Part shown: in pieces, positions 1 to 64,000 of the stretch | Layout of the letters: every line of letters begins with the position of its first letter | Position numbering within the stretch: the first letter of the stretch is position 1 | Origin: a virus | Virus record (IMG/VR): IMGVR_UViG_3300032242_001941 | Location: 47,612 to 111,611 of that record | DNA: 64,000 bases | Reading direction: 5' to 3' (one strand) | Translations under genes and position numbers: made by a program | The notes under the pieces: model-generated | What the model saw: only the letters and a program-made list of their open reading frames with translations | What the model was told of the DNA's origin: nothing | Database searches by the model: none

Positions 1-1
1 C

Positions 2-484
2 TTTGTGGGTATGGATCGTATCGTAAAAAATCGTGTACAAGGTACAGCTATGGGATTTGGCGCAGAAATTACATCACCTGACACTGAAGCAACTGATCCA
101 GTGACTCCAGAAGATTTGGTCCGGTACGGAATGATTCCTGAGTTTGTGGGTAGATTTAGCAGTTATGTAAATTTACACGCTTTAAATAAAACTCAATTGA
201 TTAGTATACTGACTGAAATACAGGGAAATTTTGTGGGTCAATATCAATGGTTATTTGATCAGGATAGCGTGGCCTTAGAATTTGACTCTGAAAGTTTAGA
301 TTTAATAGCAGAACGAACACTAAAGACACGAACAGGAGCCCGCGGCCTACACAGCGAACTAGAGCGTGTGCTGTTACCACACATGTTTGATCTTCCTAGG
401 TATCGTAAACAAGATATAGTCCAGGTCACAATCAATAAAACCCAGGTAAATACTCCTATGACACTAATACAAGAAAATTTATGA
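2..484 (+). CDS. clpX: ATP-dependent Clp protease unfoldase ClpX, C-terminal part
   Basis: This frame is open at the left edge of the window, so the true start lies upstream and only about the last 160 residues are present. They match the end of the AAA+ module of ClpX: IPEFVGR near visible residue 45 and the sensor-2 motif GARGL near residue 112, followed by the small C-terminal subdomain. ClpX is a hexameric unfoldase that feeds proteins to ClpP; a ClpP (21681-22268) and the adaptor ClpS (3680-3988) are in the same window. The stop overlaps the start of rpsU as ATGA, so the two are probably co-translated. The N-terminal zinc-binding domain and Walker motifs cannot be checked here. Confidence 0.93.
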
Positions 485-702
485 GAGAGTACAAAAGATC
501 AGTTTACATTACCGATGGCAATGTAGAAAAGGCTCTGCGTAAATTTAAGAAAAAAATACAGGAATCTGGCTTATTGGAAGAACTCCGTGAGCGGGAAACC
601 TACGAAAAACCAACTACCGAACGTAAGCGTAAGAAAGGTGCAGCCCGAGCACGTCTACGCAAACAAATCCGCAGTCAACAACTTCCAAAAAAACTCTACT
701 AG
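481..702 (+). CDS. rpsU: Ribosomal protein bS21
   Basis: This 73-residue basic protein matches bS21 along its whole length, which is about 70 residues in bacteria. Visible hallmarks are the N-terminal [10 protein letters not shown] segment, the central ELRERE segment, [12 protein letters not shown] and a very basic tail. bS21 sits on the 30S subunit platform near the anti-Shine-Dalgarno region and helps initiation on natural mRNAs. Phage-borne bS21 is known from pelagiphages and huge phages; the usual inference is that it replaces the host copy on ribosomes. The start overlaps the clpX stop by four bases. A translation factor IF-1 gene occurs at 52734-52952. Confidence 0.93.
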
Positions 703-703
703 T

Positions 704-946
704 GTGTTTATAGAATTTAAAGTAACAACAGAAAATCCGTTGTTTCTTACTTCACACATCCTACATATGGCCGAAGCAGAAATTAAGAATTGGGCCCAGG
801 TAAACGAGATACCTTACACTTACAAATATTATAAAAATACTTTCAGGGTAGCATTTAACGAAGAAAAACATTATACTGTTTTTCGTTTAACCTGGGCAAT
901 AGATTTGCCCCATATTGAATATAAACTTATTGACAGGAAGTGGTAA
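704..946 (+). CDS. Hypothetical protein downstream of bS21
   Basis: The frame stays open upstream through rpsU, but that part overlaps a certain gene. The likely start is the GTG at 704, one base after the rpsU stop, giving about 80 residues. The product is rich in aromatic and charged residues and has no signal or membrane segment. I do not recognise the family. Its position suggests co-transcription with clpX and rpsU. Confidence 0.6.
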   Translation: MFIEFKVTTENPLFLTSHILHMAEAEIKNWAQVNEIPYTYKYYKNTFRVAFNEEKHYTVFRLTWAIDLPHIEYKLIDRKW

Positions 947-952
947 ATCTGT

Positions 953-960
953 TATAAATA
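953..960 (+). promoter_or_regulatory. T4-type late promoter box TATAAATA
   Basis: This is an exact match to the T4 late consensus TATAAATA, the site used by the gp55 sigma factor and sliding clamp. Transcription would start about six bases downstream, at the foot of the hairpin at 964-990. The same arrangement occurs before hsp20 at 3101. Confidence 0.7.
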
Positions 961-963
961 AAC

Positions 964-990
964 ATGTAGATGCCCAGCTGGGGTCTATAT
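964..990 (+). ncRNA. 5'-end hairpin, copy A of a covarying family
   Basis: The stem ATGTAGA/TCTATAT (one G-U pair) encloses an unpaired TG, an inner stem CCCA/TGGG with loop GC, and an unpaired G. The architecture is the same as at 3109-3142 and 18867-18890, while the paired bases differ in a compensating way. It lies just after a TATAAATA box, so it would form the 5' end of a late transcript running into the Shine-Dalgarno site at 1009. Confidence 0.6.
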
Positions 991-1021
991 TAAAACTTGC
1001 TTATTTTTAAGGAGAATTTAT

Positions 1022-1048
1022 ATGTCAAAGCACACCTTTCTGACCTAG
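1022..1048 (+). CDS. Eight-codon mini-ORF with strong ribosome-binding site
   Basis: ATG at 1022 follows AAGGAG (1009-1014) at a seven-base spacing and opens the peptide MSKHTFLT before a TAG. The start signal is as good as that of hsp20, but the frame is tiny. It could be a leader peptide, a decoy ribosome site, or the remnant of a deleted late gene. Between it and groES only the promoter at 1093 is evident. Confidence 0.35.
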   Translation: MSKHTFLT

Positions 1049-1092
1049 CGTCAACTCCCCTTACAATTTAAACATTCAACCACTCTTAGTTG

Positions 1093-1121
1093 TTGACACA
1101 ATCACCTATGTGTGTTATAAT
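1093..1121 (+). promoter_or_regulatory. Sigma-70 promoter for groES-groEL
   Basis: TTGACA at 1093-1098 and TATAAT at 1116-1121 are both perfect consensus boxes at the ideal 17-base spacing. The expected start near 1128 leaves a leader of roughly 35 bases before groES. Host RNA polymerase should transcribe the chaperonin genes early, in addition to any late read-through from 953. Confidence 0.85.
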
Positions 1122-1163
1122 CTATTGTTGTGGTATTATCATTTACATTTAAAAGGAGTATTA

Positions 1164-1451
1164 ATGAATCTAAAACCTACTAGAGATCGTATTGTTATAC
1201 GTTTACTCGAAGCAGAAACTCAAACTAAATCTGGAATCTTTATCCCAGATGCCGCAGTTGAAAAACCAAACCAGGGCGAAGTATTGGCCACAGGTGGCGG
1301 CCGCATCACAGAAGACGGCACCGTGATCCCAATGGAAGTTAAAACTGGTGATCGTGTACTGTTTGGCAAACACGCTGGCACACCGATCAAAGTTGACGGC
1401 GAAGAATATCACATCCTCAAAGAAGATGATGTAATGGCAATTGTAGAATAA
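1164..1451 (+). CDS. groS: Co-chaperonin GroES
   Basis: The product is 95 residues, the normal GroES length. Typical features are the N-terminal RDRIVIR strand, the mobile-loop region around residues 17-32 (TKSGIFIP), GEVLATGGG, GDRVLFGKHAG and the C-terminal EDDVMAIVE. It forms the heptameric lid of the GroEL chamber. ATG 1164 is preferred over the upstream in-frame codon at 1110 because AAAAGGAG (1151-1158) is six bases before it and 1110 lies inside the promoter. It is followed after nine bases by groEL. Confidence 0.95.
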   Translation: MNLKPTRDRIVIRLLEAETQTKSGIFIPDAAVEKPNQGEVLATGGGRITEDGTVIPMEVKTGDRVLFGKHAGTPIKVDGEEYHILKEDDVMAIVE

Positions 1452-3092
<1,641 letters not shown>

Positions 3093-3100
3093 TTTAGCGT

Positions 3101-3108
3101 TATAAATA
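3101..3108 (+). promoter_or_regulatory. T4-type late promoter box TATAAATA upstream of hsp20
   Basis: An exact TATAAATA sits nine bases after the groEL stop codon. The predicted start near 3114 falls at the foot of the hairpin at 3109-3142. It should drive hsp20 late in infection. Confidence 0.72.
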
Positions 3109-3142
3109 ATAGTGTGGATGCCGATGGTCGGGTCCACACTAT
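3109..3142 (+). ncRNA. 5'-end hairpin, copy B, in the hsp20 leader
   Basis: The outer stem ATAGTGTGGA/TCCACACTAT is ten perfect pairs. Inside lie an unpaired TG, the inner stem CCGA/TCGG with loop TGG, and an unpaired G. With a start near 3114 the transcript would keep at least the last five outer pairs. A role in protecting the mRNA end, or a thermosensor role for a heat-shock gene, is inference. It does not hide the Shine-Dalgarno site at 3161-3166. Confidence 0.65.
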
Positions 3143-3173
3143 ATGTCACTTGCTTAATTTAAAGGAGAAAACA

Positions 3174-3620
3174 ATGACAAGACTCACAACTCTGGACCTT
3201 AGTCCATTCTATCGTAACTCAATCGGTGTAGACAAATTATTTGATCGTATGATGCATCAAATTGATACAGCGGCCGCATCAACTACAAACTATCCACCTT
3301 ACAACATTGTAAAAACTGGCGAGAACACCTACGAAATTCAAGTAGCCGTTGCTGGATTTACCGAAGGTGAAGTTACTGTAAACGTCAATGAAGGTCAATT
3401 AATCATCTCAGGTGAAAAGCTGTCTACAGATTTGCCCGAAGGACACATATATGAACACCAAGGCATCAGTGCTCGTCGTTTTATACGCACATTTACCTTG
3501 GCCGACTATGTAGAAGTAACCGATGCTCAAAGTCAGGATGGTATTCTGACTGTTAGCTTAGAGCGTCAAGTTCCTGAGGCACTTCTGCCGAAGACTATTG
3601 CGATCACTTACACAAAATAG
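3174..3620 (+). CDS. Small heat-shock protein, Hsp20/IbpA type
   Basis: The protein is 148 residues and resembles IbpA: N-terminal LDLSPFYRNSIGVDKLFDRM, then YPPYNI, an alpha-crystallin domain from about residue 40 to 130 with EIQVAVAGF and the closing GILTVSLERQVPE. Small heat-shock proteins hold unfolding proteins for refolding by chaperones. Hsp20 genes are frequent in T4-like cyanophages and pelagiphages. ATG 3174 has AAAGGAG eight bases upstream and matches the start of the family. The leader carries a late promoter and a strong hairpin. Confidence 0.93.
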   Translation: MTRLTTLDLSPFYRNSIGVDKLFDRMMHQIDTAAASTTNYPPYNIVKTGENTYEIQVAVAGFTEGEVTVNVNEGQLIISGEKLSTDLPEGHIYEHQGISARRFIRTFTLADYVEVTDAQSQDGILTVSLERQVPEALLPKTIAITYTK

Positions 3621-3637
3621 TATAATATAGTAAATAC

Positions 3638-3662
3638 AGTGGAGGGCACAGTGCTCTCCACT
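3638..3662 (+). promoter_or_regulatory. Leader hairpin upstream of clpS
   Basis: AGTGGAG/CTCCACT encloses a second stem GCAC/GTGC around a single A, with one unpaired base on each side. It follows an AGTAAATA sequence (3629-3636), a weak late-box candidate. It may stabilise the clpS transcript or end the hsp20 one, but no T-run follows. Confidence 0.5.
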
Positions 3663-3679
3663 ACAATAAAGGATTGGAT

Positions 3680-3988
3680 ATGTCACAAGCAGGAACTGTA
3701 ACAAAAACACAAATTAATCAAGGTCTTGCCGAACCTCCTATGTTTAAAATTATCTATCTTAATGATAATGCCACACCAATGGAATTTGTAATTGATACGT
3801 TAATGGATTCATTTAATTATAGTTCAGAAACAGCTGAAAAAATTACCATGGACATTCACGAAGCCGGAAGTGCTGTGGTTGCTGTATTGCCTTATGAAAT
3901 TGCCGAACAAAAAGGTATTGAAGTTACAGTGCAAGCCCGAAACAACAACTATCCTTTACAAGTCAAGCTAGAACCCGAAACAATTTAA
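3680..3988 (+). CDS. clpS: ClpS adaptor protein
   Basis: The 102-residue product matches ClpS: FKIIYLND, TPMEFV, the helical region ending MDIHEAGSAVV, VLPYEIAEQK and the C-terminal NYPLQVKLEPE. ClpS brings N-end-rule substrates to ClpA and alters ClpAP choice. The N-end pocket normally uses LNDD, TPME and a later His; here the first patch reads LNDN, so one acidic residue is replaced by Asn, while Met of TPME and the His are kept. ATG 3680 is chosen over TTG 3674 because AAAGGA fits it better. No ClpA is seen here. Confidence 0.92.
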   Translation: MSQAGTVTKTQINQGLAEPPMFKIIYLNDNATPMEFVIDTLMDSFNYSSETAEKITMDIHEAGSAVVAVLPYEIAEQKGIEVTVQARNNNYPLQVKLEPETI

Positions 3989-4776
3989 AAGTCAATTTCA
4001 ATTCGACGAGGATAAAACACTCGCTGACACCAGTCGGTGTTGCCACGTCCCCTAGGATTGGAAATATATCTTATTCCTCCTAGGTTTTGATCTACAGGCC
4101 TGTGATAGTGTCCAAAGCACCAGGTATGAATTTTTTGTTCAGTATCCTCGTCAATGGTGCGAGAAATATGACTGTTCCCCATGCCGTTAAATCTCCAGGT
4201 GTTGGCCAGATCAGGATCGTGTGCAATAACCCATGGTGCAGGAACGGTGTGACTAACCACAACAATGGCACCCACTTCCATATGGGTTTGTAATTTACGA
4301 ACACTGTTCATCATATAAGATGCATCGTTGTAGGCCACGCCCATGATGTTTGTGGCGGTTGAATTATCAATACCAAAATGATCTTGTGTATGTTGTATGC
4401 TAGCATCTACGCTTATGCTAGAATCAAAATCGTAGGTCCACCAAGCGTTGGTACCTAACAGAGCTACTCCGTTGACTATGATCACATTATCCTGCATATA
4501 AACCACATTTTTTATAGATTTGATATCTTTAGCAAGGGCTCGATAACTAGCACCCAAATCGTCAAGATAATCTTTATGTTCTTCGTTACCGTCGATATAA
4601 AAAACACCTCCAGGATAACATTGACCAAGGTGAGCCAGGGTGTCTAATAAACGTTGCCGGTCACGGGCTACATCACCGGCTACTACACAGTAAGGAGCCG
4701 TGGCTTGACTAGACCAATCAAAGTCGTTCCAAGTTTCAACGTGGAGGTCAGAAATTAAATCAAAAGCAAAAGTCAT
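3985..4776 (-). CDS. Calcineurin-like metallophosphoesterase
   Basis: This 263-residue protein has the ordered metal-binding motifs of the PF00149 fold: DLHVE near residue 10, AGDVA, GNEEH in place of the usual GNHE, VSHTVP, and GHYHRP near the C-terminus. The substrate is not predictable; such small phage enzymes may act on nucleotides or cyclic nucleotides. It converges with clpS, overlapping by four bases, and is divergent from the gene at 4801. It is one of three metallophosphoesterases in the window and is closest in layout to the one at 33400-34212. Confidence 0.85.
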   Translation of the reverse strand: MTFAFDLISDLHVETWNDFDWSSQATAPYCVVAGDVARDRQRLLDTLAHLGQCYPGGVFYIDGNEEHKDYLDDLGASYRALAKDIKSIKNVVYMQDNVIIVNGVALLGTNAWWTYDFDSSISVDASIQHTQDHFGIDNSTATNIMGVAYNDASYMMNSVRKLQTHMEVGAIVVVSHTVPAPWVIAHDPDLANTWRFNGMGNSHISRTIDEDTEQKIHTWCFGHYHRPVDQNLGGIRYISNPRGRGNTDWCQRVFYPRRIEIDF

Positions 4777-4800
4777 GATAACTATTTACAAGGATCGCAT

Positions 4801-5151
4801 ATGAACATAATATTTAAAACCAATGCAACAAATATAGATGAAAAATATACAGTTTTAGACTTAGATACCTTTAGTTTACCTGACGGATCTTTACATACTG
4901 CCTGTTGTGTAGTTGAAAACATACCCGTTGCTGAATTTCCAATAATCACCCGGTTAAAAGAATTACACGTTAATCTTATAAGTAATTATGGTAAACGCAA
5001 TTGGAACTATTGCGAACAGGCCATTGAGCAACTTATGGGCAAATGGGGAGGCGAAGTAGACTCATTTTATCAAGAGTTAAACGCCCGTATACAAAAACTT
5101 AAAACCCAAAATTTAGACGATTCCTGGAGCCCTGTTATACCAAAAGCCTAA
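4801..5151 (+). CDS. Hypothetical protein, 116 residues
   Basis: ATG 4801 follows AAGGA at a suitable distance. The protein is soluble-looking, with an N-terminal strand-rich part and a helical C-terminal half containing NWNYCEQAIEQLMGKWGGE. I do not recognise a family. It is transcribed divergently from the metallophosphoesterase. Confidence 0.65.
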   Translation: MNIIFKTNATNIDEKYTVLDLDTFSLPDGSLHTACCVVENIPVAEFPIITRLKELHVNLISNYGKRNWNYCEQAIEQLMGKWGGEVDSFYQELNARIQKLKTQNLDDSWSPVIPKA

Positions 5152-5164
5152 ACAACAATCTTAA

Positions 5165-5172
5165 GATAAATA
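5165..5172 (+). promoter_or_regulatory. Candidate late promoter box GATAAATA
   Basis: GATAAATA is one base off the T4 consensus, 38 bases before the first gene of the small membrane-protein cluster. The expected start is near 5178, followed by AAAAAAGGAG at 5194-5203. Confidence 0.5.
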
Positions 5173-5209
5173 CCCACATAATAATAAGACTCTAAAAAAG
5201 GAGCTGGGT

Positions 5210-5491
5210 ATGAATGAAGTTTTTAAGATCATTGGAGATCTAGGATTTCCAGTAGCAGCCGCACTTGCAGGCGGTTATTTTGTATATCTCACAATCAAAC
5301 TGTTATTAGCTGGCGTACTGTCAGCTGTTAAACAGATGGCTGGAATTATCACAGCCTTAGACAATCGTGTTAAAACTATGAATCACGACGTTATCCGCAT
5401 TGATACCGTTGTGAGTAATGCTTTGGGCTTACGCCCAGACGTAGAGCGCATAAGCCGCGCAGACGGTAAAAACGATGCAAGGAGAGACTGA
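5210..5491 (+). CDS. Small membrane protein, holin-like
   Basis: The 93-residue product has one hydrophobic segment at about residues 12-36 (LGFPVAAALAGGYFVYLTIK) followed by a helical, charged tail with VKTMNHDVIRIDTVV. The layout matches the gene at 6054-6338, which shares the GFP motif and a similar helical tail. Such N-anchored proteins resemble BhlA-type phage holins; that role is inference. It overlaps the next gene as TGATG. Confidence 0.6.
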   Translation: MNEVFKIIGDLGFPVAAALAGGYFVYLTIKLLLAGVLSAVKQMAGIITALDNRVKTMNHDVIRIDTVVSNALGLRPDVERISRADGKNDARRD

Positions 5492-5757
5492 TGTGGACTC
5501 GTGAAGAACGTCGTTGGGCAATAATGAATCGCAAAGAGTATATTGAACGTAATATGGCTATTTGTGATGAAGAAATTAAAACAAGAAAACTTCAAAAGTT
5601 TCTAGGAGCTAAAACAATGGATTTTGATATTGAATATTTGGTCATACGCTTGCATGACATAGCCAGAGAAGTAGAACAACGTATTGGATTTGGTGAATTA
5701 AGCAAAGACATTCGCAAGTGCGCTGATCGTTTAAGTAATATCAATAAGCCCGTATAA
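5491..5757 (+). CDS. Hypothetical protein in holin-like cluster
   Basis: An 88-residue, highly charged and helical protein with no membrane segment. ATG 5491 overlaps the previous stop by one base; an in-frame ATG at 5524 is an alternative. The stop overlaps the next start by one base (TAATG). The family is unknown. Confidence 0.65.
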   Translation: MWTREERRWAIMNRKEYIERNMAICDEEIKTRKLQKFLGAKTMDFDIEYLVIRLHDIAREVEQRIGFGELSKDIRKCADRLSNINKPV

Positions 5758-5951
5758 TGAAATACTACGACTACGAATGGGATTTAGAACCTAATAGAAT
5801 TTTATTAGATTCAGAACTTAACGTAAATGCACTAGGTTGGCAAACCGGCGACTATTTCAAAGTTTCTACTGTCAATGGTCGTGCTATGTTAGTCAAAGTA
5901 GATCCGTTAGAAAAATTCTTAAGAGATGGAGTTAGCAATGAAAAAACATAA
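5757..5951 (+). CDS. Hypothetical phage protein, 64 residues
   Basis: The protein begins MKYYDYEWDLEPNRILLD and contains GDYFKV, a pattern I associate with short conserved proteins of T4-like phages, without a known function. Its start overlaps the previous stop and its last 14 bases overlap the small membrane protein at 5938. Confidence 0.65.
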   Translation: MKYYDYEWDLEPNRILLDSELNVNALGWQTGDYFKVSTVNGRAMLVKVDPLEKFLRDGVSNEKT

Positions 5952-6054
5952 TCCATATAAATTACCACCGCATCAAATTTGGACTGATTGGGATCTAGCC
6001 AAGTTTGCTCTGATAGCATTTGTGGTCGGCATTGCGGTAGGAGCAATATTATAA
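5938..6054 (+). CDS. 38-residue single-pass membrane protein
   Basis: ATG 5938 opens a 38-codon frame that ends in a hydrophobic segment (ALIAFVVGIAVGAIL, residues 24-38) after a polar N-terminus with PPHQIWTDWDLAKF. It overlaps the genes on both sides, ending TAATG with the holin-like gene at 6054. Its size and place fit a short holin or antiholin partner; this is inference. Confidence 0.55.
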   Translation: MKKHNPYKLPPHQIWTDWDLAKFALIAFVVGIAVGAIL

Positions 6055-6338
6055 TGGGCGGCCTAGCAGAAATTATCAGCAAGTACGGATTCCCAATGGT
6101 CATGGCAGTTGGCATGGGCTTTATCATACGCATGGTCTGGGAATGGTGTACCAAGGAAATCAAACCAGTTATCAATGATGCCAACGCAGTTCTTATTGGT
6201 CTTATTGATCGCATCCGTATGTTGGACAATGATTTGATTCGGTTGAATCAAAAAGTTAATACTGTGTTGCATCTACGTGGCAAAAGTATTGATCACGAGC
6301 GTGTAGAAGCTGAACAACAGATCAACGAAAAATCGTAA
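6054..6338 (+). CDS. Holin-like membrane protein
   Basis: The 94-residue protein has a hydrophobic N-terminus (ISKYGFPMVMAVGMGFIIRM), a WEWCTKEIKPVI juxtamembrane segment and a long amphipathic helix. This is the layout of BhlA/UviB-like phage holins. ATG 6054 is chosen because it overlaps the preceding stop; the frame extends upstream only through that gene. Confidence 0.6.
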   Translation: MGGLAEIISKYGFPMVMAVGMGFIIRMVWEWCTKEIKPVINDANAVLIGLIDRIRMLDNDLIRLNQKVNTVLHLRGKSIDHERVEAEQQINEKS

Positions 6339-6391
6339 TACCGCCACTTAATATCTGTAAAAAACTATTAAATAATAGTAGGAGCTAGAGT

Positions 6392-6883
6392 ATGAAAAAA
6401 ATAATAATAATAACTCTCTTAGCTTCTGCGCCTGCGTTTGTCACGGCTGCAGAACTACAACACTATTTTAGTAGCCCGGCCTTTAGCGGCGTTGGATACA
6501 GTAGCCATGTCTTGACTTTACAACAGCTAGAAACTCAACAAAAAGAAAAAAATAAATTGGCCGCAGATGCTATTGCAGCCAAAGCAGCCGCAGATGCTGC
6601 AAATACTCCACAGGCTAGATTTTTAGCCAACATTGAAAGTAGAGTCTATGCTCAACTAGCCAAACAAATTACCGATAGTTTGTTTGGTACAGACGGTGTG
6701 CCTAGTTGTAAAGCAGTAAATCCTTACAGTCAGTGCGGATCTGTAAACATAGCGGGCAATGATATCACTTGGCGCCTGGGCGACCCAGCAAACGCCAGCG
6801 AAAAAGGCATGTTAGTAATCAACATTGCTGGTGCCACCGGCAACGTTCAAATGATGGTGCCATCTGGAACCTTTGCTTTTTAA
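6392..6883 (+). CDS. csgF: Curli assembly protein CsgF
   Basis: The 163-residue protein has a cleavable signal peptide (residues 1 to about 20, ending VTAAE). The mature N-terminus reads LQHYFSSPAFSG, equivalent to the F-x-NPxFGG segment of CsgF that plugs the CsgG pore. A coiled Ala-rich insert follows, then a conserved C-terminal beta region (DITWRLGD, MLVINIAG). CsgF anchors and nucleates curli at the cell surface. It is nine bases upstream of csgG. The sequence is divergent, but order and motifs support the call. csgF/csgG pairs are known from some marine T4-like phages (recalled, not checked). Confidence 0.82.
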   Translation: MKKIIIITLLASAPAFVTAAELQHYFSSPAFSGVGYSSHVLTLQQLETQQKEKNKLAADAIAAKAAADAANTPQARFLANIESRVYAQLAKQITDSLFGTDGVPSCKAVNPYSQCGSVNIAGNDITWRLGDPANASEKGMLVINIAGATGNVQMMVPSGTFAF

Positions 6884-6892
6884 GAAAAATAT

Positions 6893-7708
6893 ATGAAACA
6901 TACCGTAATTTCCTTGCTTGCAATTGCTTTATTAGGTGGATGTGCCATTGGCAGTGGTATCCGCGAACAGCTGACAAACAAGCAGTTTGACGAACCAGTG
7001 ATAGAAAAAAGTATTGTATTAGCACAGCCAAAAAATCAACTAGCACCACCGGCAGATGGACCTATTGCTGTGGCTGTGTACGGATTCCAAGATAAAACAG
7101 GGCAACGCAAAAGTCAACTTGCTGTGGCCAGTTTAAGCAGTGCTGTAACACAAGGCGGCGAAAGTTACTTGATTAAAGCCTTACAAGATGTAGGCGATGG
7201 CCGCTGGTTCACTGTGGTAGAAAGAGTTGGGCTAGACAACCTAATCAAAGAACGACAAATGATTCGCCAGGGTCGCGAACAGTATCAAGGACGTGATGCT
7301 AAACCGTTACCGCCAATGGTATTTGCCGGAATGATTGTGGAAGGTGCTATTGTGGGCTATGATTCAAATACTCTTACAGGTGGCGCCGGTATGCGTATCT
7401 TTGGTATTGGCGGCCAAACACAGTATCAAAGTGATACAGTCACGATTAGTTTGAGAACAGTCAGTGTTCTTACTGGAGAAGTATTGACCACAGTTACAGT
7501 TACAAAAACTGTGTTGAGTTACATGGATAAATTTACAGTATTGAGATTTATCAATGACGGAACTAACTCCTTAGAATCAGAAATAGGAGGTAGTATAAAC
7601 GAAAGTATTAACCGAGCAACAAGCGCAGCCATACAAGCCGCAGTGGTTGATACGATTCGTGAAGGTGCTCGTAAAGGACACTGGAATTTTAAAGAAGTAA
7701 AAAAATAA
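6893..7708 (+). CDS. csgG: Curli export channel lipoprotein CsgG
   Basis: At 271 residues it is close to the E. coli length. A lipoprotein signal with lipobox LLGGC places the lipidated Cys near residue 17. Conserved segments include VAVYGFQDKTGQ, ESYLIKALQD, RWFTVVERVGLDNLIKER, FAGMIVEGAIVGYDSN, FGIGGQTQYQ and TKTVLSY, covering the periplasmic and beta-barrel-forming regions. CsgG forms a nonameric outer-membrane pore for curlin export. The neighbours csgF and a curlin-repeat protein make a self-contained export set on a phage genome. Confidence 0.95.
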   Translation: MKHTVISLLAIALLGGCAIGSGIREQLTNKQFDEPVIEKSIVLAQPKNQLAPPADGPIAVAVYGFQDKTGQRKSQLAVASLSSAVTQGGESYLIKALQDVGDGRWFTVVERVGLDNLIKERQMIRQGREQYQGRDAKPLPPMVFAGMIVEGAIVGYDSNTLTGGAGMRIFGIGGQTQYQSDTVTISLRTVSVLTGEVLTTVTVTKTVLSYMDKFTVLRFINDGTNSLESEIGGSINESINRATSAAIQAAVVDTIREGARKGHWNFKEVKK

Positions 7709-7758
7709 CAATAAAAAATAGGAGCTTAGATTGGGGATAACCCAACTTTGAACAAACA

Positions 7759-8556
7759 ATGAAAACAAACAAATTAAATACAGCCTATACAATATTTGCT
7801 GTGTTGGCATTTGTTTCATTAAATGCAGCCGCACAAAATGCGGCCACTGGACCTAACAAGGTTTACCTGGAACAGATTGGTAGCACTAATACCATCACAG
7901 TTCAACAGGTTGGCGGCACTAACAATGTTGGCGGCACCGGCGGCAATGTAACAGTAGATACCAATGGCGTAACTACTTTTACACCCGATGCCCCTGGCAG
8001 TACTAACTATGCTACAATCACGGGTGCTAACAATGTGGTTGGACTTAGTCAGACTGGTAGTAACAACACGGCTCAGTACAATATCACTGGCAGTAACAAT
8101 ACCTATAACAGTACTGTGGCTGGCAATAACAATCAAACTCGTTTGATCATGGGTGGTGCCAATGCCACAGCCAATTACAATACTGTAACAGAAACAGTTA
8201 CTGGCAGTAATAACTTGATATTACAAAACGTTCAAGGCAGTAATGTGGTCAGTGGTATTGGAATTGTTGGCAGTACCAACCAAGTGACTACTGATTTATT
8301 AAGTAACCGCGGAAGTTCTAATATACAAATCACTGGCAGTACCAACGTGATCAATGCTGAACAGACGGGCGGTGCTGGTGCCAATGGGCACATATTGATT
8401 AATAATGTGATAGGCGACTATAACAGTATTACCACCCAGCAACAGGGTTCTATTGATACAACAATCGATCTTAAGACCACAGGTAGTTTCAATACCGTCA
8501 CGGTACGGTCCAGCGACTCGGCCATTGTCAATTCAAGAACTGCTGTAGCAAGGTAA
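7759..8556 (+). CDS. Curlin-repeat secreted protein (CsgA/CsgB-like)
   Basis: A signal peptide (to about residue 25, ending NAAAQN) is followed by some 200 residues of Asn/Gly/Ser/Thr/Gln-rich repeats of about ten or eleven residues, such as LEQIGSTNTITVQQVGGTNN and TGSNN. This is the Q-x-G-x-x-N pattern of curlin repeats that stack into an amyloid beta-solenoid. It is the expected substrate of the CsgG/CsgF channel just upstream. Its start is preceded by a short hairpin (TTGGG/CCCAA), and AGGAG lies unusually far upstream. Whether it forms fibres on infected cells or is a virion component is unknown. Confidence 0.85.
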   Translation: MKTNKLNTAYTIFAVLAFVSLNAAAQNAATGPNKVYLEQIGSTNTITVQQVGGTNNVGGTGGNVTVDTNGVTTFTPDAPGSTNYATITGANNVVGLSQTGSNNTAQYNITGSNNTYNSTVAGNNNQTRLIMGGANATANYNTVTETVTGSNNLILQNVQGSNVVSGIGIVGSTNQVTTDLLSNRGSSNIQITGSTNVINAEQTGGAGANGHILINNVIGDYNSITTQQQGSIDTTIDLKTTGSFNTVTVRSSDSAIVNSRTAVAR

Positions 8557-8557
8557 T

Positions 8558-9658
8558 ATGCAGAAACTAATCACAGCCCTTTGCGTTATGGTTGTATGTA
8601 ACGCCTGGGCTGGCATTGGCACGGTTTCAGAACACAAAGGTACAGCCTGCGAGATCACACGAGACAAAAATAAATTATCTGGGCACAAAGATGCCATAGT
8701 TGAAAGTATGGACACATATACCACCGGTGCATGTGTCAGCAACATTACATTTAAAGATGACACAAAGGTTCGCATAACTGAGAACAGTCGCTTGCTTATT
8801 GATGATTTTGTATTTGATCCCAAGGCCAGCGATGCCGGCAAACTGGCTCTTAAAGTGAGCGCAGGCACTGTGCGCTATGCGTCGGGCCAGATTGCTAAAA
8901 ATAGTCCACAAAAAGTAAATATTCAAACGCCAACAGCCACAGTGGCAGTTCGTGGTACTGATTTTACCATGACCGTTGACGAAGCTGGACAAAGTCTGAT
9001 AATGTTAATACCTAGTTGTAAAGATATCAACGAAGTTAAACAATATGAATTAGAAGAGAATAGATGCAAAGTTGGACGTATCGAAGTAAGCACTCTTGCT
9101 GGGTCAGTGGTCTTAGACCAAGCATTTGAAGCAACCTATGTTATGAGTGCTCTAATGGCACCAACTCCACCTATTGTTGTCAACACTGTTGAAAGTAAAA
9201 TTAATAATAATCTTATTATTGTTAAACCTGTTGAAGTTCAACGAGCTATTAAAGAAGCAACAAAAACCAAACAAGAACAAGAACTTGACGACATCGAAGC
9301 CGACGCGGCTCGACGACTAGCACAGGCTGTGGCCAAATCCGCCGAAGCCATTGAGGAAGCTCGTGTTTCCAAGTTTGTTGACCTTGCCAAACGGTCTGGG
9401 TGTAATTCTGCTACCAGTGTCTGTGTGATATGGGATAGACCGTCTGAAACAGAAATGATCAGTCGTGGACGTGGTATTGCATTCCGCCTAACAGAAAATG
9501 AGCATTATGCCGAAGTCAAGACACTTGGGTATGTATCCAACACCACAATTAACATTACACATAATGATATGCCATCATCGATCACTATCGGCGATGGCTC
9601 TCCTGGTGGAACTATTGTAACTATTAAACAAAACAATGGAGTATTAAAGTCTAAGTAG
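8558..9658 (+). CDS. FecR-domain secreted protein
   Basis: The 366-residue protein starts with a signal peptide (to about residue 19). A FecR domain covers about residues 50-150 and includes DDTKVRITENSRLLID, LKVSAGTVRYASG and the hallmark TPTATVAVRGTDF. An Ala/Glu-rich coiled region follows around residues 225-275, then a C-terminal beta-rich part. FecR domains act in periplasmic signalling or surface assembly. It follows the curlin gene by one base and precedes a CHASE2 cyclase; FecR plus CHASE2-cyclase pairs are common in bacteria. The terminator at 9754 ends this operon. Confidence 0.85.
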   Translation: MQKLITALCVMVVCNAWAGIGTVSEHKGTACEITRDKNKLSGHKDAIVESMDTYTTGACVSNITFKDDTKVRITENSRLLIDDFVFDPKASDAGKLALKVSAGTVRYASGQIAKNSPQKVNIQTPTATVAVRGTDFTMTVDEAGQSLIMLIPSCKDINEVKQYELEENRCKVGRIEVSTLAGSVVLDQAFEATYVMSALMAPTPPIVVNTVESKINNNLIIVKPVEVQRAIKEATKTKQEQELDDIEADAARRLAQAVAKSAEAIEEARVSKFVDLAKRSGCNSATSVCVIWDRPSETEMISRGRGIAFRLTENEHYAEVKTLGYVSNTTINITHNDMPSSITIGDGSPGGTIVTIKQNNGVLKSK

Positions 9659-9753
9659 CCCAAGAGTGTATACGTAGTTTATTTTTTAATGGGCAGTACT
9701 TAAATACTATGCAGGCATATTATAACTATAACAAGCCGGCTACGCAGGATTTT

Positions 9754-9784
9754 ATACCCACTTTACAGTGGGTATTTTTTTTGT
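9754..9784 (+). terminator. Rho-independent terminator after the curli/FecR operon
   Basis: The stem ATACCCAC/GTGGGTAT (eight perfect pairs, six-base loop) is followed directly by a run of nine or ten T. It separates the csgF-csgG-curlin-fecR unit from the cyclase unit. Between 9659 and 9753 I see no gene. Confidence 0.9.
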
Positions 9785-9811
9785 TAAATACTAGTCATAC
9801 CGGAGATACAA

Positions 9812-10036
9812 ATGACTGACTTTTTTAAACCCGATCCAAGAATTACTGACCCTGCACTAAGAGATTTAGAAAAAAAAGTGCATTGGCTTATGTCACAAAT
9901 TTATGCCGGAAGCTGGGCGCAGATGTGTAGTGATGCAGGGCTCGATTGTAATACCGTGTATAATACATTTCCAGATAATTTTGATATAAACAATATTAGA
10001 CCAGACGCAGAAGAAGTTCAAAATAACGATGCTTAA
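9812..10036 (+). CDS. Hypothetical protein upstream of the cyclase
   Basis: A 74-residue acidic protein beginning MTDFFKPDPRITDPALRDLEK, with an aromatic helical middle. It overlaps the start of the cyclase by eight bases, so translational coupling is likely. CGGAG just upstream serves as ribosome site. Family unknown. Confidence 0.65.
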   Translation: MTDFFKPDPRITDPALRDLEKKVHWLMSQIYAGSWAQMCSDAGLDCNTVYNTFPDNFDINNIRPDAEEVQNNDA

Positions 10037-12080
10037 AAAAATCTTAACAAGTCCGTGGACTGCTCTATTGACGCTGGCCTTAGTAGTGGGGTTACGGGTA
10101 GCAGACCCTACATTTGTTGAAAGCGTTCGTCTACGCTATTTTGATACGCTTATAACTAGTAAGCCTGCAGAAGTTATAGGTGTTAGTGTTGTAAACATTG
10201 ATGAAAAGGCATTAGAAAAATATGGACAATTTCCTTTCTCCCGCGATCAGTACGCTGCCATCGTCCGGGATTTATATCGCCGCAATGCTGGTCTTGTTGT
10301 TTTTAACATCCTTACTCCTGATCGCGATCGCATGGGGCATGATGCAGAATACATCCAAGCCCTTCGCCAGTATCCAACAATTCTCCCTAACATTGGGTCG
10401 CAAACTTCTCGTAATACTCCAAAAGCTCCTGGCTCAGTAGTCATAGGCCCATTTGGTCTAGATGCCTTTGTTACCTATCCTGGTATTATTGCTAACCAAC
10501 CTGCTATTGAAAATGCCGCAGTCGGTGTTGGTATTGTAAATACCTTGCCAGAAGTAGACGGTGTCGTTCGTCGCATGCCAATGGTAGTAGCATATGATGG
10601 CAAGTTGTACCCGAGCCTTGCTATGGAAACACTTCGAGTAGCTGGCGCCGACACCACTTTCCAAGTGAAGATCAACGAAACAGGCGTTGAGAAAATGCGC
10701 ATTCCAAAGTTTGGAGCTATTACAACAGATTCATTGAGCCGTATTTGGGTTGACTGGTCACTGGTACCAAGTAAATATGGTTTAACGGACTTGCCAAAAG
10801 ATTTTGAAGGTGAAATTGTTATTGTTGGTGTATCAGCACAAGGACTTGCAAACCCTGTAGCTACAAGCCTTGGCGAAATGCTACCACAAGATTTACAAGC
10901 AAGTGTATTGGGTACTGTAATTGCCAATAGAGATCGTCCGGCAATTACTCGCCCAGATTGGGCCGATGGTGCAGAAATTGTATTTGTCGTTACGGCAGGT
11001 ATTGTATTGTTATTTTTATCAAGGTGGGTTTATGTTGGACTTTGTTCATCTGTTTTTATACTCGGCGGGAGTATATTGCTGTCTCGTTGGGCTTATGGAA
11101 ATTACGCTTGGCTTGTGGACGCGACTATTCCAGTCGTTGGCCTTGGCCTTGTGCTTCTTCATGCTTATGGTGTTAAGTTCGTAAGTGAGTTTTTACAAAA
11201 GCAAGCAATCAAGAAACAGTTTGCTGGCTACTGCTCCAAAGAAGTAGTGGAGCTATTGCAAAAAGATCCAGACCTAATCAAACGCGGTGTGCGCAAAGAT
11301 GTCAGTGTCATGTTCTCAGACCTACGTGGCTTTACTCCTATCGGTGAACACTATGGTGATGATGTTGCTGGACTTGGAAAATATATGAACGGTTATATGG
11401 ATAGCATTAGTTGTCCTATTCTAGATAACAAAGGTATGATTATTAAGTATGTAGGTGATGCATCGATGCACATACACGGCGCTCCTATTGAAGATCCTAA
11501 TCACGCACATACTATTGTTAAGGTAGGACTTGAGATGTTAGATGCTGTGGATGAATACACTAAACTAATGGAAGCACAAGGATTACCTCCTGCCGCAATG
11601 GGTTGGGGTTGTAACTCAGGTATTGGCTTTATTGGTGAAATGGGAAGCACAGATAGACACAGCTATGACATCTTAGGTGACATGGTTTCAACAGCTGCAC
11701 GACTAGAAGCACGTTGTAAGGCCTATGGTGTGTTATGTATTATTGGTGCTGAAACATACAATAGAACTCGAGACGATTTCTTTTACTTGTTACTAGACAA
11801 CTTGCAACCAAAAGGCAAAACAGTAGCAGACTTAATCTATACAGTATTACGTACTAAAGGTGTAGACTACAGTAAAGATAAGGCACAACACGAAAAAATG
11901 CATGACTTGTACCGAGCTAAAAAGTTTGATGAAGCCGCCGCTATGTGTACTAAAATGAAAGGCACCTTTGGCGGGCAGATGGACAAGTACTACAAGATAT
12001 GGATTGAACGTTGCGAGTTTATGAAAGAACAAAATTTACCAGATAACTGGAATGGCGAATTTGTGGCACACGAAAAATAG
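10029..12080 (+). CDS. CHASE2-domain class III adenylate/guanylate cyclase
   Basis: The 683-residue protein has an N-terminal membrane helix (about 9-25), an extracytoplasmic CHASE2 sensor domain (about 30-300), a cluster of membrane helices (about 315-390), and a class III cyclase domain (about 420-620). The two metal-binding aspartates are visible in FSDLRGF (D431) and YVGDAS (D477). The usual GDxVN motif reads GDMVS (S554), so the transition-state Asn is replaced by Ser, seen in some relatives but worth checking. It would make cAMP or cGMP in response to a periplasmic signal, perhaps from the FecR protein upstream. Confidence 0.9.
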   Translation: MLKKILTSPWTALLTLALVVGLRVADPTFVESVRLRYFDTLITSKPAEVIGVSVVNIDEKALEKYGQFPFSRDQYAAIVRDLYRRNAGLVVFNILTPDRDRMGHDAEYIQALRQYPTILPNIGSQTSRNTPKAPGSVVIGPFGLDAFVTYPGIIANQPAIENAAVGVGIVNTLPEVDGVVRRMPMVVAYDGKLYPSLAMETLRVAGADTTFQVKINETGVEKMRIPKFGAITTDSLSRIWVDWSLVPSKYGLTDLPKDFEGEIVIVGVSAQGLANPVATSLGEMLPQDLQASVLGTVIANRDRPAITRPDWADGAEIVFVVTAGIVLLFLSRWVYVGLCSSVFILGGSILLSRWAYGNYAWLVDATIPVVGLGLVLLHAYGVKFVSEFLQKQAIKKQFAGYCSKEVVELLQKDPDLIKRGVRKDVSVMFSDLRGFTPIGEHYGDDVAGLGKYMNGYMDSISCPILDNKGMIIKYVGDASMHIHGAPIEDPNHAHTIVKVGLEMLDAVDEYTKLMEAQGLPPAAMGWGCNSGIGFIGEMGSTDRHSYDILGDMVSTAARLEARCKAYGVLCIIGAETYNRTRDDFFYLLLDNLQPKGKTVADLIYTVLRTKGVDYSKDKAQHEKMHDLYRAKKFDEAAAMCTKMKGTFGGQMDKYYKIWIERCEFMKEQNLPDNWNGEFVAHEK

Positions 12081-12132
12081 CCCTATAGTTAAACTTTAGA
12101 GGGGTTGTAAAAAGGTCATAATTAATGTTTAT

Positions 12133-12657
12133 ATGACCCGCACTATTCACAAATATCAATTACATCCATTTTGGGATGATGAATACAAACATTTATCCTA
12201 TGTTCATGAATCATTTAATGATCCTGAATTAACTAACACTTGGTTGGCCCAGGGTTATCCTGATCAATTTACCGGCGACATGTGTGATATGCGCAGTCCA
12301 CAACCCACGTGGAATCAACGATTTGTGGACATCTTTCGAGGGCAAGGGTGGCGAGACGTTGGTACCAGTTATTATCGAATGAATACTGGTACAGTATTAC
12401 CTACTCACAGTGACTTATACCTAAAATACATCGAACTTTTTAACTTACGAGGTCGCGAACATACCATACGCCGTGCTATAATATTTTTAGAAGATTGGCA
12501 ACCGGGCCACTATGCTGAATATCGAAATATTGCCTATGTGAATTGGCGAGCCGGTGCCACAATTGAATGGACATATGATACTCCACACATGGCAGCTAAT
12601 TTAGGATTAACTCCAAGATACACTTTACAAATAACAGGACACATAGATGGTCAATAG
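12133..12657 (+). CDS. Putative 2OG-Fe(II) oxygenase, Asp-hydroxylase type
   Basis: The 174-residue protein shows the spaced metal and cosubstrate ligands of a double-stranded beta-helix oxygenase: H92-x-D94 in PTHSD, H152 in DTPHMAANLG and R162 in PRYTLQITG. This resembles aspartyl/asparaginyl beta-hydroxylases. It overlaps the amidinotransferase gene by 11 bases, so the two may modify the same substrate. The overall fold and ligand order are clear; the substrate is unknown. Confidence 0.72.
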   Translation: MTRTIHKYQLHPFWDDEYKHLSYVHESFNDPELTNTWLAQGYPDQFTGDMCDMRSPQPTWNQRFVDIFRGQGWRDVGTSYYRMNTGTVLPTHSDLYLKYIELFNLRGREHTIRRAIIFLEDWQPGHYAEYRNIAYVNWRAGATIEWTYDTPHMAANLGLTPRYTLQITGHIDGQ

Positions 12658-13570
12658 TCGCAATGAATGGGATCCGTTAGAAGCTATTATTGTAGGTAGT
12701 GCTACCAATGCTAATTGGCCAATGACTGATCCAGTGTTTGCTGAAGAAGCTAGGAATAGCCTGTGGACCAAAACACCGGCACCCGGTGGCCCAGTGCCGC
12801 AGTTTATCGTTGATGAAGCTAATCGCGAATTAGACATCTTGTCAGAAACCCTAGTTCGATATGGCGCTACAGTTTATCGTCCTCGACCAATGGATTTTGT
12901 TAAACGCCAAGGCATGTACAACTATTGTCCAAGAGATCGACTACTAGTGGCCGGCGATACTGTAGTTGACTGCAACATGATGTATCCGTGTCGCAATCAG
13001 GAAATTGAAAATTATTATAGATTACTTGCAGATGCTTGTAACACATATACTATGCCTAGAGACCAAGATATGACCCTGGATGCCGCAAACATTTGTCGAC
13101 TTGGAGATACTTGGTTATTTTTACAATCAGCATCGGGTAGTATTTCTGCGTACTATTGGTTAAAGTCAAAATTCCCTAAAATTACAATTGAGCTGTGTAA
13201 CTTTTACGCAGGTGTCCATATTGATTCTACTATTACTCCTTTGCGTGAAGGACTAGTCATGTTAAATGCCGGACGTGTTACTGAAGATAACTGTCCACAA
13301 GCATTTCAAGATTGGGAAAAAATTTGGGTCACAGAAAACATGATTGTAGCACAAGACTTTTATCAATATCCTTATGCGTCAAAATGGATAGCTATGAATA
13401 TGTTGGTCTTGGATCCAGAAACTGTAATCATAGATGCCGCACAAACAGAGCTAATTACTATACTGAAGTCCCGAGGAATTGATTCAATTCCCTTGACACT
13501 AAGCCATAGTAGAACACTAGGCGGCGGATTTCATTGTGTAACCTTGGATACTCGTAGACGTCATGCATAA
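12647..13570 (+). CDS. Glycine/inosamine amidinotransferase family enzyme
   Basis: The 307-residue protein matches the arginine:glycine amidinotransferase family. Visible are LDAANI with a catalytic acid, VHIDSTITPLREGLVML with His191, SKWIAMNMLVLD, and LGGGFHCVTLDTRRR with the nucleophile Cys297. The enzyme moves an amidino group from arginine to an amine acceptor such as glycine or an aminocyclitol. The N-terminal half is shorter than in vertebrate AGAT. It overlaps the oxygenase before it and the unknown gene after it, forming a three-gene cassette. Confidence 0.88.
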   Translation: MVNSRNEWDPLEAIIVGSATNANWPMTDPVFAEEARNSLWTKTPAPGGPVPQFIVDEANRELDILSETLVRYGATVYRPRPMDFVKRQGMYNYCPRDRLLVAGDTVVDCNMMYPCRNQEIENYYRLLADACNTYTMPRDQDMTLDAANICRLGDTWLFLQSASGSISAYYWLKSKFPKITIELCNFYAGVHIDSTITPLREGLVMLNAGRVTEDNCPQAFQDWEKIWVTENMIVAQDFYQYPYASKWIAMNMLVLDPETVIIDAAQTELITILKSRGIDSIPLTLSHSRTLGGGFHCVTLDTRRRHA

Positions 13571-14126
13571 AATAAAAGAAAAAATTAGTTGGGTATTATC
13601 AGATTCTGTAGTATTAGATCCTACACAGGATATCGAAGAACTTAAACGAGTTGGTGCATTTTGGGGAAGTTGGCGCACCTGGAGAGCCTGTCAAACAGAC
13701 AACGTAATCTGTCACGATCAGATCAAGGCCGACGAGTTGATACAACGAGAATTTCAAAAGTCCTGTAATTTTTACATACCAGAATCGGTTAATGCTAGTA
13801 TTAATCGACCCGAGGGTGTAAAAGTGTATGCTGGAGAATTTGTACATAATGTAATAAAGCAAGAAGAAATTGTGGCCATGCATTTGGCTGCAACCACCAG
13901 TGATATTGTTATAATGCTAGGATGGGATCTTACTACACTTGAGGCCAATGCAGATCGTTTGCAGGCCAATCAAGCACAGCATCATCGTAATTTGGTGCAA
14001 CAGGCCTTTATAACTTACAACCAGATTCAATGGGTCATAGTAGATCATGCAGGTCCAATTGATCCAAATTTAACTGATTTGGACAATGTAGTCACCGATA
14101 CTTTGGCTACAGTTTTACACTTATAA
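13563..14126 (+). CDS. Conserved-type phage hypothetical, 187 residues
   Basis: Overlaps the amidinotransferase by eight bases. The protein contains WVLSDSVVLDPT near the start, a middle FVHNVIKQEEIVAMHLAATT, DIVIMLGWDL and a C-terminal IQWVIVDHAG segment. It looks like a complete alpha/beta protein. I recognise the style from T4-like marine phages but no function. Confidence 0.65.
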   Translation: MHKIKEKISWVLSDSVVLDPTQDIEELKRVGAFWGSWRTWRACQTDNVICHDQIKADELIQREFQKSCNFYIPESVNASINRPEGVKVYAGEFVHNVIKQEEIVAMHLAATTSDIVIMLGWDLTTLEANADRLQANQAQHHRNLVQQAFITYNQIQWVIVDHAGPIDPNLTDLDNVVTDTLATVLHL

Positions 14127-14128
14127 CC

Positions 14129-14157
14129 TTGACAATTAATACATATTGCCGTATAAT
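14129..14157 (+). promoter_or_regulatory. Sigma-70 promoter, probably leaderless start for GIY-YIG gene
   Basis: TTGACA (14129-14134) and TATAAT (14152-14157) lie 17 bases apart. The ATG of the next gene is at 14164, only six bases after the -10 box, so the transcript would begin at or within a base of the start codon. No Shine-Dalgarno site is possible. Confidence 0.8.
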
Positions 14158-14163
14158 AGCAGT

Positions 14164-14469
14164 ATGACTAAGAAAACTGGCAATTATACTGCTCCTGACA
14201 AATCAGACTTGCATAGATGGTATGTTTATACACATACCGATCCGGCAACTGGAGAAATTGTTTATGTAGGCGAAGGTACTGGTCAGCGATTTTCAGCCGT
14301 TAACACTCGAGCAAGCGACCATTCTTGGTTTCTTAAAGAAGTAATACATGACAAACGGCTAGACTGTTTTCAGATTGTTGAATCACGGTTAACTAAAGAA
14401 GAAGCAAGAGCACTAGAGTATCAACTAATTACCAAATATAAACCAAAATTTAATAAAGCGATGAAATGA
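14164..14469 (+). CDS. GIY-YIG nuclease-like protein
   Basis: The 101-residue product has a degenerate GIY-YIG signature: WYVYTH near residue 19, YVGEGTGQR near 34 with the catalytic Arg, and a conserved Glu in ARALEYQLI near 85. Small single-domain members of this fold act in DNA repair or recombination. It overlaps the UV endonuclease gene by four bases (ATGA). ATG 14164 is preferred over TTG 14146 because the latter lies in the promoter. Confidence 0.8.
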   Translation: MTKKTGNYTAPDKSDLHRWYVYTHTDPATGEIVYVGEGTGQRFSAVNTRASDHSWFLKEVIHDKRLDCFQIVESRLTKEEARALEYQLITKYKPKFNKAMK

Positions 14470-15491
14470 TTAAACGTATTGGTTTTTGTTGCAAATGGCT
14501 CAATGATCCGTCTGAATGTGGCGGCATGAAGGTCAATGCAGTGGATCGGGACCTTAACGGGCGTTCAACTACCATGCGTTGGTTGCGTGAGCACCCTGCA
14601 GAAGCCGAACAGCGCCAGTGGGACATCATGAATCACAACACCGCTGCCGCTGTCAAGTTGATCGAGCGTGTGGCCACATTACCGCCTGAACGTCGCATGG
14701 TGAGGTTAGGCAGTGAAATGCTACAGGGCTATACTGAACCGTCATGGATTGACTGGTGGCAACAGACTGATGTGCAGAATCATTTGGAAAAGATTTTTGC
14801 TCCTATAGGCGAAACTGCTCGTAGATTGGATGTGCGACTGAGTTTTCATCCTGGACAGTTTTGTGTGTTGGCCAGTGAGAATCCTGGCATTGTGGGAAGA
14901 TCTATACAGGAGTTTGAATATCATGCAGATATGGCCAGGTGGATGGGTTATGGCAAATCATTTCAGGACTTTAAGATCAACGTCCACATATCGGGTAAAC
15001 GCGGTCCCGAAGGTTTACGAGACGCCTACAGCAAACTCTCACCCGAAGCCCGTAACTGTATTACTATTGAAAACGAAGAAAATTCTTGGGGGTTAAATGA
15101 TTGTCTTACCATTTCTGATATTGTGCCTGTTGTGCTCGATATTCATCATTACTGGATCCGTGAGGGAGCCTACATCCTACCTGGAGACGACCGTGTTAAA
15201 AGAGTTGTTGACAGTTGGCGCGGTGTTCGTCCTGCTATGCATTACAGTGTCAGCAGGGAAGATATACTTGTCGGACACAATGCCAACCAAGCACCTGACT
15301 ATCCGGCACTTCTGGTAGCGGGTTATAAGAAACAGAAACTAAGAGCACACTCAGACTTTTACTGGAATCAATCTGTAACTGACTGGGCCTTGAGTTTCTG
15401 GGAACAGTTTGATATACAGTGCGAGTCAAAGGGCAAGAACTTGGCCAGTGCTCAGGTCTATGCTCGTGCGGTAGAGTTGAATTTGGTTTAA
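14466..15491 (+). CDS. uvsE: UV damage endonuclease UvsE/UVDE
   Basis: This 341-residue TIM-barrel protein matches UVDE: RIGFCCK at the start, MVRLGSEM, LSFHPGQFCVL, FEYHADM, INVHISGKRG, ITIENEENSWGL and DIHHYWI. These carry the His, Glu and Asp residues that bind the metal cluster. It nicks DNA 5' of UV photoproducts. Its place behind a GIY-YIG protein suggests a small repair operon, a sensible trait for a phage in sunlit water. Confidence 0.92.
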   Translation: MIKRIGFCCKWLNDPSECGGMKVNAVDRDLNGRSTTMRWLREHPAEAEQRQWDIMNHNTAAAVKLIERVATLPPERRMVRLGSEMLQGYTEPSWIDWWQQTDVQNHLEKIFAPIGETARRLDVRLSFHPGQFCVLASENPGIVGRSIQEFEYHADMARWMGYGKSFQDFKINVHISGKRGPEGLRDAYSKLSPEARNCITIENEENSWGLNDCLTISDIVPVVLDIHHYWIREGAYILPGDDRVKRVVDSWRGVRPAMHYSVSREDILVGHNANQAPDYPALLVAGYKKQKLRAHSDFYWNQSVTDWALSFWEQFDIQCESKGKNLASAQVYARAVELNLV

Positions 15492-15724
15492 TGGAGCAGT
15501 TAAAACTTTGGCCACCGCCTGAGTGGACAGAATGCGTAGTTACATGGGATTCGATATTAGAATCAAAAGAAGTTCATCCTCAAGAGTTATATGATTGGTG
15601 CGATGGTCACCCTAGCCCAAGTAGATATCACGTACACGGTTGGCGATCAACTTACGGATTTGCGTTTAGATTTGAGAATCCGCATGATGCAATCTTGTTT
15701 AAATTAATTTGGAAATGTGAGTGA
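15491..15724 (+). CDS. Short phage protein, FxFRF-xW type
   Basis: 77 residues; the start overlaps the uvsE stop (TAATG). It opens MEQLKLWPPPEWTECVV and ends FAFRFENPHDAILFKLIWK, a pattern resembling the end of the gene at 38289-38558 (CFFFDSERDYLAFIMKWL). The two may be distant paralogues. Function unknown. Confidence 0.65.
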   Translation: MEQLKLWPPPEWTECVVTWDSILESKEVHPQELYDWCDGHPSPSRYHVHGWRSTYGFAFRFENPHDAILFKLIWKCE

Positions 15725-16618
15725 ATGCCAAAAATTTTATACATAATCGAGCCAACAGTTGATTTTAACCTGACTGAACCAACATCTGTACTGTTAACTC
15801 ATTGCAACGACAAGTTAATACACGACAAGTATCATACATCTCTCGGCGATTTAACACGTCAAGAAATATGTTCTATTGTTGATCAATTTGATTCGATATC
15901 ATTTGTTGAAAATGGATTTGATAAAAGTTCAACTATCTATAAAGAAACATTAATTTTGTTAAATTTTTTACAGCATCGTCATACTGTAGTAAATTTTACT
16001 AAAGATAATGTAATTAACTTTATCAATGACCAAGATCTTGTTCAGCGTCCTGACACGCCAGTATTATGGGTCTTTGGGTGCAGTCATAGTCATGGAGTTG
16101 GTCTAGACAGTTTTGAGCAATGCTACAGCAGTATAGTGAGTAAACAATTAAACTTACCATTAAAATCAATCACTCAACCTGGTAGTTCATTGGGTTGGAG
16201 TTTCAGGCACATGATGCAGGCCAATATACGATCCGACGATTTAGTAATTTGGCAGTTGACTACGCCTGAAAGATTTACAAAAGCAGTAGACTTTACCGGG
16301 AAATGCAAAGAGATATTGCTAAAAAATGCCAGTGTAGAAGAAGTTTTATTTTGGTCTGACTTGCAACTATTTTATAATCATGTAAATTATTTAAACATTG
16401 GTTTAAAATTTCTTAGAAATTTAAAAGTAAAATCAATTATTACATCTCTTGATAATATGAGCGATCTTTATTATCAATGTTTATTGGAATATACCAAGCA
16501 TCCGGAGTATTGTTATCTTCCGGGATACAATGTTGATACCGGCAACGACAATACACATTTTGGACCATTGACCCATCAAAATTTGGCCAATGGAATATTG
16601 AAGTTTTTATCAAATTAG
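15725..16618 (+). CDS. SGNH-hydrolase-like phage protein
   Basis: The 297-residue protein has a GDS-like block VFGCSHSHGVGLD near residue 117, PGSSLGWSF, DLVIWQLTTPERF, and a terminal D-x-x-H-like segment DNTHFGPLTHQNLA. These fit an SGNH/GDSL-type esterase fold, though the first block carries Ser in GCSHS rather than GDS. Such proteins may deacylate polysaccharide. The first 110 residues are of unknown type. Confidence 0.6.
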   Translation: MPKILYIIEPTVDFNLTEPTSVLLTHCNDKLIHDKYHTSLGDLTRQEICSIVDQFDSISFVENGFDKSSTIYKETLILLNFLQHRHTVVNFTKDNVINFINDQDLVQRPDTPVLWVFGCSHSHGVGLDSFEQCYSSIVSKQLNLPLKSITQPGSSLGWSFRHMMQANIRSDDLVIWQLTTPERFTKAVDFTGKCKEILLKNASVEEVLFWSDLQLFYNHVNYLNIGLKFLRNLKVKSIITSLDNMSDLYYQCLLEYTKHPEYCYLPGYNVDTGNDNTHFGPLTHQNLANGILKFLSN

Positions 16619-16625
16619 GAATAAC

Positions 16626-16928
16626 ATGGATTTTATTTTTGTAGGTGCAGGCAATCTGTGGAATTATGTCAAGCAAGATTGGAAGTCTAATCGTGTACGC
16701 TTTTGTGCAGAAGTGTTTGCCTGGGCATGTAGTGTTGTAAGTGCTGTGATATTTGCAGCCACAGTGCCCAATATTCCAGTGGTGCCGCTTTATACAATTT
16801 TTATTGCTGGTTGTTGTGCCAGTGCTTGGGCCTGCTGGACTAGACGGAGTTTTGGCCTAATGGCTAACTCCGTGTTCTTAGTCACAATTGATAGCATCGG
16901 ACTTGTCCGATACTTTTTACAACATTAA
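16626..16928 (+). CDS. Membrane protein with about three helices
   Basis: The 100-residue protein contains hydrophobic segments around residues 28-46, 53-70 and 78-97, and conserved-looking AEVFAWACSVVSAVIFAAT and SIGLVRY. It resembles short membrane proteins in T4-like cyanophages. Function unknown. Its 3' end overlaps the convergent minus-strand gene by four bases. Confidence 0.65.
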   Translation: MDFIFVGAGNLWNYVKQDWKSNRVRFCAEVFAWACSVVSAVIFAATVPNIPVVPLYTIFIAGCCASAWACWTRRSFGLMANSVFLVTIDSIGLVRYFLQH

Positions 16929-17122
16929 GCCTTGGGAGCCTTTGATTTACGAGCAGTAGTCTTTTTAGAGGCTGGTTTCTTTTCAGATTTTGGTTTAGAG
17001 GCTTTGGCAGGCTTCTCAACCGGAAAATCTGGCACTACCGGCGCGGATGCTTCTACCTTGTAAGGTGCTGGAGCCTTGTCTGGTTCAGCTGCACTAAAAA
17101 TCTTTTTCAAAAATTCTAACAT
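16925..17122 (-). CDS. Lys/Ala/Pro-rich basic protein, histone H1-like tail
   Basis: 65 residues: a short hydrophobic start (MLEFLKKIFSAAE) then a low-complexity tail of Lys, Ala, Pro and Ser (KPAKASKPKSEKKPASKK). On the minus strand AAGGAG precedes the ATG. Such tails bind nucleic acids or acidic surfaces. A DNA-binding role is inference. Confidence 0.65.
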   Translation of the reverse strand: MLEFLKKIFSAAEPDKAPAPYKVEASAPVVPDFPVEKPAKASKPKSEKKPASKKTTARKSKAPKA

Positions 17123-17198
17123 AATAAATCTCCTTGTTGAATATTTAGTTCAAAATGGTCACGGTCATAAAAGTTTAATATTATGCGGCAGTGCATGA

Positions 17199-17206
17199 GA
17201 TAAATA
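17199..17206 (+). promoter_or_regulatory. Candidate late promoter box GATAAATA
   Basis: One base off the T4 consensus. The predicted start near 17212 coincides with the first base of the hairpin CTCAGT/ACTGAG (17212-17229). Confidence 0.55.
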
Positions 17207-17211
17207 AAAGA

Positions 17212-17229
17212 CTCAGTAGAAACACTGAG
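17212..17229 (+). promoter_or_regulatory. 5'-end hairpin in leader of 17251 gene
   Basis: Six perfect pairs CTCAGT/ACTGAG with a six-base loop, placed at the predicted 5' end of the late transcript. It lacks the TG/CC/GG/G architecture of the three covarying hairpins. Confidence 0.5.
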
Positions 17230-17250
17230 AACATCAAGAGGAGACACAAA

Positions 17251-17391
17251 ATGTCAAAAATTTTTAAAGAACTTACCCAGTTCCTAGCAAAGCAACCCAG
17301 TGCATTAGAAGCATTTATCAACAGTAAAAATCCACAAACTCACGCAGATGTTGAGTTTTGGTCCAAATATTTCGAATATAGAGGACTATAA
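17251..17391 (+). CDS. Hypothetical 46-residue protein
   Basis: Starts at ATG 17251 after GAGGAG; the upstream in-frame codon at 17191 precedes the promoter box. MSKIFKELTQFLAKQPSALE continues into a helical, polar protein ending in EYRGL. Family unknown. Confidence 0.6.
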   Translation: MSKIFKELTQFLAKQPSALEAFINSKNPQTHADVEFWSKYFEYRGL

Positions 17392-17392
17392 T

Positions 17393-17533
17393 ATGAAAAT
17401 ATTAAACGCTATCTGGAATTTTTTTGTAGCAATAGGCGAAGCCAAATATGCCGCTGACCTGGCTCGCAATGGCAAGTATAAAGAAGCACAAGCCTGTTAC
17501 GCAGACAATCAGGGTATTTGCCGAGGTCTGTAA
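17393..17533 (+). CDS. Hypothetical 46-residue protein
   Basis: ATG 17393 is one base after the previous stop. The product is a short helical protein, MKILNAIWNFFVAIGEAKYA, ending CYADNQGICRGL. Its stop overlaps the GNAT start (TAATG). Family unknown. Confidence 0.55.
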   Translation: MKILNAIWNFFVAIGEAKYAADLARNGKYKEAQACYADNQGICRGL

Positions 17534-18087
17534 TGATCTTTACTGAATTTCTACCCGTCAAAGACTATCCAAAGTTTGGCGACTGGCTAAGAATTCAAGA
17601 CGAGGAAACTCGTCAACTATATTTTGGTGTATCGGGGAGCCAACACGTTATTCAAGCCCTAATGGATCGTGTAATTGGTAACCCCGAAGAGCACTTCTTT
17701 TTAATAGCTCAAGACGGCAACCATTGGGCAGGCACAATACATATTGCTGTTAGTGGTAAGATAGTAGAATTTGGTCTTATTGTGAACAAGGAATATCGTG
17801 GACAAGGTGTTGCTGGTCTAATGCTTGAAGAAGCAATACTATGGGCTCGCAACCGCGGATATACCGAACTTTTTATGCACTGCCTGGGCTGGAATAAACC
17901 CATACAACACTTGTGTCATAAACACGGGCTAGCCACGCAAAATATGTACGGTGACTCAGAAGTAGAGTTAAAGCTAGACCCTGCTAACTGGATTACAATC
18001 AATAAAGAAATCTGTATCAAACAGCGCAACTTATTTCATCGTTTTTTACAAAATAATACTATGTTATATCGCGAGATATACGGCTAA
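17533..18087 (+). CDS. GNAT family N-acetyltransferase
   Basis: The 184-residue protein has the acetyl-CoA-binding loop EYRGQGVAG near residue 90, preceded by a strand EFGLIV, followed by the helix MLEEAILWARNRG and a C-terminal HKHGL segment. The substrate is unknown. It lies directly before the desaturase, within a group that may alter host metabolites or lipids. Confidence 0.85.
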   Translation: MIFTEFLPVKDYPKFGDWLRIQDEETRQLYFGVSGSQHVIQALMDRVIGNPEEHFFLIAQDGNHWAGTIHIAVSGKIVEFGLIVNKEYRGQGVAGLMLEEAILWARNRGYTELFMHCLGWNKPIQHLCHKHGLATQNMYGDSEVELKLDPANWITINKEICIKQRNLFHRFLQNNTMLYREIYG

Positions 18088-18094
18088 GTAATTG

Positions 18095-18805
18095 ATGTAC
18101 ATAATCTTATCAACCCTGGTAATGGTTCAACTTACTATAGCCTGTGTTACCTTATACCTACACCGTAGCCAAGCTCATAGAGGTGTAACATTCCACCCTG
18201 CGGTAGCACACGCCATGCGTTTTTGGTTATGGCTAACTACCGCTATGGTCACAGAAGAGTGGGTAGCAGTACACCGTAAGCACCATCAAAAGTCAGATCA
18301 GCCCGGTGATCCACATAGCCCACAAGTCCACGGCATTTGGACGGTGTTGTTTAAAGGCGTTTTCCTTTATAAACAAGCTGCTAAGGATCGTGTGATGATT
18401 GCACAACTAAGCACAGGCACACCGGACGACTGGATTGAGCGCCATTTATACAAACGGTATAACACGTTAGGTATCGTCCTAATGCTTATTATAGATCTAT
18501 GCTTGTTTGGTCTATGGGGTTGGTTAGTGTGGGGCATTCAAATGCTTTGGATTCCCTTATGGGCGGCTGGAGTTATTAACGGCCTTAGTCATTGGTGGGG
18601 CTATCGCAACACAGATACCAAAGATACATCACGCAACTTATGGCCATTGGCTGTATGGATTGGCGGTGAGGAACTGCACAACAATCATCACGCAGATGGC
18701 GCCAATGCTAAATTCAAACAAAAATGGTGGGAATTAGACATTGGTTGGGTCTATATTTGCATACTGCGTTACTTGGGTTTGGCAAAATTAAGAGAGAAAA
18801 GCTAG
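18095..18805 (+). CDS. Fatty-acid desaturase, acyl-lipid/acyl-CoA type
   Basis: The 236-residue membrane protein carries the three His boxes of the desaturase superfamily: HRSQAHR near residue 23, HRKHH near 60 and GEELHNNHH near 195. Hydrophobic segments lie between. It inserts double bonds into acyl chains and raises membrane fluidity. It is short relative to eukaryotic enzymes but similar to bacterial and cyanophage ones. ATG 18095 is used; TTG 18092 is an alternative one codon upstream. Confidence 0.9.
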   Translation: MYIILSTLVMVQLTIACVTLYLHRSQAHRGVTFHPAVAHAMRFWLWLTTAMVTEEWVAVHRKHHQKSDQPGDPHSPQVHGIWTVLFKGVFLYKQAAKDRVMIAQLSTGTPDDWIERHLYKRYNTLGIVLMLIIDLCLFGLWGWLVWGIQMLWIPLWAAGVINGLSHWWGYRNTDTKDTSRNLWPLAVWIGGEELHNNHHADGANAKFKQKWWELDIGWVYICILRYLGLAKLREKS

Positions 18806-18844
18806 CCAAAAAGATTGCAAAAAATGTGCGGTTGCAATATAATT

Positions 18845-18852
18845 GATAAATA
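18845..18852 (+). promoter_or_regulatory. Candidate late promoter box GATAAATA
   Basis: Sits 76 bases before the phasin-like gene. The predicted start near 18858 precedes hairpin copy C. The box lies between the arms of an inverted repeat (GCAATAT/ATATTGC). Confidence 0.55.
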
Positions 18853-18860
18853 ATATTGCA

Positions 18861-18899
18861 GGACAGCAAATGCCAAATTGGTTGGGTTTGTGAGAGTCC
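18861..18899 (+). ncRNA. 5'-end hairpin, copy C of the covarying family
   Basis: CAAA/TTTG (18867-18870 with 18887-18890) encloses unpaired TG, an inner stem CCAA/TTGG and an unpaired G; an outer GGAC/GTCC can extend it. The same plan occurs at 964-990 and 3109-3142, with the inner pairs changed in step. It precedes TAGGAG and the gene at 18928. Confidence 0.55.
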
Positions 18900-18927
18900 T
18901 TCGAATTGTCCCTTTAGGAGATTTACC

Positions 18928-19173
18928 ATGGAATTATTTAATACATTTAAAGACGCATTAAACCCAGCTAAGTTTATTGATCAAGCTGAAAAGAACACCA
19001 CGGCTGTCTTGTCTTATATACAGCCCAAAGAACTCAGCAACACTTTGATTGACTTAACATCCGATACCACTGAGTTTGTTCGCGCACAATTGGCTGCAGT
19101 TGAGTCAATTGCAACTATTACCAAAGAGCACACTGAAGAATTTATCAAAAGTTTTTCTAAATCAGCTAAGTAA
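18928..19173 (+). CDS. Phasin-like small protein
   Basis: The 81-residue helical protein reads FNTFKDALNPAKFIDQAEKN followed by heptad-like segments such as FVRAQLAAVESIATIT, resembling the amphipathic helices of PhaP-type phasins. Phasins coat storage granules or membranes. ATG 18928 has TAGGAG nine bases upstream. The match is by pattern only. Confidence 0.45.
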   Translation: MELFNTFKDALNPAKFIDQAEKNTTAVLSYIQPKELSNTLIDLTSDTTEFVRAQLAAVESIATITKEHTEEFIKSFSKSAK

Positions 19174-19225
19174 TAAACACATCCTGTAGGCCTCTGTAAA
19201 CAAGCACACTTTATAGGATCTTCTG

Positions 19226-19250
19226 AGCCCGGGTAACCGGGCTTTCTCTT
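19226..19250 (+). terminator. Rho-independent terminator after phasin-like gene
   Basis: AGCCCGG/CCGGGCT with loop GTAA is followed by TTCTCTT. A second small hairpin (GGGTT-ACT-AACCC) follows at about 19253. Confidence 0.8.
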
Positions 19251-19304
19251 GGGTTACTAACCCTAACAGAGCTCGCTAAATACCTAGTCCAATTGGAGAG
19301 CAAA

Positions 19305-20030
19305 ATGCGTCAGGATTTTAACTGGAGTCAGCTAAATCGCACAAATCTGTATAATATGTTATACAGTGCTGGTACGGATATTGTTGGCCGTAAAATGCCA
19401 GTTAAAATGCTACATAAATGCTTGAGCACACACATCAAATCTTGCCTACCGGTCACTATAAAAAAATGGCAATATGACGCCAAACAAGATCGCGGCTTTC
19501 CTTACATGGGCGGAAGTTATGACAGCGTTCTTGACAAGAAGAGCAAGAAAAAATTTATTGAAGTTGTGCTGAGTTATCATCCACAAGACACTGAATTGCG
19601 TATAACTAACTATCGTTGGCGCAGATTGTGTAGTTTATTTGCTGATACTATTCTGCACGAAATAATTCATATGCGACAGTATCGCAGTAGAAACTTTAAA
19701 GATATCCCTGGATACGAAAGCACAGCCTACTATCATCGTCAACGCCAAGATCAAGAATACTATGGTCACCGTGACGAAATGGGTGCATTCAGTTTTAATA
19801 TTGCCTGCGAAATGATTGACAAGTTTGGTTACGATCCAGTGGCAATTCGTAACCATATGGATACCTTGACCAGTCGTACCAAGAAGGGCACGTTTACTAA
19901 ATTCTTAGCTGCATTTGATTGGGATCATGATCACATCAAAGTGCGTCAGATGAAACAAAAAGTTCTTCGGCAGTTAGAATACGCGGCCATTGGTTGTCCA
20001 TTTAAGACTACAACACACTTGACTTATTAA
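19305..20030 (+). CDS. HExxH zinc metallopeptidase-like protein
   Basis: The 241-residue protein contains LHEIIHMRQYRSR near residue 122 and a downstream GHRDEMGAFS that can supply the third zinc ligand. The rest is basic and helical. It could be a SprT-like or phage processing protease; the substrate is unknown. ATG 19305 follows GGAGAG. Its end overlaps the convergent minus-strand gene by four bases. Confidence 0.7.
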   Translation: MRQDFNWSQLNRTNLYNMLYSAGTDIVGRKMPVKMLHKCLSTHIKSCLPVTIKKWQYDAKQDRGFPYMGGSYDSVLDKKSKKKFIEVVLSYHPQDTELRITNYRWRRLCSLFADTILHEIIHMRQYRSRNFKDIPGYESTAYYHRQRQDQEYYGHRDEMGAFSFNIACEMIDKFGYDPVAIRNHMDTLTSRTKKGTFTKFLAAFDWDHDHIKVRQMKQKVLRQLEYAAIGCPFKTTTHLTY

Positions 20031-21664
20031 CGCTGACGTTTACGTCCAAGAGTTTTTTCACTACCCAACGGTTCATTTTTACCACTGGCTTTGACATTAC
20101 TTCTTTTTTGACTTACATTATCTAAATCTGTTGTGGATATGCGGGCTGAAGGTCGTTCTCCTGTGCTTGCTTGAGCATCTAATGTGCCGGCTTCTTCTCG
20201 ACTTTGTCCTGATGGTGAATCAAGGTCAGTACCACCCGGGGATATCTCTACACTCATTTTACCTTTTTGCTCACCAGCCGAACCTTTGGTTTTAAGTTTA
20301 ACTTGCCCAGAGATCTTTGCTGGCCAAAATGCTTCCGTGACTAACTTGTCACCTTTGACTTTGGTGTATAGTTGAACAAAATTGTAGCCTAGGCTTTCAA
20401 TCAGGGCCGCACGGAAATCAGGAATGATTTTATCATTGTTGACTAGTCGCATCATATCTTGTATGGTTGCCCACCAGGCCTTGCCACCATCAGTGGCTGT
20501 ACCATCGCGAACTTTGGCACTTAGTTGTTTTTCAAACAAGCCCATGATTTTTCTTGGCAGGGCCTTGCCAGTTTTATTACTGTTTTCAATTTGTGCTACC
20601 AGTTCTGGTGAGAACGGCATCATAGACTGATAGGCCTTGGGAATTTTAGTTGGGTCAATCTCATACAAATAGTTCATTAAGGCAAACGGTTGTGTAAACG
20701 AACTTAGTCCCGGATCCTGTGCGGCATCTAGGAATTCTGTAGCTTCGGGATACTTGTCTCGGATCTCTTTGGGGAATTTCATGCTACCTAGACTAGGTGG
20801 AGCACCTTTACCAGCGGCCTTGCTGGATATCTTTACAGCATGTCCAGTGGCATTGTTTACCACACTAAAACTATCAGCTAACGGATTGTTGCTGGCCTTA
20901 GGGAAGAACATGATCATGTCGGCTAGATTTCCACCAACAAATTCTTCAAACTGTTCGCGACTACCACGAATGAATGGAGCCGCTCCAGTTACTAATGCCA
21001 ATGCTCCGATATATTCACTGGCATACAGCTCAATGGCCTTGATTTGATCTTTGTTTAAGTCTCCTGGAAATATCGGCGTTTTCCCTTCGTTGGCCTGTCT
21101 AGCCATATAGATCACAGCATCACCAAGTTTGCCTAGACTTGCTAGTTTAGGATTACCTGCAATTTTGTTGTACATGTCACTGGCCGGAAATCCGCCCGAC
21201 TTTAAGATATCTTCAATGTTGTTACCAAAATCATCTATGGCTTGTTTTTCATCGGTAGCAAATACATCACTGGGTTTGATTGGAATATTTTCAGCTTCTT
21301 TGCTACCAAATTCTACTGTTTTTTGTAGTTCGGTATTTTTAACAGTGTCACCGTCTGCGGTCCGTAAAGTGATAGTTCCTTTTGGTCCAGTGGCCAACCA
21401 TGCGGCTACAGCCCTAGCTTCTTTAGGATCTATAACAACTTCACCACCATTAACTAGAGTAAATGGACTACCTGTTTTAACTTTAACCAAAAACAATTCT
21501 TGGCGATTGTATGGTTTACCAGTTTTAGGATTAACAACACCGCTGGCCTTGGTTATAGGCATTTGGGAAGCCGCTAATTTTTCTTCGTATAGTAGGTTTT
21601 CAAGTAGATTTAGAATATCACGCATTTGCTTTTTCTCTATTAAAGTGTTATACTTACTTATCAT
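20027..21664 (-). CDS. Large phage protein of unknown function, 545 residues
   Basis: A long intact minus-strand gene. The N-terminal part is helical ([16 protein letters not shown] from residue 14, a possible alternative start at 21625). The middle has [19 protein letters not shown] and [15 protein letters not shown], and the C-terminal 90 residues are low-complexity, polar and basic ([12 protein letters not shown]). I cannot assign a fold. [12 protein letters not shown] resembles substrate-binding loops of some nucleases, but this is weak. It converges with the protease gene and diverges from clpP. Confidence 0.75.
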
Positions 21665-21680
21665 TTATCTGGAGACATTG

Positions 21681-22268
21681 ATGCCAAACTTAGTACCCAT
21701 TGTAGTAGAACAAACCGCCAAGGGCGAAAGAAGTTATGATATATACAGTAGACTTCTGCGTGACCGTATTGTTATGCTGGACACAGATGTTAACGAACAT
21801 TCAGCTAGTTTAGTAGTGGCACAAATGCTGTTTTTAGAAAGTGAAGATCCAGATCGAGACATACTTTTTTACATAAATTCGCCAGGCGGTTCTGTAATTA
21901 GTGGACTTAGTATTCTTGACACCATGCAGTTTATCAAGTGTGATGTTAGCACCATTGTTATGGGTCAGGCCGCAAGTATGGGTAGCCTGTTGGCCAGTTC
22001 TGGCACCAAGGGAAAACGACTTATTTTACCCAGAGCTAGACATCTTATTCACCAGCCATTAGGCGGAGCCCAAGGCCAAGCATCTGATATGGAAATCCAA
22101 GTAAATGAAATTTTACGAATGAAAAAACAGCTCACTGAAATTTATGTTGCTACCACCGGCAAAAGTTATGAACAGCTGGAAAGAGATATGGACCGTGACA
22201 ATATAATGACAGCTGAAGAATCTATTGCCTATGGATTGGCCGATAAAATTGTGTCTAAAAGGGATTAA
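21681..22268 (+). CDS. clpP: ATP-dependent Clp protease proteolytic subunit ClpP
   Basis: The protein is 195 residues, normal for ClpP. The catalytic triad is visible: S99 in [11 protein letters not shown]124 in HLIHQPLGG and an Asp at 171-173 in [15 protein letters not shown] is the oxyanion strand. ATG 21681 follows GGAGA; the frame is open further upstream, but only across the divergent gene. With ClpX at the window start and ClpS, the phage could assemble its own Clp proteolytic machine. The stop overlaps the next start (TAATG). Confidence 0.95.
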
Positions 22269-23566
22269 TGACATTTGAAAAAACATTTTGTTCTAGCCCA
22301 TGGTTGCATATGCGAATCAACAACTCGGGCACTTACGAACCATGTAGATGGATGTCTAAACAGGGCAACACCCGAGTTGATTTTGCCAACAACATCCAAA
22401 CTGTATCACCTCTAACATATTTTCAAAAGAGTATGGCCGAGTTAAGAACTACCATGCTAGATGGTGGTACTCCCGACATGTGTAACGATTGTTATACCAT
22501 GGAACGGCATAGTAAAACCAGCGGACGTCAACGGCAATTGCTCAAAGTTGGTATCCAACAACAATATTTTGAAAAAAGTCTAGCCAGTTCTACCCTAAAG
22601 ACGTCATTTGATTACAGCAACAACAGTCAAGGACACACCAACAGGTCTGTGTCTGACTGGCAAATTGATCTTGGCAACTATTGCAACGGCGCTTGTGTGT
22701 TTTGCGATCCCGAAAACAGCAGTAGACTAGCAACAGAGTTTCAAAAAATTGGATTGATTGATCAGCTACCCCCTGCTGCCTGGTGCGATGATCCTGCGTT
22801 AGTTGATCGGTTCGTGCAGGCGTTGACTGCCAGTACAAATCTACAGTATCTGCATTTCCTTGGTGGCGAAACAGTAATCACTCCAGGATTTCGAACAATA
22901 TTAACTGCTTTAGTTGAAGCTGGTCTAGCCAAGAATGTAACCATTGGATTTACTACCAATTTAACTGTTTGGTCCGATGACATTGTTGAACTATTAAAAC
23001 AATTTCAACAGGTGAACTTGGGCATGAGCATAGAAACCTTAACACCGGTCAATGACTATGTTCGTTACCCAAGTAAACAAGCACAGACTCGAGAGTTATT
23101 GGACCGATGGATAACTCTGGGAAAACAGCAAGACTGGCTAATACAACTTAGAATTACTCCTACCTGTCTAACTGTTCATGAATTACACACTGTCTATGAT
23201 TATGCCTGGCAAAACAATCTCTCTGTAGAGAGTTGTAATTTTCTTGACGAGCCTAAGTTTTTCCGTATTGCGGTGTTGCCGCTGGAATATAGAACCAAGG
23301 TAATTGAAACTCTGGAACAATGGATTCAGGCACATCAGTCTACAGAAACGCAACAGATCATCAACACTAGAGATCCCAATGTGGCACGAAAACAAATTGT
23401 GCAGGATGCACAAAGCTATTTGAATTATCTAAAATCTGTCGCAGACGAAAGCAATAGATTGCCCGATCTTGTGGCTTACTTAAAGCGATTAGAAAATAAT
23501 CGTGGCAATAGTATTTTAACTTATCTACCTCAATATGAAGAATTATTCAGATCTGCAGGATATTGA
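22268..23566 (+). CDS. Radical SAM protein, twitch/SPASM type (first of three)
   Basis: The 432-residue protein has an N-terminal Cys cluster (CSSPWLHMRINNSG, CNDCY), then the radical SAM motif CNGACVFC (C-x3-C-x2-C) near residue 139 and LHFLGGETVITPG. Such twitch-domain proteins are common in T4-like phages and their reactions are unknown; peptide or cofactor modification is the general expectation. It is translationally coupled to clpP. Related proteins are at 36946 and 49829. Confidence 0.85.
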   Translation: MTFEKTFCSSPWLHMRINNSGTYEPCRWMSKQGNTRVDFANNIQTVSPLTYFQKSMAELRTTMLDGGTPDMCNDCYTMERHSKTSGRQRQLLKVGIQQQYFEKSLASSTLKTSFDYSNNSQGHTNRSVSDWQIDLGNYCNGACVFCDPENSSRLATEFQKIGLIDQLPPAAWCDDPALVDRFVQALTASTNLQYLHFLGGETVITPGFRTILTALVEAGLAKNVTIGFTTNLTVWSDDIVELLKQFQQVNLGMSIETLTPVNDYVRYPSKQAQTRELLDRWITLGKQQDWLIQLRITPTCLTVHELHTVYDYAWQNNLSVESCNFLDEPKFFRIAVLPLEYRTKVIETLEQWIQAHQSTETQQIINTRDPNVARKQIVQDAQSYLNYLKSVADESNRLPDLVAYLKRLENNRGNSILTYLPQYEELFRSAGY

Positions 23567-23960
23567 TGCCAGTATCAATATCAAGATTTGTCTGCGCCCT
23601 ATAGGCCAGCCCAATATCTGGCTCAGAGTTAATCGTGATCGAATCGGATATACTGCATTATCGGAACCTATTCAATTGGATTATCGTGTTGGATTATTGG
23701 ATACAATTAATATATCATTAGAATTATATAATAAAAACTACGATAATATTAATGAAACAGCTATAATAATCGATAATATTATCGTTGATAATATCAATAT
23801 AATACCTAAATATGATTATCTAGCTGAATATGTTAATGATCACGATAATGATAACCCTACAAGCTATCTGGGTTTTAATGGTAAGTGGCTACTAACTATA
23901 GATCGGCCCTTTTATCACTGGCTACATCAGCACTCCGGGCAGGGCTGGCTAATCGGTTGA
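23535..23960 (+). CDS. Hypothetical protein overlapping the radical SAM gene
   Basis: 141 residues from ATG 23535, overlapping the upstream gene by 32 bases; there is no later in-frame ATG. The protein is strand-rich with Asn/Ile/Asp-rich segments (IIDNIIVDNINII) and ends YHWLHQHSGQGWLIG. A carbohydrate-binding-like fold is possible. The stop codon TGA is part of the -35 box of the next promoter. Confidence 0.6.
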   Translation: MKNYSDLQDIDASINIKICLRPIGQPNIWLRVNRDRIGYTALSEPIQLDYRVGLLDTINISLELYNKNYDNINETAIIIDNIIVDNINIIPKYDYLAEYVNDHDNDNPTSYLGFNGKWLLTIDRPFYHWLHQHSGQGWLIG

Positions 23961-23985
23961 CCAGAAATGCTCCTTTTGCTATAAT
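23957..23985 (+). promoter_or_regulatory. Early-type sigma-70 promoter
   Basis: TTGACC (23957-23962), 17 bases, TATAAT (23980-23985), followed by AGTTGTATAGT. It belongs to the repeated promoter family also seen at 25410, 39311, 46401 and 46997. A ten-base inverted repeat TGCTCCTTTT/AAAAGGAGCA (23968-23977 and 24002-24011) brackets the -10 box and start site. Confidence 0.85.
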
Positions 23986-24014
23986 AGTTGTATAGTAAAT
24001 AAAAAGGAGCAACG

Positions 24015-24413
24015 ATGAAAGACGCAATTATATACGCAGGTTACAGTCGTTTGGCAGATGGCACTATGAAATTTCGTACTGCTACAAATGAAGCTCGTGT
24101 TAATCAATTGGTAGCGTTTGGTGAAGAAGTTCACATGATTCTTATCAACGGCGTTTACAGCAAGTCAGCTGCCGCTAAAGAATTGCTCCGTATCAACCAC
24201 GCGAATGGCGCCAAGGCTCTTGAGCAGTTCTATACAAAATTTGTCCGTGACGAAAATCCGTTCCGTGTAGTTAAACTCAAGGTGCCTAGTGTGGCCATGC
24301 AGAAATTGACAGGTGCAAAGGTTGAGGTTGAAGAACTAAGCACAGCAGAAGCTCGCAAGATCCGTAACGAGTGGAATCGTAAACACGCTCACTTGTCATA
24401 TGATGGAGAATAA
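24015..24413 (+). CDS. Hypothetical protein, 132 residues, first gene of an early cluster
   Basis: Begins at ATG 24015 after AAAAAGGAGC. It is a mixed alpha/beta basic protein with AAAKELLRINHANGAKALEQ in the middle and a helical C-terminal ARKIRNEWNRKHAHLSY. Family unknown. Confidence 0.7.
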   Translation: MKDAIIYAGYSRLADGTMKFRTATNEARVNQLVAFGEEVHMILINGVYSKSAAAKELLRINHANGAKALEQFYTKFVRDENPFRVVKLKVPSVAMQKLTGAKVEVEELSTAEARKIRNEWNRKHAHLSYDGE

Positions 24414-24414
24414 T

Positions 24415-24552
24415 ATGTCTATCAATTACGAACTAATATCATACGGTAATCGTGAAACAGGTGAGGCACACTATCTAGTAGATGGTGTAGAAGTTACCAA
24501 GTCTGAATACGAGCGTTGTTTAACAGAGTATCAACTGGCAAAGGCCAACTAA
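24415..24552 (+). CDS. 45-residue hypothetical protein
   Basis: ATG 24415 opens a 45-codon frame one base after the previous stop: MSINYELISYGNRETGEAHY, then VDGVEVTKSEYERCL. Tight packing and a protein-like composition support it. Function unknown. Confidence 0.6.
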   Translation: MSINYELISYGNRETGEAHYLVDGVEVTKSEYERCLTEYQLAKAN

Positions 24553-24553
24553 G

Positions 24554-24799
24554 ATGCCGTATGTTCCTCAACAACTCAAGACAGAATCGTTTATTGCTGG
24601 GTTCTCAGATATCTATACCATGCTAGGTACAAATCCTGAAATGCGTATGATACCCATCGATCAGTTAGAAACTGTTCGTCCCCGGTTAAAACAATTAGGT
24701 TATAGATTCCGTGTGGTGTTTCGTGGCCCGCACCGCAGGAATCGCGGTACTCTTAAAACGAATGCCCGGGCTTTTAATGTTTATTTTGAAGGAAGATAA
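24554..24799 (+). CDS. Hypothetical protein, 81 residues
   Basis: Starts one base after the preceding stop. Basic C-terminal half (YRFRVVFRGPHRRNRG). No recognised domain. Confidence 0.6.
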   Translation: MPYVPQQLKTESFIAGFSDIYTMLGTNPEMRMIPIDQLETVRPRLKQLGYRFRVVFRGPHRRNRGTLKTNARAFNVYFEGR

Positions 24800-24800
24800 T

Positions 24801-24989
24801 ATGTCTAAATATCGCACAGTAGCAGAGTATCGTGAAATTGTTCGCAACATGCCCTTTAAAGAAGTAGAAGGCTTGTTTGACACTTACATGAATTGTCCAA
24901 GTCGTGGTGTCAAAGATGATATAATTATGAATGTACTTGAAGCTGAAATTGAACGTCGTATTTCTAACTGGGAGGTTGCGTATGTCTAA
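24801..24989 (+). CDS. Hypothetical protein, 62 residues
   Basis: ATG 24801 after GGAAG gives a helical protein (MSKYRTVAEYREIVRNMPFK). Overlaps the next start by eight bases. Confidence 0.6.
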   Translation: MSKYRTVAEYREIVRNMPFKEVEGLFDTYMNCPSRGVKDDIIMNVLEAEIERRISNWEVAYV

Positions 24990-25155
24990 ATTCCGTGTGT
25001 ACTGTAGTGAAACAGTGACCTACATGGTCGAGGTAGAAGCCGAGTCAGCCGAAGCCGCCGAAGAATTGGTAGGCAGTGGCACAGTGGATCTGGGTGATCC
25101 AGTAGATGGTGATAATTTTCAAATTGATGAAGTTGTGGCCCAGGAGACTGTTTAA
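24982..25155 (+). CDS. Small acidic protein, 57 residues
   Basis: MSKFRVYCSETVTYMVEVEA followed by an Ala/Glu-rich helix (ESAEAAEELVGSG), a layout frequent in short phage proteins. GGGAGG upstream fits as ribosome site. The stop overlaps the next ATG. Confidence 0.6.
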   Translation: MSKFRVYCSETVTYMVEVEAESAEAAEELVGSGTVDLGDPVDGDNFQIDEVVAQETV

Positions 25156-25355
25156 TGTTAAACCCAATTCCAAAATATAACCTGTTCGCAACACCTGCAG
25201 ACTTTGATCATTTAACTGCTATGCTCAACGGATGTGGTACCAAAGAAGAGCAACGAATGGCATGGTTTGGTGCCATGATGGCCCTGAATTTAGCCCATGA
25301 TTTAATCCAAAAAGAGTTTGGGGTATTGGTTGCCAATTCGGAATCTGTAGCGTAA
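25155..25355 (+). CDS. Hypothetical protein, 66 residues
   Basis: Starts at the A of the preceding stop. Helical C-terminal part with two Met-Ala rich turns. Its last codons (SVA stop) begin the stretch that is duplicated at 46336-46462. Confidence 0.6.
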   Translation: MLNPIPKYNLFATPADFDHLTAMLNGCGTKEEQRMAWFGAMMALNLAHDLIQKEFGVLVANSESVA

Positions 25356-25367
25356 AAACAACACTCT

Positions 25368-25392
25368 AAACCCCCGTAAATGGTGGTTTTTT
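25368..25392 (+). terminator. Imperfect terminator hairpin
   Basis: AAACC-C-CC/GG-T-GGTTT with a GTAAAT loop, followed by TTTTTT. It corresponds to the perfect hairpin at 46360-46384 in the duplicated cassette. Confidence 0.6.
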
Positions 25393-25409
25393 GTGGGCTT
25401 ACCAAAAGG

Positions 25410-25438
25410 TTGACCAAAAATACCCGATCGCTTATAAT
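25410..25438 (+). promoter_or_regulatory. Early-type sigma-70 promoter
   Basis: TTGACC (25410-25415), 17 bases, TATAAT (25433-25438), then GTATGTATAGT. It lies immediately behind a terminator, in a cassette shared with 46346-46462. Confidence 0.85.
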
Positions 25439-25468
25439 GTATGTATAGTGATTAATAAGGAGCAGAAA

Positions 25469-25732
25469 ATGGTTGGACTAACAATAGTTGAAGGTGACGT
25501 AATCCGTGCTTATGACTTCAAACCAATGGTAGGTCGCGAAGATTGTTTTATCGAAGGCACAGTAGTTGATGCCCACAGCATTGAGCAAGGTTACCAGGCC
25601 TACAAAATCCGTGTGACCCGTGACTCATGGAGCGATTCAGAAGACAAGGGTCGTGTTGGTATCGAAATGTTTGTTCCTTGGAGAGTGAGCTTTAGCGAGT
25701 TCCAAGGTCGTGTAATGAATTTGTCAAGATAA
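25469..25732 (+). CDS. Hypothetical protein, 87 residues
   Basis: ATG 25469 follows AAGGAGCAG. The protein is strand-rich (IVEGDVIRAYDFKPM, EDKGRVGIEMFVPWRVSF). Function unknown. Single gene between promoter and hairpins. Confidence 0.65.
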   Translation: MVGLTIVEGDVIRAYDFKPMVGREDCFIEGTVVDAHSIEQGYQAYKIRVTRDSWSDSEDKGRVGIEMFVPWRVSFSEFQGRVMNLSR

Positions 25733-25740
25733 GGCTGTAA

Positions 25741-25835
25741 TGGGGTCGTGCGATCCTTGGGGAGCCTTGATACCCCAGAAACTTGCATGTCACTTTTTGC
25801 TGGTTTTTGACTCTAAATAAAAACCAGCACTTTTT
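25741..25835 (+). promoter_or_regulatory. Two intergenic hairpins, second with terminator character
   Basis: First, TGGGGT/ACCCCA (25741-25746 with 25772-25777) can close a 25-base loop. Second, a ten-pair stem GCTGGTTTTT/AAAAACCAGC (25799-25808 with 25819-25828) is followed by TTTTT on the plus strand and has a T-run on the other strand too, so it may terminate both ways. Its loop contains CTAAATA, a weak late-box match. Confidence 0.6.
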
Positions 25836-25849
25836 AATCAGGAGACAAG

Positions 25850-26062
25850 ATGATCAGAGATAAAGTTGCTAGCACTCCAATTATTGACCTGACCGGTCCC
25901 GAAGGCAATGCTTTTTTCCTAATGGGCCGTGCCGCTCGTCTTGCACGTGACCTAGGTCTCGACGGTGATGCTATTGTTGCAGAAATGAAGTCAGGCAATT
26001 ACGAAAATCTAGTGCAGGTGTTTGATAGCTATTTTGGCAACTATGTTATCTTGGAGAGATAA
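25850..26062 (+). CDS. Conserved-type short phage protein
   Basis: 70 residues with IIDLTGPEGNAFFLMGRAA, a helix ARLARDLGL, and a C-terminal FDSYFGNYVILER. I associate this layout with short proteins of many T4-like phages, of unknown function. Preceded by AGGAG; overlaps the next ATG by one base. Confidence 0.7.
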   Translation: MIRDKVASTPIIDLTGPEGNAFFLMGRAARLARDLGLDGDAIVAEMKSGNYENLVQVFDSYFGNYVILER

Positions 26063-26424
26063 TGAAAGTATTTCAAGAAACCACTGACTGGGGCACAGCC
26101 AGTGCGGTCAATCACATTTACTTCCTAAGCGACAGCAAGGACAAGATGTATGCTTACATCAACCGAGAAGGAAAAATTGATGAAGTCAAAACTCCGTATC
26201 GGTTCCATGTGCGTGGCCGCAAGTTTAAAGAGATTCCAAACCGTTGGGGATTCCGCCCGCGGGCGGAAGTGGAACCAGAAGTAGTGGGCCGACAGTATCA
26301 GGTGCCTGGATCAAAAGGTGCTATCTATACTGTTACCAATGATAGCGGATCGTGGACCTGCACCTGCCCGGCCAGTAAATGGCAAAAAGGCGAGTGCAAG
26401 CATATATTAAATCTTAAAGTTTAG
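26062..26424 (+). CDS. SWIM zinc-finger protein
   Basis: The 120-residue protein ends in a SWIM motif: [17 protein letters not shown], then a Cys and His in GECKHIL, giving C-x-C-xn-C-x-H. SWIM domains bind DNA or protein. The N-terminal half is basic ([10 protein letters not shown]). Overlaps the convergent minus-strand fibre gene by 11 bases. Confidence 0.75.
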
Positions 26425-27115
26425 TGTAGCCGTAGTTAACTACCGCAGAGTTGCCGCTGTTGTTGGTAATACCGAATGTAAACACATTGGCGGTTGTAGT
26501 AGCAACTACAGCGGTACTAATATTGTTCACAGTTCCAACAATCTGATTCGGTATTGCTGTAAGCACTAGGGCGTTACCAGCCGCATAATACCAACCATAA
26601 CTGCTACCAAGCACTGGCACATTGGTGTTGGTGACAACCACAGTGGCCGTATAGGTGACAATACCGCTGGGTATATTTCCATTGACCCAGATCGAGTATG
26701 TACCCGGACCCGGAACTGATAGACTCACTGTATTTGTACCTGCGGCCAAGGTCCATGATCCAGTGGTTGTTGCTTGTGGTCCAGTAGCACCAGTTGGACC
26801 AGTGGCTCCAGTAATACCAGTTGCTCCTTGTGGTCCTGTGGAACCAGTAACACCTGTTGCACCTGTAGTTCCTTGTGGCCCTGTTGCACCTTGTGGTCCA
26901 GCTCCACCAGATATTCCGGTTAATTGACTACCGTTTCCATATAGATATGTACCTGTGATATTGCCATGCACACTGATGCTTTCAAATCCGTTTAGACTTG
27001 GTGCAGGGCTGGCATTGTTAGCTGGAACGATACTTTGTACTACTAAAACATTACCGGCTACTACATTTGCTGTTGTGCTAAATCCGCCATCTGAGTTAAA
27101 TGGTTGCTGTGACAT
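26414..27115 (-). CDS. Short tail-fibre protein with collagen-like repeats
   Basis: The 233-residue protein has an N-terminal part with [19 protein letters not shown], a collagen-like Gly-x-Thr segment of about 45 residues ([16 protein letters not shown]), and a C-terminal globular beta domain of about 125 residues ([17 protein letters not shown]). Fibres of this type form trimers for receptor contact. It is the last gene of a four-gene minus-strand block. Confidence 0.8.
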
Positions 27116-27127
27116 TTATATTTCCTG

Positions 27128-29479
27128 TTAATTGAACATGACACCAAATTCTACAGCGTCAAAACTGGACCAGCCGCTGGTTTGACCAGCATCCAGGTTG
27201 AGTGAAATTTCAATTTCGTTTGCTAGATTAACTGTGGCTGTAACTACTGTATCTGCTATTGAAGCACGAGCTTTGATTCGGTTGCTGACAACAAAATTTA
27301 CTGTGCCCGCTGTGTCAAGGCTTTTGGTCGCCACCACATCAAACTGTTCCCACTGTGGGTTAGTACCAACAGATTCAACTGCAAAAGTCAATCGAACACT
27401 TTGTACATATTCATTACTTGCTGTATAAGCTACACTAGGTGTGCCGCCTGCGGCAAGTTCAGCTGAATATCCGTAAGCGGCACCAGAGTATTGGCCGTTG
27501 ACAATTTTTCTTGTGCCGGCCAACAGGGCTGATTCACCTGCGTTGCCTGACACATTTTGTGAAGCCAATAATAAATTGGCACTGCTAAAAGTCCATTGAC
27601 CCAGTTGTCCAGTGCCGTTACCGTAAGTGGTAATGTTTAAGGTACCATCTGGGTTGGCAGTCAAGCAGGTAGAGTATACGCCAGGAGCATCAGCATAGAA
27701 ACTGGTTACACTGGTAAGGTTACCTGTACCGCCGGTAAGCATTGTACCGTTGCCTTTGACATCGGCTGGACCAATAAAGCTACCGTGTGAAGTGTATATA
27801 TTACCGGTAACACTAATACCATCTGAACTAACGGTTTGAACAACATTGGCCTGCGCAGTGTTGCCCACAAACATTTTAATTTGTCCATTGGTTGATCCAA
27901 GAATCAAATTACCGGAGCCTGTTGTTGTACCTGCTTGATCTACACCAACCACATACAAATACGCATCATTTGTTGTACCAGTGTCACCAAAGAATTCTGG
28001 ATCTGTGTGATTACTACTGGCTATACCAAAGTCAGCAAAATATGTAGTGTCATCTCCGTTGTCGGCTGTTACAATGTAATCAGTACTTGCACTGGCACTA
28101 TTGCTAATATTTTGGAAATTAATTTGAGCATAGCTATCAACGTTACCGGCAAACTGTGCAATTACATTACTACCCAATAGAGTAAATCCTGAAACGCCAG
28201 CGTAGACGGCGTCAGTACCAAAACCGTCATAGCCGATAATATAAGCACCCTTGCTAATCACATTACCATTGTAGATGGTAACGTTGCCATTTGGTTCAAT
28301 ACGTAAGTTTTCAACTTGTGAAGTACTACCGGCTGGTGTGTTTAAAAAACTAATATAAGTTGGGTGACTGTTGGCAGTCCATGTACCACCAGCGATAATT
28401 TGCATACGACCAACTGAGATATTTGCGTAGTTAACACCGTCATAGGATCCGCGACCTGCTACAGCAACCAAGCGGTCTCCGGTTTGCATGGTTGACCCGG
28501 GTCTTAGATACGATCCTAGATAGCTGCCACCTCCGGCATTCCCAAGAGTGTTTCCAAAAGATTTAATTATCATTGCGGTGAGCTGATTCTCAGTGTCACT
28601 GGTAATGCTAAACAGCTGAGAGTTATCACCTTTTAAAATTAATTGTCCTGTACCATCTGGGTGAAGAACAATGTTTTGATTGGTACCAGGAGTGGTAGTA
28701 ATACTGCTATTACCAGGAAGACTGCGTGGTAAGACTAATTGGCCATTAATATCAAATACCCACCGAGCTCCAGTGCCGTCGTCGGTGTTAATATACACAT
28801 TGCCATTGGCTATTGGTACAGAAACATTACTGGTGCCGTTATAAATTATGTTAGAATTTCCGCCACCGCCACCTGAAATACCTGTTAAGAAAGCACCGTT
28901 ACCCAGTATGTATTGGCCTTGGATATTGCCTGTGGCTGAGATATTGCCGGCTGATATGTTGCCGGAGTAGGTGGGCAAAAAGGCCGCAACATCTGCATTT
29001 GAATATGTGCCAGATACACTGTTGTTAGATAAAAAGCGTACCTGAATAACGTCGGCATTGGCCGGAGCAGTGGTAAAGGTTAAAATATTGCTAATAACCA
29101 AGTAGTCTACGTCTGGAGTTTGTGTAATACCGTTGACAGTTACTAGTATAGAAACAGCAGTGGCAGTTTGTTGTAGAGTGAACGCTACCGTAGATCCATC
29201 ACCTTGAAACGTTTGATTAGTGATTGTGGTAAAGATGCCAGTAAGCAGGCTACCATTGCCAATGAAATAGTTGGCTGAGACATTGCCAGTAAGAGTCAAC
29301 GAATTGCTCCAACTTCTAGTATTGTTGGTGGTTATGACCAAGACCGTATTGTTGGCGCCTGGGCCAAGATTAGGTTCGGCCTGTGTAAGACCTAGGAATT
29401 GATATCGATCAGCAGTTAGATTAGCATAATCTGTTACTGCGACGCGACCACTTACGAGACTACCTTTATTAACAGTCAT
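27128..29479 (-). CDS. Large tail-fibre-like protein, 783 residues
   Basis: The N-terminus (MTVNKGSLVSGRVAVTDYAN, DRYQFLGLTQAEPNLG) resembles the start of the fibre at 58188. The body repeats the module GN-xx-G-x-Y-xx-GNGxxLTGI (SANYFIGNGSLLTGI, QGQYILGNGAFLTGI) and is Gly/Asn/Thr rich. A C-terminal domain starts around residue 640. Likely part of a long receptor-binding fibre. Confidence 0.75.
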   Translation of the reverse strand: MTVNKGSLVSGRVAVTDYANLTADRYQFLGLTQAEPNLGPGANNTVLVITTNNTRSWSNSLTLTGNVSANYFIGNGSLLTGIFTTITNQTFQGDGSTVAFTLQQTATAVSILVTVNGITQTPDVDYLVISNILTFTTAPANADVIQVRFLSNNSVSGTYSNADVAAFLPTYSGNISAGNISATGNIQGQYILGNGAFLTGISGGGGGNSNIIYNGTSNVSVPIANGNVYINTDDGTGARWVFDINGQLVLPRSLPGNSSITTTPGTNQNIVLHPDGTGQLILKGDNSQLFSITSDTENQLTAMIIKSFGNTLGNAGGGSYLGSYLRPGSTMQTGDRLVAVAGRGSYDGVNYANISVGRMQIIAGGTWTANSHPTYISFLNTPAGSTSQVENLRIEPNGNVTIYNGNVISKGAYIIGYDGFGTDAVYAGVSGFTLLGSNVIAQFAGNVDSYAQINFQNISNSASASTDYIVTADNGDDTTYFADFGIASSNHTDPEFFGDTGTTNDAYLYVVGVDQAGTTTGSGNLILGSTNGQIKMFVGNTAQANVVQTVSSDGISVTGNIYTSHGSFIGPADVKGNGTMLTGGTGNLTSVTSFYADAPGVYSTCLTANPDGTLNITTYGNGTGQLGQWTFSSANLLLASQNVSGNAGESALLAGTRKIVNGQYSGAAYGYSAELAAGGTPSVAYTASNEYVQSVRLTFAVESVGTNPQWEQFDVVATKSLDTAGTVNFVVSNRIKARASIADTVVTATVNLANEIEISLNLDAGQTSGWSSFDAVEFGVMFN

Positions 29480-29482
29480 ATA

Positions 29483-29812
29483 TTATACAAGGGTTTCCAA
29501 AAGACTTAGTGTCAACTGTGATGAACCATTGACATTGGCACTTACTCGGAAACTTTGTCCATAAGTTAGGACCAAACGTCCGGCAATTGAATTGATAGCA
29601 TCATTTGCTGGTACGCTGGCATTGGCTATTAATGCTGTGTACGCGGCACCGTTGGCGGTTCCAGTTGAAATTTCAATAGTGCCGTTGCCGGTGTTGGCAA
29701 CTTGTGCCAATAAAATAACTGTGGAATATCCCAATGGTGTACTGTACACATTAGTAGGTGTGGTAGTTACGTTTGCGGTTATAGTTCTGAATACGTTTAA
29801 TGCGCCTGACAT
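29483..29812 (-). CDS. Small tail-associated beta protein
   Basis: 109 residues, strand-rich, Thr/Asn/Ala-rich (MSGALNVFRTITANVTTTPT). It sits between two fibre genes, three bases from one and 19 from the other, and probably forms a fibre tip or connector. No family recognised. Confidence 0.65.
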   Translation of the reverse strand: MSGALNVFRTITANVTTTPTNVYSTPLGYSTVILLAQVANTGNGTIEISTGTANGAAYTALIANASVPANDAINSIAGRLVLTYGQSFRVSANVNGSSQLTLSLLETLV

Positions 29813-29831
29813 GTTTTTTCCTTTTTATTAC

Positions 29832-32006
29832 TTATGTTGCTGGGTTCAACGCCAAAATGTACGGAGTCATTTGAGCATACAAACTCTTGTAAAAGTCGTC
29901 ACCAGTGATGGTTCCTGTGGCCTGATTAATAATAAATCCTTTACCAACTTTAAAGTTACCTTTTTGATCGGTACTGGTAAATGTTACCACAGCACCATTG
30001 GTAGCTATTACTTCGTTGGCCTCAATTGGTATACCACCATACTGTGGTAACGCTGTGGCAGGATTGGTGCCTGCTCCTACATACTCAAAGGTATGGGCCG
30101 ATGCAATAATACTGCTACGAGTATAAAACTCAACTGTAGTTCCCGGAGCCAAATTACCAGTATAAGTTTGTTGTATCACTACAGTACTGGTAGTAGGACC
30201 GGTGGGCACAATGGTATCAATGGTATAGTATTCTGGATCACCTGTAATTTTCATCACGGTATTGACATGTGGCTGACCATTGGTTTCGTTGACCAGATTG
30301 AACACACCGTTAAGACTGTAGCCCGAAGTTACAGCACTGGTTTGTAGTGGTCCTATACCGTCGGCCACTAGTCCGTAGTTACCAATCGAACAGTCACTTC
30401 CGTTGAGCGTACAGAATGCACCTGACTCAACCTTGATTCCTACATCACAAGCAATAGTGTAGATGTTGACCAATTGACTGTAACCTGAATTCAACAGGTG
30501 TATGCCCTGACCACCTTGATTGATAATGGTAAAGAATCCTACAATCATGGCCTTGGTGCTTATAGAGCTAACATTGTTTCCGTCAATATAAACAGCGGTA
30601 CCAGTGGTAGTACTAGAAGTCAAGTTCTGTATATAAGGACTTACAAAAACATTTTGCGTAGGAGTAGTGGGATCAAAACTAAATCCTTTACCTGTGTAAT
30701 TTTTAATAGTGATTCCCCAGACATAACAGCCTGAGGTTACGTAGAATAAATCACTAGCAGGTGTCTGTGGAACTACTGTAACGTTACGTAGATTATCGCC
30801 CATGAGTGCTGTGTTGGGTGGAATAGTTACAGGATTAGCTTCGGTATATGTTCCCGGAGCCACGTGTACTGATACTGCACCACCAACAGCCGCAGCGGCT
30901 GCCATGGCATGCTTGATGGTCAAGAATGGAGTATTCAATCCTCCGTCGGCATTGTCGTTGCCGTTCTTGGCTACATAAAAAATTCTGCTACTAGCTGGAA
31001 CTGGTCCTAAGATATTACCGTAAACGCTTATGCCGCCTGGAGTAAACACGGCCACATTACTGACTCCATGCACTCCTACAGTGACATTACCACCAGCGGT
31101 GGCAATACTTACATTACTGTTTCCGCTGACAATAGCATTGGCATTACCAGTATTAACTCCGGTTAGATATGCACCGTTACCATAGTAGTAACCGGCAGTG
31201 ACGTTTCCAGTGACGCTGACACTGCTGGCAATATTAACATTGCCAGTACCGTTGGCTTGTAAAATAATATTAGAATTGGCCAAACTGGTACTGATAGTAA
31301 CGTTACTAAAAGTAATGTTACCGGTATTGGCCGTGGCTGTAATTCCAGTGAGTAGACTACCATCACCTAGATAGTAACCGGCAGTGGATATATTACCTGT
31401 GGCACTGATATTGTTAGCGGCAATATTATTGGCACTGATACTGCCCGGTATAGTAAGATATTGCGTATAAAGATTCTGCCAAACTTGACTAGGTGAACCT
31501 AAATTACGAATGCGAGTTTGATCCGGAAGTACGTGAGCATTAGCTATTACCGCACCAATCCCATTGGGATCCAATATCAAGTTACCATTGGTATTCAAGG
31601 TACCGACAGTGTTGTTGGCAATCCTGATGTTTGATCCCACTGGGCCAGCAGCCCAAATCTGATCAAAGTTGGTGTTAATTTTAGTAAATGCTGTGTTTAA
31701 ACTCTCGCCAGGCGGAACAGTATCAATCATTTGTTGACCGCCTGATGCCCACGTTGCAGTCATTGTTCCTACCGCTGTGGTCAAGGCAAATACAGCGCCT
31801 CCGGGTAAACTAGACAGTGTAATACTACTAGTTGGATAGCCGTACACAATAGCACCAATGTAATAGGTACTGCCTTCGGTAATTCCACCAAATGTTACGC
31901 CTGAGAATGTAATAGGCAATCCCAAAACCATGTTGTCAACGGAACTAACAGTAACGGTATTGGTAGCGGAATCGGTAGCAGTAGCGGTGGTTGTGTAAGT
32001 GGTCAT
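29832..32006 (-). CDS. Tail-fibre protein with beta-helix (pectate-lyase-like) domain
   Basis: The 724-residue protein has SLNTAFTKINTNFDQIW near residue 105, a phage fibre motif also seen at 56100; three GNISxxGYYLGDGSLLTGI modules (residues 200-310); and, from about residue 340, FYVAKNGNDNADGG with VHVAPGTYTEANPVTIPPN, the start of a right-handed beta-helix. Such domains bind or cut surface polysaccharide. It is the first gene of the minus block; a CATAAATA box lies 23 bases upstream. Confidence 0.8.
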   Translation of the reverse strand: MTTYTTTATATDSATNTVTVSSVDNMVLGLPITFSGVTFGGITEGSTYYIGAIVYGYPTSSITLSSLPGGAVFALTTAVGTMTATWASGGQQMIDTVPPGESLNTAFTKINTNFDQIWAAGPVGSNIRIANNTVGTLNTNGNLILDPNGIGAVIANAHVLPDQTRIRNLGSPSQVWQNLYTQYLTIPGSISANNIAANNISATGNISTAGYYLGDGSLLTGITATANTGNITFSNVTISTSLANSNIILQANGTGNVNIASSVSVTGNVTAGYYYGNGAYLTGVNTGNANAIVSGNSNVSIATAGGNVTVGVHGVSNVAVFTPGGISVYGNILGPVPASSRIFYVAKNGNDNADGGLNTPFLTIKHAMAAAAAVGGAVSVHVAPGTYTEANPVTIPPNTALMGDNLRNVTVVPQTPASDLFYVTSGCYVWGITIKNYTGKGFSFDPTTPTQNVFVSPYIQNLTSSTTTGTAVYIDGNNVSSISTKAMIVGFFTIINQGGQGIHLLNSGYSQLVNIYTIACDVGIKVESGAFCTLNGSDCSIGNYGLVADGIGPLQTSAVTSGYSLNGVFNLVNETNGQPHVNTVMKITGDPEYYTIDTIVPTGPTTSTVVIQQTYTGNLAPGTTVEFYTRSSIIASAHTFEYVGAGTNPATALPQYGGIPIEANEVIATNGAVVTFTSTDQKGNFKVGKGFIINQATGTITGDDFYKSLYAQMTPYILALNPAT

Positions 32007-32028
32007 GAATCTAGTTAGCCTTTTTAGT

Positions 32029-32036
32029 TATTTATG
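32029..32036 (-). promoter_or_regulatory. Late promoter box CATAAATA for the minus-strand fibre block
   Basis: On the minus strand the box and its flanks read GCCATAAATAACT, identical to the site before the plus-strand fibre gene at 56100. The shared 13 bases argue that both tail blocks are late genes under the same control. Confidence 0.7.
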
Positions 32037-32059
32037 GCTAAATGCTTATCCTAAACTTA

Positions 32060-32088
32060 TTGCGCATTGTGCAACTTAGTGCTATACT
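32060..32088 (+). promoter_or_regulatory. Sigma-70-like promoter with leader hairpin
   Basis: TTGCGC (32060-32065), 17 bases, TATACT (32083-32088). The leader holds GTTAAAC-AGC-GTTTAAC (32103-32119), a perfect seven-pair hairpin before GAAAGG and the gene at 32135. It diverges from the minus-strand fibre promoter. Confidence 0.65.
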
Positions 32089-32134
32089 AGCATCATGCTG
32101 TTGTTAAACAGCGTTTAACATAGAAAGGTAACAA

Positions 32135-32398
32135 ATGAAATTTATTAATCCAGAAACTAAGACGTTTAAAGTATTTTCCGCATTACAAGAAGGCAAGGCT
32201 TTGACAGCTAGCCAAGCAGCTAAAATGGGCGTAAAAAACCTGTCAGCTGAAGTATCAAGAATCCGCTCACATGGTTTTGCAGTTTACACAAACAGCCGCA
32301 AAGCTGGTAACGGTGTTAATGTAACTGAGTACGTTTTGGGTAAACCAAGCCGTAAATTGGTAGCCGCTGGCTATCGCGCTCTTGCATTAGGTATCTAA
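32135..32398 (+). CDS. Small helix-turn-helix-like protein
   Basis: 87 residues with FKVFSALQEGKALTASQAAK, NLSAEVSRIRSHGFAVYTNS: a winged-helix layout in which LTASQAAK-LSAEVSRIR forms the recognition pair and the following strands the wing. It may be a phage DNA-binding regulator. The promoter, leader hairpin and following terminator make it a single-gene unit. Confidence 0.65.
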   Translation: MKFINPETKTFKVFSALQEGKALTASQAAKMGVKNLSAEVSRIRSHGFAVYTNSRKAGNGVNVTEYVLGKPSRKLVAAGYRALALGI

Positions 32399-32437
32399 TA
32401 CCTACCCGCTGTCCGATTCAGACCGGACACTGAGCCC

Positions 32438-32466
32438 AAACCCCAGTGCAATGCTGGGGTTTTTTC
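32438..32466 (+). terminator. Rho-independent terminator
   Basis: AAACCCCAG/CTGGGGTTT with a seven-base loop and a T-run. A second hairpin GTCCG/CGGAC (32411-32427) precedes it. The -35 box of the next promoter begins at 32467, inside the end of the T-run. Confidence 0.9.
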
Positions 32467-32495
32467 TTGACCATTAATTCTGTTTCTTGTATAAT
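32467..32495 (+). promoter_or_regulatory. Early-type sigma-70 promoter
   Basis: TTGACC (32467-32472), 17 bases, TATAAT (32490-32495), then AGTAGTATA. It adjoins the terminator at 32438. Confidence 0.8.
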
Positions 32496-32524
32496 AGTAG
32501 TATATTAATAAGTAAGGATATATC

Positions 32525-33058
32525 ATGCCAAATTGGTGTTCAAATCGTGCCACTGTTACAGGACCAAGTCCGGTTATTGACGAAATTCGTCGGATACTTG
32601 AAGATTCTGAAGGTGAATTGTTAACGTGGATGGTTCCACAACCCAAGTTTGAAGGCGACCAAGACTGGTACATGTGGCGTGTAAATAACTGGGGAACCAA
32701 GTGGGACATCACCGACGTTTACATTGACACGGATGATGAACCAGACTCAATTGAATTTACTTTCAGTACAGCCTGGGCTCCTCCGGTAGAAGCATTTACA
32801 ACCTGGGCTATGGCGGATGGACGGGTGCAATTTAACCTGGAGTATTGGGAACCCGGTTGTGGGTTTGTAGGTACTACTACATACGATGGTGAATACTTAG
32901 ACACTGACGATGTGGACTCGGGTACGGACCCAGATCGTTACAAAGAAATAGCTTCGGACACCTGGGGCTATGAAGAATGGGACGAACCGGAACCCTTAAC
33001 CGAGTGGTACAAAGATGGCGTTGAAGCCAAAGGATTGGATGAACATGGAACTAAATGA
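32525..33058 (+). CDS. YubB/DUF1281-type ferredoxin-like protein
   Basis: The 177-residue protein starts MPNWCSNRATVTGP, the hallmark of the YubB/Api92-like family, and continues with FSTAWAPPVEAFTTWA, typical of the same fold. Function unknown. The end (EPLTEWYKDGVEAKGLDE) resembles the end of the gene at 34616. It overlaps the next gene by 20 bases. Confidence 0.8.
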   Translation: MPNWCSNRATVTGPSPVIDEIRRILEDSEGELLTWMVPQPKFEGDQDWYMWRVNNWGTKWDITDVYIDTDDEPDSIEFTFSTAWAPPVEAFTTWAMADGRVQFNLEYWEPGCGFVGTTTYDGEYLDTDDVDSGTDPDRYKEIASDTWGYEEWDEPEPLTEWYKDGVEAKGLDEHGTK

Positions 33059-33422
33059 TATCGTAGCAGGTATTTTTATGGGACTGGGCATTGGCTTTGT
33101 AGTATTAGCTGTGTATGTTTGGGTTTTGTATCAACGAATCAAAAGTCGCATTGACGAAATGGTTGAAAAAGTCGTTGCTGAAGCCGAAGCTGATTTAGTT
33201 GGACTTGACATTGAACTAGACAACGGCGTTTATTTCTGTTATAATCATGATGATAAACAGTTTGTTTGTCAAGGTAAGACAGTGGCAGAAATTAAACAAG
33301 CGTTTCAAGCCCGCCATCCTGGTAAAACAGCCTATTTGGCCGGTGGTGATCCTGCGGTGGTTGAAGAATTTAAAACAGAATTATTAAAGTTAGCCATAAA
33401 TGAAAATAGCCCTGGCCAGTGA
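33039..33422 (+). CDS. Single-pass membrane protein with coiled segment
   Basis: 127 residues from ATG 33039 (ATG 33045 is an alternative). A hydrophobic helix covers about residues 7-27 (AGIFMGLGIGFVVLAVYVWV), then a charged helix and a C-terminal alpha/beta part containing VYFCYNHDDKQFVCQGKT. It overlaps the metallophosphoesterase gene by 23 bases. Family unknown. Confidence 0.65.
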   Translation: MNMELNDIVAGIFMGLGIGFVVLAVYVWVLYQRIKSRIDEMVEKVVAEAEADLVGLDIELDNGVYFCYNHDDKQFVCQGKTVAEIKQAFQARHPGKTAYLAGGDPAVVEEFKTELLKLAINENSPGQ

Positions 33423-34212
33423 CATACATTTAGAATTTGGCGACATCACCCTAGTCAATGATCAGGGTGCCGACGTCTTAATTCTTGCTGGCGATATCTG
33501 CTTGGCTGTAGACGCCAACAATGCGACCCCAATGGGACGCCGTGTACAGGCGTTTTTCCAGCGTGTTAGCCATGCGTTTCCTAGGGTGATTTATATCATG
33601 GGCAATCACGAGCACTACGATGGTGACTACGCTCGAAGCCATGAGCGACTACAAAAAATGTTAGATGGTCAGTTGTGTAACAATGTTACCCTGCTAGACA
33701 AGGACACAGTTGTCGTAGACGATGTTACATTTGTAGGTGGAACATTCTGGACTGACTTTGATCGAGAAAATCCGTTGGCCATGTTGAATGCTAGTAATGC
33801 TATGAATGACTACCGCGTATGCAGAAATAGTGCGACTGGATATTCAGGTGGCGGCTATGCATCACGATTACAACCAGTACATACTCTAGCAGATCACAGA
33901 AAGTGTCATGACTATATTTGCATTGTAACTGAACCTAAAGATCTGAAGTTTGTAGTCGTTACCCATCATGCTCCTAGTCGTAGCAGTGTGGATGTCATCT
34001 ACGAAAATGATGACCTAATGAATGCTAATTTTTATAGTGAGCAAACGGAATTTATTCTGGATCGACCACAGATTAAGTTATGGGTACACGGTCATATGCA
34101 CAACAACAGTGATTATATGATTGGTACAACAAGAGTTGCCTGTAACCCAAGAGGTTATTATGGGCACGAAAGAAGAGCTGATATGTTTAAATTGGAGTAT
34201 TTCGATGTTTAA
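33400..34212 (+). CDS. Calcineurin-like metallophosphoesterase
   Basis: The 270-residue protein has a complete set of metal motifs: SDIHLEFGD near residue 7, LAGDIC, MGNHEHY, VTHHAPS and HGHMHNN. It belongs to the same broad group as 3985-4776. The substrate is unknown. It sits in a run of overlapping short genes read from the promoter at 32467. Confidence 0.88.
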   Translation: MKIALASDIHLEFGDITLVNDQGADVLILAGDICLAVDANNATPMGRRVQAFFQRVSHAFPRVIYIMGNHEHYDGDYARSHERLQKMLDGQLCNNVTLLDKDTVVVDDVTFVGGTFWTDFDRENPLAMLNASNAMNDYRVCRNSATGYSGGGYASRLQPVHTLADHRKCHDYICIVTEPKDLKFVVVTHHAPSRSSVDVIYENDDLMNANFYSEQTEFILDRPQIKLWVHGHMHNNSDYMIGTTRVACNPRGYYGHERRADMFKLEYFDV

Positions 34213-34390
34213 ATGGTTAAAGTATTCAGGAGCAAGTATTGTGATCACTGTTAATCCCTTGCACTGGCGTCGGATTCCGCAGGCCCGTCGAGCGTTTATA
34301 GATGAGTGGGTTGGACCTCATGAACGGGCTTGGTTTGCTAGTTGGTTATTTTTAACTGTGCGTGTATGGATTGATGATGGAAGCTGGTAA
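34205..34390 (+). CDS. Conserved-type 61-residue phage protein
   Basis: ATG 34205 overlaps the previous stop. The protein reads ITVNPLHWRRIPQARR and ends SWLFLTVRVWIDDGSW. I recognise this as a recurrent short protein of T4-like phages without known function. Confidence 0.7.
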   Translation: MFKWLKYSGASIVITVNPLHWRRIPQARRAFIDEWVGPHERAWFASWLFLTVRVWIDDGSW

Positions 34391-34616
34391 ACCAAAAATT
34401 ACTTCAGCAGACGGTCGTGAAGGCTACCTAATCTGGTGCGGTGGAGATCGCTATGTGTTTAGAATCTATACGGATGCGCCACATGAGTTTACCGATTATG
34501 ACTTGCGACATACAGATATGCGTGTTCGAATCGTAGATTCTGATGCGTTCTTTTATTCAGACGATAAAGGTGACTGTATTGATCACAGCCCTGCGACATT
34601 AGGAATTGACCGGTAA
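34374..34616 (+). CDS. Hypothetical protein, 80 residues
   Basis: ATG 34374 or 34377; overlaps its neighbours at both ends. Strand-rich, Asp/Tyr-rich (EGYLIWCGGDRYVFRIYTDA). Function unknown. Confidence 0.6.
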   Translation: MMEAGKPKITSADGREGYLIWCGGDRYVFRIYTDAPHEFTDYDLRHTDMRVRIVDSDAFFYSDDKGDCIDHSPATLGIDR

Positions 34617-34996
34617 TGGGAATGTTTGATAATATCGAGTATCGGGGGCGCCAGTATCAAACTAAAGATACTCCCTTGCAAACACTTGATAATTACAAGA
34701 TAGAGCAGGATCAAGATTCAGGGCACTGGTACCTGTGGCACGAAGAATATGATAGTGAATGGGTCGATAGTGACGACGGGTTCCTTGGTGGAACCATAGT
34801 TCAAAGCAATGAGCGTTGGGTATGTTGTCATGACTTTGATGGCTTGATCCGTTTTTACTATTATCGTACGGAAGAGGATCAAGAAGAATACCAAGCACTG
34901 TTTATGGATGGTCGTATGTTAAAAATTAAAATGACTCAGGGTGAACCCTTAACAGAATGGTTGGTCAAGGGCATGGAAGAACGAGGACTAGAATGA
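34616..34996 (+). CDS. Conserved-type phage protein, MGMFDNI family
   Basis: 126 residues. MGMFDNIEYRGRQYQTKDTP is a start I associate with a widespread small phage and prophage protein of unknown function. Acidic middle; the end EPLTEWLVKGMEERGLE parallels the end of the 32525 gene, hinting at a shared terminal motif. Confidence 0.72.
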   Translation: MGMFDNIEYRGRQYQTKDTPLQTLDNYKIEQDQDSGHWYLWHEEYDSEWVDSDDGFLGGTIVQSNERWVCCHDFDGLIRFYYYRTEEDQEEYQALFMDGRMLKIKMTQGEPLTEWLVKGMEERGLE

Positions 34997-35142
34997 ATAC
35001 CGATCCAAGATGTTGTGGCAGTGGTACTTGTATTATCAACCCAGAGGGCGAATGCTGGTGTGGGCAGAAATGGGACGGTACTAAAATGTGTATGCCTGAA
35101 CTAAACTTAAAGGTACAAGATGATACAGAAACTAAGGATTAA
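34993..35142 (+). CDS. Cys-rich 49-residue protein
   Basis: ATG 34993 overlaps the preceding stop. MNTDPRCCGSGTCIINPEGE continues with CWCGQKWDG and MC, giving six cysteines in the pattern of a small metal-binding protein seen in proteobacteria. Zinc or Fe-S binding is likely; the role is unknown. Confidence 0.7.
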   Translation: MNTDPRCCGSGTCIINPEGECWCGQKWDGTKMCMPELNLKVQDDTETKD

Positions 35143-35263
35143 ATTAGCACGTTGGATCTTGGGCAAGCATTGTCCTTGTTATCAAATGGGCCATCACAGC
35201 ATGGTAGATTTCCAACAGCGTAGTGCAGATGCTATAGCTAAACAGAAGGCAAGAAAAGAATGA
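35120..35263 (+). CDS. 47-residue basic protein
   Basis: ATG 35120, overlapping the previous gene by 23 bases and the next start by four (ATGA). MIQKLRIKLARWILGKHCPC is followed by YQMGHHSM and a polar helix. Cys and His residues may bind metal. Confidence 0.55.
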   Translation: MIQKLRIKLARWILGKHCPCYQMGHHSMVDFQQRSADAIAKQKARKE

Positions 35264-35895
35264 AAGTTTGGACAAGCAAATACCGTAATCATTGGCTAAG
35301 CCCATATGTTCTCCTTAAAGCTGTATGCTTTTGGGAAAAAGACGAAGATCGCATCTACAATCTTAAAGAAGAAGCCAACAACCCCTACGTCAAGTGGGTT
35401 AACTTTTTAAATCCTATTTGTACAGCCTGGATGGCCGTTTTAGATTTTGTTCACCCACGCTGGACTTACGTGAAACTTGACTACTGGGATACCTGGAGTT
35501 TTGATCATACTCTAGCTGATATTATCCTTCCTGGGCTTCGACAACTCAAAGCAACCAAACAGGGTGCTCCACATACCGAGGATGACGATGTTCCAGAATA
35601 CCTGCGTAGTTACATGGCTCAGCCCAAAGAGAATGAATGGGACACAGACAGCCTACACTTCATGCGTTGGGATTGGATACTTGCCGAAATGATCTGGGCA
35701 TTCGAACAAAAGGTTGATGATGATGCCGATAGCCAGTTCTTTGATCACAGCGAAGTTGATCGTGGTGCAAAGCCATGGGATTCTGAAAGTTATAAAAAAG
35801 TCAAGTACGACAAAGAAGGGCATCAAAAGTGGCAGGATCGTAAAGCCAATGGATTTAGACTCTTTGGAAAATACTACGAAGCACTTTGGGACTAA
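35260..35895 (+). CDS. Conserved-type phage protein, 211 residues
   Basis: A Trp/Asp-rich protein with YVKLDYWDTWSFDHTLADII and LRQLKATKQGAPHTEDDDVP. I recognise this pattern from many T4-like phages; function unknown. The C-terminal third is basic and charged (WQDRKANGFRLFGKYYEALW). Confidence 0.75.
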   Translation: MKVWTSKYRNHWLSPYVLLKAVCFWEKDEDRIYNLKEEANNPYVKWVNFLNPICTAWMAVLDFVHPRWTYVKLDYWDTWSFDHTLADIILPGLRQLKATKQGAPHTEDDDVPEYLRSYMAQPKENEWDTDSLHFMRWDWILAEMIWAFEQKVDDDADSQFFDHSEVDRGAKPWDSESYKKVKYDKEGHQKWQDRKANGFRLFGKYYEALWD

Positions 35896-36171
35896 GTGAA
35901 ACAGCGGCCAGATGAATCTTATGAACAATGGGTCAAGCGTGTCGAACAATACGAGTTTGGCCGTGCGTTGATGGAGTTGGCCAACGGTGCAGACCCAGAA
36001 CAAGTATTAGCAGAAACCAGCAACCGCATGATTAAAAAGTTTCAACACCCAATTTTAGAAGCTATCAACGACATTCCGTCTGATTACAACAGCACAGAAA
36101 GTCAAGAAAATTATCGAACAAATTATCAAGACCGTTTTGGTCCAAAACCTGACCACGTAAAGGATGATTAA
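35896..36171 (+). CDS. Short helical phage protein, 91 residues
   Basis: GTG start at 35896, directly after the previous stop. EQWVKRVEQYEFGRALMELA and MIKKFQHPILEAIND suggest an all-helical protein. A faint resemblance to the GluTR dimer helix was seen but is not persuasive. Stop overlaps next ATG. Confidence 0.62.
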   Translation: MKQRPDESYEQWVKRVEQYEFGRALMELANGADPEQVLAETSNRMIKKFQHPILEAINDIPSDYNSTESQENYRTNYQDRFGPKPDHVKDD

Positions 36172-36704
36172 TGGGTCTAACTTTGCCACCCGACGATCCA
36201 CACAATCCTAAAACCAAAAAGAAGAGTAATCTTGCAGACGGTCGCTCCAGCTACGATTCTACTTCAACAGGCGAGCTGATACAGTTCTTTAATAAGAATG
36301 TAACTCCTTACCCTACCGAAGTCGGTGGGCCAGCATTTGACCTTATTCCTGTTGAAAAGCAAAAAGACATCATGGTCAATGTGGCCCGTATGCATGCCAA
36401 ACAGGAGTACAACCGAATTATGGAGTTGGTAGCGGTCCTACAGCGTCAAGCCGATGAAGTTCGACAAAGATTGGATATTACTGACCTAGTCCATGCAGCC
36501 AAGTATAGCTTCCAAATTTATCACGGTCAATGCTATTGGTTGGCCTTTGATCGTGCCCGTGGAGGAACCTTGCTGACTCAAACCGGTCCACACGAATGGT
36601 CTACCGAAAAACCAGACCATTATGAGTATGTTTGTAGGGTAAAATGGTTGGGTGATTACACCTGGATTGAAGTTGACCTAAATGGCGAAAGTGTGTTAAA
36701 ATAG
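36171..36704 (+). CDS. DUF2452-like protein
   Basis: The 177-residue protein fits the DUF2452 pattern: TPYPTEVGGPAFDLIPVEK, a long helix region with RIMELVAVLQRQADEVRQRL, then FQIYHGQCYWLAFD and GPHEWSTEKP. The family occurs in phages and bacteria with unknown function. Confidence 0.72.
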   Translation: MGLTLPPDDPHNPKTKKKSNLADGRSSYDSTSTGELIQFFNKNVTPYPTEVGGPAFDLIPVEKQKDIMVNVARMHAKQEYNRIMELVAVLQRQADEVRQRLDITDLVHAAKYSFQIYHGQCYWLAFDRARGGTLLTQTGPHEWSTEKPDHYEYVCRVKWLGDYTWIEVDLNGESVLK

Positions 36705-36707
36705 TAT

Positions 36708-36959
36708 ATGACAGGACACAACGCATTTGAACAACTTGTAGCCTTTGCCGATAAAGATGGTAAAGTTCATGAACCCGTTACTCGAGAAGCATTTGAGCAG
36801 TGGAAACAGGATTTTACTTTTGAAGCCTTGCAAGGGCAACGATATGGGCAAAGTTTCTGTAACAGGTTTGGTATTTCTGATAACCTGTTGTATTATACCC
36901 AGTGGCCTGCTGATCAGGTCAATGACTATATTGTGAGATACTATCTTGTCAATCAGTAA
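36708..36959 (+). CDS. Hypothetical protein, 83 residues
   Basis: MTGHNAFEQLVAFADKDGKV, with RYGQSFCNRFGISDNLLYY near the middle. Likely conserved in related phages. Overlaps the radical SAM start by 14 bases. Confidence 0.65.
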   Translation: MTGHNAFEQLVAFADKDGKVHEPVTREAFEQWKQDFTFEALQGQRYGQSFCNRFGISDNLLYYTQWPADQVNDYIVRYYLVNQ

Positions 36960-37575
36960 AATTGTTCGGGTTGAGCCAACAACTCCTATGGTTGCGTTAA
37001 CGTGGATGATTGGTGCCAGATGCAATTATGATTGTATGTACTGTCCTACAGATCTGCATGATACAACCAGCAGTCATCCAGATCTTGAACAGTTGAAAAC
37101 AGTTTGGGATTCGTTTTATCAAAAAACTCAGCATATCAATCTGCCTTACAAGATCAGCTTTACTGGCGGAGAAGTCACTGCCAACCGGAGTTTTTTACCA
37201 TTGGTTGAACACTTAAGGTCGGGCGCATTCAACATAGGGCAACTGTTGGTCACTACCAATGGCAGTGCCAGTGTCAACTACTATACACGGTTGTCAGGTC
37301 TAGTGGATGCTATCAGTTTTAGTACTCACAGCGAGTTTATCAATGAGCAAGAATTTTTTAACAAGACGCAAGTAATCAACAATCTAATGATAAGGCCTGC
37401 TAAGAGTTTTCATCTCAACATTATGAATGAATTTTGGAATCAAGATCGTATAGCACTATATCAGGCCTGGTGTTTACAGCACAGTATCAGCCACAGCATA
37501 AATCAAATTGATTATAACGCACAAACACGATCTGAACCAATTTTGCAAGGAGTCTATAATCTTGAGCCAGTTTGA
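36946..37575 (+). CDS. Radical SAM domain protein, core half (second of three)
   Basis: 209 residues. The Fe-S motif CNYDCMYC (C-x3-C-x2-C) lies near residue 26 and ISFTGGEVT near 69. The start is a TTG at 36946 or the ATG 42 bases on. The frame ends just where an auxiliary cluster domain would begin, and the next gene (37562-37885), in another frame, encodes such a Cys-rich domain. A split gene, a frameshift or an assembly error are all possible. Confidence 0.78.
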   Translation: MSISKIVRVEPTTPMVALTWMIGARCNYDCMYCPTDLHDTTSSHPDLEQLKTVWDSFYQKTQHINLPYKISFTGGEVTANRSFLPLVEHLRSGAFNIGQLLVTTNGSASVNYYTRLSGLVDAISFSTHSEFINEQEFFNKTQVINNLMIRPAKSFHLNIMNEFWNQDRIALYQAWCLQHSISHSINQIDYNAQTRSEPILQGVYNLEPV

Positions 37576-37885
37576 AAATCACTTCAATTATAACTGTACA
37601 ATCACCACTGATTCAGGAGAACAGTATCAGGTCTATGCCAATTGGTTGCACAACGAGCACTTAGATCAGTTTATAGGCTGGCACTGTGAAGCAGGACACA
37701 CTAGATTTTACATAGATAAAAACTTTGATATCTGGGATGGCGAGTGTAAGAACGCCCATCTAGGAAATGCATTAACAGAGTGGAGCATCAACACAGATAC
37801 TATCTGCGGCCAAAGTACTTGTACTGGATGTACCGACGACTTGATTGCGGCCAAACATGCTGTCTTTTTTCAAACTAAAATTTAA
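37562..37885 (+). CDS. Cys-rich SPASM/twitch-like domain protein
   Basis: About 107 residues from TTG 37562, which has AAGGAG nine bases upstream. HCEAGHTRFYIDKNFDIWDG, CKNAHLGN and CGQSTCTGCTDDLIAAK match the auxiliary Fe-S domain found at the C-terminus of twitch/SPASM radical SAM enzymes. It overlaps the radical SAM core gene by 14 bases in a different frame. Confidence 0.65.
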   Translation: MSQFENHFNYNCTITTDSGEQYQVYANWLHNEHLDQFIGWHCEAGHTRFYIDKNFDIWDGECKNAHLGNALTEWSINTDTICGQSTCTGCTDDLIAAKHAVFFQTKI

Positions 37886-37894
37886 GGAAACAAA

Positions 37895-38302
37895 TTGTTA
37901 GAAAAAAATTTATATTTTGCCTATGGTGCAAACATGCACCCCGAATCCATGCAGTGGCGTTGTCCCAAGGCCATGGCCCATCAAGCATTTATACTCCGTG
38001 ATTGGGAATTAAAGTTCTACAGTCATGCCACTATCGAACATCGTCTGGATGCAACCGTAGCCGGCGTGCTTTGGGAGATTACCAAGGCATGCGAACAAAG
38101 TTTAGACGCATTTGAAGGTTACCCAAGTTATTATACCAAACGTACTTGGATACAGGACAATACTCAGTTTTTCTTTTATGAGATGACAAGTCCCAAATCA
38201 GGAAAACCAAGTGAGGGCTATGTGCTAGACATTGCAGAAAGTTATGCGTTCTGGCAACTACCACAAAATTTATTAAACGAATCCCTACATGACACTGCGT
38301 AA
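37895..38302 (+). CDS. Gamma-glutamylcyclotransferase-like protein
   Basis: 135 residues with LYFAYGANMHPESM and RCPKA at the N-terminus, VAGVLWEI, and LDAFEGYPSYYTK, where Glu is the catalytic residue of the GGCT/AIG2 fold. The enzyme family releases 5-oxoproline from gamma-glutamyl amines or glutathione. TTG start at 37895 with AAGGAA eight bases before. Confidence 0.85.
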   Translation: MLEKNLYFAYGANMHPESMQWRCPKAMAHQAFILRDWELKFYSHATIEHRLDATVAGVLWEITKACEQSLDAFEGYPSYYTKRTWIQDNTQFFFYEMTSPKSGKPSEGYVLDIAESYAFWQLPQNLLNESLHDTA

Positions 38303-38558
38303 AGTAAGATCAATCCCTAATCCTTTATTAAAAAGTCCCATGACCTATATGCGGGACCGAGATAGTTTTAATCATGCCCAGGAAATTACCAAAGAATATG
38401 GGGTGCTTGAACATGTGCTAGATTGGTGTAAAGAAGAACTAACCGCAGACTGGAGATGGCAACTCCAAGAAGTTAGCAGTGAACACAAACCAGGGCGTTA
38501 CTGTTTTTTCTTTGACAGTGAGCGTGATTACCTAGCATTTATAATGAAATGGTTATGA
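38289..38558 (+). CDS. Short phage protein, 89 residues
   Basis: Overlaps the previous gene by 14 bases. It has LLKSPMTYMRDRDSFNHAQE and the end YCFFFDSERDYLAFIMKWL, similar in layout to the end of the 15491 gene. Function unknown. Confidence 0.62.
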   Translation: MTLRKVRSIPNPLLKSPMTYMRDRDSFNHAQEITKEYGVLEHVLDWCKEELTADWRWQLQEVSSEHKPGRYCFFFDSERDYLAFIMKWL

Positions 38559-38559
38559 T

Positions 38560-39309
38560 ATGTCAGTAGATAATTTTTTAGTTTTAGACAGCGTGTATGG
38601 CAAGTTTATCGTGCCTAGAACTTGTTTGTTTCAGGCTGAGGCCCTGGTCAAAACAGGCCGTACACATATCGAGGATGAACTACGCAATATTTTTGCTATT
38701 GTGGAGACTCTTCCCACTGATGCCATTATTGTTGACGGTGGTACAAATGCTGGATTCTTTACCATCCCAGTGGCCTATGTTACTCGGCATTTCGATACTA
38801 GGATTATAGCCTTTGAACCACAACGTCAACTATTTCAAGCTGTAGGTGGAAGTCTAGCACTCAATGGATATCGTAATGTTTTCCTACACAATTGCGGATT
38901 GGGCAGTGAACCCGGTATTGCTCAACTACCTGCGATTGATTATGGTGTAGTTCAAGACTTTGGCACAGTACAACTTAGTGATGACGCTACTGTAGAAGAA
39001 GATGGCTGGATGAATGATCGTGTGGTAGACATTACCAGCATCGATACTATGGCGCTACCTAGACTTGATTTCTTTAAGTTAGACGTAGAAGGGTATGAAG
39101 TTCCTGCGCTAACCGGCGCACTTAAGACTATTCAACAACATCGTCCTTGGATCTGGGTTGAATACTTTATTACCGGCGCCGATACTATCAAGCAAACATT
39201 GAGTAGTCTTGACGATTATGCTTTCTACATTGTTGATTACCAAAATATGCTGTGTGCTCCCCGTGAAAAACTAGCCAAAATCACCACTGTAGGGCTCAAA
39301 GAAGTCTAG
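38560..39309 (+). CDS. FkbM-family methyltransferase
   Basis: 249 residues with VDGGTNAGFFTIPVA (SAM-binding motif I) near residue 58, IIAFEPQRQLF and the FkbM signature FFKLDVEGYEVPALTGA near 172. FkbM enzymes often O-methylate sugars or lipids, consistent with surface modification. Ends just before the promoter at 39311. Confidence 0.87.
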   Translation: MSVDNFLVLDSVYGKFIVPRTCLFQAEALVKTGRTHIEDELRNIFAIVETLPTDAIIVDGGTNAGFFTIPVAYVTRHFDTRIIAFEPQRQLFQAVGGSLALNGYRNVFLHNCGLGSEPGIAQLPAIDYGVVQDFGTVQLSDDATVEEDGWMNDRVVDITSIDTMALPRLDFFKLDVEGYEVPALTGALKTIQQHRPWIWVEYFITGADTIKQTLSSLDDYAFYIVDYQNMLCAPREKLAKITTVGLKEV

Positions 39310-39310
39310 G

Positions 39311-39339
39311 TTGACCCAAAATTCCCATTTTGTTATAAT
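39311..39339 (+). promoter_or_regulatory. Early-type sigma-70 promoter
   Basis: TTGACC (39311-39316), 17 bases, TATAAT (39334-39339), then AGCTGTATAGT. A 13-base inverted repeat with two mismatches links the spacer (39317-39329) with the ribosome site (39355-39367). Confidence 0.85.
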
Positions 39340-39367
39340 AGCTGTATAGTAACTAATAGGAGTTTTG

Positions 39368-39895
39368 ATGACAAATCGTACACTGATCATTATTGGGTGC
39401 AGTTTGTTGGCCTTGTTGTTGGTACGTCAGGAGGTTCGTATGGACGTGCTTGAAGAAAAAATTGACGATATAATCCATGTTAAGGAACGAGTCAACTATA
39501 CCAAAAATGATGTGGAATGTTTAACTCGAAACATTTATTATGAAGCACGTGGTGAAGATCATCGTGGTCAAATGGCTGTAGCCCATGTCACTATCAATCG
39601 ACTGAAAACTGGCTATTGGGGCAATACAATTTGTAAGGTAGTTTATGCTAAGAAACAATTTTCGTGGACATTGGCAAAGAAATTACCCAGACCCGATTCA
39701 AAGGTATGGGCCGACTCAGAAGAAGTGGCTCGCAAAGTTTTAGCCGGGTATCGTATTCGTGGGTTGACAAGAAGTTTGTACTATCATGCCACCTACATCA
39801 AAGATCCAAAGTGGGCTGACTCACGTCATGAAGCAGGACAAATTGGTAATCATGTTTTTTACAATCGGGCTCGCGGTAGCTGGCTTGAAATTTAA
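39368..39895 (+). CDS. SleB-type cell-wall hydrolase
   Basis: 175 residues. An N-terminal membrane anchor (about residues 5-20) is followed by a Hydrolase_2 domain: CLTRNIYYEARGED with the catalytic Glu, MAVAHVTINRLK, QFSWT and LYYHATYIKDPKW. It is probably a peptidoglycan lytic transglycosylase or amidase acting in lysis or entry. A second member with a cleavable signal is at 51607-52266. Confidence 0.85.
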   Translation: MTNRTLIIIGCSLLALLLVRQEVRMDVLEEKIDDIIHVKERVNYTKNDVECLTRNIYYEARGEDHRGQMAVAHVTINRLKTGYWGNTICKVVYAKKQFSWTLAKKLPRPDSKVWADSEEVARKVLAGYRIRGLTRSLYYHATYIKDPKWADSRHEAGQIGNHVFYNRARGSWLEI

Positions 39896-39906
39896 GGAGA
39901 AGCACT

Positions 39907-40260
39907 ATGAAATCATATCGTTTTTATGAGGATGAAATGGAAATTTTAGGCAACCGTCTTGACCATGCTCGCGAAAGAGCTGCCAAGTCAACCAGTGCCT
40001 GGGCAAGAAATTACTGGCAAAATAATGTAGAACGATTGTTGTTTCAGTGGCAACAGTTACCCATACTCCATGATGGAGACGCCATGGTCACAATTATTCC
40101 TCGCTGGGCAGTAGACTTTGATTTTTACGAAAAAGCACAAGAAGGCGGCCTGTATAACGGTATTAGTGATCGCGCTTACAATGCAGTATTTCGTAACAAT
40201 GTAAATCTCGATGCAAGTTGGGAGGCTCATAGAGCACAACGATTAGCAAAGGCACAATAA
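39907..40260 (+). CDS. Hypothetical protein, 117 residues
   Basis: AAGGAG upstream. A helical first half rich in Arg/Glu/Trp (LDHARERAAKSTSAWARNYW) and a second half with VTIIPRWAVDFDFYEK. Unknown family. Confidence 0.62.
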   Translation: MKSYRFYEDEMEILGNRLDHARERAAKSTSAWARNYWQNNVERLLFQWQQLPILHDGDAMVTIIPRWAVDFDFYEKAQEGGLYNGISDRAYNAVFRNNVNLDASWEAHRAQRLAKAQ

Positions 40261-40261
40261 C

Positions 40262-40432
40262 ATGACCATGGCAACACGATTTACATCTGCAGATGGCAAG
40301 ATTTTTACGGTAGAAGAAGTTAAACAAGTTGACAAAGAATTATGGGTCTACTATAATAATATTGAAACAGGTGACAAGTATTCCTGTTTATTAGATGCAT
40401 TTAGTCAACGATTTCAACCTTTGGAGCAATAA
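40262..40432 (+). CDS. 56-residue hypothetical protein
   Basis: ATG 40262, two bases after the previous stop. MTMATRFTSADGKIFTVEEV and ELWVYYNNIETGDKYSC suggest a small beta protein. Stop overlaps next ATG. Short, but tightly packed and protein-like. Confidence 0.6.
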   Translation: MTMATRFTSADGKIFTVEEVKQVDKELWVYYNNIETGDKYSCLLDAFSQRFQPLEQ

Positions 40433-40623
40433 TGACAGAAGACCGTTTATTAGTAGCAGAAGCAGTAATGGCAGGCCAGATTCCAGAATCTCACCTCACG
40501 CAGGCTGAAATTGACGAGTTGTTTGAAATTGCCTGCGATGCTGCAACAGACAAGTTAATGTATGAAGCCGAACAGCGTGGGTGCAGTGTATTCGATGGCG
40601 TTGTCGGGGATACTCTCCAATAA
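40432..40623 (+). CDS. 63-residue hypothetical protein
   Basis: Acidic helical protein (MTEDRLLVAEAVMAGQIPES, IDELFEIACDAATDKL). No recognised domain. Confidence 0.6.
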   Translation: MTEDRLLVAEAVMAGQIPESHLTQAEIDELFEIACDAATDKLMYEAEQRGCSVFDGVVGDTLQ

Positions 40624-40628
40624 ATTAT

Positions 40629-41225
40629 ATGTTTATTTCAACAAAACCTGGCACCTATAACGAAGATAGAAAAGCCGAAATTAAAAATCACAACTTACCT
40701 ATTTTACAATATATGTATATGGGCAATCGCAATACTCCATTGGAATGTCTTATTACAAAAACTCCTGGGTTCGTAGTAGTAGACGATTTTGTGACCGGGC
40801 GGCAGAAAATAAGATTTAGATTGGATTTTAACCATATTAGACAGCGTTCTAGCCAAAATAGACATGCAGGTCACTCCGTTGATAAAGGCTCAAGAGTTCC
40901 AAGCGGAATTTTTAGAGAAACTAGATTTGATAATGATTTAAGATATCTTTTTGAATTTATGTCCATTATGCCAATCTCCACCGAGTATCATAGTTATATC
41001 AGTCAAGACAGCGCCAAGGGAGACATTACCTTAAAGAATTTTAAAAAAGAACATTGGCCTTGGGTATTACAGTCTAAAAAAAATTATAACGAGTTTTGTG
41101 GCACTTATGGGCTCAATGGCGTTACCTATGAAGAATTCATTGATCACCTGAGTCATATACATTATCCGTCTATAAATCAACGACTTGAATACGATTACTA
41201 TACAAGATCATTTAGTCTATCATGA
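40629..41225 (+). CDS. Hypothetical protein, 198 residues
   Basis: ATG 40629 is preferred over the in-frame codon at 40581, which overlaps the previous gene. The protein has ECLITKTPGFVVVDDFVTG and a basic segment FRLDFNHIRQRSSQNRHAGH. No family recognised. The stop overlaps the next start (ATGA). Confidence 0.62.
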   Translation: MFISTKPGTYNEDRKAEIKNHNLPILQYMYMGNRNTPLECLITKTPGFVVVDDFVTGRQKIRFRLDFNHIRQRSSQNRHAGHSVDKGSRVPSGIFRETRFDNDLRYLFEFMSIMPISTEYHSYISQDSAKGDITLKNFKKEHWPWVLQSKKNYNEFCGTYGLNGVTYEEFIDHLSHIHYPSINQRLEYDYYTRSFSLS

Positions 41226-41776
41226 ATCAGTTAAAACTATTGGTAGAATCATATCAGCCTACAACTTATAAACGAGTAAAACGCAGTGAGCAAACACATC
41301 TGGAAAGTGCTGAGCTTACAAAAAAAGAAATTGCTAGGCTGTTAAATTTATATCAAGACCAACAAACACTCCAAGAAAAACGCCTGGTTAGAGATGCCAT
41401 TGATCATTGGTTGCGTAGATATCATGGCTATGTAATTGAAGGCGGCATTGGCAGTCATTATGTTGAAGTAGGTGTAGATCTCAGAGCTTGTATTTTTGAA
41501 CACATTGTTCCGGCTCGTGACGCCCTGGATATGTTGTTACAAGGAATCATGACTGTTGATCAAGCTATGAATATTCCCACTTGTCTAATCAGCAAAGACA
41601 ACGATCAGGTCCTGCGTGAATCAGGCCTAGTGCAGTCCAGTCCCGACTACTGGTTATTTTTTCAACGCTATGCGGTATTAGATTCTCAATTTGCCACCCA
41701 TGATGGTAACATAATAGATACAGATACTTGGACTTTGCAAAATCATTACAATTACTTTGAACATTCGGTCATGTAA
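41222..41776 (+). CDS. Hypothetical protein, 184 residues
   Basis: Largely helical; LVRDAIDHWLRRYHGYVIEG and the C-terminal DYWLFFQRYAVLDS stand out. It directly precedes a DNA methyltransferase, overlapping by one base, and may be its partner; this is position only. Confidence 0.6.
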   Translation: MNQLKLLVESYQPTTYKRVKRSEQTHLESAELTKKEIARLLNLYQDQQTLQEKRLVRDAIDHWLRRYHGYVIEGGIGSHYVEVGVDLRACIFEHIVPARDALDMLLQGIMTVDQAMNIPTCLISKDNDQVLRESGLVQSSPDYWLFFQRYAVLDSQFATHDGNIIDTDTWTLQNHYNYFEHSVM

Positions 41777-42927
41777 TGTTAGAACAGTATTATCAACAAC
41801 TGTGTAACAACTGGGGTTATACCCCTACTGCTGATGTATGTACAGGCTACGAATCAGTATTGCCCGAACTTCGAGCACTGGGCAAAGATGCATGGAATCG
41901 AGCTGATGATGCAGGTAAAGAAGCTATTCAGCAAGAAGTATTTGATATCTACCGTAGCGTAGGTATTGTTCCTATTACCTATTATAGTTTAGATGGATGC
42001 CGTGCTCAGGTTAATGAACTAGCAACAAAAACAAAATCAGTTAAAAACAGTCAACTTGGTGTAGGCAACAATGAAGGACTAGCATTTGGTCGCTTTTGGT
42101 TTCCGGGAATAATGGAGGCCAAGTGGAACGACAATGCAACTGTAAGTATAAAAGCACGTTTCAATCATGATAATAAACTAAAACGTGCCATCAAGTTGGC
42201 TTATGTACACAGAGATGAAGGTGATGATACCGTTATCCCAAAAAACATTCGTAGAGCATTAGAACTGGTCAATGGCGGTACTATACAAAACTTCAAACCT
42301 ATGAACGCTAGAGCTGTATGGGAACATATCTGTCCTGTGTTCCGTGGCAGTGTGCTAGACTTTAGTTCAGGATATGGTGGCCGTATGCTTGGCGCAATGA
42401 CAAGTAATATGCAATACCATTATACAGGTTTAGATCCTAATACAAAAACATTTCAAGGACTAGAAGCCTTAGGAGAATTAATACAATCAGAAAGACCCTG
42501 GAGTGGATTTAGTATAAATTGTGTTCCTAGCGAGGAGTTTGAGCCTATTCCTAGATTTTACGATGCGGCGTTTTCTAGTCCTCCTTACTTTAATCTTGAA
42601 ACTTATACAGATGAACCTACACAGTGCATGAACCGTTATCGAGAACTATCTGCATGGTTTGATGGCTATGTTGTGCCAACACTTGAAATGGTACACCGGA
42701 GCCTGGCCGACGATGGAATTTATGCTGTAAACATTGCCGACTATAAAAACGGTAAAGAACAATTTCAAATTGTAGAGCCATGGAAAGAGCTGTCCAAAAA
42801 AATAGGGTTCAAGCACGTTGAAACAGTGGACATGCTATTAAATGTCAGACCTGGAGTTGGAAACGGTAAACTTGAAAAAGCCTATAAGTCAGAAGGCATT
42901 TATATTTTCCAAAAAATGTCAACTTAA
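41776..42927 (+). CDS. DNA methyltransferase, SPPY type
   Basis: 383 residues. A SAM-binding motif I VLDFSSGYGGRMLGAM lies near residue 195, and the catalytic motif IV is FSSPPYFNLE near 272. SPPY is typical of amino-methyltransferases making N4-methylcytosine or N6-methyladenine. About 190 N-terminal residues are of unknown type and may give target recognition. It could protect phage DNA from host restriction. Confidence 0.8.
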   Translation: MLEQYYQQLCNNWGYTPTADVCTGYESVLPELRALGKDAWNRADDAGKEAIQQEVFDIYRSVGIVPITYYSLDGCRAQVNELATKTKSVKNSQLGVGNNEGLAFGRFWFPGIMEAKWNDNATVSIKARFNHDNKLKRAIKLAYVHRDEGDDTVIPKNIRRALELVNGGTIQNFKPMNARAVWEHICPVFRGSVLDFSSGYGGRMLGAMTSNMQYHYTGLDPNTKTFQGLEALGELIQSERPWSGFSINCVPSEEFEPIPRFYDAAFSSPPYFNLETYTDEPTQCMNRYRELSAWFDGYVVPTLEMVHRSLADDGIYAVNIADYKNGKEQFQIVEPWKELSKKIGFKHVETVDMLLNVRPGVGNGKLEKAYKSEGIYIFQKMST

Positions 42928-42934
42928 TATTGAC

Positions 42935-42961
42935 CCTAGGCGTTAATATAGTATGCCTAGG
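42935..42961 (+). promoter_or_regulatory. Inverted repeat over the leader of a secreted protein
   Basis: CCTAGGC/GCCTAGG (seven perfect pairs, 13-base loop). The right arm overlaps the AGGAG site at 42959-42963. A TTGACC at 42930 and a TATAGT at 42947 are too close together for a standard promoter, so transcription here is uncertain. Confidence 0.5.
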
Positions 42962-42973
42962 AGAAACTTATGT

Positions 42974-43357
42974 ATGCACACCCTGTTACCAGCATTACTA
43001 CTCGCAACTTTGGTTCAGACAAGCCAAGCAAGCTCACCCAACTTGGTCTCTTACTCGGACCACAGTCCTTACGAATGGGTTGTCCCAACTGTGACAGCCG
43101 AAGGTCGGGTCCGTGTCATCATCACAAAAACGAAAGTACGACTACACCTAGCTAAAACGCAACGACCTGTAATTAAATTATCAGTTGATGATGACGACAG
43201 TGATTACTATGACGAACTACCCGAGCTGCAAATTGGGTATCGTCGCCCAGAGTTGGTCAATCAAAGTGCAGATGTAGATTTACCAGACGAAATAAAACTT
43301 AGGTTAGCTATAGCCAGATTAAAAGCACTGGAAGCATACAACAAAAAATGGTCCTAG
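42974..43357 (+). CDS. Secreted protein of unknown function
   Basis: About 127 residues from ATG 42974, beginning with a signal peptide (MHTLLPALLLATLVQTSQAS). The mature part has VRVIITKTKVRLHLAKT, an acidic DDDDSDYYDE stretch and a C-terminal helix LRLAIARLKALEAYN. ATG 42953 in frame is an alternative. Function unknown. Confidence 0.6.
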   Translation: MHTLLPALLLATLVQTSQASSPNLVSYSDHSPYEWVVPTVTAEGRVRVIITKTKVRLHLAKTQRPVIKLSVDDDDSDYYDELPELQIGYRRPELVNQSADVDLPDEIKLRLAIARLKALEAYNKKWS

Positions 43358-43474
43358 ATTGTTATTAAAAAAATCAATAAGCGTTATTAAAATTATTATT
43401 GAAAAAATTAATAAAAACCGTTGATCTTATTGTTAAATACTATTACAATACTATTTTACTTTAAGGAGATGTCA

Positions 43475-43924
43475 ATGAGTATTACTATCAAAAATCTTGA
43501 ATCGGCATTGGCTGGTGAGTCACAAGCTCACATCAAGTATCGTTATTTCGCAAAGATTGCACGTGAAGAAGGCTACGAAGATGTTGCCCGTCATTTTGAG
43601 TACACAGCAGATCAAGAAATTCTACACGCATGGGGACATTTGGAATTGCTTATCGGCAAGCCTACAACCAAAGAGTGTTTGGAAAAAGCCATTGCAGGTG
43701 AAACTGAAGAGTTCACACACATGTATCCAACCATGCTTGCGGAAGCAGTCGAAGAAGGTAATCAACAGGCTGCTATCGAAGCCAAGCACCAGATTGCGGA
43801 ATCTAAAGAACATGCTGAACAATTTGCCGCAGTGTTGGCCAAAGCTGAAAAACGTTTTGCGGCACTACAACGAGTAGAGAAGCGTCATGCCGAATCATAT
43901 CAACGAGTCATGGAGGCACTATAA
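43475..43924 (+). CDS. Rubrerythrin-family diiron protein without rubredoxin domain
   Basis: 150 residues. GESQAHIKY, ADQEILHAWGH, AGETEEFTHMYPTM and EAKHQIAESKEHAEQF provide the Glu/His ligands of a rubrerythrin four-helix bundle that reduces peroxide. The usual C-terminal rubredoxin domain is absent but is encoded separately by the next, overlapping gene. ATG 43475 with AAGGAG six bases upstream is preferred over 43469 and 43421. The AT-rich interval 43358-43460 shows no gene. Confidence 0.9.
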   Translation: MSITIKNLESALAGESQAHIKYRYFAKIAREEGYEDVARHFEYTADQEILHAWGHLELLIGKPTTKECLEKAIAGETEEFTHMYPTMLAEAVEEGNQQAAIEAKHQIAESKEHAEQFAAVLAKAEKRFAALQRVEKRHAESYQRVMEAL

Positions 43925-44052
43925 TGGAACACGTATGCGTAATCTGTGGTCACGTCCACAATGAAGAATTAGAAGGTAAATGGGAGGATCTACCAGAAGA
44001 CTTTCCTTGTCCTGAGTGTGGCGGATTCAAGCAAGATTATATTGAGATGTAA
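43924..44052 (+). CDS. Stand-alone rubredoxin-like protein
   Basis: 42 residues with two CxxC knuckles: CVICGH (C5, C8) and PCPECGG (C29, C32), plus LPEDFPCP, the rubredoxin signature. It overlaps the rubrerythrin stop by one base (TAATG), so the two parts of a normal rubrerythrin are made as separate chains from one message. It would pass electrons to the diiron centre. Confidence 0.85.
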   Translation: MEHVCVICGHVHNEELEGKWEDLPEDFPCPECGGFKQDYIEM

Positions 44053-44131
44053 CTAAACAGTCACACTAGCGATCTTAAATAACTCAACCGGACACAAAGA
44101 TAGAGTGTCTCTGGAGCTCGTAACCAGAACC

Positions 44132-44156
44132 AAAAGGACTCAGGTCCTTTTTCTTT
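44132..44156 (+). terminator. Rho-independent terminator after rubrerythrin/rubredoxin
   Basis: AAAAGGAC/GTCCTTTT with loop TCAG, then TCTTT. Upstream hairpins GACAC/GTGTC (44091-44109) and CTGG/CCAG (44111-44127) suggest a structured 3' end or a short RNA between 44053 and 44131. Confidence 0.8.
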
Positions 44157-44171
44157 GTCACAATTCTTTGG

Positions 44172-44200
44172 TTGACTTTTGATATATACTATGTTACAGT
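44172..44200 (+). promoter_or_regulatory. Sigma-70-like promoter
   Basis: TTGACT (44172-44177), 17 bases, TACAGT (44195-44200). The -10 box is weak but position and the following AAAAGGAGG fit the short gene at 44225. Confidence 0.5.
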
Positions 44201-44224
44201 TATATTACAAAAGGAGGATTAGTT

Positions 44225-44383
44225 ATGAAACAAAAGAAATTAATTTCTAAATTGTATCAGGCTTGTCTAGACCACGATACTAAAAAGGTTCAAGAACTCA
44301 AGAAAAAAGAGTTTGCTAAAATCTTTAAACACAAGGCCCAAGGCAAATCATTTGATACCAAATGGCATGTAGTTACGGTGTAA
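44225..44383 (+). CDS. 52-residue basic protein
   Basis: ATG 44225 follows [29 protein letters not shown] then a Lys-rich helix ([18 protein letters not shown]). Strong ribosome site. Possibly nucleic-acid binding. A hairpin GTTACGG/CCGTAAC (44372-44395) covers its stop codon. Confidence 0.65.
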
Positions 44384-44428
44384 CAAATCCGTAACAAGTT
44401 TTCTCTGGCATTTTGGTTAAATATTGCT

Positions 44429-45253
44429 ATGCCAGAGAAAACTTACCGTTCAATCTTTATCTCGGATGTTCATCTTGGCACTCGCGACTGCAAGGCCGAA
44501 GCCTTAAATAATTTTCTCAAACACAACACCTGCGAAACCCTATATCTAGTAGGCGACATAATCGACGCATGGAAAATTCAACAAAATAAATGGCGCTGGA
44601 AACAAAGCCATACCAATGTTGTACGTAGAATACTAGGACATGCCAAACGTGGCACTAGAGTAATCTATGTAGCCGGCAACCATGATGAATTCCTCCGCCC
44701 GCTTATACCCTACGGCATGGGCTTTGGCGCAGTAGAAATTGTAAATCAAACAGAACACATAGGTCTAGATGGCAAGCACTATCTGGTCACTCACGGTGAC
44801 TTGTTTGATGGCATTACTAGACTGGCCCCTTGGCTGAGTTTTTTAGGAGATAAACTTTATGACTTTGTTCTCGACCTTAACAGTCGCTTTAATTGGATAC
44901 GTCACCGTATGGGTTTTGGTTATTGGAGTTTGTCTAAGTATCTCAAGCATAAAGTTAAGAAAGCCGCTGACTTTATGTTTCAGTTTGAGCTTAATCTTGC
45001 TCGCTATTGTCACAAGCGCGGTTATGATGGCGTGATCTGTGGACATATACATCATGCAGAAATCAAAGAAATAGATGGTATCATTTATATGAATGATGGT
45101 GATTGGGTTGAGTCGATGACTGCCCTGGTTGAAAATTACAATGGATCCTGGGCGATAGTTACCTGGACCAAGGAGCACGACGATGTGGATACTAATACTG
45201 TTAGCAGTGAACATAAACAATCCCGCCGACGTCCCGGGAAGAATAAGCCTTGA
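44429..45253 (+). CDS. plcP: PlcP/LpxH-like metallophosphoesterase, putative phospholipase C
   Basis: 274 residues with the metal motifs of the LpxH/PlcP branch: SDVHLGTRD near residue 12, LVGDIIDAW, VAGNHDEFL, VTHGDLFDG and CGHIHHAEI. LpxH enzymes are about 240 residues; PlcP proteins, which cut phosphatidyl lipids to diacylglycerol during phosphate starvation, are nearer this length and are encoded next to the glycosyltransferase Agt, as here. The basic C-terminal tail (SRRRPGKNKP) overlaps a hidden small gene. Lipid A processing (LpxH) is the alternative. Confidence 0.72.
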   Translation: MPEKTYRSIFISDVHLGTRDCKAEALNNFLKHNTCETLYLVGDIIDAWKIQQNKWRWKQSHTNVVRRILGHAKRGTRVIYVAGNHDEFLRPLIPYGMGFGAVEIVNQTEHIGLDGKHYLVTHGDLFDGITRLAPWLSFLGDKLYDFVLDLNSRFNWIRHRMGFGYWSLSKYLKHKVKKAADFMFQFELNLARYCHKRGYDGVICGHIHHAEIKEIDGIIYMNDGDWVESMTALVENYNGSWAIVTWTKEHDDVDTNTVSSEHKQSRRRPGKNKP

Positions 45254-45356
45254 GTTTGCCACAGAACGAGCGTGTGAGTCAGCTCGTGAGTCAGTTAAAT
45301 ACTGGCTCAAGTTTGAAGGGTTTCGGGTCCAATCACAATGTCAAAAACAATCTTAG
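45183..45356 (+). CDS. Hidden 57-residue gene spanning the plcP-agt junction
   Basis: In the +1 frame relative to plcP, ATG 45183 has AAGGAG (45170-45175) seven bases upstream and opens 57 codons ending at TAG 45354-45356. The product starts with a hydrophobic stretch MWILILLAVNINN, then FATERACESARESVKYWLKF and a Cys near the end. The composition is protein-like and ribosome site and spacing are near ideal. It overlaps plcP by 71 bases and agt by 19. It may be a small membrane protein; no function is known. Confidence 0.65.
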   Translation: MWILILLAVNINNPADVPGRISLEFATERACESARESVKYWLKFEGFRVQSQCQKQS

Positions 45357-46345
45357 TAGTTACCGATAATGTTGCCGATCAAGTCAACGGAGTGGTCACA
45401 ACTTTCAAAAACTTGGAAGATCAGGCTAGCCTGGCTGGCGATCGTATTGTTTATATTGATCCCGGGCAGTTCCCTCATTTTGATTGCCCTGGTTATCCTG
45501 AAGTTAAAATCTGCTGGCCACACGGCATTAGCAAGAAGATTAAGGCGCTACAGCCGGATTATATTCACATCGCCACAGAAGGCCCTGTAGGTCTATTTGC
45601 CCGGTGGTGGTGTGAGCGTAATGGGATTCCTTACAACACTAGCTACCACACTGATTTTGCCAAGTTCTTAAAGAAAATGTATCACATACCCGAGTCCGTG
45701 ACTTGGTGGTATCTACGTTGGTTCCATAAGAACAGTCATCGTGTGCTAGTTACTACAGAAAGCATACGGCAAGACTTAGTGTCACGTGGATTTGCTAATC
45801 TGCGTGTATGGACTCGCGGTGTAGATAGGACTATTTTTAACGGCACACATCGTGGAGAAACTGTAGCTGGTCGTCCTATGCTATTGAGTGTAGGTCGTGT
45901 TAGTGTTGAAAAAGGCCTAGATGATTTTTGTCAATTAGATATTCCGGGTGCTACCAAAATTGTAGTTGGAGATGGTCCATATCGACGAGACTTAGAACGC
46001 AGGTACCCAGACATACATTTTGTAGGAGCCAAAAAAGGAACGCAATTAGCTCGTTACTATGCTCAGGCCGATGTGTTTGTTTTTCCTAGTCGGGCCGACA
46101 CCTTTGGAGTGGTCAATATTGAATCACTGGCTTGTGGAACTCCGGTAGCGGCCTACCCTGTGCCCGGACCTATAGATATTGTTGAACCCGGACTAACTGG
46201 ATTCCTTAACAACAATTTACGATTGGCAGTAGAGCAGTGTTTGACCTTAGACCGCGGCGCGGTAGAAGATGCCAGTTTGAAGTGGACTTGGGCAGAGTGT
46301 TGGCGTATATTTGAAGAAAACTTGATAGACTGTTCTGTAGCATAA
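45338..46345 (+). CDS. agt: GT4 glycosyltransferase, Agt/MgtA-like
   Basis: 335 residues with a GT-B layout: N-terminal NVADQVNGVVTTF, IATEGPVGLFARWW, YHTDFAKF, then MLLSVGRVSVEKGLDDF, VGDGPYRRDLE and DTFGVVNIESLACGTPVAAY of the nucleotide-sugar domain. This matches the alpha-monoglucosyl/mannosyl-diacylglycerol synthases. With PlcP it would rebuild glycolipids from the released diacylglycerol. The start has only a weak ribosome site and lies inside the hidden gene, so it is probably translated by coupling. Confidence 0.82.
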   Translation: MSKTILVVTDNVADQVNGVVTTFKNLEDQASLAGDRIVYIDPGQFPHFDCPGYPEVKICWPHGISKKIKALQPDYIHIATEGPVGLFARWWCERNGIPYNTSYHTDFAKFLKKMYHIPESVTWWYLRWFHKNSHRVLVTTESIRQDLVSRGFANLRVWTRGVDRTIFNGTHRGETVAGRPMLLSVGRVSVEKGLDDFCQLDIPGATKIVVGDGPYRRDLERRYPDIHFVGAKKGTQLARYYAQADVFVFPSRADTFGVVNIESLACGTPVAAYPVPGPIDIVEPGLTGFLNNNLRLAVEQCLTLDRGAVEDASLKWTWAECWRIFEENLIDCSVA

Positions 46346-46359
46346 AAACAACACATTTA

Positions 46360-46384
46360 AAGCCCCGTAAAAGGGGCTTTTTTG
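46360..46384 (+). terminator. Rho-independent terminator
   Basis: AAGCCCC/GGGGCTT with a six-base loop and TTTTTT. Nearly the same cassette, with an imperfect stem, is at 25368-25392. Confidence 0.9.
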
Positions 46385-46400
46385 TGGGTTTACCAAAAGG

Positions 46401-46429
46401 TTGACCAAAAATGCCCAATTTGTTATACT
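46401..46429 (+). promoter_or_regulatory. Early-type sigma-70 promoter
   Basis: TTGACC (46401-46406), 17 bases, TATACT (46424-46429), then ATTATTATAGT. Immediately behind the terminator. Confidence 0.8.
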
Positions 46430-46459
46430 ATTATTATAGTGAACATAAAGGAGCAGACA

Positions 46460-46732
46460 ATGTCAAAACTTACAGCATACACAGTAGAAATTTATAAAGC
46501 TGATCGCCGTGTTAAAGAAGGCCAGCGGCTGGTTGAAAAGCGTGACTTTGATCCAGTGACTCGTGACTACATTGACACAGTGGTTGAACGACTTTCGGGC
46601 AAAGGCATCACCATCAAGTTACACGAAACCTTTGTAACTAAAAAGAACCTAATAGGCGGTAAAGAGTTCACCGAGCGTTATGATACTCCATACTTTTGCT
46701 CGCCTGCATCTGAATCTTACTGGAGCATGTAA
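46460..46732 (+). CDS. Hypothetical protein, 90 residues
   Basis: ATG 46460 after AAAGGAGCAG. Basic, with LTAYTVEIYKADRRVKEGQR and a C-terminal RYDTPYFCSPASESYW. Unknown function; early cluster. Confidence 0.65.
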   Translation: MSKLTAYTVEIYKADRRVKEGQRLVEKRDFDPVTRDYIDTVVERLSGKGITIKLHETFVTKKNLIGGKEFTERYDTPYFCSPASESYWSM

Positions 46733-46733
46733 T

Positions 46734-46991
46734 ATGTTAAAAGAATTCAACGAAATCCAAAAGACCGAACAGGCTATTCGTGGCCCGCAATTTGACCGCA
46801 AGCTTCACGGTGGTCTGTTCGACCGTGGCAGTGCCGACAGTTATTATAGTCGTCCGCAGGACCCGCACTGGTATCCAGACGGTAGCTACAACGGAACTCG
46901 TATTGATCAGCTGAACCAGTATGAAATCGCCGAATACATGGCTGGCTACGAGCATAACGAGCAGTTTGGCCACAAAAAAAGCTACGATTAA
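46734..46991 (+). CDS. Conserved-type phage protein, GPxFDRKLHGGLFDRGSADSYY family
   Basis: 85 residues. FDRKLHGGLFDRGSADSYY and RPQDPHWYPDG form a motif I remember from many T4-like and other phages; its function is unknown. Ends just before another promoter. Confidence 0.75.
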   Translation: MLKEFNEIQKTEQAIRGPQFDRKLHGGLFDRGSADSYYSRPQDPHWYPDGSYNGTRIDQLNQYEIAEYMAGYEHNEQFGHKKSYD

Positions 46992-46996
46992 AACGG

Positions 46997-47025
46997 TTGA
47001 CCAGAAATTACCGAAATGCTATAAT
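46997..47025 (+). promoter_or_regulatory. Early-type sigma-70 promoter
   Basis: TTGACC (46997-47002), 17 bases, TATAAT (47020-47025), then AGTTGTATAGT. It matches the 23957 promoter at both boxes and in the downstream element. Confidence 0.85.
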
Positions 47026-47054
47026 AGTTGTATAGTTAATAACAAGGAGTTGAA

Positions 47055-47210
47055 ATGACAAGAAAACATTTTATTGCAATGGCACAAGAAATTGCCCAAA
47101 TGACAGACCGTAAATCGGCTCGTATTGCAGCCGAGGCGTTTGCCCAGGTAGCTCGTTCGGTGAATTCAAGATTTGATACCACCCGTTTCTTAACCGCTTG
47201 TGGAGTTTAA
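47055..47210 (+). CDS. 51-residue helical protein
   Basis: ATG 47055 after AAGGAG. MTRKHFIAMAQEIAQMTDRK followed by SARIAAEAFAQVARS and RFDTTRF. A short all-helical protein of the kind repeatedly found in phage early regions. Confidence 0.65.
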   Translation: MTRKHFIAMAQEIAQMTDRKSARIAAEAFAQVARSVNSRFDTTRFLTACGV

Positions 47211-47211
47211 T

Positions 47212-47559
47212 ATGACCTCTGTTAATAATATCATTCAAGTTAATACCATCGTCAACGAAGCTAAACAGGCCGCTAGAGAAGCCGCTGAAAAGTTCTTCCA
47301 AGAGAAGTTGGGTGGCCAAGACAAATACTCCTGCGGATTTGCGTGGGTTGAAATTTACGGTGTCAAGGGCAACACTCGCCTTGGTAAAGCATTTAAGGCC
47401 GCAGGCATCAACAAAAATTATACTGGCGCTCACTCAATTTGGAATCCAGCAGGTCTTGGTGTGCAAAACATTGACACCCTTGAAGCTGGTGCAGAAGCGG
47501 CCGCGAAAGTGTTTGAGAATTATGGTTTCCGTGCTTATGCTTGTTCGAGGTTAGATTAA
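47212..47559 (+). CDS. Conserved-type phage protein, 115 residues
   Basis: DKYSCGFAWVEIYGVKGNTR is a block I associate with conserved proteins of T4-like and other large phages. The rest is helical and Ala-rich (LEAGAEAAAKVF). Function unknown. Start 47212 is preferred to TTG 47200, which overlaps the previous stop. Confidence 0.72.
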   Translation: MTSVNNIIQVNTIVNEAKQAAREAAEKFFQEKLGGQDKYSCGFAWVEIYGVKGNTRLGKAFKAAGINKNYTGAHSIWNPAGLGVQNIDTLEAGAEAAAKVFENYGFRAYACSRLD

Positions 47560-47723
47560 TGAACATAGATCAAGCTCTAGCAGAAATTATTGCTTACAGT
47601 GTAGCCCATGGTGTAGATAGCCTGGGCGGCATTGAGTCGATGGTCCGGAATTACAAGTCATTACCGGTTGAGCAACGACTAGCAGTCGACGTGTTTATGT
47701 CCGAAACAAAGGAGGCAGTATAA
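47559..47723 (+). CDS. 54-residue helical protein
   Basis: ATG 47559 overlaps the previous stop by one base. MNIDQALAEIIAYSVAHGVD with ESMVRNYKSLPVEQRL; helical. Unknown. Confidence 0.6.
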   Translation: MNIDQALAEIIAYSVAHGVDSLGGIESMVRNYKSLPVEQRLAVDVFMSETKEAV

Positions 47724-47890
47724 TGGCAACTTTTATGGTAGAGTATATTGTATATGAAAAGAACAATAGTTTTGTTCTTGCTGAAGGTACTATGCCGGTT
47801 AACTGTAGCATGAGTAACCAGGCAGAAAATGTAGTTCGCAGTATGTTTCCAAACGGCGATGTTCTTATTCGCCAAGTTCGACAGTCTTAA
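47723..47890 (+). CDS. 55-residue beta-rich protein
   Basis: ATG 47723 with AAAGGAGG upstream; overlaps the previous stop. MATFMVEYIVYEKNNSFVLA, then NVVRSMFPNGDVLIRQV. Unknown function. Confidence 0.6.
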   Translation: MATFMVEYIVYEKNNSFVLAEGTMPVNCSMSNQAENVVRSMFPNGDVLIRQVRQS

Positions 47891-47904
47891 TAGGAGTTAA
47901 AATT

Positions 47905-48033
47905 ATGAAAGGTTTTATCGTAGGTACAGTGTTTGGTATTTTGATTTGCACCGTTGGCATTTCTGGAATTGCAAGGATTCTGGATAATGGTGTAACCAAA
48001 GTGCAAGAAGTAACCAAAGAAGCTGCCAAATAA
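47905..48033 (+). CDS. 42-residue single-pass membrane protein
   Basis: ATG 47905 after TAGGAG. A hydrophobic helix MKGFIVGTVFGILICTVGIS is followed by a short amphipathic tail with VTKVQEVTKEAAK. Small N-anchored protein, perhaps membrane or lysis related. Confidence 0.6.
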   Translation: MKGFIVGTVFGILICTVGISGIARILDNGVTKVQEVTKEAAK

Positions 48034-48066
48034 GGCAGTTTTGGTAAACCAAAATAGTTATTATGG

Positions 48067-48095
48067 TTGACATTTTTATCGATATCAAGTATAAT
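48067..48095 (+). promoter_or_regulatory. Sigma-70 promoter
   Basis: TTGACA (48067-48072), 17 bases, TATAAT (48090-48095). The leader to 48156 is about 55 bases and holds AGAAAGG. Confidence 0.85.
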
Positions 48096-48155
48096 GGTTA
48101 TTGTAGTGGGTAGTACTTTAAATCAACTTAATAGGCAACTTAGAAAGGCAACATC

Positions 48156-48485
48156 ATGTCACAAGAAAAATTATTTACAGTAGCAGGAACAGCAACAAAT
48201 CCTAATGGCACTACTAAAGCTCGTTTTGCAAACGACTTGGTAGCTCGTATTAAGATTTTGAACAAGGCAGGTTGTACTGCAATCAACTTAATTGAGCTCT
48301 CAAAGCCAATGACCAAGTTAGAAGCTCTACAATATTTGCACAGTGTTGGTATCACTGAAGGTGATGCTGGTTACGCAGTAGCCAACAAACTTGCAGAAAA
48401 GACCCGAGTAGCCAAGAAAGGCGAAGTAAAGGTCAAGGCAACTAAGGCCAAGGCATCTGTTAAAGCAGAAAAAGTAACAGCGTAA
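48156..48485 (+). CDS. Hypothetical protein with Lys/Ala-rich tail
   Basis: 109 residues. The body (ARIKILNKAGCTAINLIELS, KLEALQYLHSVGI) may form a small helix-turn-helix-like domain; the tail (VKVKATKAKASVKAEK) is basic low-complexity. It could bind DNA. Own promoter. Confidence 0.6.
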   Translation: MSQEKLFTVAGTATNPNGTTKARFANDLVARIKILNKAGCTAINLIELSKPMTKLEALQYLHSVGITEGDAGYAVANKLAEKTRVAKKGEVKVKATKAKASVKAEKVTA

Positions 48486-48492
48486 TACTGTT

Positions 48493-48789
48493 ATGCCAAA
48501 GATAACGGTCAGAATCTTAACGGTTTTGACCGTTATCTCATTATCGGGTTGTGCAATTCCTGTAGCGGTATCCATGATAACCGGAGCCGCTAGTGTAGCA
48601 GTAAACGAAACTACAGGCCGAACTACAACAGACCATGTCGTTAGTGCAGTCAACGGTCAAGATTGTCGGATAAGTAGGATGGGTAAAGAAGATGTTTGCC
48701 AAGACGAAGTCCCAAAATTCCAATTCAAGGTAATCACTACCAACGTGGTTCCTTCCTCAATAGAAGAAATCGAATCCAAATATCGCTAG
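48493..48789 (+). CDS. Small lipoprotein
   Basis: 98 residues with a lipoprotein signal peptide: hydrophobic ILTVLTVIS then lipobox LSGC (Cys near residue 20). The mature part has NETTGRTTTDHVVSAVNGQD and CRISRMGKEDVCQ with two further Cys. Possibly an outer-membrane lipoprotein that changes the infected cell surface. Confidence 0.7.
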   Translation: MPKITVRILTVLTVISLSGCAIPVAVSMITGAASVAVNETTGRTTTDHVVSAVNGQDCRISRMGKEDVCQDEVPKFQFKVITTNVVPSSIEEIESKYR

Positions 48790-48802
48790 CATAAGTATCG
48801 TT

Positions 48803-49039
48803 ATGTTAGAAGATCTTGAAATAGACCAGAGCATACGCCTGGCCGTACTTAATCTCATGATGGTATTATACGACTGTGGCATCACTGAAATTCATGTAGG
48901 TGGTGTCATGCGTATTCTTGGAGTGCCAGGCGAAAAGGCCCAGGAGCACGACGATGTGCGATTGGTATTAGATGAAGATTTTGTTAAATATGTAGAAGCA
49001 ATCAACACACCAAGACCTGTTGATCAAATTCTACATTAA
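48803..49039 (+). CDS. Conserved-type short phage protein
   Basis: 78 residues: RLAVLNLMMVLYDCGITEIH then GVMRILGVPGEKAQEHDD. This looks like a short conserved phage protein of unknown function. Confidence 0.68.
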   Translation: MLEDLEIDQSIRLAVLNLMMVLYDCGITEIHVGGVMRILGVPGEKAQEHDDVRLVLDEDFVKYVEAINTPRPVDQILH

Positions 49040-49282
49040 ATGACATTACCCACTTATCGTTCTGGCGAACCTCTTTTTACCGTAATCATGCGTGACCCGG
49101 ACGCTCGTAATCTGTTGACCCGGTGGAGTACTACCAGTCGAAGTATTGCGGCCCGTGTAGAAGAAAACCGTATGCACTTGTTTGATCACAATACCCTAAA
49201 CCTTTTTATAGTAACCTGGGAACACGGGTGGGATCGAGTGGTCATTTGGGATCCTTGGACAAAACGGCACATAACTTTTTGA
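49040..49282 (+). CDS. Hypothetical protein, 80 residues
   Basis: Starts directly after the preceding stop. Arg/Trp-rich, ending IVTWEHGWDRVVIWDPWTK. Its TGA stop is part of the -35 box TTGACA of the next promoter. Confidence 0.62.
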   Translation: MTLPTYRSGEPLFTVIMRDPDARNLLTRWSTTSRSIAARVEENRMHLFDHNTLNLFIVTWEHGWDRVVIWDPWTKRHITF

Positions 49283-49306
49283 CAATTACAAGTTTTAGTG
49301 TATAAT
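49279..49306 (+). promoter_or_regulatory. Sigma-70 promoter for a probably leaderless gene
   Basis: TTGACA (49279-49284), 16 bases, TATAAT (49301-49306). The ATG at 49314 is seven bases after the -10 box, so the message likely begins at the start codon. Confidence 0.78.
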
Positions 49307-49313
49307 TAGCTAC

Positions 49314-49829
49314 ATGGACTCTACAAAAGATAAAACTGATTTAGATAAATTGCTTGAAGAACTTGGGGATACTATTACCATTAGTAATCTTGGAGCCGCG
49401 TCAGGCACACTCAGTAGTGGATACTCTACTGACACCGTTACTTTATCGCCACATGGAACTAGTATGTGGAATAATACAACTATTAGCGGTGGTGGGTACA
49501 CTTATCCTAACACTGTTGCGGCAACCGGCGGACCGTATACTATCAGCTCTGGAACAGGTATTACAAATCCATGGGTTACTCATGCTACTCCAAAAATCAA
49601 GCTAGATGGTGAAGGTGCTGACATTGAAGTCAACGGCTGGAGCCTAATTGACGCAATACAAAAAATTGAAGAGCGATTAAACATCCTACATCCCAATACC
49701 GAATTAGAAGCAGAATGGGAAGAACTTCGTGCGTTAGGCAACCAGTATCGCAAGTTAGAACAGCATATCAAAGACAAACAGGCTACTTGGGACAAGCTCA
49801 AAGCTATGCCTCCGCCGGCAATTGACTAA
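49314..49829 (+). CDS. Conserved-type phage protein with C-terminal coiled segment
   Basis: 171 residues. The first 100 are Gly/Ser/Thr-rich; the C-terminal part has IKLDGEGADIEVNGWSLIDA, RLNILHPNTELEAEWEELRA and YRKLEQHIKDKQATWDKLKA. I associate this C-terminal block with T4-like phages, where it is uncharacterised. No ribosome site; leaderless. Confidence 0.7.
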   Translation: MDSTKDKTDLDKLLEELGDTITISNLGAASGTLSSGYSTDTVTLSPHGTSMWNNTTISGGGYTYPNTVAATGGPYTISSGTGITNPWVTHATPKIKLDGEGADIEVNGWSLIDAIQKIEERLNILHPNTELEAEWEELRALGNQYRKLEQHIKDKQATWDKLKAMPPPAID

Positions 49830-51211
49830 TGTCTACTTGGCAAGAATTCTACAATGAAATACGAGATCCGTCATGGCCTGATTGTGCGACCGAAACAGAT
49901 TTTGAATTTCTTCCAGATAACATTAAACAAGAATGCATTGACGTATTTGGATATCAACCCAATCAATTTAAAAAAACGTCTAAGCTATCTAACAAAATAT
50001 TTCCAATTAAGTCTGAGACCGCTTGTCAATTAAAGTGGAACTGGAGCACAATATTCTTGACCACAGAAGAAACTGCCAGTTGTCATAGAACCAATCACCA
50101 TAAGTTTGATACCAACACATTTGATTTTCACAATACACCTAGTAAACTAGGCGATCGTCAACGCATGCTCAAAGGCAAATGGCCAGAAGTAGGCTGTGAC
50201 TATTGCCATGATATTGAACGTGCAGGTGGTCAAAGTGATCGCTTAACAAATTTAAATTTTCCAGGGATTCATGCACCCCTTGAGCTAGACAACAATCCCT
50301 TGGCCGTACATGTTACTCCTAGAATACTTGAAGTTTATTTTGATAACACTTGTAATTTAAAATGCCTGTACTGTGGACCACATTTTAGCAGTCTATGGGA
50401 CGCTGAAAATGTAAAATTTGGCCGTCCTGCATTTAATAAAAGCAAAAATATTGACTCAAACAAACAACGAATATTTGAATGGCTAAAAGTCAATGGAAAG
50501 CATTTAACTAATTTTAACATACTTGGTGGCGAGCCCTTGTATCAAAGCGAACTAGATGATTGTTTAGAACTGTTTGATCAATACCCTGCACCCGAACTTA
50601 AATTACAAATCTTTACTAATCTTAATTGTCGTCTAGCGCATCTACAGAAAACCGTGGAAAAAGTTTGTCGGCTAGTTGAGCAAGACAAGTTAAGAGAGTT
50701 TGAAATTACTGCCAGTTTAGACTGCTGGGGAGAACCACAAGAATATGTAAGATATCCATTAAATCTAGTGGAATGGGAAAAGAATTTTGAGTATCTGTTA
50801 GCCCAGGACTGGATTAATTTGATTATCAGTTCGACTGTAACGCCACTTACCGTAAAAACTCTACCCAACTTGCTTGAGAAGATACAGCTTTGGAACAAAC
50901 ACCGTACTGTACATCACTATCAAAACAGTGTAAATAGTCCTAGTTATATGTTTATTGATATATTTGGTGATATTTTTGCTGAGGATTTTAAACAAGCACT
51001 AGAATTTAAACCCAGTGCTACTCCAGAGCAACAGTCAAGCAAAAGCTATCTTGACGGCATTGCCCGGCAGTCCGGATCCAAAGGTCCAAATCTGACCGAA
51101 ATCAAAAACCTGTTTAACTTTTTAAATGAAATGGATCGTCGTAGATCAACCAATTGGCGTGATGTTTTTCCTTGGCTGGTTGGTGAATTCAACAAACATG
51201 GATTAGCTTGA
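49829..51211 (+). CDS. Radical SAM protein, twitch type (third of three)
   Basis: 460 residues. ILEVYFDNTCNLKCLYCGPH carries the C-x3-C-x2-C motif near residue 175, and FNILGGEPLYQSE the following strand. Cys pairs upstream (CHRTNHH, CDYCHD) may bind an auxiliary cluster. It shares the arrangement of the 22268 gene. The start overlaps the previous stop; the stop TGA forms part of the next promoter's -35 box. Confidence 0.85.
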   Translation: MSTWQEFYNEIRDPSWPDCATETDFEFLPDNIKQECIDVFGYQPNQFKKTSKLSNKIFPIKSETACQLKWNWSTIFLTTEETASCHRTNHHKFDTNTFDFHNTPSKLGDRQRMLKGKWPEVGCDYCHDIERAGGQSDRLTNLNFPGIHAPLELDNNPLAVHVTPRILEVYFDNTCNLKCLYCGPHFSSLWDAENVKFGRPAFNKSKNIDSNKQRIFEWLKVNGKHLTNFNILGGEPLYQSELDDCLELFDQYPAPELKLQIFTNLNCRLAHLQKTVEKVCRLVEQDKLREFEITASLDCWGEPQEYVRYPLNLVEWEKNFEYLLAQDWINLIISSTVTPLTVKTLPNLLEKIQLWNKHRTVHHYQNSVNSPSYMFIDIFGDIFAEDFKQALEFKPSATPEQQSSKSYLDGIARQSGSKGPNLTEIKNLFNFLNEMDRRRSTNWRDVFPWLVGEFNKHGLA

Positions 51212-51236
51212 CATCAGTTGATAATTTTGTTATAAT
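51208..51236 (+). promoter_or_regulatory. Sigma-70 promoter
   Basis: TTGACA (51208-51213), 17 bases, TATAAT (51231-51236). It reads into an interval of about 360 bases with no convincing long gene. Confidence 0.8.
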
Positions 51237-51244
51237 GTATGTAC

Positions 51245-51600
51245 ATTATGGCAGAAACCTATCAAAAATCCTAGATTTTTACCCTGATGAAACGAATAGT
51301 ACTAAGTATTTTAGAGAGTAGAAAACACAACCAGGCTGTCGAAGTTCGAACAGCGGAGGATTACAATCTAGATCTACTCCAAAACGGATTGGACTTGTGC
51401 CGCAAAGCAAGTCCGGTAACAAAAGAGGACTTCGGAAATCCTCTTCATTGACAAATGGTATGAGCCTTCTGGAAACAAAGGTTGGCTTAGAGAGTATGGC
51501 ACTGAGGCCCGAGGTCTTGATCTGTCTCCAACATAATCTCACCTGTCGATGCGTCCATCCTGGGCACCTCCGCTGACACGCACAGTATTGCGATGAGGAG
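51245..51600 (+). ncRNA. Candidate structured RNA or degraded gene region
   Basis: This interval has a good promoter but no normal gene. It carries hairpins GCTGT/ACAGC (51335-51354), TCCAA/TTGGA (51378-51393), GGACTTG/CAAGTCC (51391-51414) and GAGGA/TCCTC (51425-51443). A 54-codon frame starts at 51287 without a ribosome site and ends at 51451. Just beyond, another frame reads DKWYEPSGNKGWLREYGTEA to a stop, as if one gene had been frameshifted. Base composition appears more GC-rich than in the neighbours. I cannot choose between RNA gene and pseudogene. Confidence 0.4.
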
Positions 51601-51606
51601 ACGAAG

Positions 51607-52266
51607 ATGAAACTTCAAAAATTTCTTATATCGTTAGTAGTAGCATTAAGCAGTACCGTAGTTGTAGCACAAGAAGTACCTGCAGCAGAAGTCTCTTATA
51701 GAGATCAAATTGTTGACCAAGCTAACAGATTTGTTGAGCGTACTGTCAATTTAATTGCAACTCCATTCTTGTCTGATCGGGATGTTGAGTGTTTAGCTCG
51801 TAACATATTTTACGAGTCGGGCGGCGAACCAACTGAAGGCAAAATTGCTGTTGGTATTGTAACCGTAAATCGAGCCCAAGACCCACGCTTTGGCAAATCC
51901 GTATGCGAGGTGGTCAAAGCCCGCACCGTGGTAGTTAAAAGCCGCGAAGTCAAACAAACCGAAATGATCAAGATAGGTTATTTTGGCCCACCTGAAAAAG
52001 TAATCACTACTAAAACCGTAGTAGAACAAGTGCCGGTATGCCAGTTTAGTTGGACCTGTGGCGGCTATGCAAAAAACCCAAAATCTGATGATGAACGCTG
52101 GGTGGAAAGCCGGACCATTGCTGAAGGTATTGCCCGCGGCGATTATGCTGAATATCGTCTTAAGTATGGTGGTGCTATGTACTTCCACGCAACAGCGGTA
52201 CGCCCTGTTTGGGCTAAATCCAAGAAGTTTGTAACCAAGACTGGACACCACTTATTCTACGAATAG
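51607..52266 (+). CDS. Secreted SleB-type cell-wall hydrolase
   Basis: 219 residues with a signal peptide (to about 22, ending VVVAQE). The Hydrolase_2 domain shows CLARNIFYESGGEPTEGKIA with the catalytic Glu, VGIVTVNRAQDPRFG, CQFSWTC and MYFHATAVRPVWA. A polar insert of about 40 residues (VVVKSREVKQTEMIKIG) separates two parts. Export to the periplasm and peptidoglycan cleavage are expected. GAGGAG precedes ATG 51607. Compare 39368-39895. Confidence 0.87.
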   Translation: MKLQKFLISLVVALSSTVVVAQEVPAAEVSYRDQIVDQANRFVERTVNLIATPFLSDRDVECLARNIFYESGGEPTEGKIAVGIVTVNRAQDPRFGKSVCEVVKARTVVVKSREVKQTEMIKIGYFGPPEKVITTKTVVEQVPVCQFSWTCGGYAKNPKSDDERWVESRTIAEGIARGDYAEYRLKYGGAMYFHATAVRPVWAKSKKFVTKTGHHLFYE

Positions 52267-52267
52267 G

Positions 52268-52296
52268 TTGACCAAATACTCGCACGGTGTTATAAT
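52268..52296 (+). promoter_or_regulatory. Early-type sigma-70 promoter overlapped by an inverted repeat
   Basis: TTGACC (52268-52273), 17 bases, TATAAT (52291-52296). An imperfect inverted repeat, left arm 52278-52293 and right arm 52307-52321 with 14 matching pairs, brackets the -10 box and the start site. This layout suits a repressor operator. Confidence 0.82.
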
Positions 52297-52302
52297 AGTA
52301 GT

Positions 52303-52329
52303 ATGAATAACACTTGCGAGTTCGTATAA
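52303..52329 (+). CDS. Eight-codon leaderless mini-ORF
   Basis: ATG 52303, six bases after the -10 box, opens MNNTCEFV and ends in TAATG, the last A being the first base of the next gene's ATG. The following gene has no clear ribosome site, so translation of this peptide may deliver ribosomes to it. Too short to prove. Confidence 0.4.
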   Translation: MNNTCEFV

Positions 52330-52724
52330 TGGCATTCCATCTTGAAGGACCTTGGTTAAGCACAACTGGTAAGAAGAAAGGCCCTAGAAAATGGGCTAGT
52401 TCTGAAGCCAAAAAACTAGCAGAACAAAGGCAAGCCGAATGGGATCGTAAGTTGATCCAATTTGAACGGATGGCGCCTAAATTTAGTACAGGACCCTACA
52501 ATGCACCTAAAAAATCTATTACAGACTTTATCCCAAAAACTCCACCAGGCAGGGAAACGAATCCGGTACCTAGCCAAGATACTGGTTGGGTTACCTGCGT
52601 AAAACAGCAAGATAAAGAATACACTGGCACCAAAATCAAGGGCATAGGCACCATGCATAAGTCAAATGCGGTGCCGGTATTCTCTGACGAAGAAGCAAAA
52701 GACATAAGTAAAATGAGGAGATAA
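52329..52724 (+). CDS. Hypothetical basic phage protein, 131 residues
   Basis: MAFHLEGPWLSTTGKKKGPR is followed by a charged helix and VPSQDTGWVTCVKQQDKEYT and KGIGTMHKSNAVPVFS. It looks like a conserved phage protein of unknown role. TTG 52314 in frame is an alternative. Precedes the IF-1 gene. Confidence 0.7.
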   Translation: MAFHLEGPWLSTTGKKKGPRKWASSEAKKLAEQRQAEWDRKLIQFERMAPKFSTGPYNAPKKSITDFIPKTPPGRETNPVPSQDTGWVTCVKQQDKEYTGTKIKGIGTMHKSNAVPVFSDEEAKDISKMRR

Positions 52725-52733
52725 TAAACCGAA

Positions 52734-52952
52734 TTGAGCAAAGAAGATGTAATTAAAATGGAAGGTGTTATAGCAGAAGTGCTACCTAACACTATGTATC
52801 GAGTTCAAATTGAAAACTTTGAAAAACCTGTACTTGCTAATCTCAGCGGGCGTATGCGTCAAAACAATATCAAAGTGTTACAGGGCGATGTAGTAGAGCT
52901 AGAATTTAGCCCTTACGATTTGAACCGTGGACGTATTACACGTCGCAGATAA
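52734..52952 (+). CDS. infA: Translation initiation factor IF-1
   Basis: 72 residues, exactly the size of bacterial IF-1, with matches across the length: MSKEDVIKMEGVIAEVLPNT, MYRVQIEN, LANLSGRMRQNNIKVLQGD, VELEFSPYDL and GRITRRR. IF-1 is an OB-fold protein bound at the ribosomal A site during initiation. The start is TTG 52734, supported by the alignment of MSKED with MAKED; GAGGAG lies 14 bases upstream. With bS21 at 481 this phage carries two small-subunit initiation components. Confidence 0.92.
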   Translation: MSKEDVIKMEGVIAEVLPNTMYRVQIENFEKPVLANLSGRMRQNNIKVLQGDVVELEFSPYDLNRGRITRRR

Positions 52953-52960
52953 GTAATAGT

Positions 52961-53509
52961 ATGAACATGCGCGATCAAATTAATCTAGTAGAAGCAAGTA
53001 CAAGACCAGCTAAACTGGAAACTACTCCCCTGCCCTATACTCACAAGGCATTAGATCCTGTGATGAGTGCAGAAACAATCGAATATCACTACGAGCATCT
53101 GGCCAAGGGCTATGCTAAACGCTATAATGCTGGCGAAGGCAATGCTGATTTTAATCGTGCCGGTAGCTTTTTACACAATAAATTTTTTCCACAACTAAAG
53201 TCACCCAAAGGCGCTAACCGTCCTCGAGGTGCCGTACTAGAACTAATAGAAACTAACTTTAAAACATATGAAGACTTTAAAGCAGAATTTAAAAAGGTGG
53301 CCATGGCTGTCCAGGGATCGGGCTGGGTATATCTTAGCACACAGGGCACGATTAAAACCATCCCAAACCATCAGGTTAGGACAGATATCTGTGTACTAGT
53401 CGACTGGTGGGAGCACGCCTGGAGTCTGGACTACAAGTGGGACAAAGAGAAGTACCTAGATAATATTTGGAAAATAATTGACTGGAACGTGTGTAACGAA
53501 AGAATATGA
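52961..53509 (+). CDS. Fe/Mn superoxide dismutase-like protein
   Basis: 182 residues with all four metal ligands in place: H43 in [15 protein letters not shown]72 in FLHNKFF, D148 and H152 in [25 protein letters not shown] is the family start. The active-site neighbourhood departs from standard SODs (HLAKGY in place of KHHQTYV), so the activity should be tested. It overlaps the ErpA gene by four bases. Confidence 0.85.
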
Positions 53510-53832
53510 TAACAGTAACCGAATCAGCAGTAGCAAAAATTAAAGACATTCTTCAAGAAGAAAATAATCCCAACCTTAAACTGCGTGTGTTTGTTCAGGG
53601 CGGCGGCTGTTCAGGCATGCAATATGGTTTTACCTTAGATGAAGAGCAAAACGAAGACGATTGGGATTTAGAAATTTCAGGTGTAAAAGTTTTAGTTGAT
53701 TCAATGTCGGGCGGCTACTTACAGGGCGCAGAAGTAGACTACAAAGAAGACAACTATGGTAGCGCATTTACTATTAAAAATCCCACAGCAGTAACTACTT
53801 GTGGTTGCGGATCCAGCTTTAGCCCAACATGA
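53506..53832 (+). CDS. erpA: A-type iron-sulfur carrier, ErpA/IscA-like
   Basis: 108 residues with the three conserved cysteines of A-type carriers: C35 in [11 protein letters not shown] and C99, C101 in [22 protein letters not shown] is the typical start. It delivers Fe-S clusters to apoproteins; the window contains three radical SAM enzymes that need them. Overlaps SOD before and heme oxygenase after. Confidence 0.93.
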
Positions 53833-54374
53833 GCGTCTTACGAGAAGTTACCTACGAGCGACACATGGCAGTAGAGAACCTGCCGTTTACACAGTATCTG
53901 CTAGGTGGCACAATTACCAAACCAGATTATGTTGTATATCTGTCAGAAATGCTTGCCATATACCAACACCTTGAACGCTTGGCCATTGAAGCTGGCCTGT
54001 TTGAAGGCATGGAGGAACTGCCAAGAGCACAACACATGCAAGCGGATCTTGCGGAACTTGCTCCAGATTATCAAGCAGAGTTGTTACCAAGCACACAGGA
54101 ATACTTGGCATATTTAGATCAGCTGGCACAGTCAGACCGCGCCGACCAATTGTTTGCTCATGTGTATGTACGACACATGGGTGATCTTTACGGTGGTAAA
54201 CTGATAGCTCGCGGAGTACCTGGTACCGGACGTTGGTACCAATTTGAAAATCGCAGTGATTTGGCTAAAAAGTTTAACGAGCGAATAACTTTAGATCTTG
54301 CTGACGAAGCCATTGTAGCATTTGACAATTACAATAATATTTTTCAGGACCTGTGGACTTGCATACATAATTGA
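53829..54374 (+). CDS. Heme oxygenase
   Basis: 181 residues, all-helical. H12 in [12 protein letters not shown] is the proximal heme ligand, and [20 protein letters not shown] near residue 111 is the distal helix with the GDLxGG motif. The enzyme opens heme to biliverdin, CO and Fe2+. Phage heme oxygenases are known from cyanophages and some pelagiphages. No bilin reductase is seen, so iron release or biliverdin itself may be the point. Confidence 0.9.
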
Positions 54375-56053
54375 TGCGATTTCATATCTTAGGATTACCT
54401 CACACAGTCAGCAGTAAAGAATACAACGCCTGTGCTTACACACAAAAAGTAGTCAAATTTGGTCGAATGATGCGGGCCCGCGGGCACGAAATTATTCACT
54501 ACGGTCATGAAGATAGTGATCTCGAATGTACTGAACATGTTACAGTAACTACTAATGCTGACTTGGAAAAAGCCTATGGCAACTACGATTGGCGCAAGAA
54601 CTTCTACAAGTTTGACATGGGCGATCACGCTTATCAAACATTTTTTAAAAATGCCATCCGCGAAGTAGGCCTACGCAAACAAAAGAACGACTTTATCTTA
54701 CCATTTTGGGGTAGTGGAGTACGTCCTGTGTGCGATGCGCATCCTGACTTGATCTGTGTAGAGCCCGGAATTGGATATGCCGGCGGTCACTGGGCCCGTT
54801 GGAAAATCTTTGAAAGTTATGCTATCTATCATGCCTATCTTGGCCTAGGCGCTGTTGGAACTTGTCAACAAGATTGGTACGATGCTGTTATTCCCAACTA
54901 CTTTGATCCTGACGACTTTGTGTTTAATGACAAAAAAGACGACTACTTCCTGTTCCTGGGTCGTGTGTATTCGGGCAAGGGCATCGACATAGCAATACAG
55001 ACTACTGAAAAGATTGGAGCTCGTTTAATAGTAGCCGGACAAAATCCTGAAAACATTCAATTCCCGCCCCACGTGGAATTTGTAGGTTATGCTGACGTTG
55101 AAAAACGTAAACAGTTAATGAGTAATGCCAAAGCGGCATTTGTAGCTAGCCAATACTTAGAACCATTCGGTGGTGTACAGATTGAAATGTTATTTTCAGG
55201 AACTCCTACTATTACTACAGACTGGGGTAGTTTTACTGAAAACAATATACACGGTGTTACTGGTTATCGTTGCCGTACATTTGATCAATTTGTTTGGGCT
55301 GCAAAGAATATAGATCGCATTGATCCACAAAATTGCCGTACCTGGGCGGAAAACTTTACCCTTGACCGAGTAGCACCCATGTACGAAGAATACTTTCAAA
55401 GTGTGTTAAATGTCTACACTGGCAACGGCTGGTATGAACCCACACCCGGACGCAGTGATCTAGCCTGGTTAAAAAAGACCTACCCTACCCGACCGGAACG
55501 TATCAATTTTGATCACATTGCTGATGAAGAAAAGCCCTGGGCAAATAGATTAGCCTTATGGATTAAAACCGAGCTAGATCCTAAATCGGTGCTGGACATT
55601 GGATGCGGACCCGGAATTTATGTAGATAGCTTGCGTGATCGCGGAGTCGATGCTCGCGGAATTGATGTTGATGATCGTGTACACGGCAAAGAGCATTTAG
55701 AATATCTAAGCCTATTTGACATTACAGATCAACGGGCCGACACTGTTATTTGTATGGAAGTTGCGGAACATATAGATCCTGCTCAGGAAGATCTAGTAGT
55801 TAAACAGGTGGTTGGTACTGTAGACCGTACACTCATATGGACTGCAGCCGCTGTTGGACAAGGTGGTATTGGGCACGTCAACTGCAAAGATAAACAAGAG
55901 TGGGCAGATAAAATTACTGCCGCTGGGCTAGTGAGAAATCTAGAAAAAGAAGCAGAATTAATTGAATATGCCAACCGCGGATACCATATGGGTTGGTTTG
56001 TTAACAATCTTTTGTACTTTGAACGCCCTATTAATTCTGTAAAATCTCTCTAA
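54374..56053 (+). CDS. GT4 glycosyltransferase fused to SAM methyltransferase
   Basis: 559 residues. The N-terminal 370 residues are a GT-B enzyme with [19 protein letters not shown] and [20 protein letters not shown] (E-x7-E). From about residue 395 a class I methyltransferase follows, with [21 protein letters not shown] and CMEVAEHID. The fusion would add and methylate a sugar on DNA, lipid, polysaccharide or virion protein. ATG 54374 overlaps the heme oxygenase stop. Confidence 0.85.
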
Positions 56054-56071
56054 AATCCTATAAGCGGATTT
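56053..56071 (+). terminator. Weak terminator-like hairpin
   Basis: AAATCC/GGATTT with a seven-base loop directly after the fusion gene. There is no T-run, so termination would be weak. It precedes the late box at 56074. Confidence 0.4.
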
Positions 56072-56073
56072 GC

Positions 56074-56081
56074 CATAAATA
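56074..56081 (+). promoter_or_regulatory. Late promoter box CATAAATA for tail genes
   Basis: GCCATAAATAACT here is identical to the minus-strand site at 32029. It lies 18 bases before the start of the first plus-strand fibre gene. Confidence 0.7.
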
Positions 56082-56099
56082 ACTTAAAGAGGGATTTTT

Positions 56100-57689
56100 A
56101 TGTCACAGCAGATCATCAATATTGGAACTTCTCCCAATGACGGGCTAGGTGACCCGTTACGAACTGCATTCCAAAAAACCAACGAAAACTTTACCGAACT
56201 ATATCAAAATACAAACAATCCGATTGCCAACACCTATTTTGTACAAGTAACTGGCAGTGACAGCAACGCAGGTACCACCTGGGAAAACGCATTTCGAACA
56301 ATTGAACATGCTCTAGCAGTAGCAACCGCAAGAAAAGCAGCTGATCCCACTGCAATAACCCTAATTGACGTCGGCGCTGGTCGCTACATGACCCGTGGTC
56401 ATTTGGACATGCCTGATGATTGCATTATTCGCGGAGTGCATAGAAGTGTAATTATATACCCTGAACCCGGTTACGAAGAACGTAATCAGTTTCGTATGGG
56501 CTCTGGCTGTTTTATTGAAGGATTCCTGTTTGAAGGCTGGCGAGTAGACAGTTTGGACAATCCTACCGAAGGATTTGCTGTTTCATTCCGTCCAGGTGCA
56601 GTAATTCGTCGTGTTCCCTATGCTCACAAAATTGCTGTTAGAACAGTGCCCACCTGGGGATATGTTCCACCTCCGACCAACCCAGTAACAGGTAATCCAT
56701 TTTTTCCTCGTGGCGCTGGCGTTGCCCTAGCCGATGGTTTAGTTTGTTCTCAGTATAGTATTTTTCCAAACATCATGACCTGGGGTGCCACTCCTGTGAC
56801 TGCCAACGGCATTGGATATTGTGCCAAAAATGGTGGCCTAGTTAATGCGGTCAATGCGATCAGCATATGGGCACACAAACATTTCCTGGCTCTCAGTGGC
56901 GGACAAATTATTTTATCTAGTTGTAGTACACAATTTGGCGATTTTACTTTATGGTCAGAAGGATCAAGACAAATTATCTATCCAACCGGAGTCACCGGAG
57001 TTACGTTGAGTATACAACTTGCCGCTGGTGCTGCGATTGATGCTAACAGCGCCTCGATTGTTAACAATATGTGGGCGGCCTTGGTAGCTGGTGGCTACAC
57101 AACAGGATGGACTCCAACTGATGAATTCTACACACGGCGTGATGCCGCAAATTTTATACAATGTATAAGTTGGGTATTACAAAGTGCCGACGAAATTCCA
57201 ATGGAAAATTTTTCCAAAGGATTTTTTAATGTTGTCGGTGATTCGGTAATTGATCCAGACAAATTGGTTGCGTTCTTGTTCTCCTGGGAAAACATGCGCG
57301 ATCAAATGATCGCACTTCCAGGAGTGAATGCTGCATCAGATGCTATTATTACTGCCTTGGTTGTTTCATTGGAGTCAACTGTGCTTACTCCAACTAAACG
57401 TACTCAACCAAGTACCATTACAGCTATTAGTCATACCTGGACCGGTGTATTGGCCGGAGTAGCATTGACAAAAATTCCGCCAGTGTTTAACCGAAGTAAT
57501 CTAGAAGCTAGTATTGTTGAGAGAAATGATGGAGTAGTTATTGCCAGTGGACAGGATGATCAAGGATCTGCACTATTTGTTGGCGGTATGAGAATTGATG
57601 CCGACACTGGCGAATTATCCGGTCCACCGTTTGATTCTGCTGTTAGCCGAATTGCTACAAAATCCGCTATTGCGTTTAGCGGTTTCTAA
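56100..57689 (+). CDS. Tail-fibre/baseplate protein with beta-helix start
   Basis: 529 residues. The start, IINIGTSPNDGLGDPLRTAF then QKTNENFTELY, is the widespread phage motif of this protein class. From residue 48 FVQVTGSDSNAGTTWENAFR, VGAGRYMTRGHLDM and CIIRGV mark a beta-helix domain like that of the 29832 gene. The C-terminal part carries GVVIASGQDDQGSALFVGGM. Function: attachment structure. Confidence 0.82.
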   Translation: MSQQIINIGTSPNDGLGDPLRTAFQKTNENFTELYQNTNNPIANTYFVQVTGSDSNAGTTWENAFRTIEHALAVATARKAADPTAITLIDVGAGRYMTRGHLDMPDDCIIRGVHRSVIIYPEPGYEERNQFRMGSGCFIEGFLFEGWRVDSLDNPTEGFAVSFRPGAVIRRVPYAHKIAVRTVPTWGYVPPPTNPVTGNPFFPRGAGVALADGLVCSQYSIFPNIMTWGATPVTANGIGYCAKNGGLVNAVNAISIWAHKHFLALSGGQIILSSCSTQFGDFTLWSEGSRQIIYPTGVTGVTLSIQLAAGAAIDANSASIVNNMWAALVAGGYTTGWTPTDEFYTRRDAANFIQCISWVLQSADEIPMENFSKGFFNVVGDSVIDPDKLVAFLFSWENMRDQMIALPGVNAASDAIITALVVSLESTVLTPTKRTQPSTITAISHTWTGVLAGVALTKIPPVFNRSNLEASIVERNDGVVIASGQDDQGSALFVGGMRIDADTGELSGPPFDSAVSRIATKSAIAFSGF

Positions 57690-57705
57690 AGAAGGAGTTT
57701 TATTA

Positions 57706-58187
57706 ATGTCTAGAATTTATTGCCGTACACCATCTACTGGATATCCAGAAAATCTTGTATTAGCCAATGTACCCGCCGGTACATTTACTACTATTCCGGG
57801 TGCCAACTGTCCTGACTACTCAGTGCCAGATCCTGCAAATCAATATGAACAACGTGATCCACTATTTCCTGAACGGGCAATTGTACCTGGACAGATATTT
57901 TTTCTTACCCCATTGTCAATTGTAAACAAAAGTGGTAATCAACAGTCCTTGACAGTTCAATTGTTACAAGAATCTGGTAATGTAATTAATTTTGGCACTG
58001 CTGTTGTTCCTGCATATGATACAGCATATATTCCATTAAATGGCAGAAGTCTTTTAAAGAGAACCGGTAATGCGACGGCTAATGGAGATCAATTGCAAGT
58101 GAAAGCCACTGCCGATAATGTGTTTGATGTATGGACGGCGGCAGAAGGATCTACCGCTAGTCAAAATCTTGGAGTCTTTATACCATA

Positions 58188-58188
<1 letters not shown>
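57706..58188 (+). CDS. Tail-associated protein, 160 residues
   Basis: ATG 57706 after GAAGGAG; the open frame extends into the previous gene but that is a shadow. A beta-rich protein ([55 protein letters not shown]). Between two fibre genes, with its stop overlapping the next ATG, so probably a structural connector. Confidence 0.7.
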
Positions 58189-61028
<2,840 letters not shown>

Positions 61029-61031
61029 CAT

Positions 61032-63671
61032 ATGGCACAGCCAGTATGGATTACTCCTCCTGGAAGTTTAGGAACTATACCAGAAGGTGTGTTCTATAGT
61101 ATTCCATTAGTAGCTGTTGCTGACGATACAGTATACTATCAAGTTATAGCAGGCAGAGTGCCACCGGGTATTCAAGTCGCCGAAACTGGTATTTTGTCAG
61201 GAAATCCCCAGACCCCGGCTACAGTACAAGGAGTTCCGTTGGATGTAACACATGATACTACCAGTCAATTTGTGGTACGTGCTTATACTATACACACTGC
61301 CGCTGGAATATCCATACCAAACGCTCTAGCAGATCGTACATTTGCAATAACAGTAACAGGATCAGCTACTGTAAATTGGCGTACACCGGCTGGTCGTATA
61401 GCCACTTATAATGATGGAACACAAGTATATGACCTTCGAGTAGAATATACTGACCTTAATCCAAGTTCTATAAATGTAGTAACCCTAATTGATGGATCTT
61501 TGCCACCAGGGTTGACTATATCTAACAAAGGAGTAATTTCTGGTTATATTACTCCTGATTTTACTACACATATCACTCAGCACACTTACACATTTACGTT
61601 AAGAGTTACCAACGGAGCCTCAACAGATGTAAGGACATTTAGCATTTTGATATTTGCTCGTGCAACAATGACTGCCGACAATGCATATCCACTACCGCCA
61701 CCAAATCAGCTTTATCTCTCGGCAGACCAGACATTCCCTACCGCAGACGAAACACCTATCCAAACGCCAATCATTACTACTGTGCCAGGTAGCATTGGTT
61801 CTACTCGTAGTGATAATTTTTATGCATTTCAATTTACTGGATTTGATCCGTACTACAATACGTTTGAATTTATTGCCACCACTGATCTTCCGCCAGGTCT
61901 AACACTTGACCCTACCACTGGCTGGCTCTATGGTTTTATACCCTACGGTGGTGTAGTATCTGCCGATTATACATTTGATATTATTGCGGCCGAAACAAAC
62001 GACTTTGTAACTCCTATAACTGGTATATCGGGTAACGGAACAACGGTCACAGTAACTTTTGCCGCACAACCTACACCACCGTATCCAATAGGTGAAACAA
62101 TTGTGGTTGCCAATGTGAATCCAGCCATGTATAACGGAGGCTATACTGTTACTGCCTGCACTACTACTTCGGTAACATATGCTAGCTCTACCACTGCTAA
62201 TTATGTGTCCGGGGGAGTAATAGCCAGCAATTTTAGTCCTCCATATACTTTTAGTTTAACTATAACTGGACCGATAAACACAGACGTTGTTTGGTTGACT
62301 CCTGCTGACCCAATTGAGCGAGCCCGAAATCCTAGTAGTTTAGGGTCGATTGATAACGGAGCTACCAGCACTTTTTATGTCAAGGCAGTTACCGTTTCTG
62401 GCATTTCGTTACAGTATCAATTACTGTCCGGAAGTGCCAGCCGACTACCACAAGGTTTAGAACTATTAACATCTGGAAATATTGCAGGTCGTGTAAGTTT
62501 TGATACATTTGCTTTAGATGGCGGCACTACAACATTTGATGTTGGACTTAATACTGTACTTGAACCAACAACGTTTGACATGGTAGCTGTATTCACAGTC
62601 AATGCGTATAGTGTTGATGGCCTGGTTAATGTAAATAAAACATTCTCAATTCGAGTAGTACGTCGCTACCAAGAGCCCTACGATAATTTGTACATACAGG
62701 CCATGCCTCCGCAGGATGATCGCGATCTGTTGAATAGTTTATTACAAAATCCAACTATTTTTAATCCTAATTTAATTTATCGCAATGATGATCCTAACTT
62801 TGGGGTGGCCAGCCGTGTGATCTATAATCATGCCTATGGACTTACAGCCGTTAACTATGATGACTATGTTGCCAGTATGAATCTTAATCATTATTGGAAA
62901 AATTTAGTGCTTGGACAAATTAAAACTGCCCAGGCTCGTGACGATCAGGGCAATGTGATCTATGAAGTAGTCTACAGCGAAGTCGTTGATGATCTAGTTA
63001 ACAATGATAACATTAGTGTAGATAAACAAGTGGTCCTGGCTTTTCCTATTAACAGAAACGAAATTACTGAAATTGATTCGGTCTATCCCAACAGTTTACA
63101 AAACATGCGCGATCAAGTGATTGATGTAGTAGGACAAGTTAGTAATGTATTACCGCGTTGGATGTTGAGTCGTCAGGACAATGGAACAGTTTTAGGATTT
63201 ACTCGTGCCTGGGTCTTGGCCTATACTAACCCGGGTCAAAGTGGGCAAATTGCCTATAATATTGCGACACAATTTGGAGCACAGCTTAATTTAGTAGATT
63301 TTGAAGCTGACCGTTACGAGTTAGATAACTTCTTAACTAAGAACTGGGATCGTGAAGCTCAACGATGGGACCCACAACCAAATGCTAATCCTGCTCCGGG
63401 TCCAAACTTAACTACATTTGATGTTAATACTGATCCGGCTCTCGGCACCATATTCGATGAGAATAGCCTGTTATTTACAGCACCGGTTGACATGTATAGC
63501 GACAATAATACTACAGAATATAACAAATATTTGTTGTTCCCTAAACGAACAATTACTCAAAGTATTCCACAAGTTAATCAAATCATATGGGTTAACGACT
63601 ACAGCGAAGTTCTTACCTGGGTCGACAATACAGATCACTCTCTGGCCTTTACTGGCACAAATACTGGATAA
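61032..63671 (+). CDS. Large virion protein with putative Ig-like repeats
   Basis: 879 residues. LPPGLTISNKGVISGYI and LPPGLTLDPTTGWLYGFI, and VPPGIQVAETGILSG, are cadherin/He_PIG-type Ig domain signatures, giving at least four such domains in the first 550 residues. The C-terminal 300 residues (NLNHYWKNLVLGQIKTAQAR, RYELDNFLTKNWD) are of another type. A tail or head surface protein is likely. Confidence 0.78.
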   Translation: MAQPVWITPPGSLGTIPEGVFYSIPLVAVADDTVYYQVIAGRVPPGIQVAETGILSGNPQTPATVQGVPLDVTHDTTSQFVVRAYTIHTAAGISIPNALADRTFAITVTGSATVNWRTPAGRIATYNDGTQVYDLRVEYTDLNPSSINVVTLIDGSLPPGLTISNKGVISGYITPDFTTHITQHTYTFTLRVTNGASTDVRTFSILIFARATMTADNAYPLPPPNQLYLSADQTFPTADETPIQTPIITTVPGSIGSTRSDNFYAFQFTGFDPYYNTFEFIATTDLPPGLTLDPTTGWLYGFIPYGGVVSADYTFDIIAAETNDFVTPITGISGNGTTVTVTFAAQPTPPYPIGETIVVANVNPAMYNGGYTVTACTTTSVTYASSTTANYVSGGVIASNFSPPYTFSLTITGPINTDVVWLTPADPIERARNPSSLGSIDNGATSTFYVKAVTVSGISLQYQLLSGSASRLPQGLELLTSGNIAGRVSFDTFALDGGTTTFDVGLNTVLEPTTFDMVAVFTVNAYSVDGLVNVNKTFSIRVVRRYQEPYDNLYIQAMPPQDDRDLLNSLLQNPTIFNPNLIYRNDDPNFGVASRVIYNHAYGLTAVNYDDYVASMNLNHYWKNLVLGQIKTAQARDDQGNVIYEVVYSEVVDDLVNNDNISVDKQVVLAFPINRNEITEIDSVYPNSLQNMRDQVIDVVGQVSNVLPRWMLSRQDNGTVLGFTRAWVLAYTNPGQSGQIAYNIATQFGAQLNLVDFEADRYELDNFLTKNWDREAQRWDPQPNANPAPGPNLTTFDVNTDPALGTIFDENSLLFTAPVDMYSDNNTTEYNKYLLFPKRTITQSIPQVNQIIWVNDYSEVLTWVDNTDHSLAFTGTNTG

Positions 63672-63674
63672 ATA
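63667..63674 (+). promoter_or_regulatory. Candidate late promoter box GATAAATA
   Basis: Overlaps the stop codon of the Ig-repeat gene, 27 bases before the next fibre gene. Confidence 0.5.
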
Positions 63675-63700
63675 TCAGTTAACATACACTTAGGATTCAA

Positions 63701-64000
63701 ATGACTGTTCCATATATATTTGCCAACCAATCAGGTCCAGTAGCAGCAAGCGAACTTGATGCTAATTTTGCCTCTGTAACCGGTGCAACCGGTGCCCGCG
63801 GAGCAACCGGTGCTACCGGCGTTATAGGCGCAACAGGTGCTACAGGACCACAAGGAAGTACAGGTACCACCGGCGCCACAGGTGCCACTGGTATTGTTGG
63901 CTCTACAGGTATTCAGGGAAGTACTGGTGCCACTGGTGCAGGCGCTACAGGTGCCACTGGTATTGTTGGCTCTACAGGTATTCAGGGAAGTACTGGTGCC
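63701..64000 (+). CDS. Collagen-like tail fibre, N-terminal part
   Basis: The gene runs off the right edge; 100 codons are visible. [20 protein letters not shown] then [20 protein letters not shown]: the start is a common phage fibre N-terminus and the rest is Gly-x-y repeat. A 51-base sequence (63881-63931) recurs exactly at 63950-64000. Confidence 0.82.
63881..64000 (+). repeat. Exact 51-bp direct repeat in fibre gene, 69-bp period
   Basis: Bases 63881-63931 and 63950-64000 are identical. The period of 69 bases is 23 codons, so loss or gain of a unit keeps the frame. It lies within a Gly-x-y collagen tract and continues to the window edge, so more copies may follow. Confidence 0.9.

Follow-up and report, generated by a model that had tools for sequence, protein, structure and literature searches.

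A probable phage type VIII (curli) secretion module with a curlin, a FecR-cyclase pair and, in relatives, exchangeable heads on a second curlin

Why would a phage encode an outer-membrane export pore together with a curlin-repeat protein, a FecR-domain protein, and a nucleotidyl cyclase? The locus that raises this question lies in a 64,000-nucleotide stretch of DNA (the window) taken from IMG/VR virus record IMGVR_UViG_3300032242_001941, which is 111,611 bases long and may be a fragment. The five genes that an earlier note on this DNA had read in the order csgF-csgG-curlin-FecR-CHASE2 cyclase are indeed present between positions 6392 and 12080, all on the plus strand, as identified from open reading frames (ORFs), Pfam, and a curlin family profile, and the Pfam matches of CsgF, CsgG, FecR, CHASE2, and Guanylate_cyc are all above cut-offs. 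Two small membrane proteins encoded upstream, TM1 and TM2, were overlooked in that note. The features are as follows:

5210..5491, plus strand: TM1, 93 aa, hydrophobic in its N-terminal half; phrog_18771
6054..6338, plus strand: TM2, a TM1 paralogue, 94 aa counted from the first ATG of a reading frame that is open from a TTG at 5988
6392..6883, plus strand: csgF, 163 aa, signal-peptide-like N-terminus; Pfam PF10614, E 3.1e-7; phrog_35372
6893..7708, plus strand: csgG, outer-membrane export pore, 271 aa, lipobox-like N-terminus with Cys17; Pfam PF03783, E 8.9e-49
7759..8556, plus strand: curlin1, a curlin-repeat protein, 265 aa, a beta-solenoid by prediction
8558..9658, plus strand: FecR-domain protein, 366 aa, signal-peptide-like N-terminus; Pfam PF04773, E 9.3e-11
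9754..9775, plus strand: hairpin and T tract, terminator-like, at the site where most relatives have the gene for a second curlin, curlin2
9812..10036, plus strand: 74-aa ORF overlapping the cyclase start, for which no Pfam or PHROG family was found
10029..12080, plus strand: CHASE2-class III nucleotidyl cyclase, 683 aa; CHASE2 E 6.7e-36, Guanylate_cyc E 1.5e-13

The window thus has csgF, csgG, and the curlin gene adjacent and in order with FecR next, as in a type VIII secretion system (T8SS) module, and a FecR gene beside a CHASE2 cyclase gene, as in a FecR-CHASE2 cluster. The terminator that had been placed after FecR corresponds to the hairpin between FecR and the cyclase; because the scan returned 13 sites against 6.2 expected, this call leans on shape and place. 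A promoter scan gave background numbers (24 found, 23.0 expected), and no DNA repeats were detected by TRF within 5000-13000.

Window CsgG matched the E. coli CsgG structures with an E value of 2.3e-45 over 217 residues, and the lipobox ascribed to it held up, the N-terminus being lipobox-like and Cys17 invariant across 62 aligned sequences. The pore-loop Asn-Phe of E. coli CsgG, which we take to be the pore constriction, aligns with Ser-Leu in the window protein. No PDB sequence match was obtained for window CsgF at E <= 0.1. A simple hydropathy test found a hydrophobic N-terminal stretch in the csgF, csgG, and FecR proteins, and the C-terminal segment of the FecR protein is conserved (alignment A4). 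No CsgE was detected above cut-off in eight phage records, which are possibly fragments, under conditions in which the E. coli control matched; the sole sub-threshold stretch has an internal stop. CsgE is described as helpful, not essential, in the portion of PMC7029224 available to us.

Window curlin1 itself has no Pfam match, and tblastn with this protein in 50,697 phage records returned nothing at E <= 0.01 despite homologues in phages HTVC008M and Melnitz, so family profiles were needed. Curlin_rpt was matched in 53 of 56 aligned family members at E <= 0.1, the family profile matched the solved curlin-repeat protein 8c50 (E 2.1e-10), and curlin1 contains 15 copies of the spaced motif G[STADGN]xN, compared with 3.0 on average in 2000 composition-matched shuffles, of which not one reached that number. 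These results uphold the curlin-repeat part of its earlier identification as a secreted curlin. The N-termini of curlin1 and curlin2 are signal-peptide-like by eye; that of curlin1 is below the threshold of the simple hydropathy test. A structure other than a beta-solenoid had been named as grounds for giving up the proposal, and the predicted structure is a beta-solenoid. Foldseek found no PDB match for the model at E <= 0.001, and VIA-align on 128 Foldseek chains returned beta-helix proteins with Z up to 16.1, a score to be read with care on repeat proteins, which supports a solenoid for the model but names no relative.

Linkage of the module is near absolute. Counting only distinct proteins with enough flank, csgF, CsgG, and the intervening curlin were found in 48/48 FecR-anchored loci, and CsgG and FecR in 46/47 loci anchored on the cyclase (AC). 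CsgG-anchored loci of the window type had csgF in 58/58, the curlin in 50/50, FecR in 43/43, and AC in 32/35, and those of the HTVC008M type had csgF in 58/58, the curlin in 41/41, FecR in 26/26, and AC in 10/11. The proposed check for co-occurrence in relatives therefore yields one conserved module of five genes, rather than the lack of curlin and cyclase beside csgFG in every relative that was to have spoken against it. That the curlin is kept wherever the pore and its flank are readable fits curlin export better than a bare pore. The earlier note placed csgF and csgG in some marine T4-like phages; the whole set is carried by HTVC008M and Melnitz (filed as Kyanoviridae), and the module is found on 280-372 kb contigs with T4-type capsid genes. 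TM1/TM2 accompany the phage module in 53/53 HTVC008M-type CsgG loci with room and in 55/55 AC loci with room, the latter count, like those by orientation, not being deduplicated. Their matches to a holin PHROG are weak (E 0.02-0.03), as are those to YvrJ (10/33, best E 0.004).

The same order, csgF-csgG-curlin-FecR-CHASE2 cyclase, is encoded on the chromosome of Hyphomonas sp. TMED17 (a 705-kb contig, L088), where the 18.8-kb locus has no TM1/TM2 and no separate curlin2. In a tree that excludes two rows for having too few columns, and in which 12 MAG loci were labelled phage by us, Hyphomonas CsgG groups with the phages on a branch that is long and uncertain. One of these 12 (L092) is without TM1/TM2. 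A FecR profile matched 131 of 385 alphaproteobacterial genomes at E <= 1e-10, the known Hyphomonas giving clearly the best match (1.7e-50 over profile positions 5-251 of 365), followed by one at 4.3e-35. None of 29 other alphaproteobacterial FecR loci, each at most about 3.7 kb long, shows a curlin next to FecR, and a CHASE2 protein is encoded at one of them (L190); these loci are too short to judge CsgG, since an equally short Hyphomonas locus shows none.

The earlier note also overlooked the missing curlin2 gene, which most relatives carry. By a motif test, curlin2 lies directly after FecR in 110 of the 129 distinct FecR cases that have enough flank and was not detected there in 19, a further 27 of the 156 distinct FecR being set aside for insufficient room. 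A first set of loci (62/62: 60 from IMG/VR, Melnitz, and HTVC008M) had made curlin2 appear universal, which the wider set overturned. There is no curlin2 ORF between FecR and the cyclase in the window, and a relative's curlin2 used as query in the 111.6-kb record, possibly a fragment, finds only curlin1.

In the relatives, curlin2 consists of a conserved curlin-repeat C-domain joined to unrelated, swapped N-domains (F5/8C-CBM32, PA14, and others). Of 50 curlin2, 21 matched F5/8C and 7 matched PA14, and PA14 was matched by 5 of 28 in a further set (A9) that has two members in common with the first, so that a domain of sugar-binding type is fused to the curlin-repeat domain in part of the relatives. 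The N-domains are placed like an adhesin head and are probably sugar-binding. Swapping was analyzed in the 57 of 109 distinct curlin2 that have CsgG on the locus and whose CCG[GA] boundary falls at residue 90 or later: among 1209 pairs whose C-domains are similar, N-domain similarity is at background level in 680, and in one pair (L036/L011) the score ratios are 0.94 for CsgG, 0.87 for the C-domain, and 0.05 for the N-domain. The structure alignments leave out GenBank loci, and A7 holds 30 curlin2. Exchangeable heads on a second phage curlin seem unreported: the open-access matches listed gave no report of binding heads or of curli in jumbo phages (main texts, supplements aside), and the words PA14, lectin, adhesin, carbohydrate, and discoidin are all absent from the main text of Wittmers et al. 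2022 (PMC9599517; figures and supplements aside). The heads are dispensable for the role of the plain module, because 19/129 FecR cases and the window are without curlin2.

In the cyclase, D431 and D477, which we take to be the metal Asp residues, are found in 21/21 and 20/21 (one gap) aligned sequences, and K473 and R558, presumably the purine-selecting Lys and the transition-state Arg, each in 21/21. At the column that we take to hold the transition-state (catalytic) Asn of class III cyclases, the window protein has Ser554; the 21 aligned sequences have 15 Ser and 6 Asn. No cNMP-binding protein was found in the eight phage records.

From the genes present and their order, their conservation, the domain composition and domain swapping of their products, and the predicted folds we infer export, polymerization, adhesion, and FecR-cyclase signaling, and we consider it probable, with moderate confidence, that the locus is a phage type VIII (curli) secretion module with a curlin fiber, heads in its relatives, and a FecR-cyclase envelope sensor. 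During infection, CsgG would form an outer-membrane pore capped by CsgF, through which curlin1 would be exported to polymerize as a fiber on the surface of the infected cell. The curlin2 of relatives, encoded right after FecR, would leave by the same route bearing an exchangeable, probably sugar-binding head, making the fiber an adhesive surface with a specificity that evolves through domain swapping. FecR on the periplasmic side and the CHASE2 cyclase in the inner membrane would most likely be a sensory pair that reports fiber or envelope state via a cyclic nucleotide; clusters of FecR with a CHASE2 cyclase are on record in Campylobacterota (PMC9239204), which speaks for this. TM1/TM2 would belong to the phage module, and the window phage, with no curlin2 in its record, would have the plain version. 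The lack of CsgE above cut-off in eight phage records, the Foldseek null, the curlin1 hydropathy result, and the cases without an adjacent curlin2 count against this explanation. Ser554, the lack of a cNMP-binding protein in those records, and Melnitz, whose authors report no clumping of infected cells in cytograms or TEM (PMC9004378, part of the text), count both against it and against the interpretation in the earlier note.

A more tentative extension, somewhat less likely than not, is that curlin1 and curlin2 co-assemble into an amyloid on the infected cell, with heads exchanged between phages like tail-fiber tips, the dying cell becoming a sticky, target-specific trap or decoy under FecR-cyclase control. 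Aggregation, superinfection block, a lysis pore, and uptake are competing ideas in print, and the swapped heads allow a direct test between them: only a role in surface binding predicts that binding specificity changes rapidly while the fiber core stays constant.

It is unlikely that CsgGF is instead a gated pore timing lysis, as proposed by the Melnitz authors (in the available part of PMC9004378), with the curlins secondary and the small membrane proteins as holin-like partners. TM1/TM2 are small proteins with a hydrophobic N-terminal half and accompany the phage module, but their holin and YvrJ matches are weak, and such a pore needs neither curlin1 (48/48) nor curlin2 (110/129) nor binding heads. 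Similarly unlikely is an independent FecR-cyclase signaling pair that merely neighbors the curli genes. In Campylobacterota, FecR and CHASE2-cyclase clusters also include a phosphodiesterase and a TPR protein, and their description makes no mention of curli (PMC9239204, the part available), the terminator-like site separates FecR from the cyclase in the window, and the cyclase is opposite in direction to the other module genes in three loci (L377, L388, and L412); yet these three keep the cyclase beside the module, and 46/47 AC-anchored phage loci with room have CsgG and FecR. A pore admitting nutrients or macromolecules during infection, with FecR-cyclase sensing uptake, has been suggested (PMC7029224 and PMC9599517, both in part) and is improbable. 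The CsgE gate was not above cut-off in the eight records, as this would allow, but the conserved curlins and swapped heads are left unexplained. That the curlins are virion rather than cell-surface fibers is very improbable: head swapping seems to resemble tail-fiber evolution, but the csgF, csgG, and FecR proteins have hydrophobic N-terminal stretches, the curlin N-termini look signal-peptide-like, and the curlin genes are linked to those of an outer-membrane exporter, whereas T4-type virions are assembled in the cytoplasm.

The curli-secretion module that we favor differs from E. coli curli, in which the CsgE gate is present, and we know of no FecR or cyclase in the E. coli curli operon. Canonical curli operons are likewise given without either in the accessible text of PMC9599517, where Wittmers et al. 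2022 describe a pelagiphage T8SS of CsgF, CsgG, curlin, and FecR, often with curlin2 and adenylate cyclase. Going by that text, the pelagiphage module and the window have their gene order in common and both are without CsgE, whereas curlin2 is frequent there and missing from the window record, and a histidine kinase is reported upstream, where the window has TM1/TM2. Family searches gave no kinase matches for TM1/TM2, which at 93 and 94 aa are too short for a kinase and are possibly the same genes as those reported there. HTVC008M (KC465899) and Melnitz (MZ577097) have the window gene order with TM1-TM2 upstream, and over the aligned part their AC is 35-43% and their CsgG 49-51% identical to those of the window; unlike the window, each carries a curlin2 gene, and the HTVC008M head, a member of A9, is PA14-like by eye. 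The coordinated system put forward in the earlier note, with its conjectured amyloid coat, superinfection block, and shift in host cAMP, is sustained in part by the conserved module, the predicted beta-solenoid, and its carriage by HTVC008M and Melnitz, but not as a novelty, the curlin, FecR, and cyclase beside csgFG having already been published (PMC9599517, in the part available). The module itself is known in marine phages, and the window adds a further case.

The five genes described in the earlier note, csgF, csgG, a curlin-repeat gene (curlin1), a FecR-domain gene and a CHASE2 class III cyclase gene, are indeed present on the + strand at 6392-12080, and their conserved co-occurrence in related phages is seen in IMG/VR loci whose genes were typed with profile HMMs. 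Loci were taken from four IMG/VR scans (best 80 of 139, 80 of 194, 62 of 62 and 80 of 138 confirmed). Counted as distinct proteins with enough flank, among the matches listed and in overlapping sets of query relatives that are not independent draws, csgF, CsgG and the intervening curlin occur at 48 of 48 FecR-anchored loci; CsgG and FecR each occur at 46 of 47 cyclase-anchored loci, the exception (L387) having neither within 9 kb; CsgG-anchored loci of the window type have csgF (58/58), curlin (50/50), FecR (43/43) and cyclase (32/35), and those of the HTVC008M type, named after a phage isolate, have csgF (58/58), curlin (41/41), FecR (26/26) and cyclase (10/11). The genes are accompanied in the window by the following features:

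5210-5491: TM1, 93 aa, paralogue of TM2, N-terminal half hydrophobic
6054-6338: TM2, 94 aa, paralogue of TM1, N-terminal half hydrophobic
9754-9775, + strand: terminator-like hairpin between the FecR gene and the cyclase

A 74-aa ORF follows the hairpin and precedes the cyclase. The window covers positions 47612-111611 of its source, a 111,611-base IMG/VR virus record; PHROG matches outside the module include tail-fibre and baseplate families, in keeping with a tailed phage. PHROG families exist for csgF (phrog_35372), csgG (phrog_20175), FecR (phrog_37870) and the cyclase (phrog_35576), all annotated as unknown function. The window also carries adjoining phage-borne chaperonin Cpn60 (1461-3092, E 2.8e-76) and Hsp20 (3114-3620, E 1e-14) genes, a UvdE-type UV endonuclease (14466-15491, E 1.3e-30) and two radical SAM proteins (22268-23566 and 49829-51211).

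Curlin1 of the window had no match in Pfam; 53 of 56 aligned homologues matched Curlin_rpt at E <= 0.1, and the family profile matched 8c50, a curlin-repeat protein of solved structure (E 2.1e-10). Its AlphaFold2 model (pLDDT 81.6, pTM 0.80) has strands in regular succession and matched beta-helix proteins by VIA-align (Z up to 16.1); Foldseek alone gave no match at E <= 0.001.

Most relatives encode a second curlin. Of the 129 distinct FecR genes that are followed by 700 bases or more, 110 have, among the matches listed, a curlin-motif gene directly behind them, and the two frames usually share 4 bases at the FecR stop; four of the 19 cases without one by this motif test (L225, L228, L316, L327) have an HMM-detected curlin gene. 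The window record has no such ORF after FecR, and a relative's second curlin found only curlin1 there (E 0.06). The C-domain of the second curlin, a ladder of Q, N and G, is conserved, and the N-domain is not. Among 50 distinct second curlins, 21 matched F5/8C, 7 matched PA14 and 30 matched Curlin_rpt; among another 28, two of which are also in the first set, the numbers were 5 for PA14, 1 for an F5/8C model and 20 for Curlin_rpt. The remainder have heads without a named family or are headless. The model of one second curlin (L050) matched CBM32/F5-8C structures, several containing bound sugars (best E 3.8e-7, 83 matches at E <= 0.001), its pTM of only 0.39 leaving the domain arrangement unsure. 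When 57 second curlins were compared pairwise, the C-domain score ratio exceeded 0.55 in 1209 of 1596 pairs; within these, N-domains were at background (<0.10) in 680 and clearly similar (>0.4) in 340. L036 and L011, for instance, have ratios of 0.94 for CsgG and 0.87 for the C-domain, with unrelated heads (0.05). As judged from sequence, the pattern is that of putative binding heads swapped on a constant fibre part, of which we found no description among the matches listed in open-access main texts.

By eye, eight marine second curlins (L206, L208, L215, L216, L221, L241, L242, L260) have a ThuA/GATase-like N-domain; the family tally of the 28-member set names no such family. Between second curlin and cyclase, L018 encodes a further large secreted-looking protein (12495-15374, 959 aa), and L012 (11852-12727) and L030 (11234-12244) encode, by eye, an ATP-grasp-like and a PstS-like (phosphate-binding) protein.

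A search of 50,697 phage records found TM1 in six, namely those of four Melnitz isolates and two HTVC008M copies; csgG was held by the same six plus a 1.5-kb fragment without TM1. That fragment (L004, OR851715), a 'Salmonella phage' record whose csgG is just 42% identical to that of the window, may be bacterial sequence that ended up in a phage assembly. Among the matches listed, TM1/TM2 accompany 53 of 53 HTVC008M-type CsgG loci and 55 of 55 cyclase loci with room. At window-type CsgG loci the count falls to 18 of 57, and the 8-kb flanks there often stop before the site downstream of the cyclase. The pair lies, again among the matches listed, upstream on the CsgG strand at 75 loci, downstream on the opposite strand at 86, downstream on the same strand at 15 and upstream on the opposite strand at 3, and with the cyclase alone at 18. 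Family matches were weak: a holin PHROG (E 0.02-0.03), and YvrJ, which 10 of 33 matched with 0.004 as the best E.

In an alignment of the cyclase, metal Asp431 and Asp477, Lys473, Asp547 and Arg558 agree with a class III site of the ATP type. Ser554 replaces the usual transition-state Asn (Ser in 15 of 21 aligned), which leaves the protein a putative cyclase. Since no cNMP-binding protein was found in eight phage records, any cyclic nucleotide made would probably act on host receptors.

The largest CsgG-bearing contig among the best 80 of 139 loci has 372,173 bases. The T4-type capsid protein gp23, looked for in 18 records, was strong in the four largest (280-372 kb), weakly over the cut-off in one and at E <= 0.001 only in two more, with no match in 11. 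These include the 163-202 kb records and that of the window, where gp23 may be missing because the record is a fragment. The module thus extends to T4-type phages much bigger than the 141-147 kb isolates. CsgG frames reach at least 340 aa in 55 of 178 distinct phage CsgGs; that of the window is short. SH3_3, a bacterial SH3 domain that may anchor the pore to peptidoglycan, matched in 12 of 62. By eye, the CsgGs of L005, L008, L018, L042 and L050 end in a Pro-rich linker and a tail that resembles SH3.

GTDB contigs were scanned with a CsgG profile, and the best 80 of 203 loci include nine with FecR and seven with the cyclase. TM1/TM2 are present at seven of these nine FecR loci, and an eighth is a 3-kb contig; these look like phage DNA in MAGs. 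Phage-type curli genes with TM1/TM2 lie on contigs (L086, L087, L089, L090, L095, L100, L116, L119, L122, L123) of MAGs named Bacteroidota, Synechococcus or Rhodobacteraceae. The remaining one of the nine FecR loci (L088, 705 kb) is from Hyphomonas TMED17, has flanks that are bacterial by eye and lacks TM1/TM2; gp23 occurs somewhere in four of nine genomes tested and was not found in this one. The five-gene set is therefore present in a bacterium. An IQ-TREE phylogeny of 111 CsgGs separates the phages and L088 from 67 bacterial sequences (support 100/99). L088 falls among the phages on a long branch of uncertain placement, so the tree does not show which side was the donor and which the recipient.

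Clusters of FecR and CHASE2 are reported in Campylobacterota in part of PMC9239204. Passages of Zaragoza-Solas et al. 2020 (PMC7029224) describe csgFG in pelagimyophages and propose 'sibling capture'; in passages of Buchholz et al. 2022 (PMC9004378), a lysis-timing pore is proposed, csgA/B are stated to be missing and clumping was not seen. The Melnitz GenBank record annotates two curlin-repeat proteins. CsgF, CsgG, CsgA/B, FecR, adenylate cyclase and often a second CsgA/B are described in podo- and myoviruses in sections of Wittmers et al. 2022 (PMC9599517), so the five-gene module of the earlier note was already known. The same sections place a 'histidine kinase' upstream; TM1/TM2 may be these genes, although they are too short for such a kinase. 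To this known module the present analysis adds a second curlin of adhesin-like build, the TM1/TM2 membrane pair, a range that extends to huge phages, and the locus in Hyphomonas.

Follow-up and report, generated by a model that had tools for sequence, protein, structure and literature searches.

A T4-related large phage probably carries a plcP-agt lipid-remodeling operon that is expressed under phosphate starvation. This reading rests on the observed gene content, the protein families, the active-site residues, purifying selection on both genes, and a promoter type that is linked to phosphate genes (Table 1). The DNA analyzed here (hereafter "the window") is a stretch of 64,000 nucleotides, corresponding to bases 47612-111611 of a virus record of 111,611 bp (IMGVR_UViG_3300032242_001941). 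The original prediction placed a 274-residue metallophosphoesterase followed by a GT4 enzyme at 44429-46345 of the window, and both ORFs lie exactly there, on the same strand.

Table 1. Features of the plcP-agt region and the distant desaturase gene (window coordinates).
Feature	Position	Strand	Details
DesA-type fatty acid desaturase gene	18092..18805	+	237 aa; PF00487, E 3e-14
Second Pho-box-type repeat, TGTAACTAAACAGTCAC	44048..44064	+	TAAATA 11 bp downstream, at 44076; reads into the RNA element
Structured RNA element	44081..44130	+	Two hairpins and a loop-loop pair; then a terminator-like hairpin to ~44155
Pho-box-type tandem repeat, TGTAAC-N5-CGTAAC	44379..44395	+	50 bp upstream of plcP
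TAAATA promoter element	44418..44423	+	22 bp downstream of the Pho box and just ahead of the plcP ATG; no Shine-Dalgarno
plcP-like gene	44429..45253	+	274 aa; calcineurin-type phosphoesterase
agt-like GT4 gene	45338..46345	+	335 aa; 84 bp past plcP, same strand
Intrinsic terminator (probable)	46359..46383	+	Hairpin then T-run in the sequence, directly past the GT4 gene

The record encodes the viral hallmarks of a T4-related large phage (T4-type terminase, UvsX, DnaB-type helicase, ssDNA-binding protein, and ribonucleotide reductase). The nearest kin of the terminase are Pseudomonas jumbo phages such as PA5oct (52%), and the 111.6-kb record may represent only part of a larger genome. A search of the whole record, with the reservation that it may be a fragment, found neither PhoH nor pstS/PstS. 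A GroEL gene is present at window positions 1461-3092, with GroES-like and ClpS-like ORFs close by (1110-1451 and 3674-3988, read by eye), and clpX is apparently located on the record just ahead of the window start; these genes appear, partly from by-eye reading, to form a phage chaperone and protease set. Short, secreted-looking ORFs at 6392-9658 resemble curli genes, which are known from pelagimyophages (PMC7029224); this is a likeness only, without a family search.

The product of the plcP-like gene matches the Metallophos and Metallophos_2 families of Pfam (E 1e-10 and 3e-11, respectively). The di-metal site is complete (D13, H15, D43, N84, H85, H122, H206, and H208, invariant across 24 aligned phage and bacterial proteins), and the gene is under strong purifying selection (pairwise dN/dS ~0.05-0.09). 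The calcineurin-like fold is common to this protein and LpxH (UDP-2,3-diacylglucosamine hydrolase), and the phosphoesterase might instead be LpxH, with the gene pair serving lipid A or LPS synthesis. Database entries for its relatives bear the name UDP-2,3-diacylglucosamine hydrolase or diphosphatase, viral-gene surveys list lpxH (PMC9611531, PMC10653327), and the top PDB matches of an AlphaFold model of the window protein (pLDDT 80.5) are LpxH structures, although the match of this predicted structure shows a common fold and not a common substrate. Against this, the window protein scores only 39.4 bits with the LpxH model TIGR01854 (cut-off 190), and it carries the motif GNHD, as do nearly all PlcPs, whereas all six LpxH proteins compared have GNRD. 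In a maximum-likelihood tree of 50 proteins it is placed among phage and proteobacterial PlcPs, and LpxH, which acts on a lipid A substrate, forms a separate branch (100/100). Those PlcPs include proteins of P. aeruginosa (54.7% identity) and S. meliloti (43.8%), which we take, from gene order and locus tags, to be PA3219 and SMc00171. Bacteria with such PlcPs also have a distinct, true LpxH: a separate LpxH was identified in 7 of 10 genomes with PlcP relatives (190-298 bits; six above the cut-off and one just below it, at 190.1), and the PlcP-type genes in these genomes reach at most 47 bits with the same model. Score, motif, and tree position contradict an LpxH identity and, together with a promoter of phosphate type, leave a role of the pair in lipid A or LPS synthesis with only a very slight chance of being correct. 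On this comparative evidence, the window phosphoesterase is assigned to the PlcP type and not to LpxH, and hydrolysis of phospholipids is inferred.

For the downstream gene, Pfam identifies GT4 domains in the encoded protein (E 6e-20 to 9e-19), and pairwise dN/dS values of 0.09-0.17 indicate strong purifying selection. The protein falls in the Agt clade of GT4 (91/86), within a phage branch (100/100), and the Agt proteins with which it groups are those encoded directly behind bacterial plcP, including that of P. aeruginosa. In the SAR11 enzyme GTcp, 13 residues are important for activity (12 by mutation, plus the catalytic Asp), among them the His104-Asp256 catalytic dyad as well as two acceptor residues, R163 and W320 (PMC8231724). 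All 13 are present in the window GT4 (G18, G82, G85, H104, R160, R187, K192, D254, T255, F256, G257, E262, and W318), the positions having been matched via the published numbering and motifs, without the SAR11 sequence itself; the motifs of the window protein are GRVSVEKG and FPSRADTFG. Across 37 phage GT4 proteins, 12 of these residues are invariant or nearly so, and the 13th, the catalytic Asp, is Glu in 21. An Agt-type assignment is thus supported for the window GT4, and the synthesis of glucosyl- or glucuronosyl-diacylglycerol is inferred from it. Clustering of the phosphoesterase with LpxH would have counted against the original prediction, and the tree does not show it; the GT4, for its part, groups with Agt and retains each catalytic residue tested. 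Elsewhere in the window, a 560-aa protein in which GT4 and methyltransferase domains are fused (54371-56053) lies far outside the Agt clade.

In the established layout of Pho boxes, direct repeats recur every 11 bp close to a -10 element. The tandem repeat ahead of the window plcP has one mismatch to strict TGTMAY-N5-TGTMAY, and a third, weaker half-site (TGTAGT) is located 11 bp further upstream, at 44368. Upstream of phage plcP genes the layout is TGTMAY-N5-TGTMAY (11-bp period), with the half-site variants TGTCAT, TGTCAC, TGTAAC, and TGTAAT, followed by TAAATA after 11 or 21-22 bp. With up to one mismatch, this pattern precedes 39 of 54 distinct phage plcPs vs. 13 of the 466 other ORFs that these loci contain; when the spacer is swapped to other lengths from 2 to 9, only one to three of the 54 plcPs match. 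Most of the exact copies elsewhere in these loci are ahead of pstS. The pattern was derived from plcP upstream sequences and then tested by protein-blind DNA scans of all viral contigs. Among the matches listed for a gap of 10-12 bp, some of them on contigs already included above, 86 hits were testable, of which 34 were followed by plcP and 25 by pstS; with a gap of 21-22 bp plus an ATG, plcP was the next gene in 72 of 80. When both scans are pooled, plcP accounts for 106 of 166 and pstS for 25, among the matches listed, and the other genes behind the pattern include a Na/Pi cotransporter. Similar repeats precede 17 of 77 bacterial plcPs, vs. 5 of 770 shuffles. Shine-Dalgarno-like sequences are mostly absent from plcP (6 of 80 with one vs. 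268 of 542 other ORFs), and because they are rare upstream of this gene, the plcP transcript may be leaderless.

The layout criterion for a Pho regulon, namely direct repeats of 11-bp period near a -10 element and common to other phosphate genes, is met, and the repeat is what looks like a host phosphate-starvation switch; PhoB is inferred as the regulator, and there are no PhoB binding data for the box at 44379. The repeat might alternatively be the site of a phage regulator or part of a late promoter, with expression independent of phosphate. TAAATA also resembles a T4-type late promoter, at which host PhoB action is not expected, and the E. coli Pho-box consensus (CTGTCAT-N4-CTGTCAT) is only weakly enriched upstream and matched only in part (a Pho-box consensus is quoted in PMC8528852); moreover, a study of cyanophages considered Pho-box predictions in phage genomes unreliable without binding assays (PMC10976474). 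These alternatives are difficult to reconcile with direct repeats of exactly 11 bp, whose Pho-type halves are separated from TAAATA by 11 or 21-22 bp, or with plcP and pstS constituting most of the genes recovered by the blind scan (among the matches listed), and the repeats at bacterial plcPs likewise count against it. We regard phosphate-independent expression as unlikely, albeit not negligible, and prefer a Pho-type promoter. A recurrent 320-aa membrane protein is also encoded behind the same Pho-box-type promoter (L331:2238-3236, L346:233-1201, L471:164-1120, and L439:11961-12929); no family match was obtained for it, and its ND...GT motif faintly recalls Pit phosphate transporters.

The second Pho-box-type promoter of the window reads into a structured RNA element of ~45 nt, for which covariation is strong (95% of cells paired; two-sided changes in 7 of 11 pairs) and no Rfam match was found. 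Copies are also located at L005:5649, L009:5906, L015:2484 and 3617, L044:5848, and L079:7622, among others, in gaps beside plcP, pstS, glycosyltransferase genes, and desaturases, and, in other phages, between regA-like and hsp20-like genes. In an unbiased scan, 28 of 79 copies were not adjacent to the module, being mostly ahead of small heat-shock genes, and the element was dropped as a phosphate-specific part of the mechanism on this ground; its occurrence is general among phages, and its role is unknown. Within 44048-44155, the box promoter reads into the RNA element and the terminator-like hairpin without an ORF; this arrangement has counterparts in loci L006 and L012 and is a candidate for a phosphate-responsive small RNA. 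Further upstream, the window encodes a rubrerythrin-like protein (43421-43924), whose gene is followed by a 42-aa ORF with paired cysteines that resembles rubredoxin (43924-44052); rubrerythrin is also close to plcP in several relatives.

PlcP relatives are present on at least 598 stretches of viral contigs, and the best 80 of these are all at least 80% identical to the window PlcP. Directly behind plcP, 37 of the 80 encode a GT4 Agt and 36 a GT2, and none encodes both; in the rest, the contig edge is right behind plcP (four) or neither glycosyltransferase is present (three). The GT2 (~238 aa) is unrelated to Agt and occupies the same slot; it has a GT-A fold, a Glycos_transf_2 match, and a weaker GT21 match, and the fold is generic and does not name the acceptor. 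That a single phosphoesterase is paired with either of two glycosyltransferases suggests that a sugar replaces phosphate on a lipid. Because half of the close relatives use GT2 rather than Agt, the end lipid is not necessarily glucosyl-diacylglycerol across the group. A contig filed under the bacterial genome bin Muricauda sp. TMED12 (L148) looks like phage, and encodes plcP, along with a GT4 that falls inside the phage clade, next to a PhoH-like ORF.

Glycosyltransferases that alter the host surface are frequent in phages (discussed for pelagimyophages in PMC7029224), and the GT2 resembles polysaccharide and teichoic-acid GT2 enzymes. It is therefore conceivable that the glycosyltransferase modifies surface glycans (LPS) against superinfection, that the phosphoesterase only supplies or modifies the lipid acceptor, and that phosphorus economy is incidental. 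We give this little credence: the GT4 has the Agt acceptor residues (equivalents of R163 and W320) and its place in the Agt clade, the gene pairing mirrors bacterial plcP-agt, and the promoter type is common to pstS.

Additional phosphate and lipid genes accompany plcP in some relatives. A pstS gene is present in the loci of 10 of the 80 relatives, directly upstream of plcP in eight (among loci with enough DNA), and the two pstS products checked both score above the NCBI equivalog cut-off. Permuted, phage-encoded tmRNA genes are located upstream of pstS in some relatives (L069:497-885, L056:4386-4823, and L044:4374-4640); one phage tmRNA scores best as a betaproteobacterial tmRNA, a hint as to the host. 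In 20 of the 80 relatives, a DesA-type desaturase gene lies no more than 6 kb from plcP. In the window, a desaturase and a phasin-like gene at 18-19 kb had been predicted to fit a wider lipid program. The desaturase proved real (395 bits for the DesA family; cut-off 400), and it is possibly a distant part of the same program, located 26 kb from plcP; the phasin lacks support, the "phasin-like" ORF (18928-19173) matching neither a Pfam family (E ≤ 0.01) nor an NCBIfam family (E ≤ 0.001). The desaturases near plcP, as well as the altered envelope properties that glycolipids confer in P. aeruginosa (PMC8528852), would suit membrane remodeling with a physical aim (curvature, fluidity, lysis timing, or resistance to other phages or cationic peptides), with phosphate gain secondary. 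This is a minor possibility that we retain, but the desaturase is absent from most plcP loci (within the flanking DNA examined), and the Pho-type promoter, being common to pstS and also ahead of a Na/Pi cotransporter, indicates phosphorus.

As had been predicted, plcP and agt are adjacent in bacteria: an Agt-type GT4 is encoded directly downstream of the PlcP relative in about half of 80 named bacterial loci, and in one of the 80 plcP is followed by btaA- and btaB-like genes (our own interpretation of the sequences). In P. aeruginosa and marine bacteria, mutants and expression have established that the plcP-agt pair makes glycolipids under phosphate stress (PMC8528852, PMC4796936). The phage pair comprises the same two enzyme families as the bacterial operon (SAR11 HTCC7211 and P. 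aeruginosa PA3219-PA3218; plcP of Phaeobacter MED193), and is alike in gene order, essential residues, and Pho-box-type promoter (PMC4796936, PMC8528852, PMC8231724). Unlike the bacterial operon, it resides on a T4-like phage, its plcP mostly lacks a Shine-Dalgarno sequence, half of the phage relatives have GT2 in place of Agt, and some link plcP to phage pstS and desaturase genes. Cyanophage pstS under host PhoB (P-SSM2, S-PM2) likewise represents phage genes on the host phosphate-stress switch (PMC10976474), and in the plcP phages pstS bears the same promoter type as plcP. Nevertheless, cyanophage pstS serves external phosphate uptake, whereas the target of the plcP module would be the host's own membrane phospholipid, and the phage box differs in sequence from the cyanobacterial Pho-box consensus quoted in the same study (PMC10976474). 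Among cultured T4-like phages, Pelagibacter phage Mosig and Synechococcus phage S-SRM01 encode PlcP relatives (48.5% and 36.5% identity, respectively) annotated as "UDP-2,3-diacylglucosamine hydrolase." The Mosig gene adjoins a phosphate ABC transporter gene; unlike in the window, no Agt is annotated alongside either relative, and no repeat of the window type was found upstream of them.

In the proposed mechanism, PlcP, as a phospholipase C in the cytoplasm, would cleave host phospholipids into diacylglycerol and a phosphorylated head group, and phosphate could be recovered from the latter. The GT4 would cap the diacylglycerol with glucose or glucuronate, thereby preserving the bilayer and preventing a buildup of free diacylglycerol. 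Through the Pho-box promoter, host PhoB would turn on plcP-agt in phosphate-poor cells, together with pstS where the phage has it, and the freed phosphate would go to phage DNA. The regulation by PhoB, the enzyme activities and substrates, the formation of a glycolipid, and any gain for the phage are all inferred; there are no activity, binding, or lipid data for any phage member. Because the host is unknown, it cannot be told whether it has its own plcP-agt and a PhoB that recognizes the box. The phosphate-stripping lipid remodeling put forward in the original prediction is strengthened by the promoter common to plcP and pstS, by pstS adjoining plcP, and by nearby DesA genes; glucosyl-diacylglycerol as the product is not assured group-wide, given GT2, and both activity and lipid products remain inferences.

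More broadly, a "membrane mining" module under Pho control may be present in hundreds of large phages in viral metagenomes, its phosphoesterase constant and its lipid glycosyltransferase exchangeable (GT4 Agt or GT2), sometimes with pstS and a desaturase, such that the membrane phospholipids of phosphate-starved hosts would fund phage DNA; with GT2, the product would be an undescribed glycolipid or another phosphorus-free lipid. We consider the case for this wider proposal evenly balanced. The enzymes, the bacterial operon, and host-PhoB control of phage genes are already known; the exchangeable GT2 and the promoter common to pstS and plcP are new as far as our searches show. No literature pairing plcP with auxiliary metabolic genes was found, although subscription journals were mostly outside the search and a prior description is not excluded; a survey of phage phosphorus-acquisition genes leaves plcP unmentioned (PMC10987575). 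Some viral "lpxH" calls (PMC9611531, PMC10653327) might be misnamed plcP. The reading is directly testable: the enzymes are small, a lipidomics assay based on heterologous expression is available, and the promoter yields a prediction of when the genes are on. Known phage phosphorus genes serve phosphate uptake or mobilization; if the reading is true, the recycling of phosphorus from host phospholipids by a phage module, with replacement of the lipid, would constitute an internal phosphorus source during infection in nutrient-poor waters.
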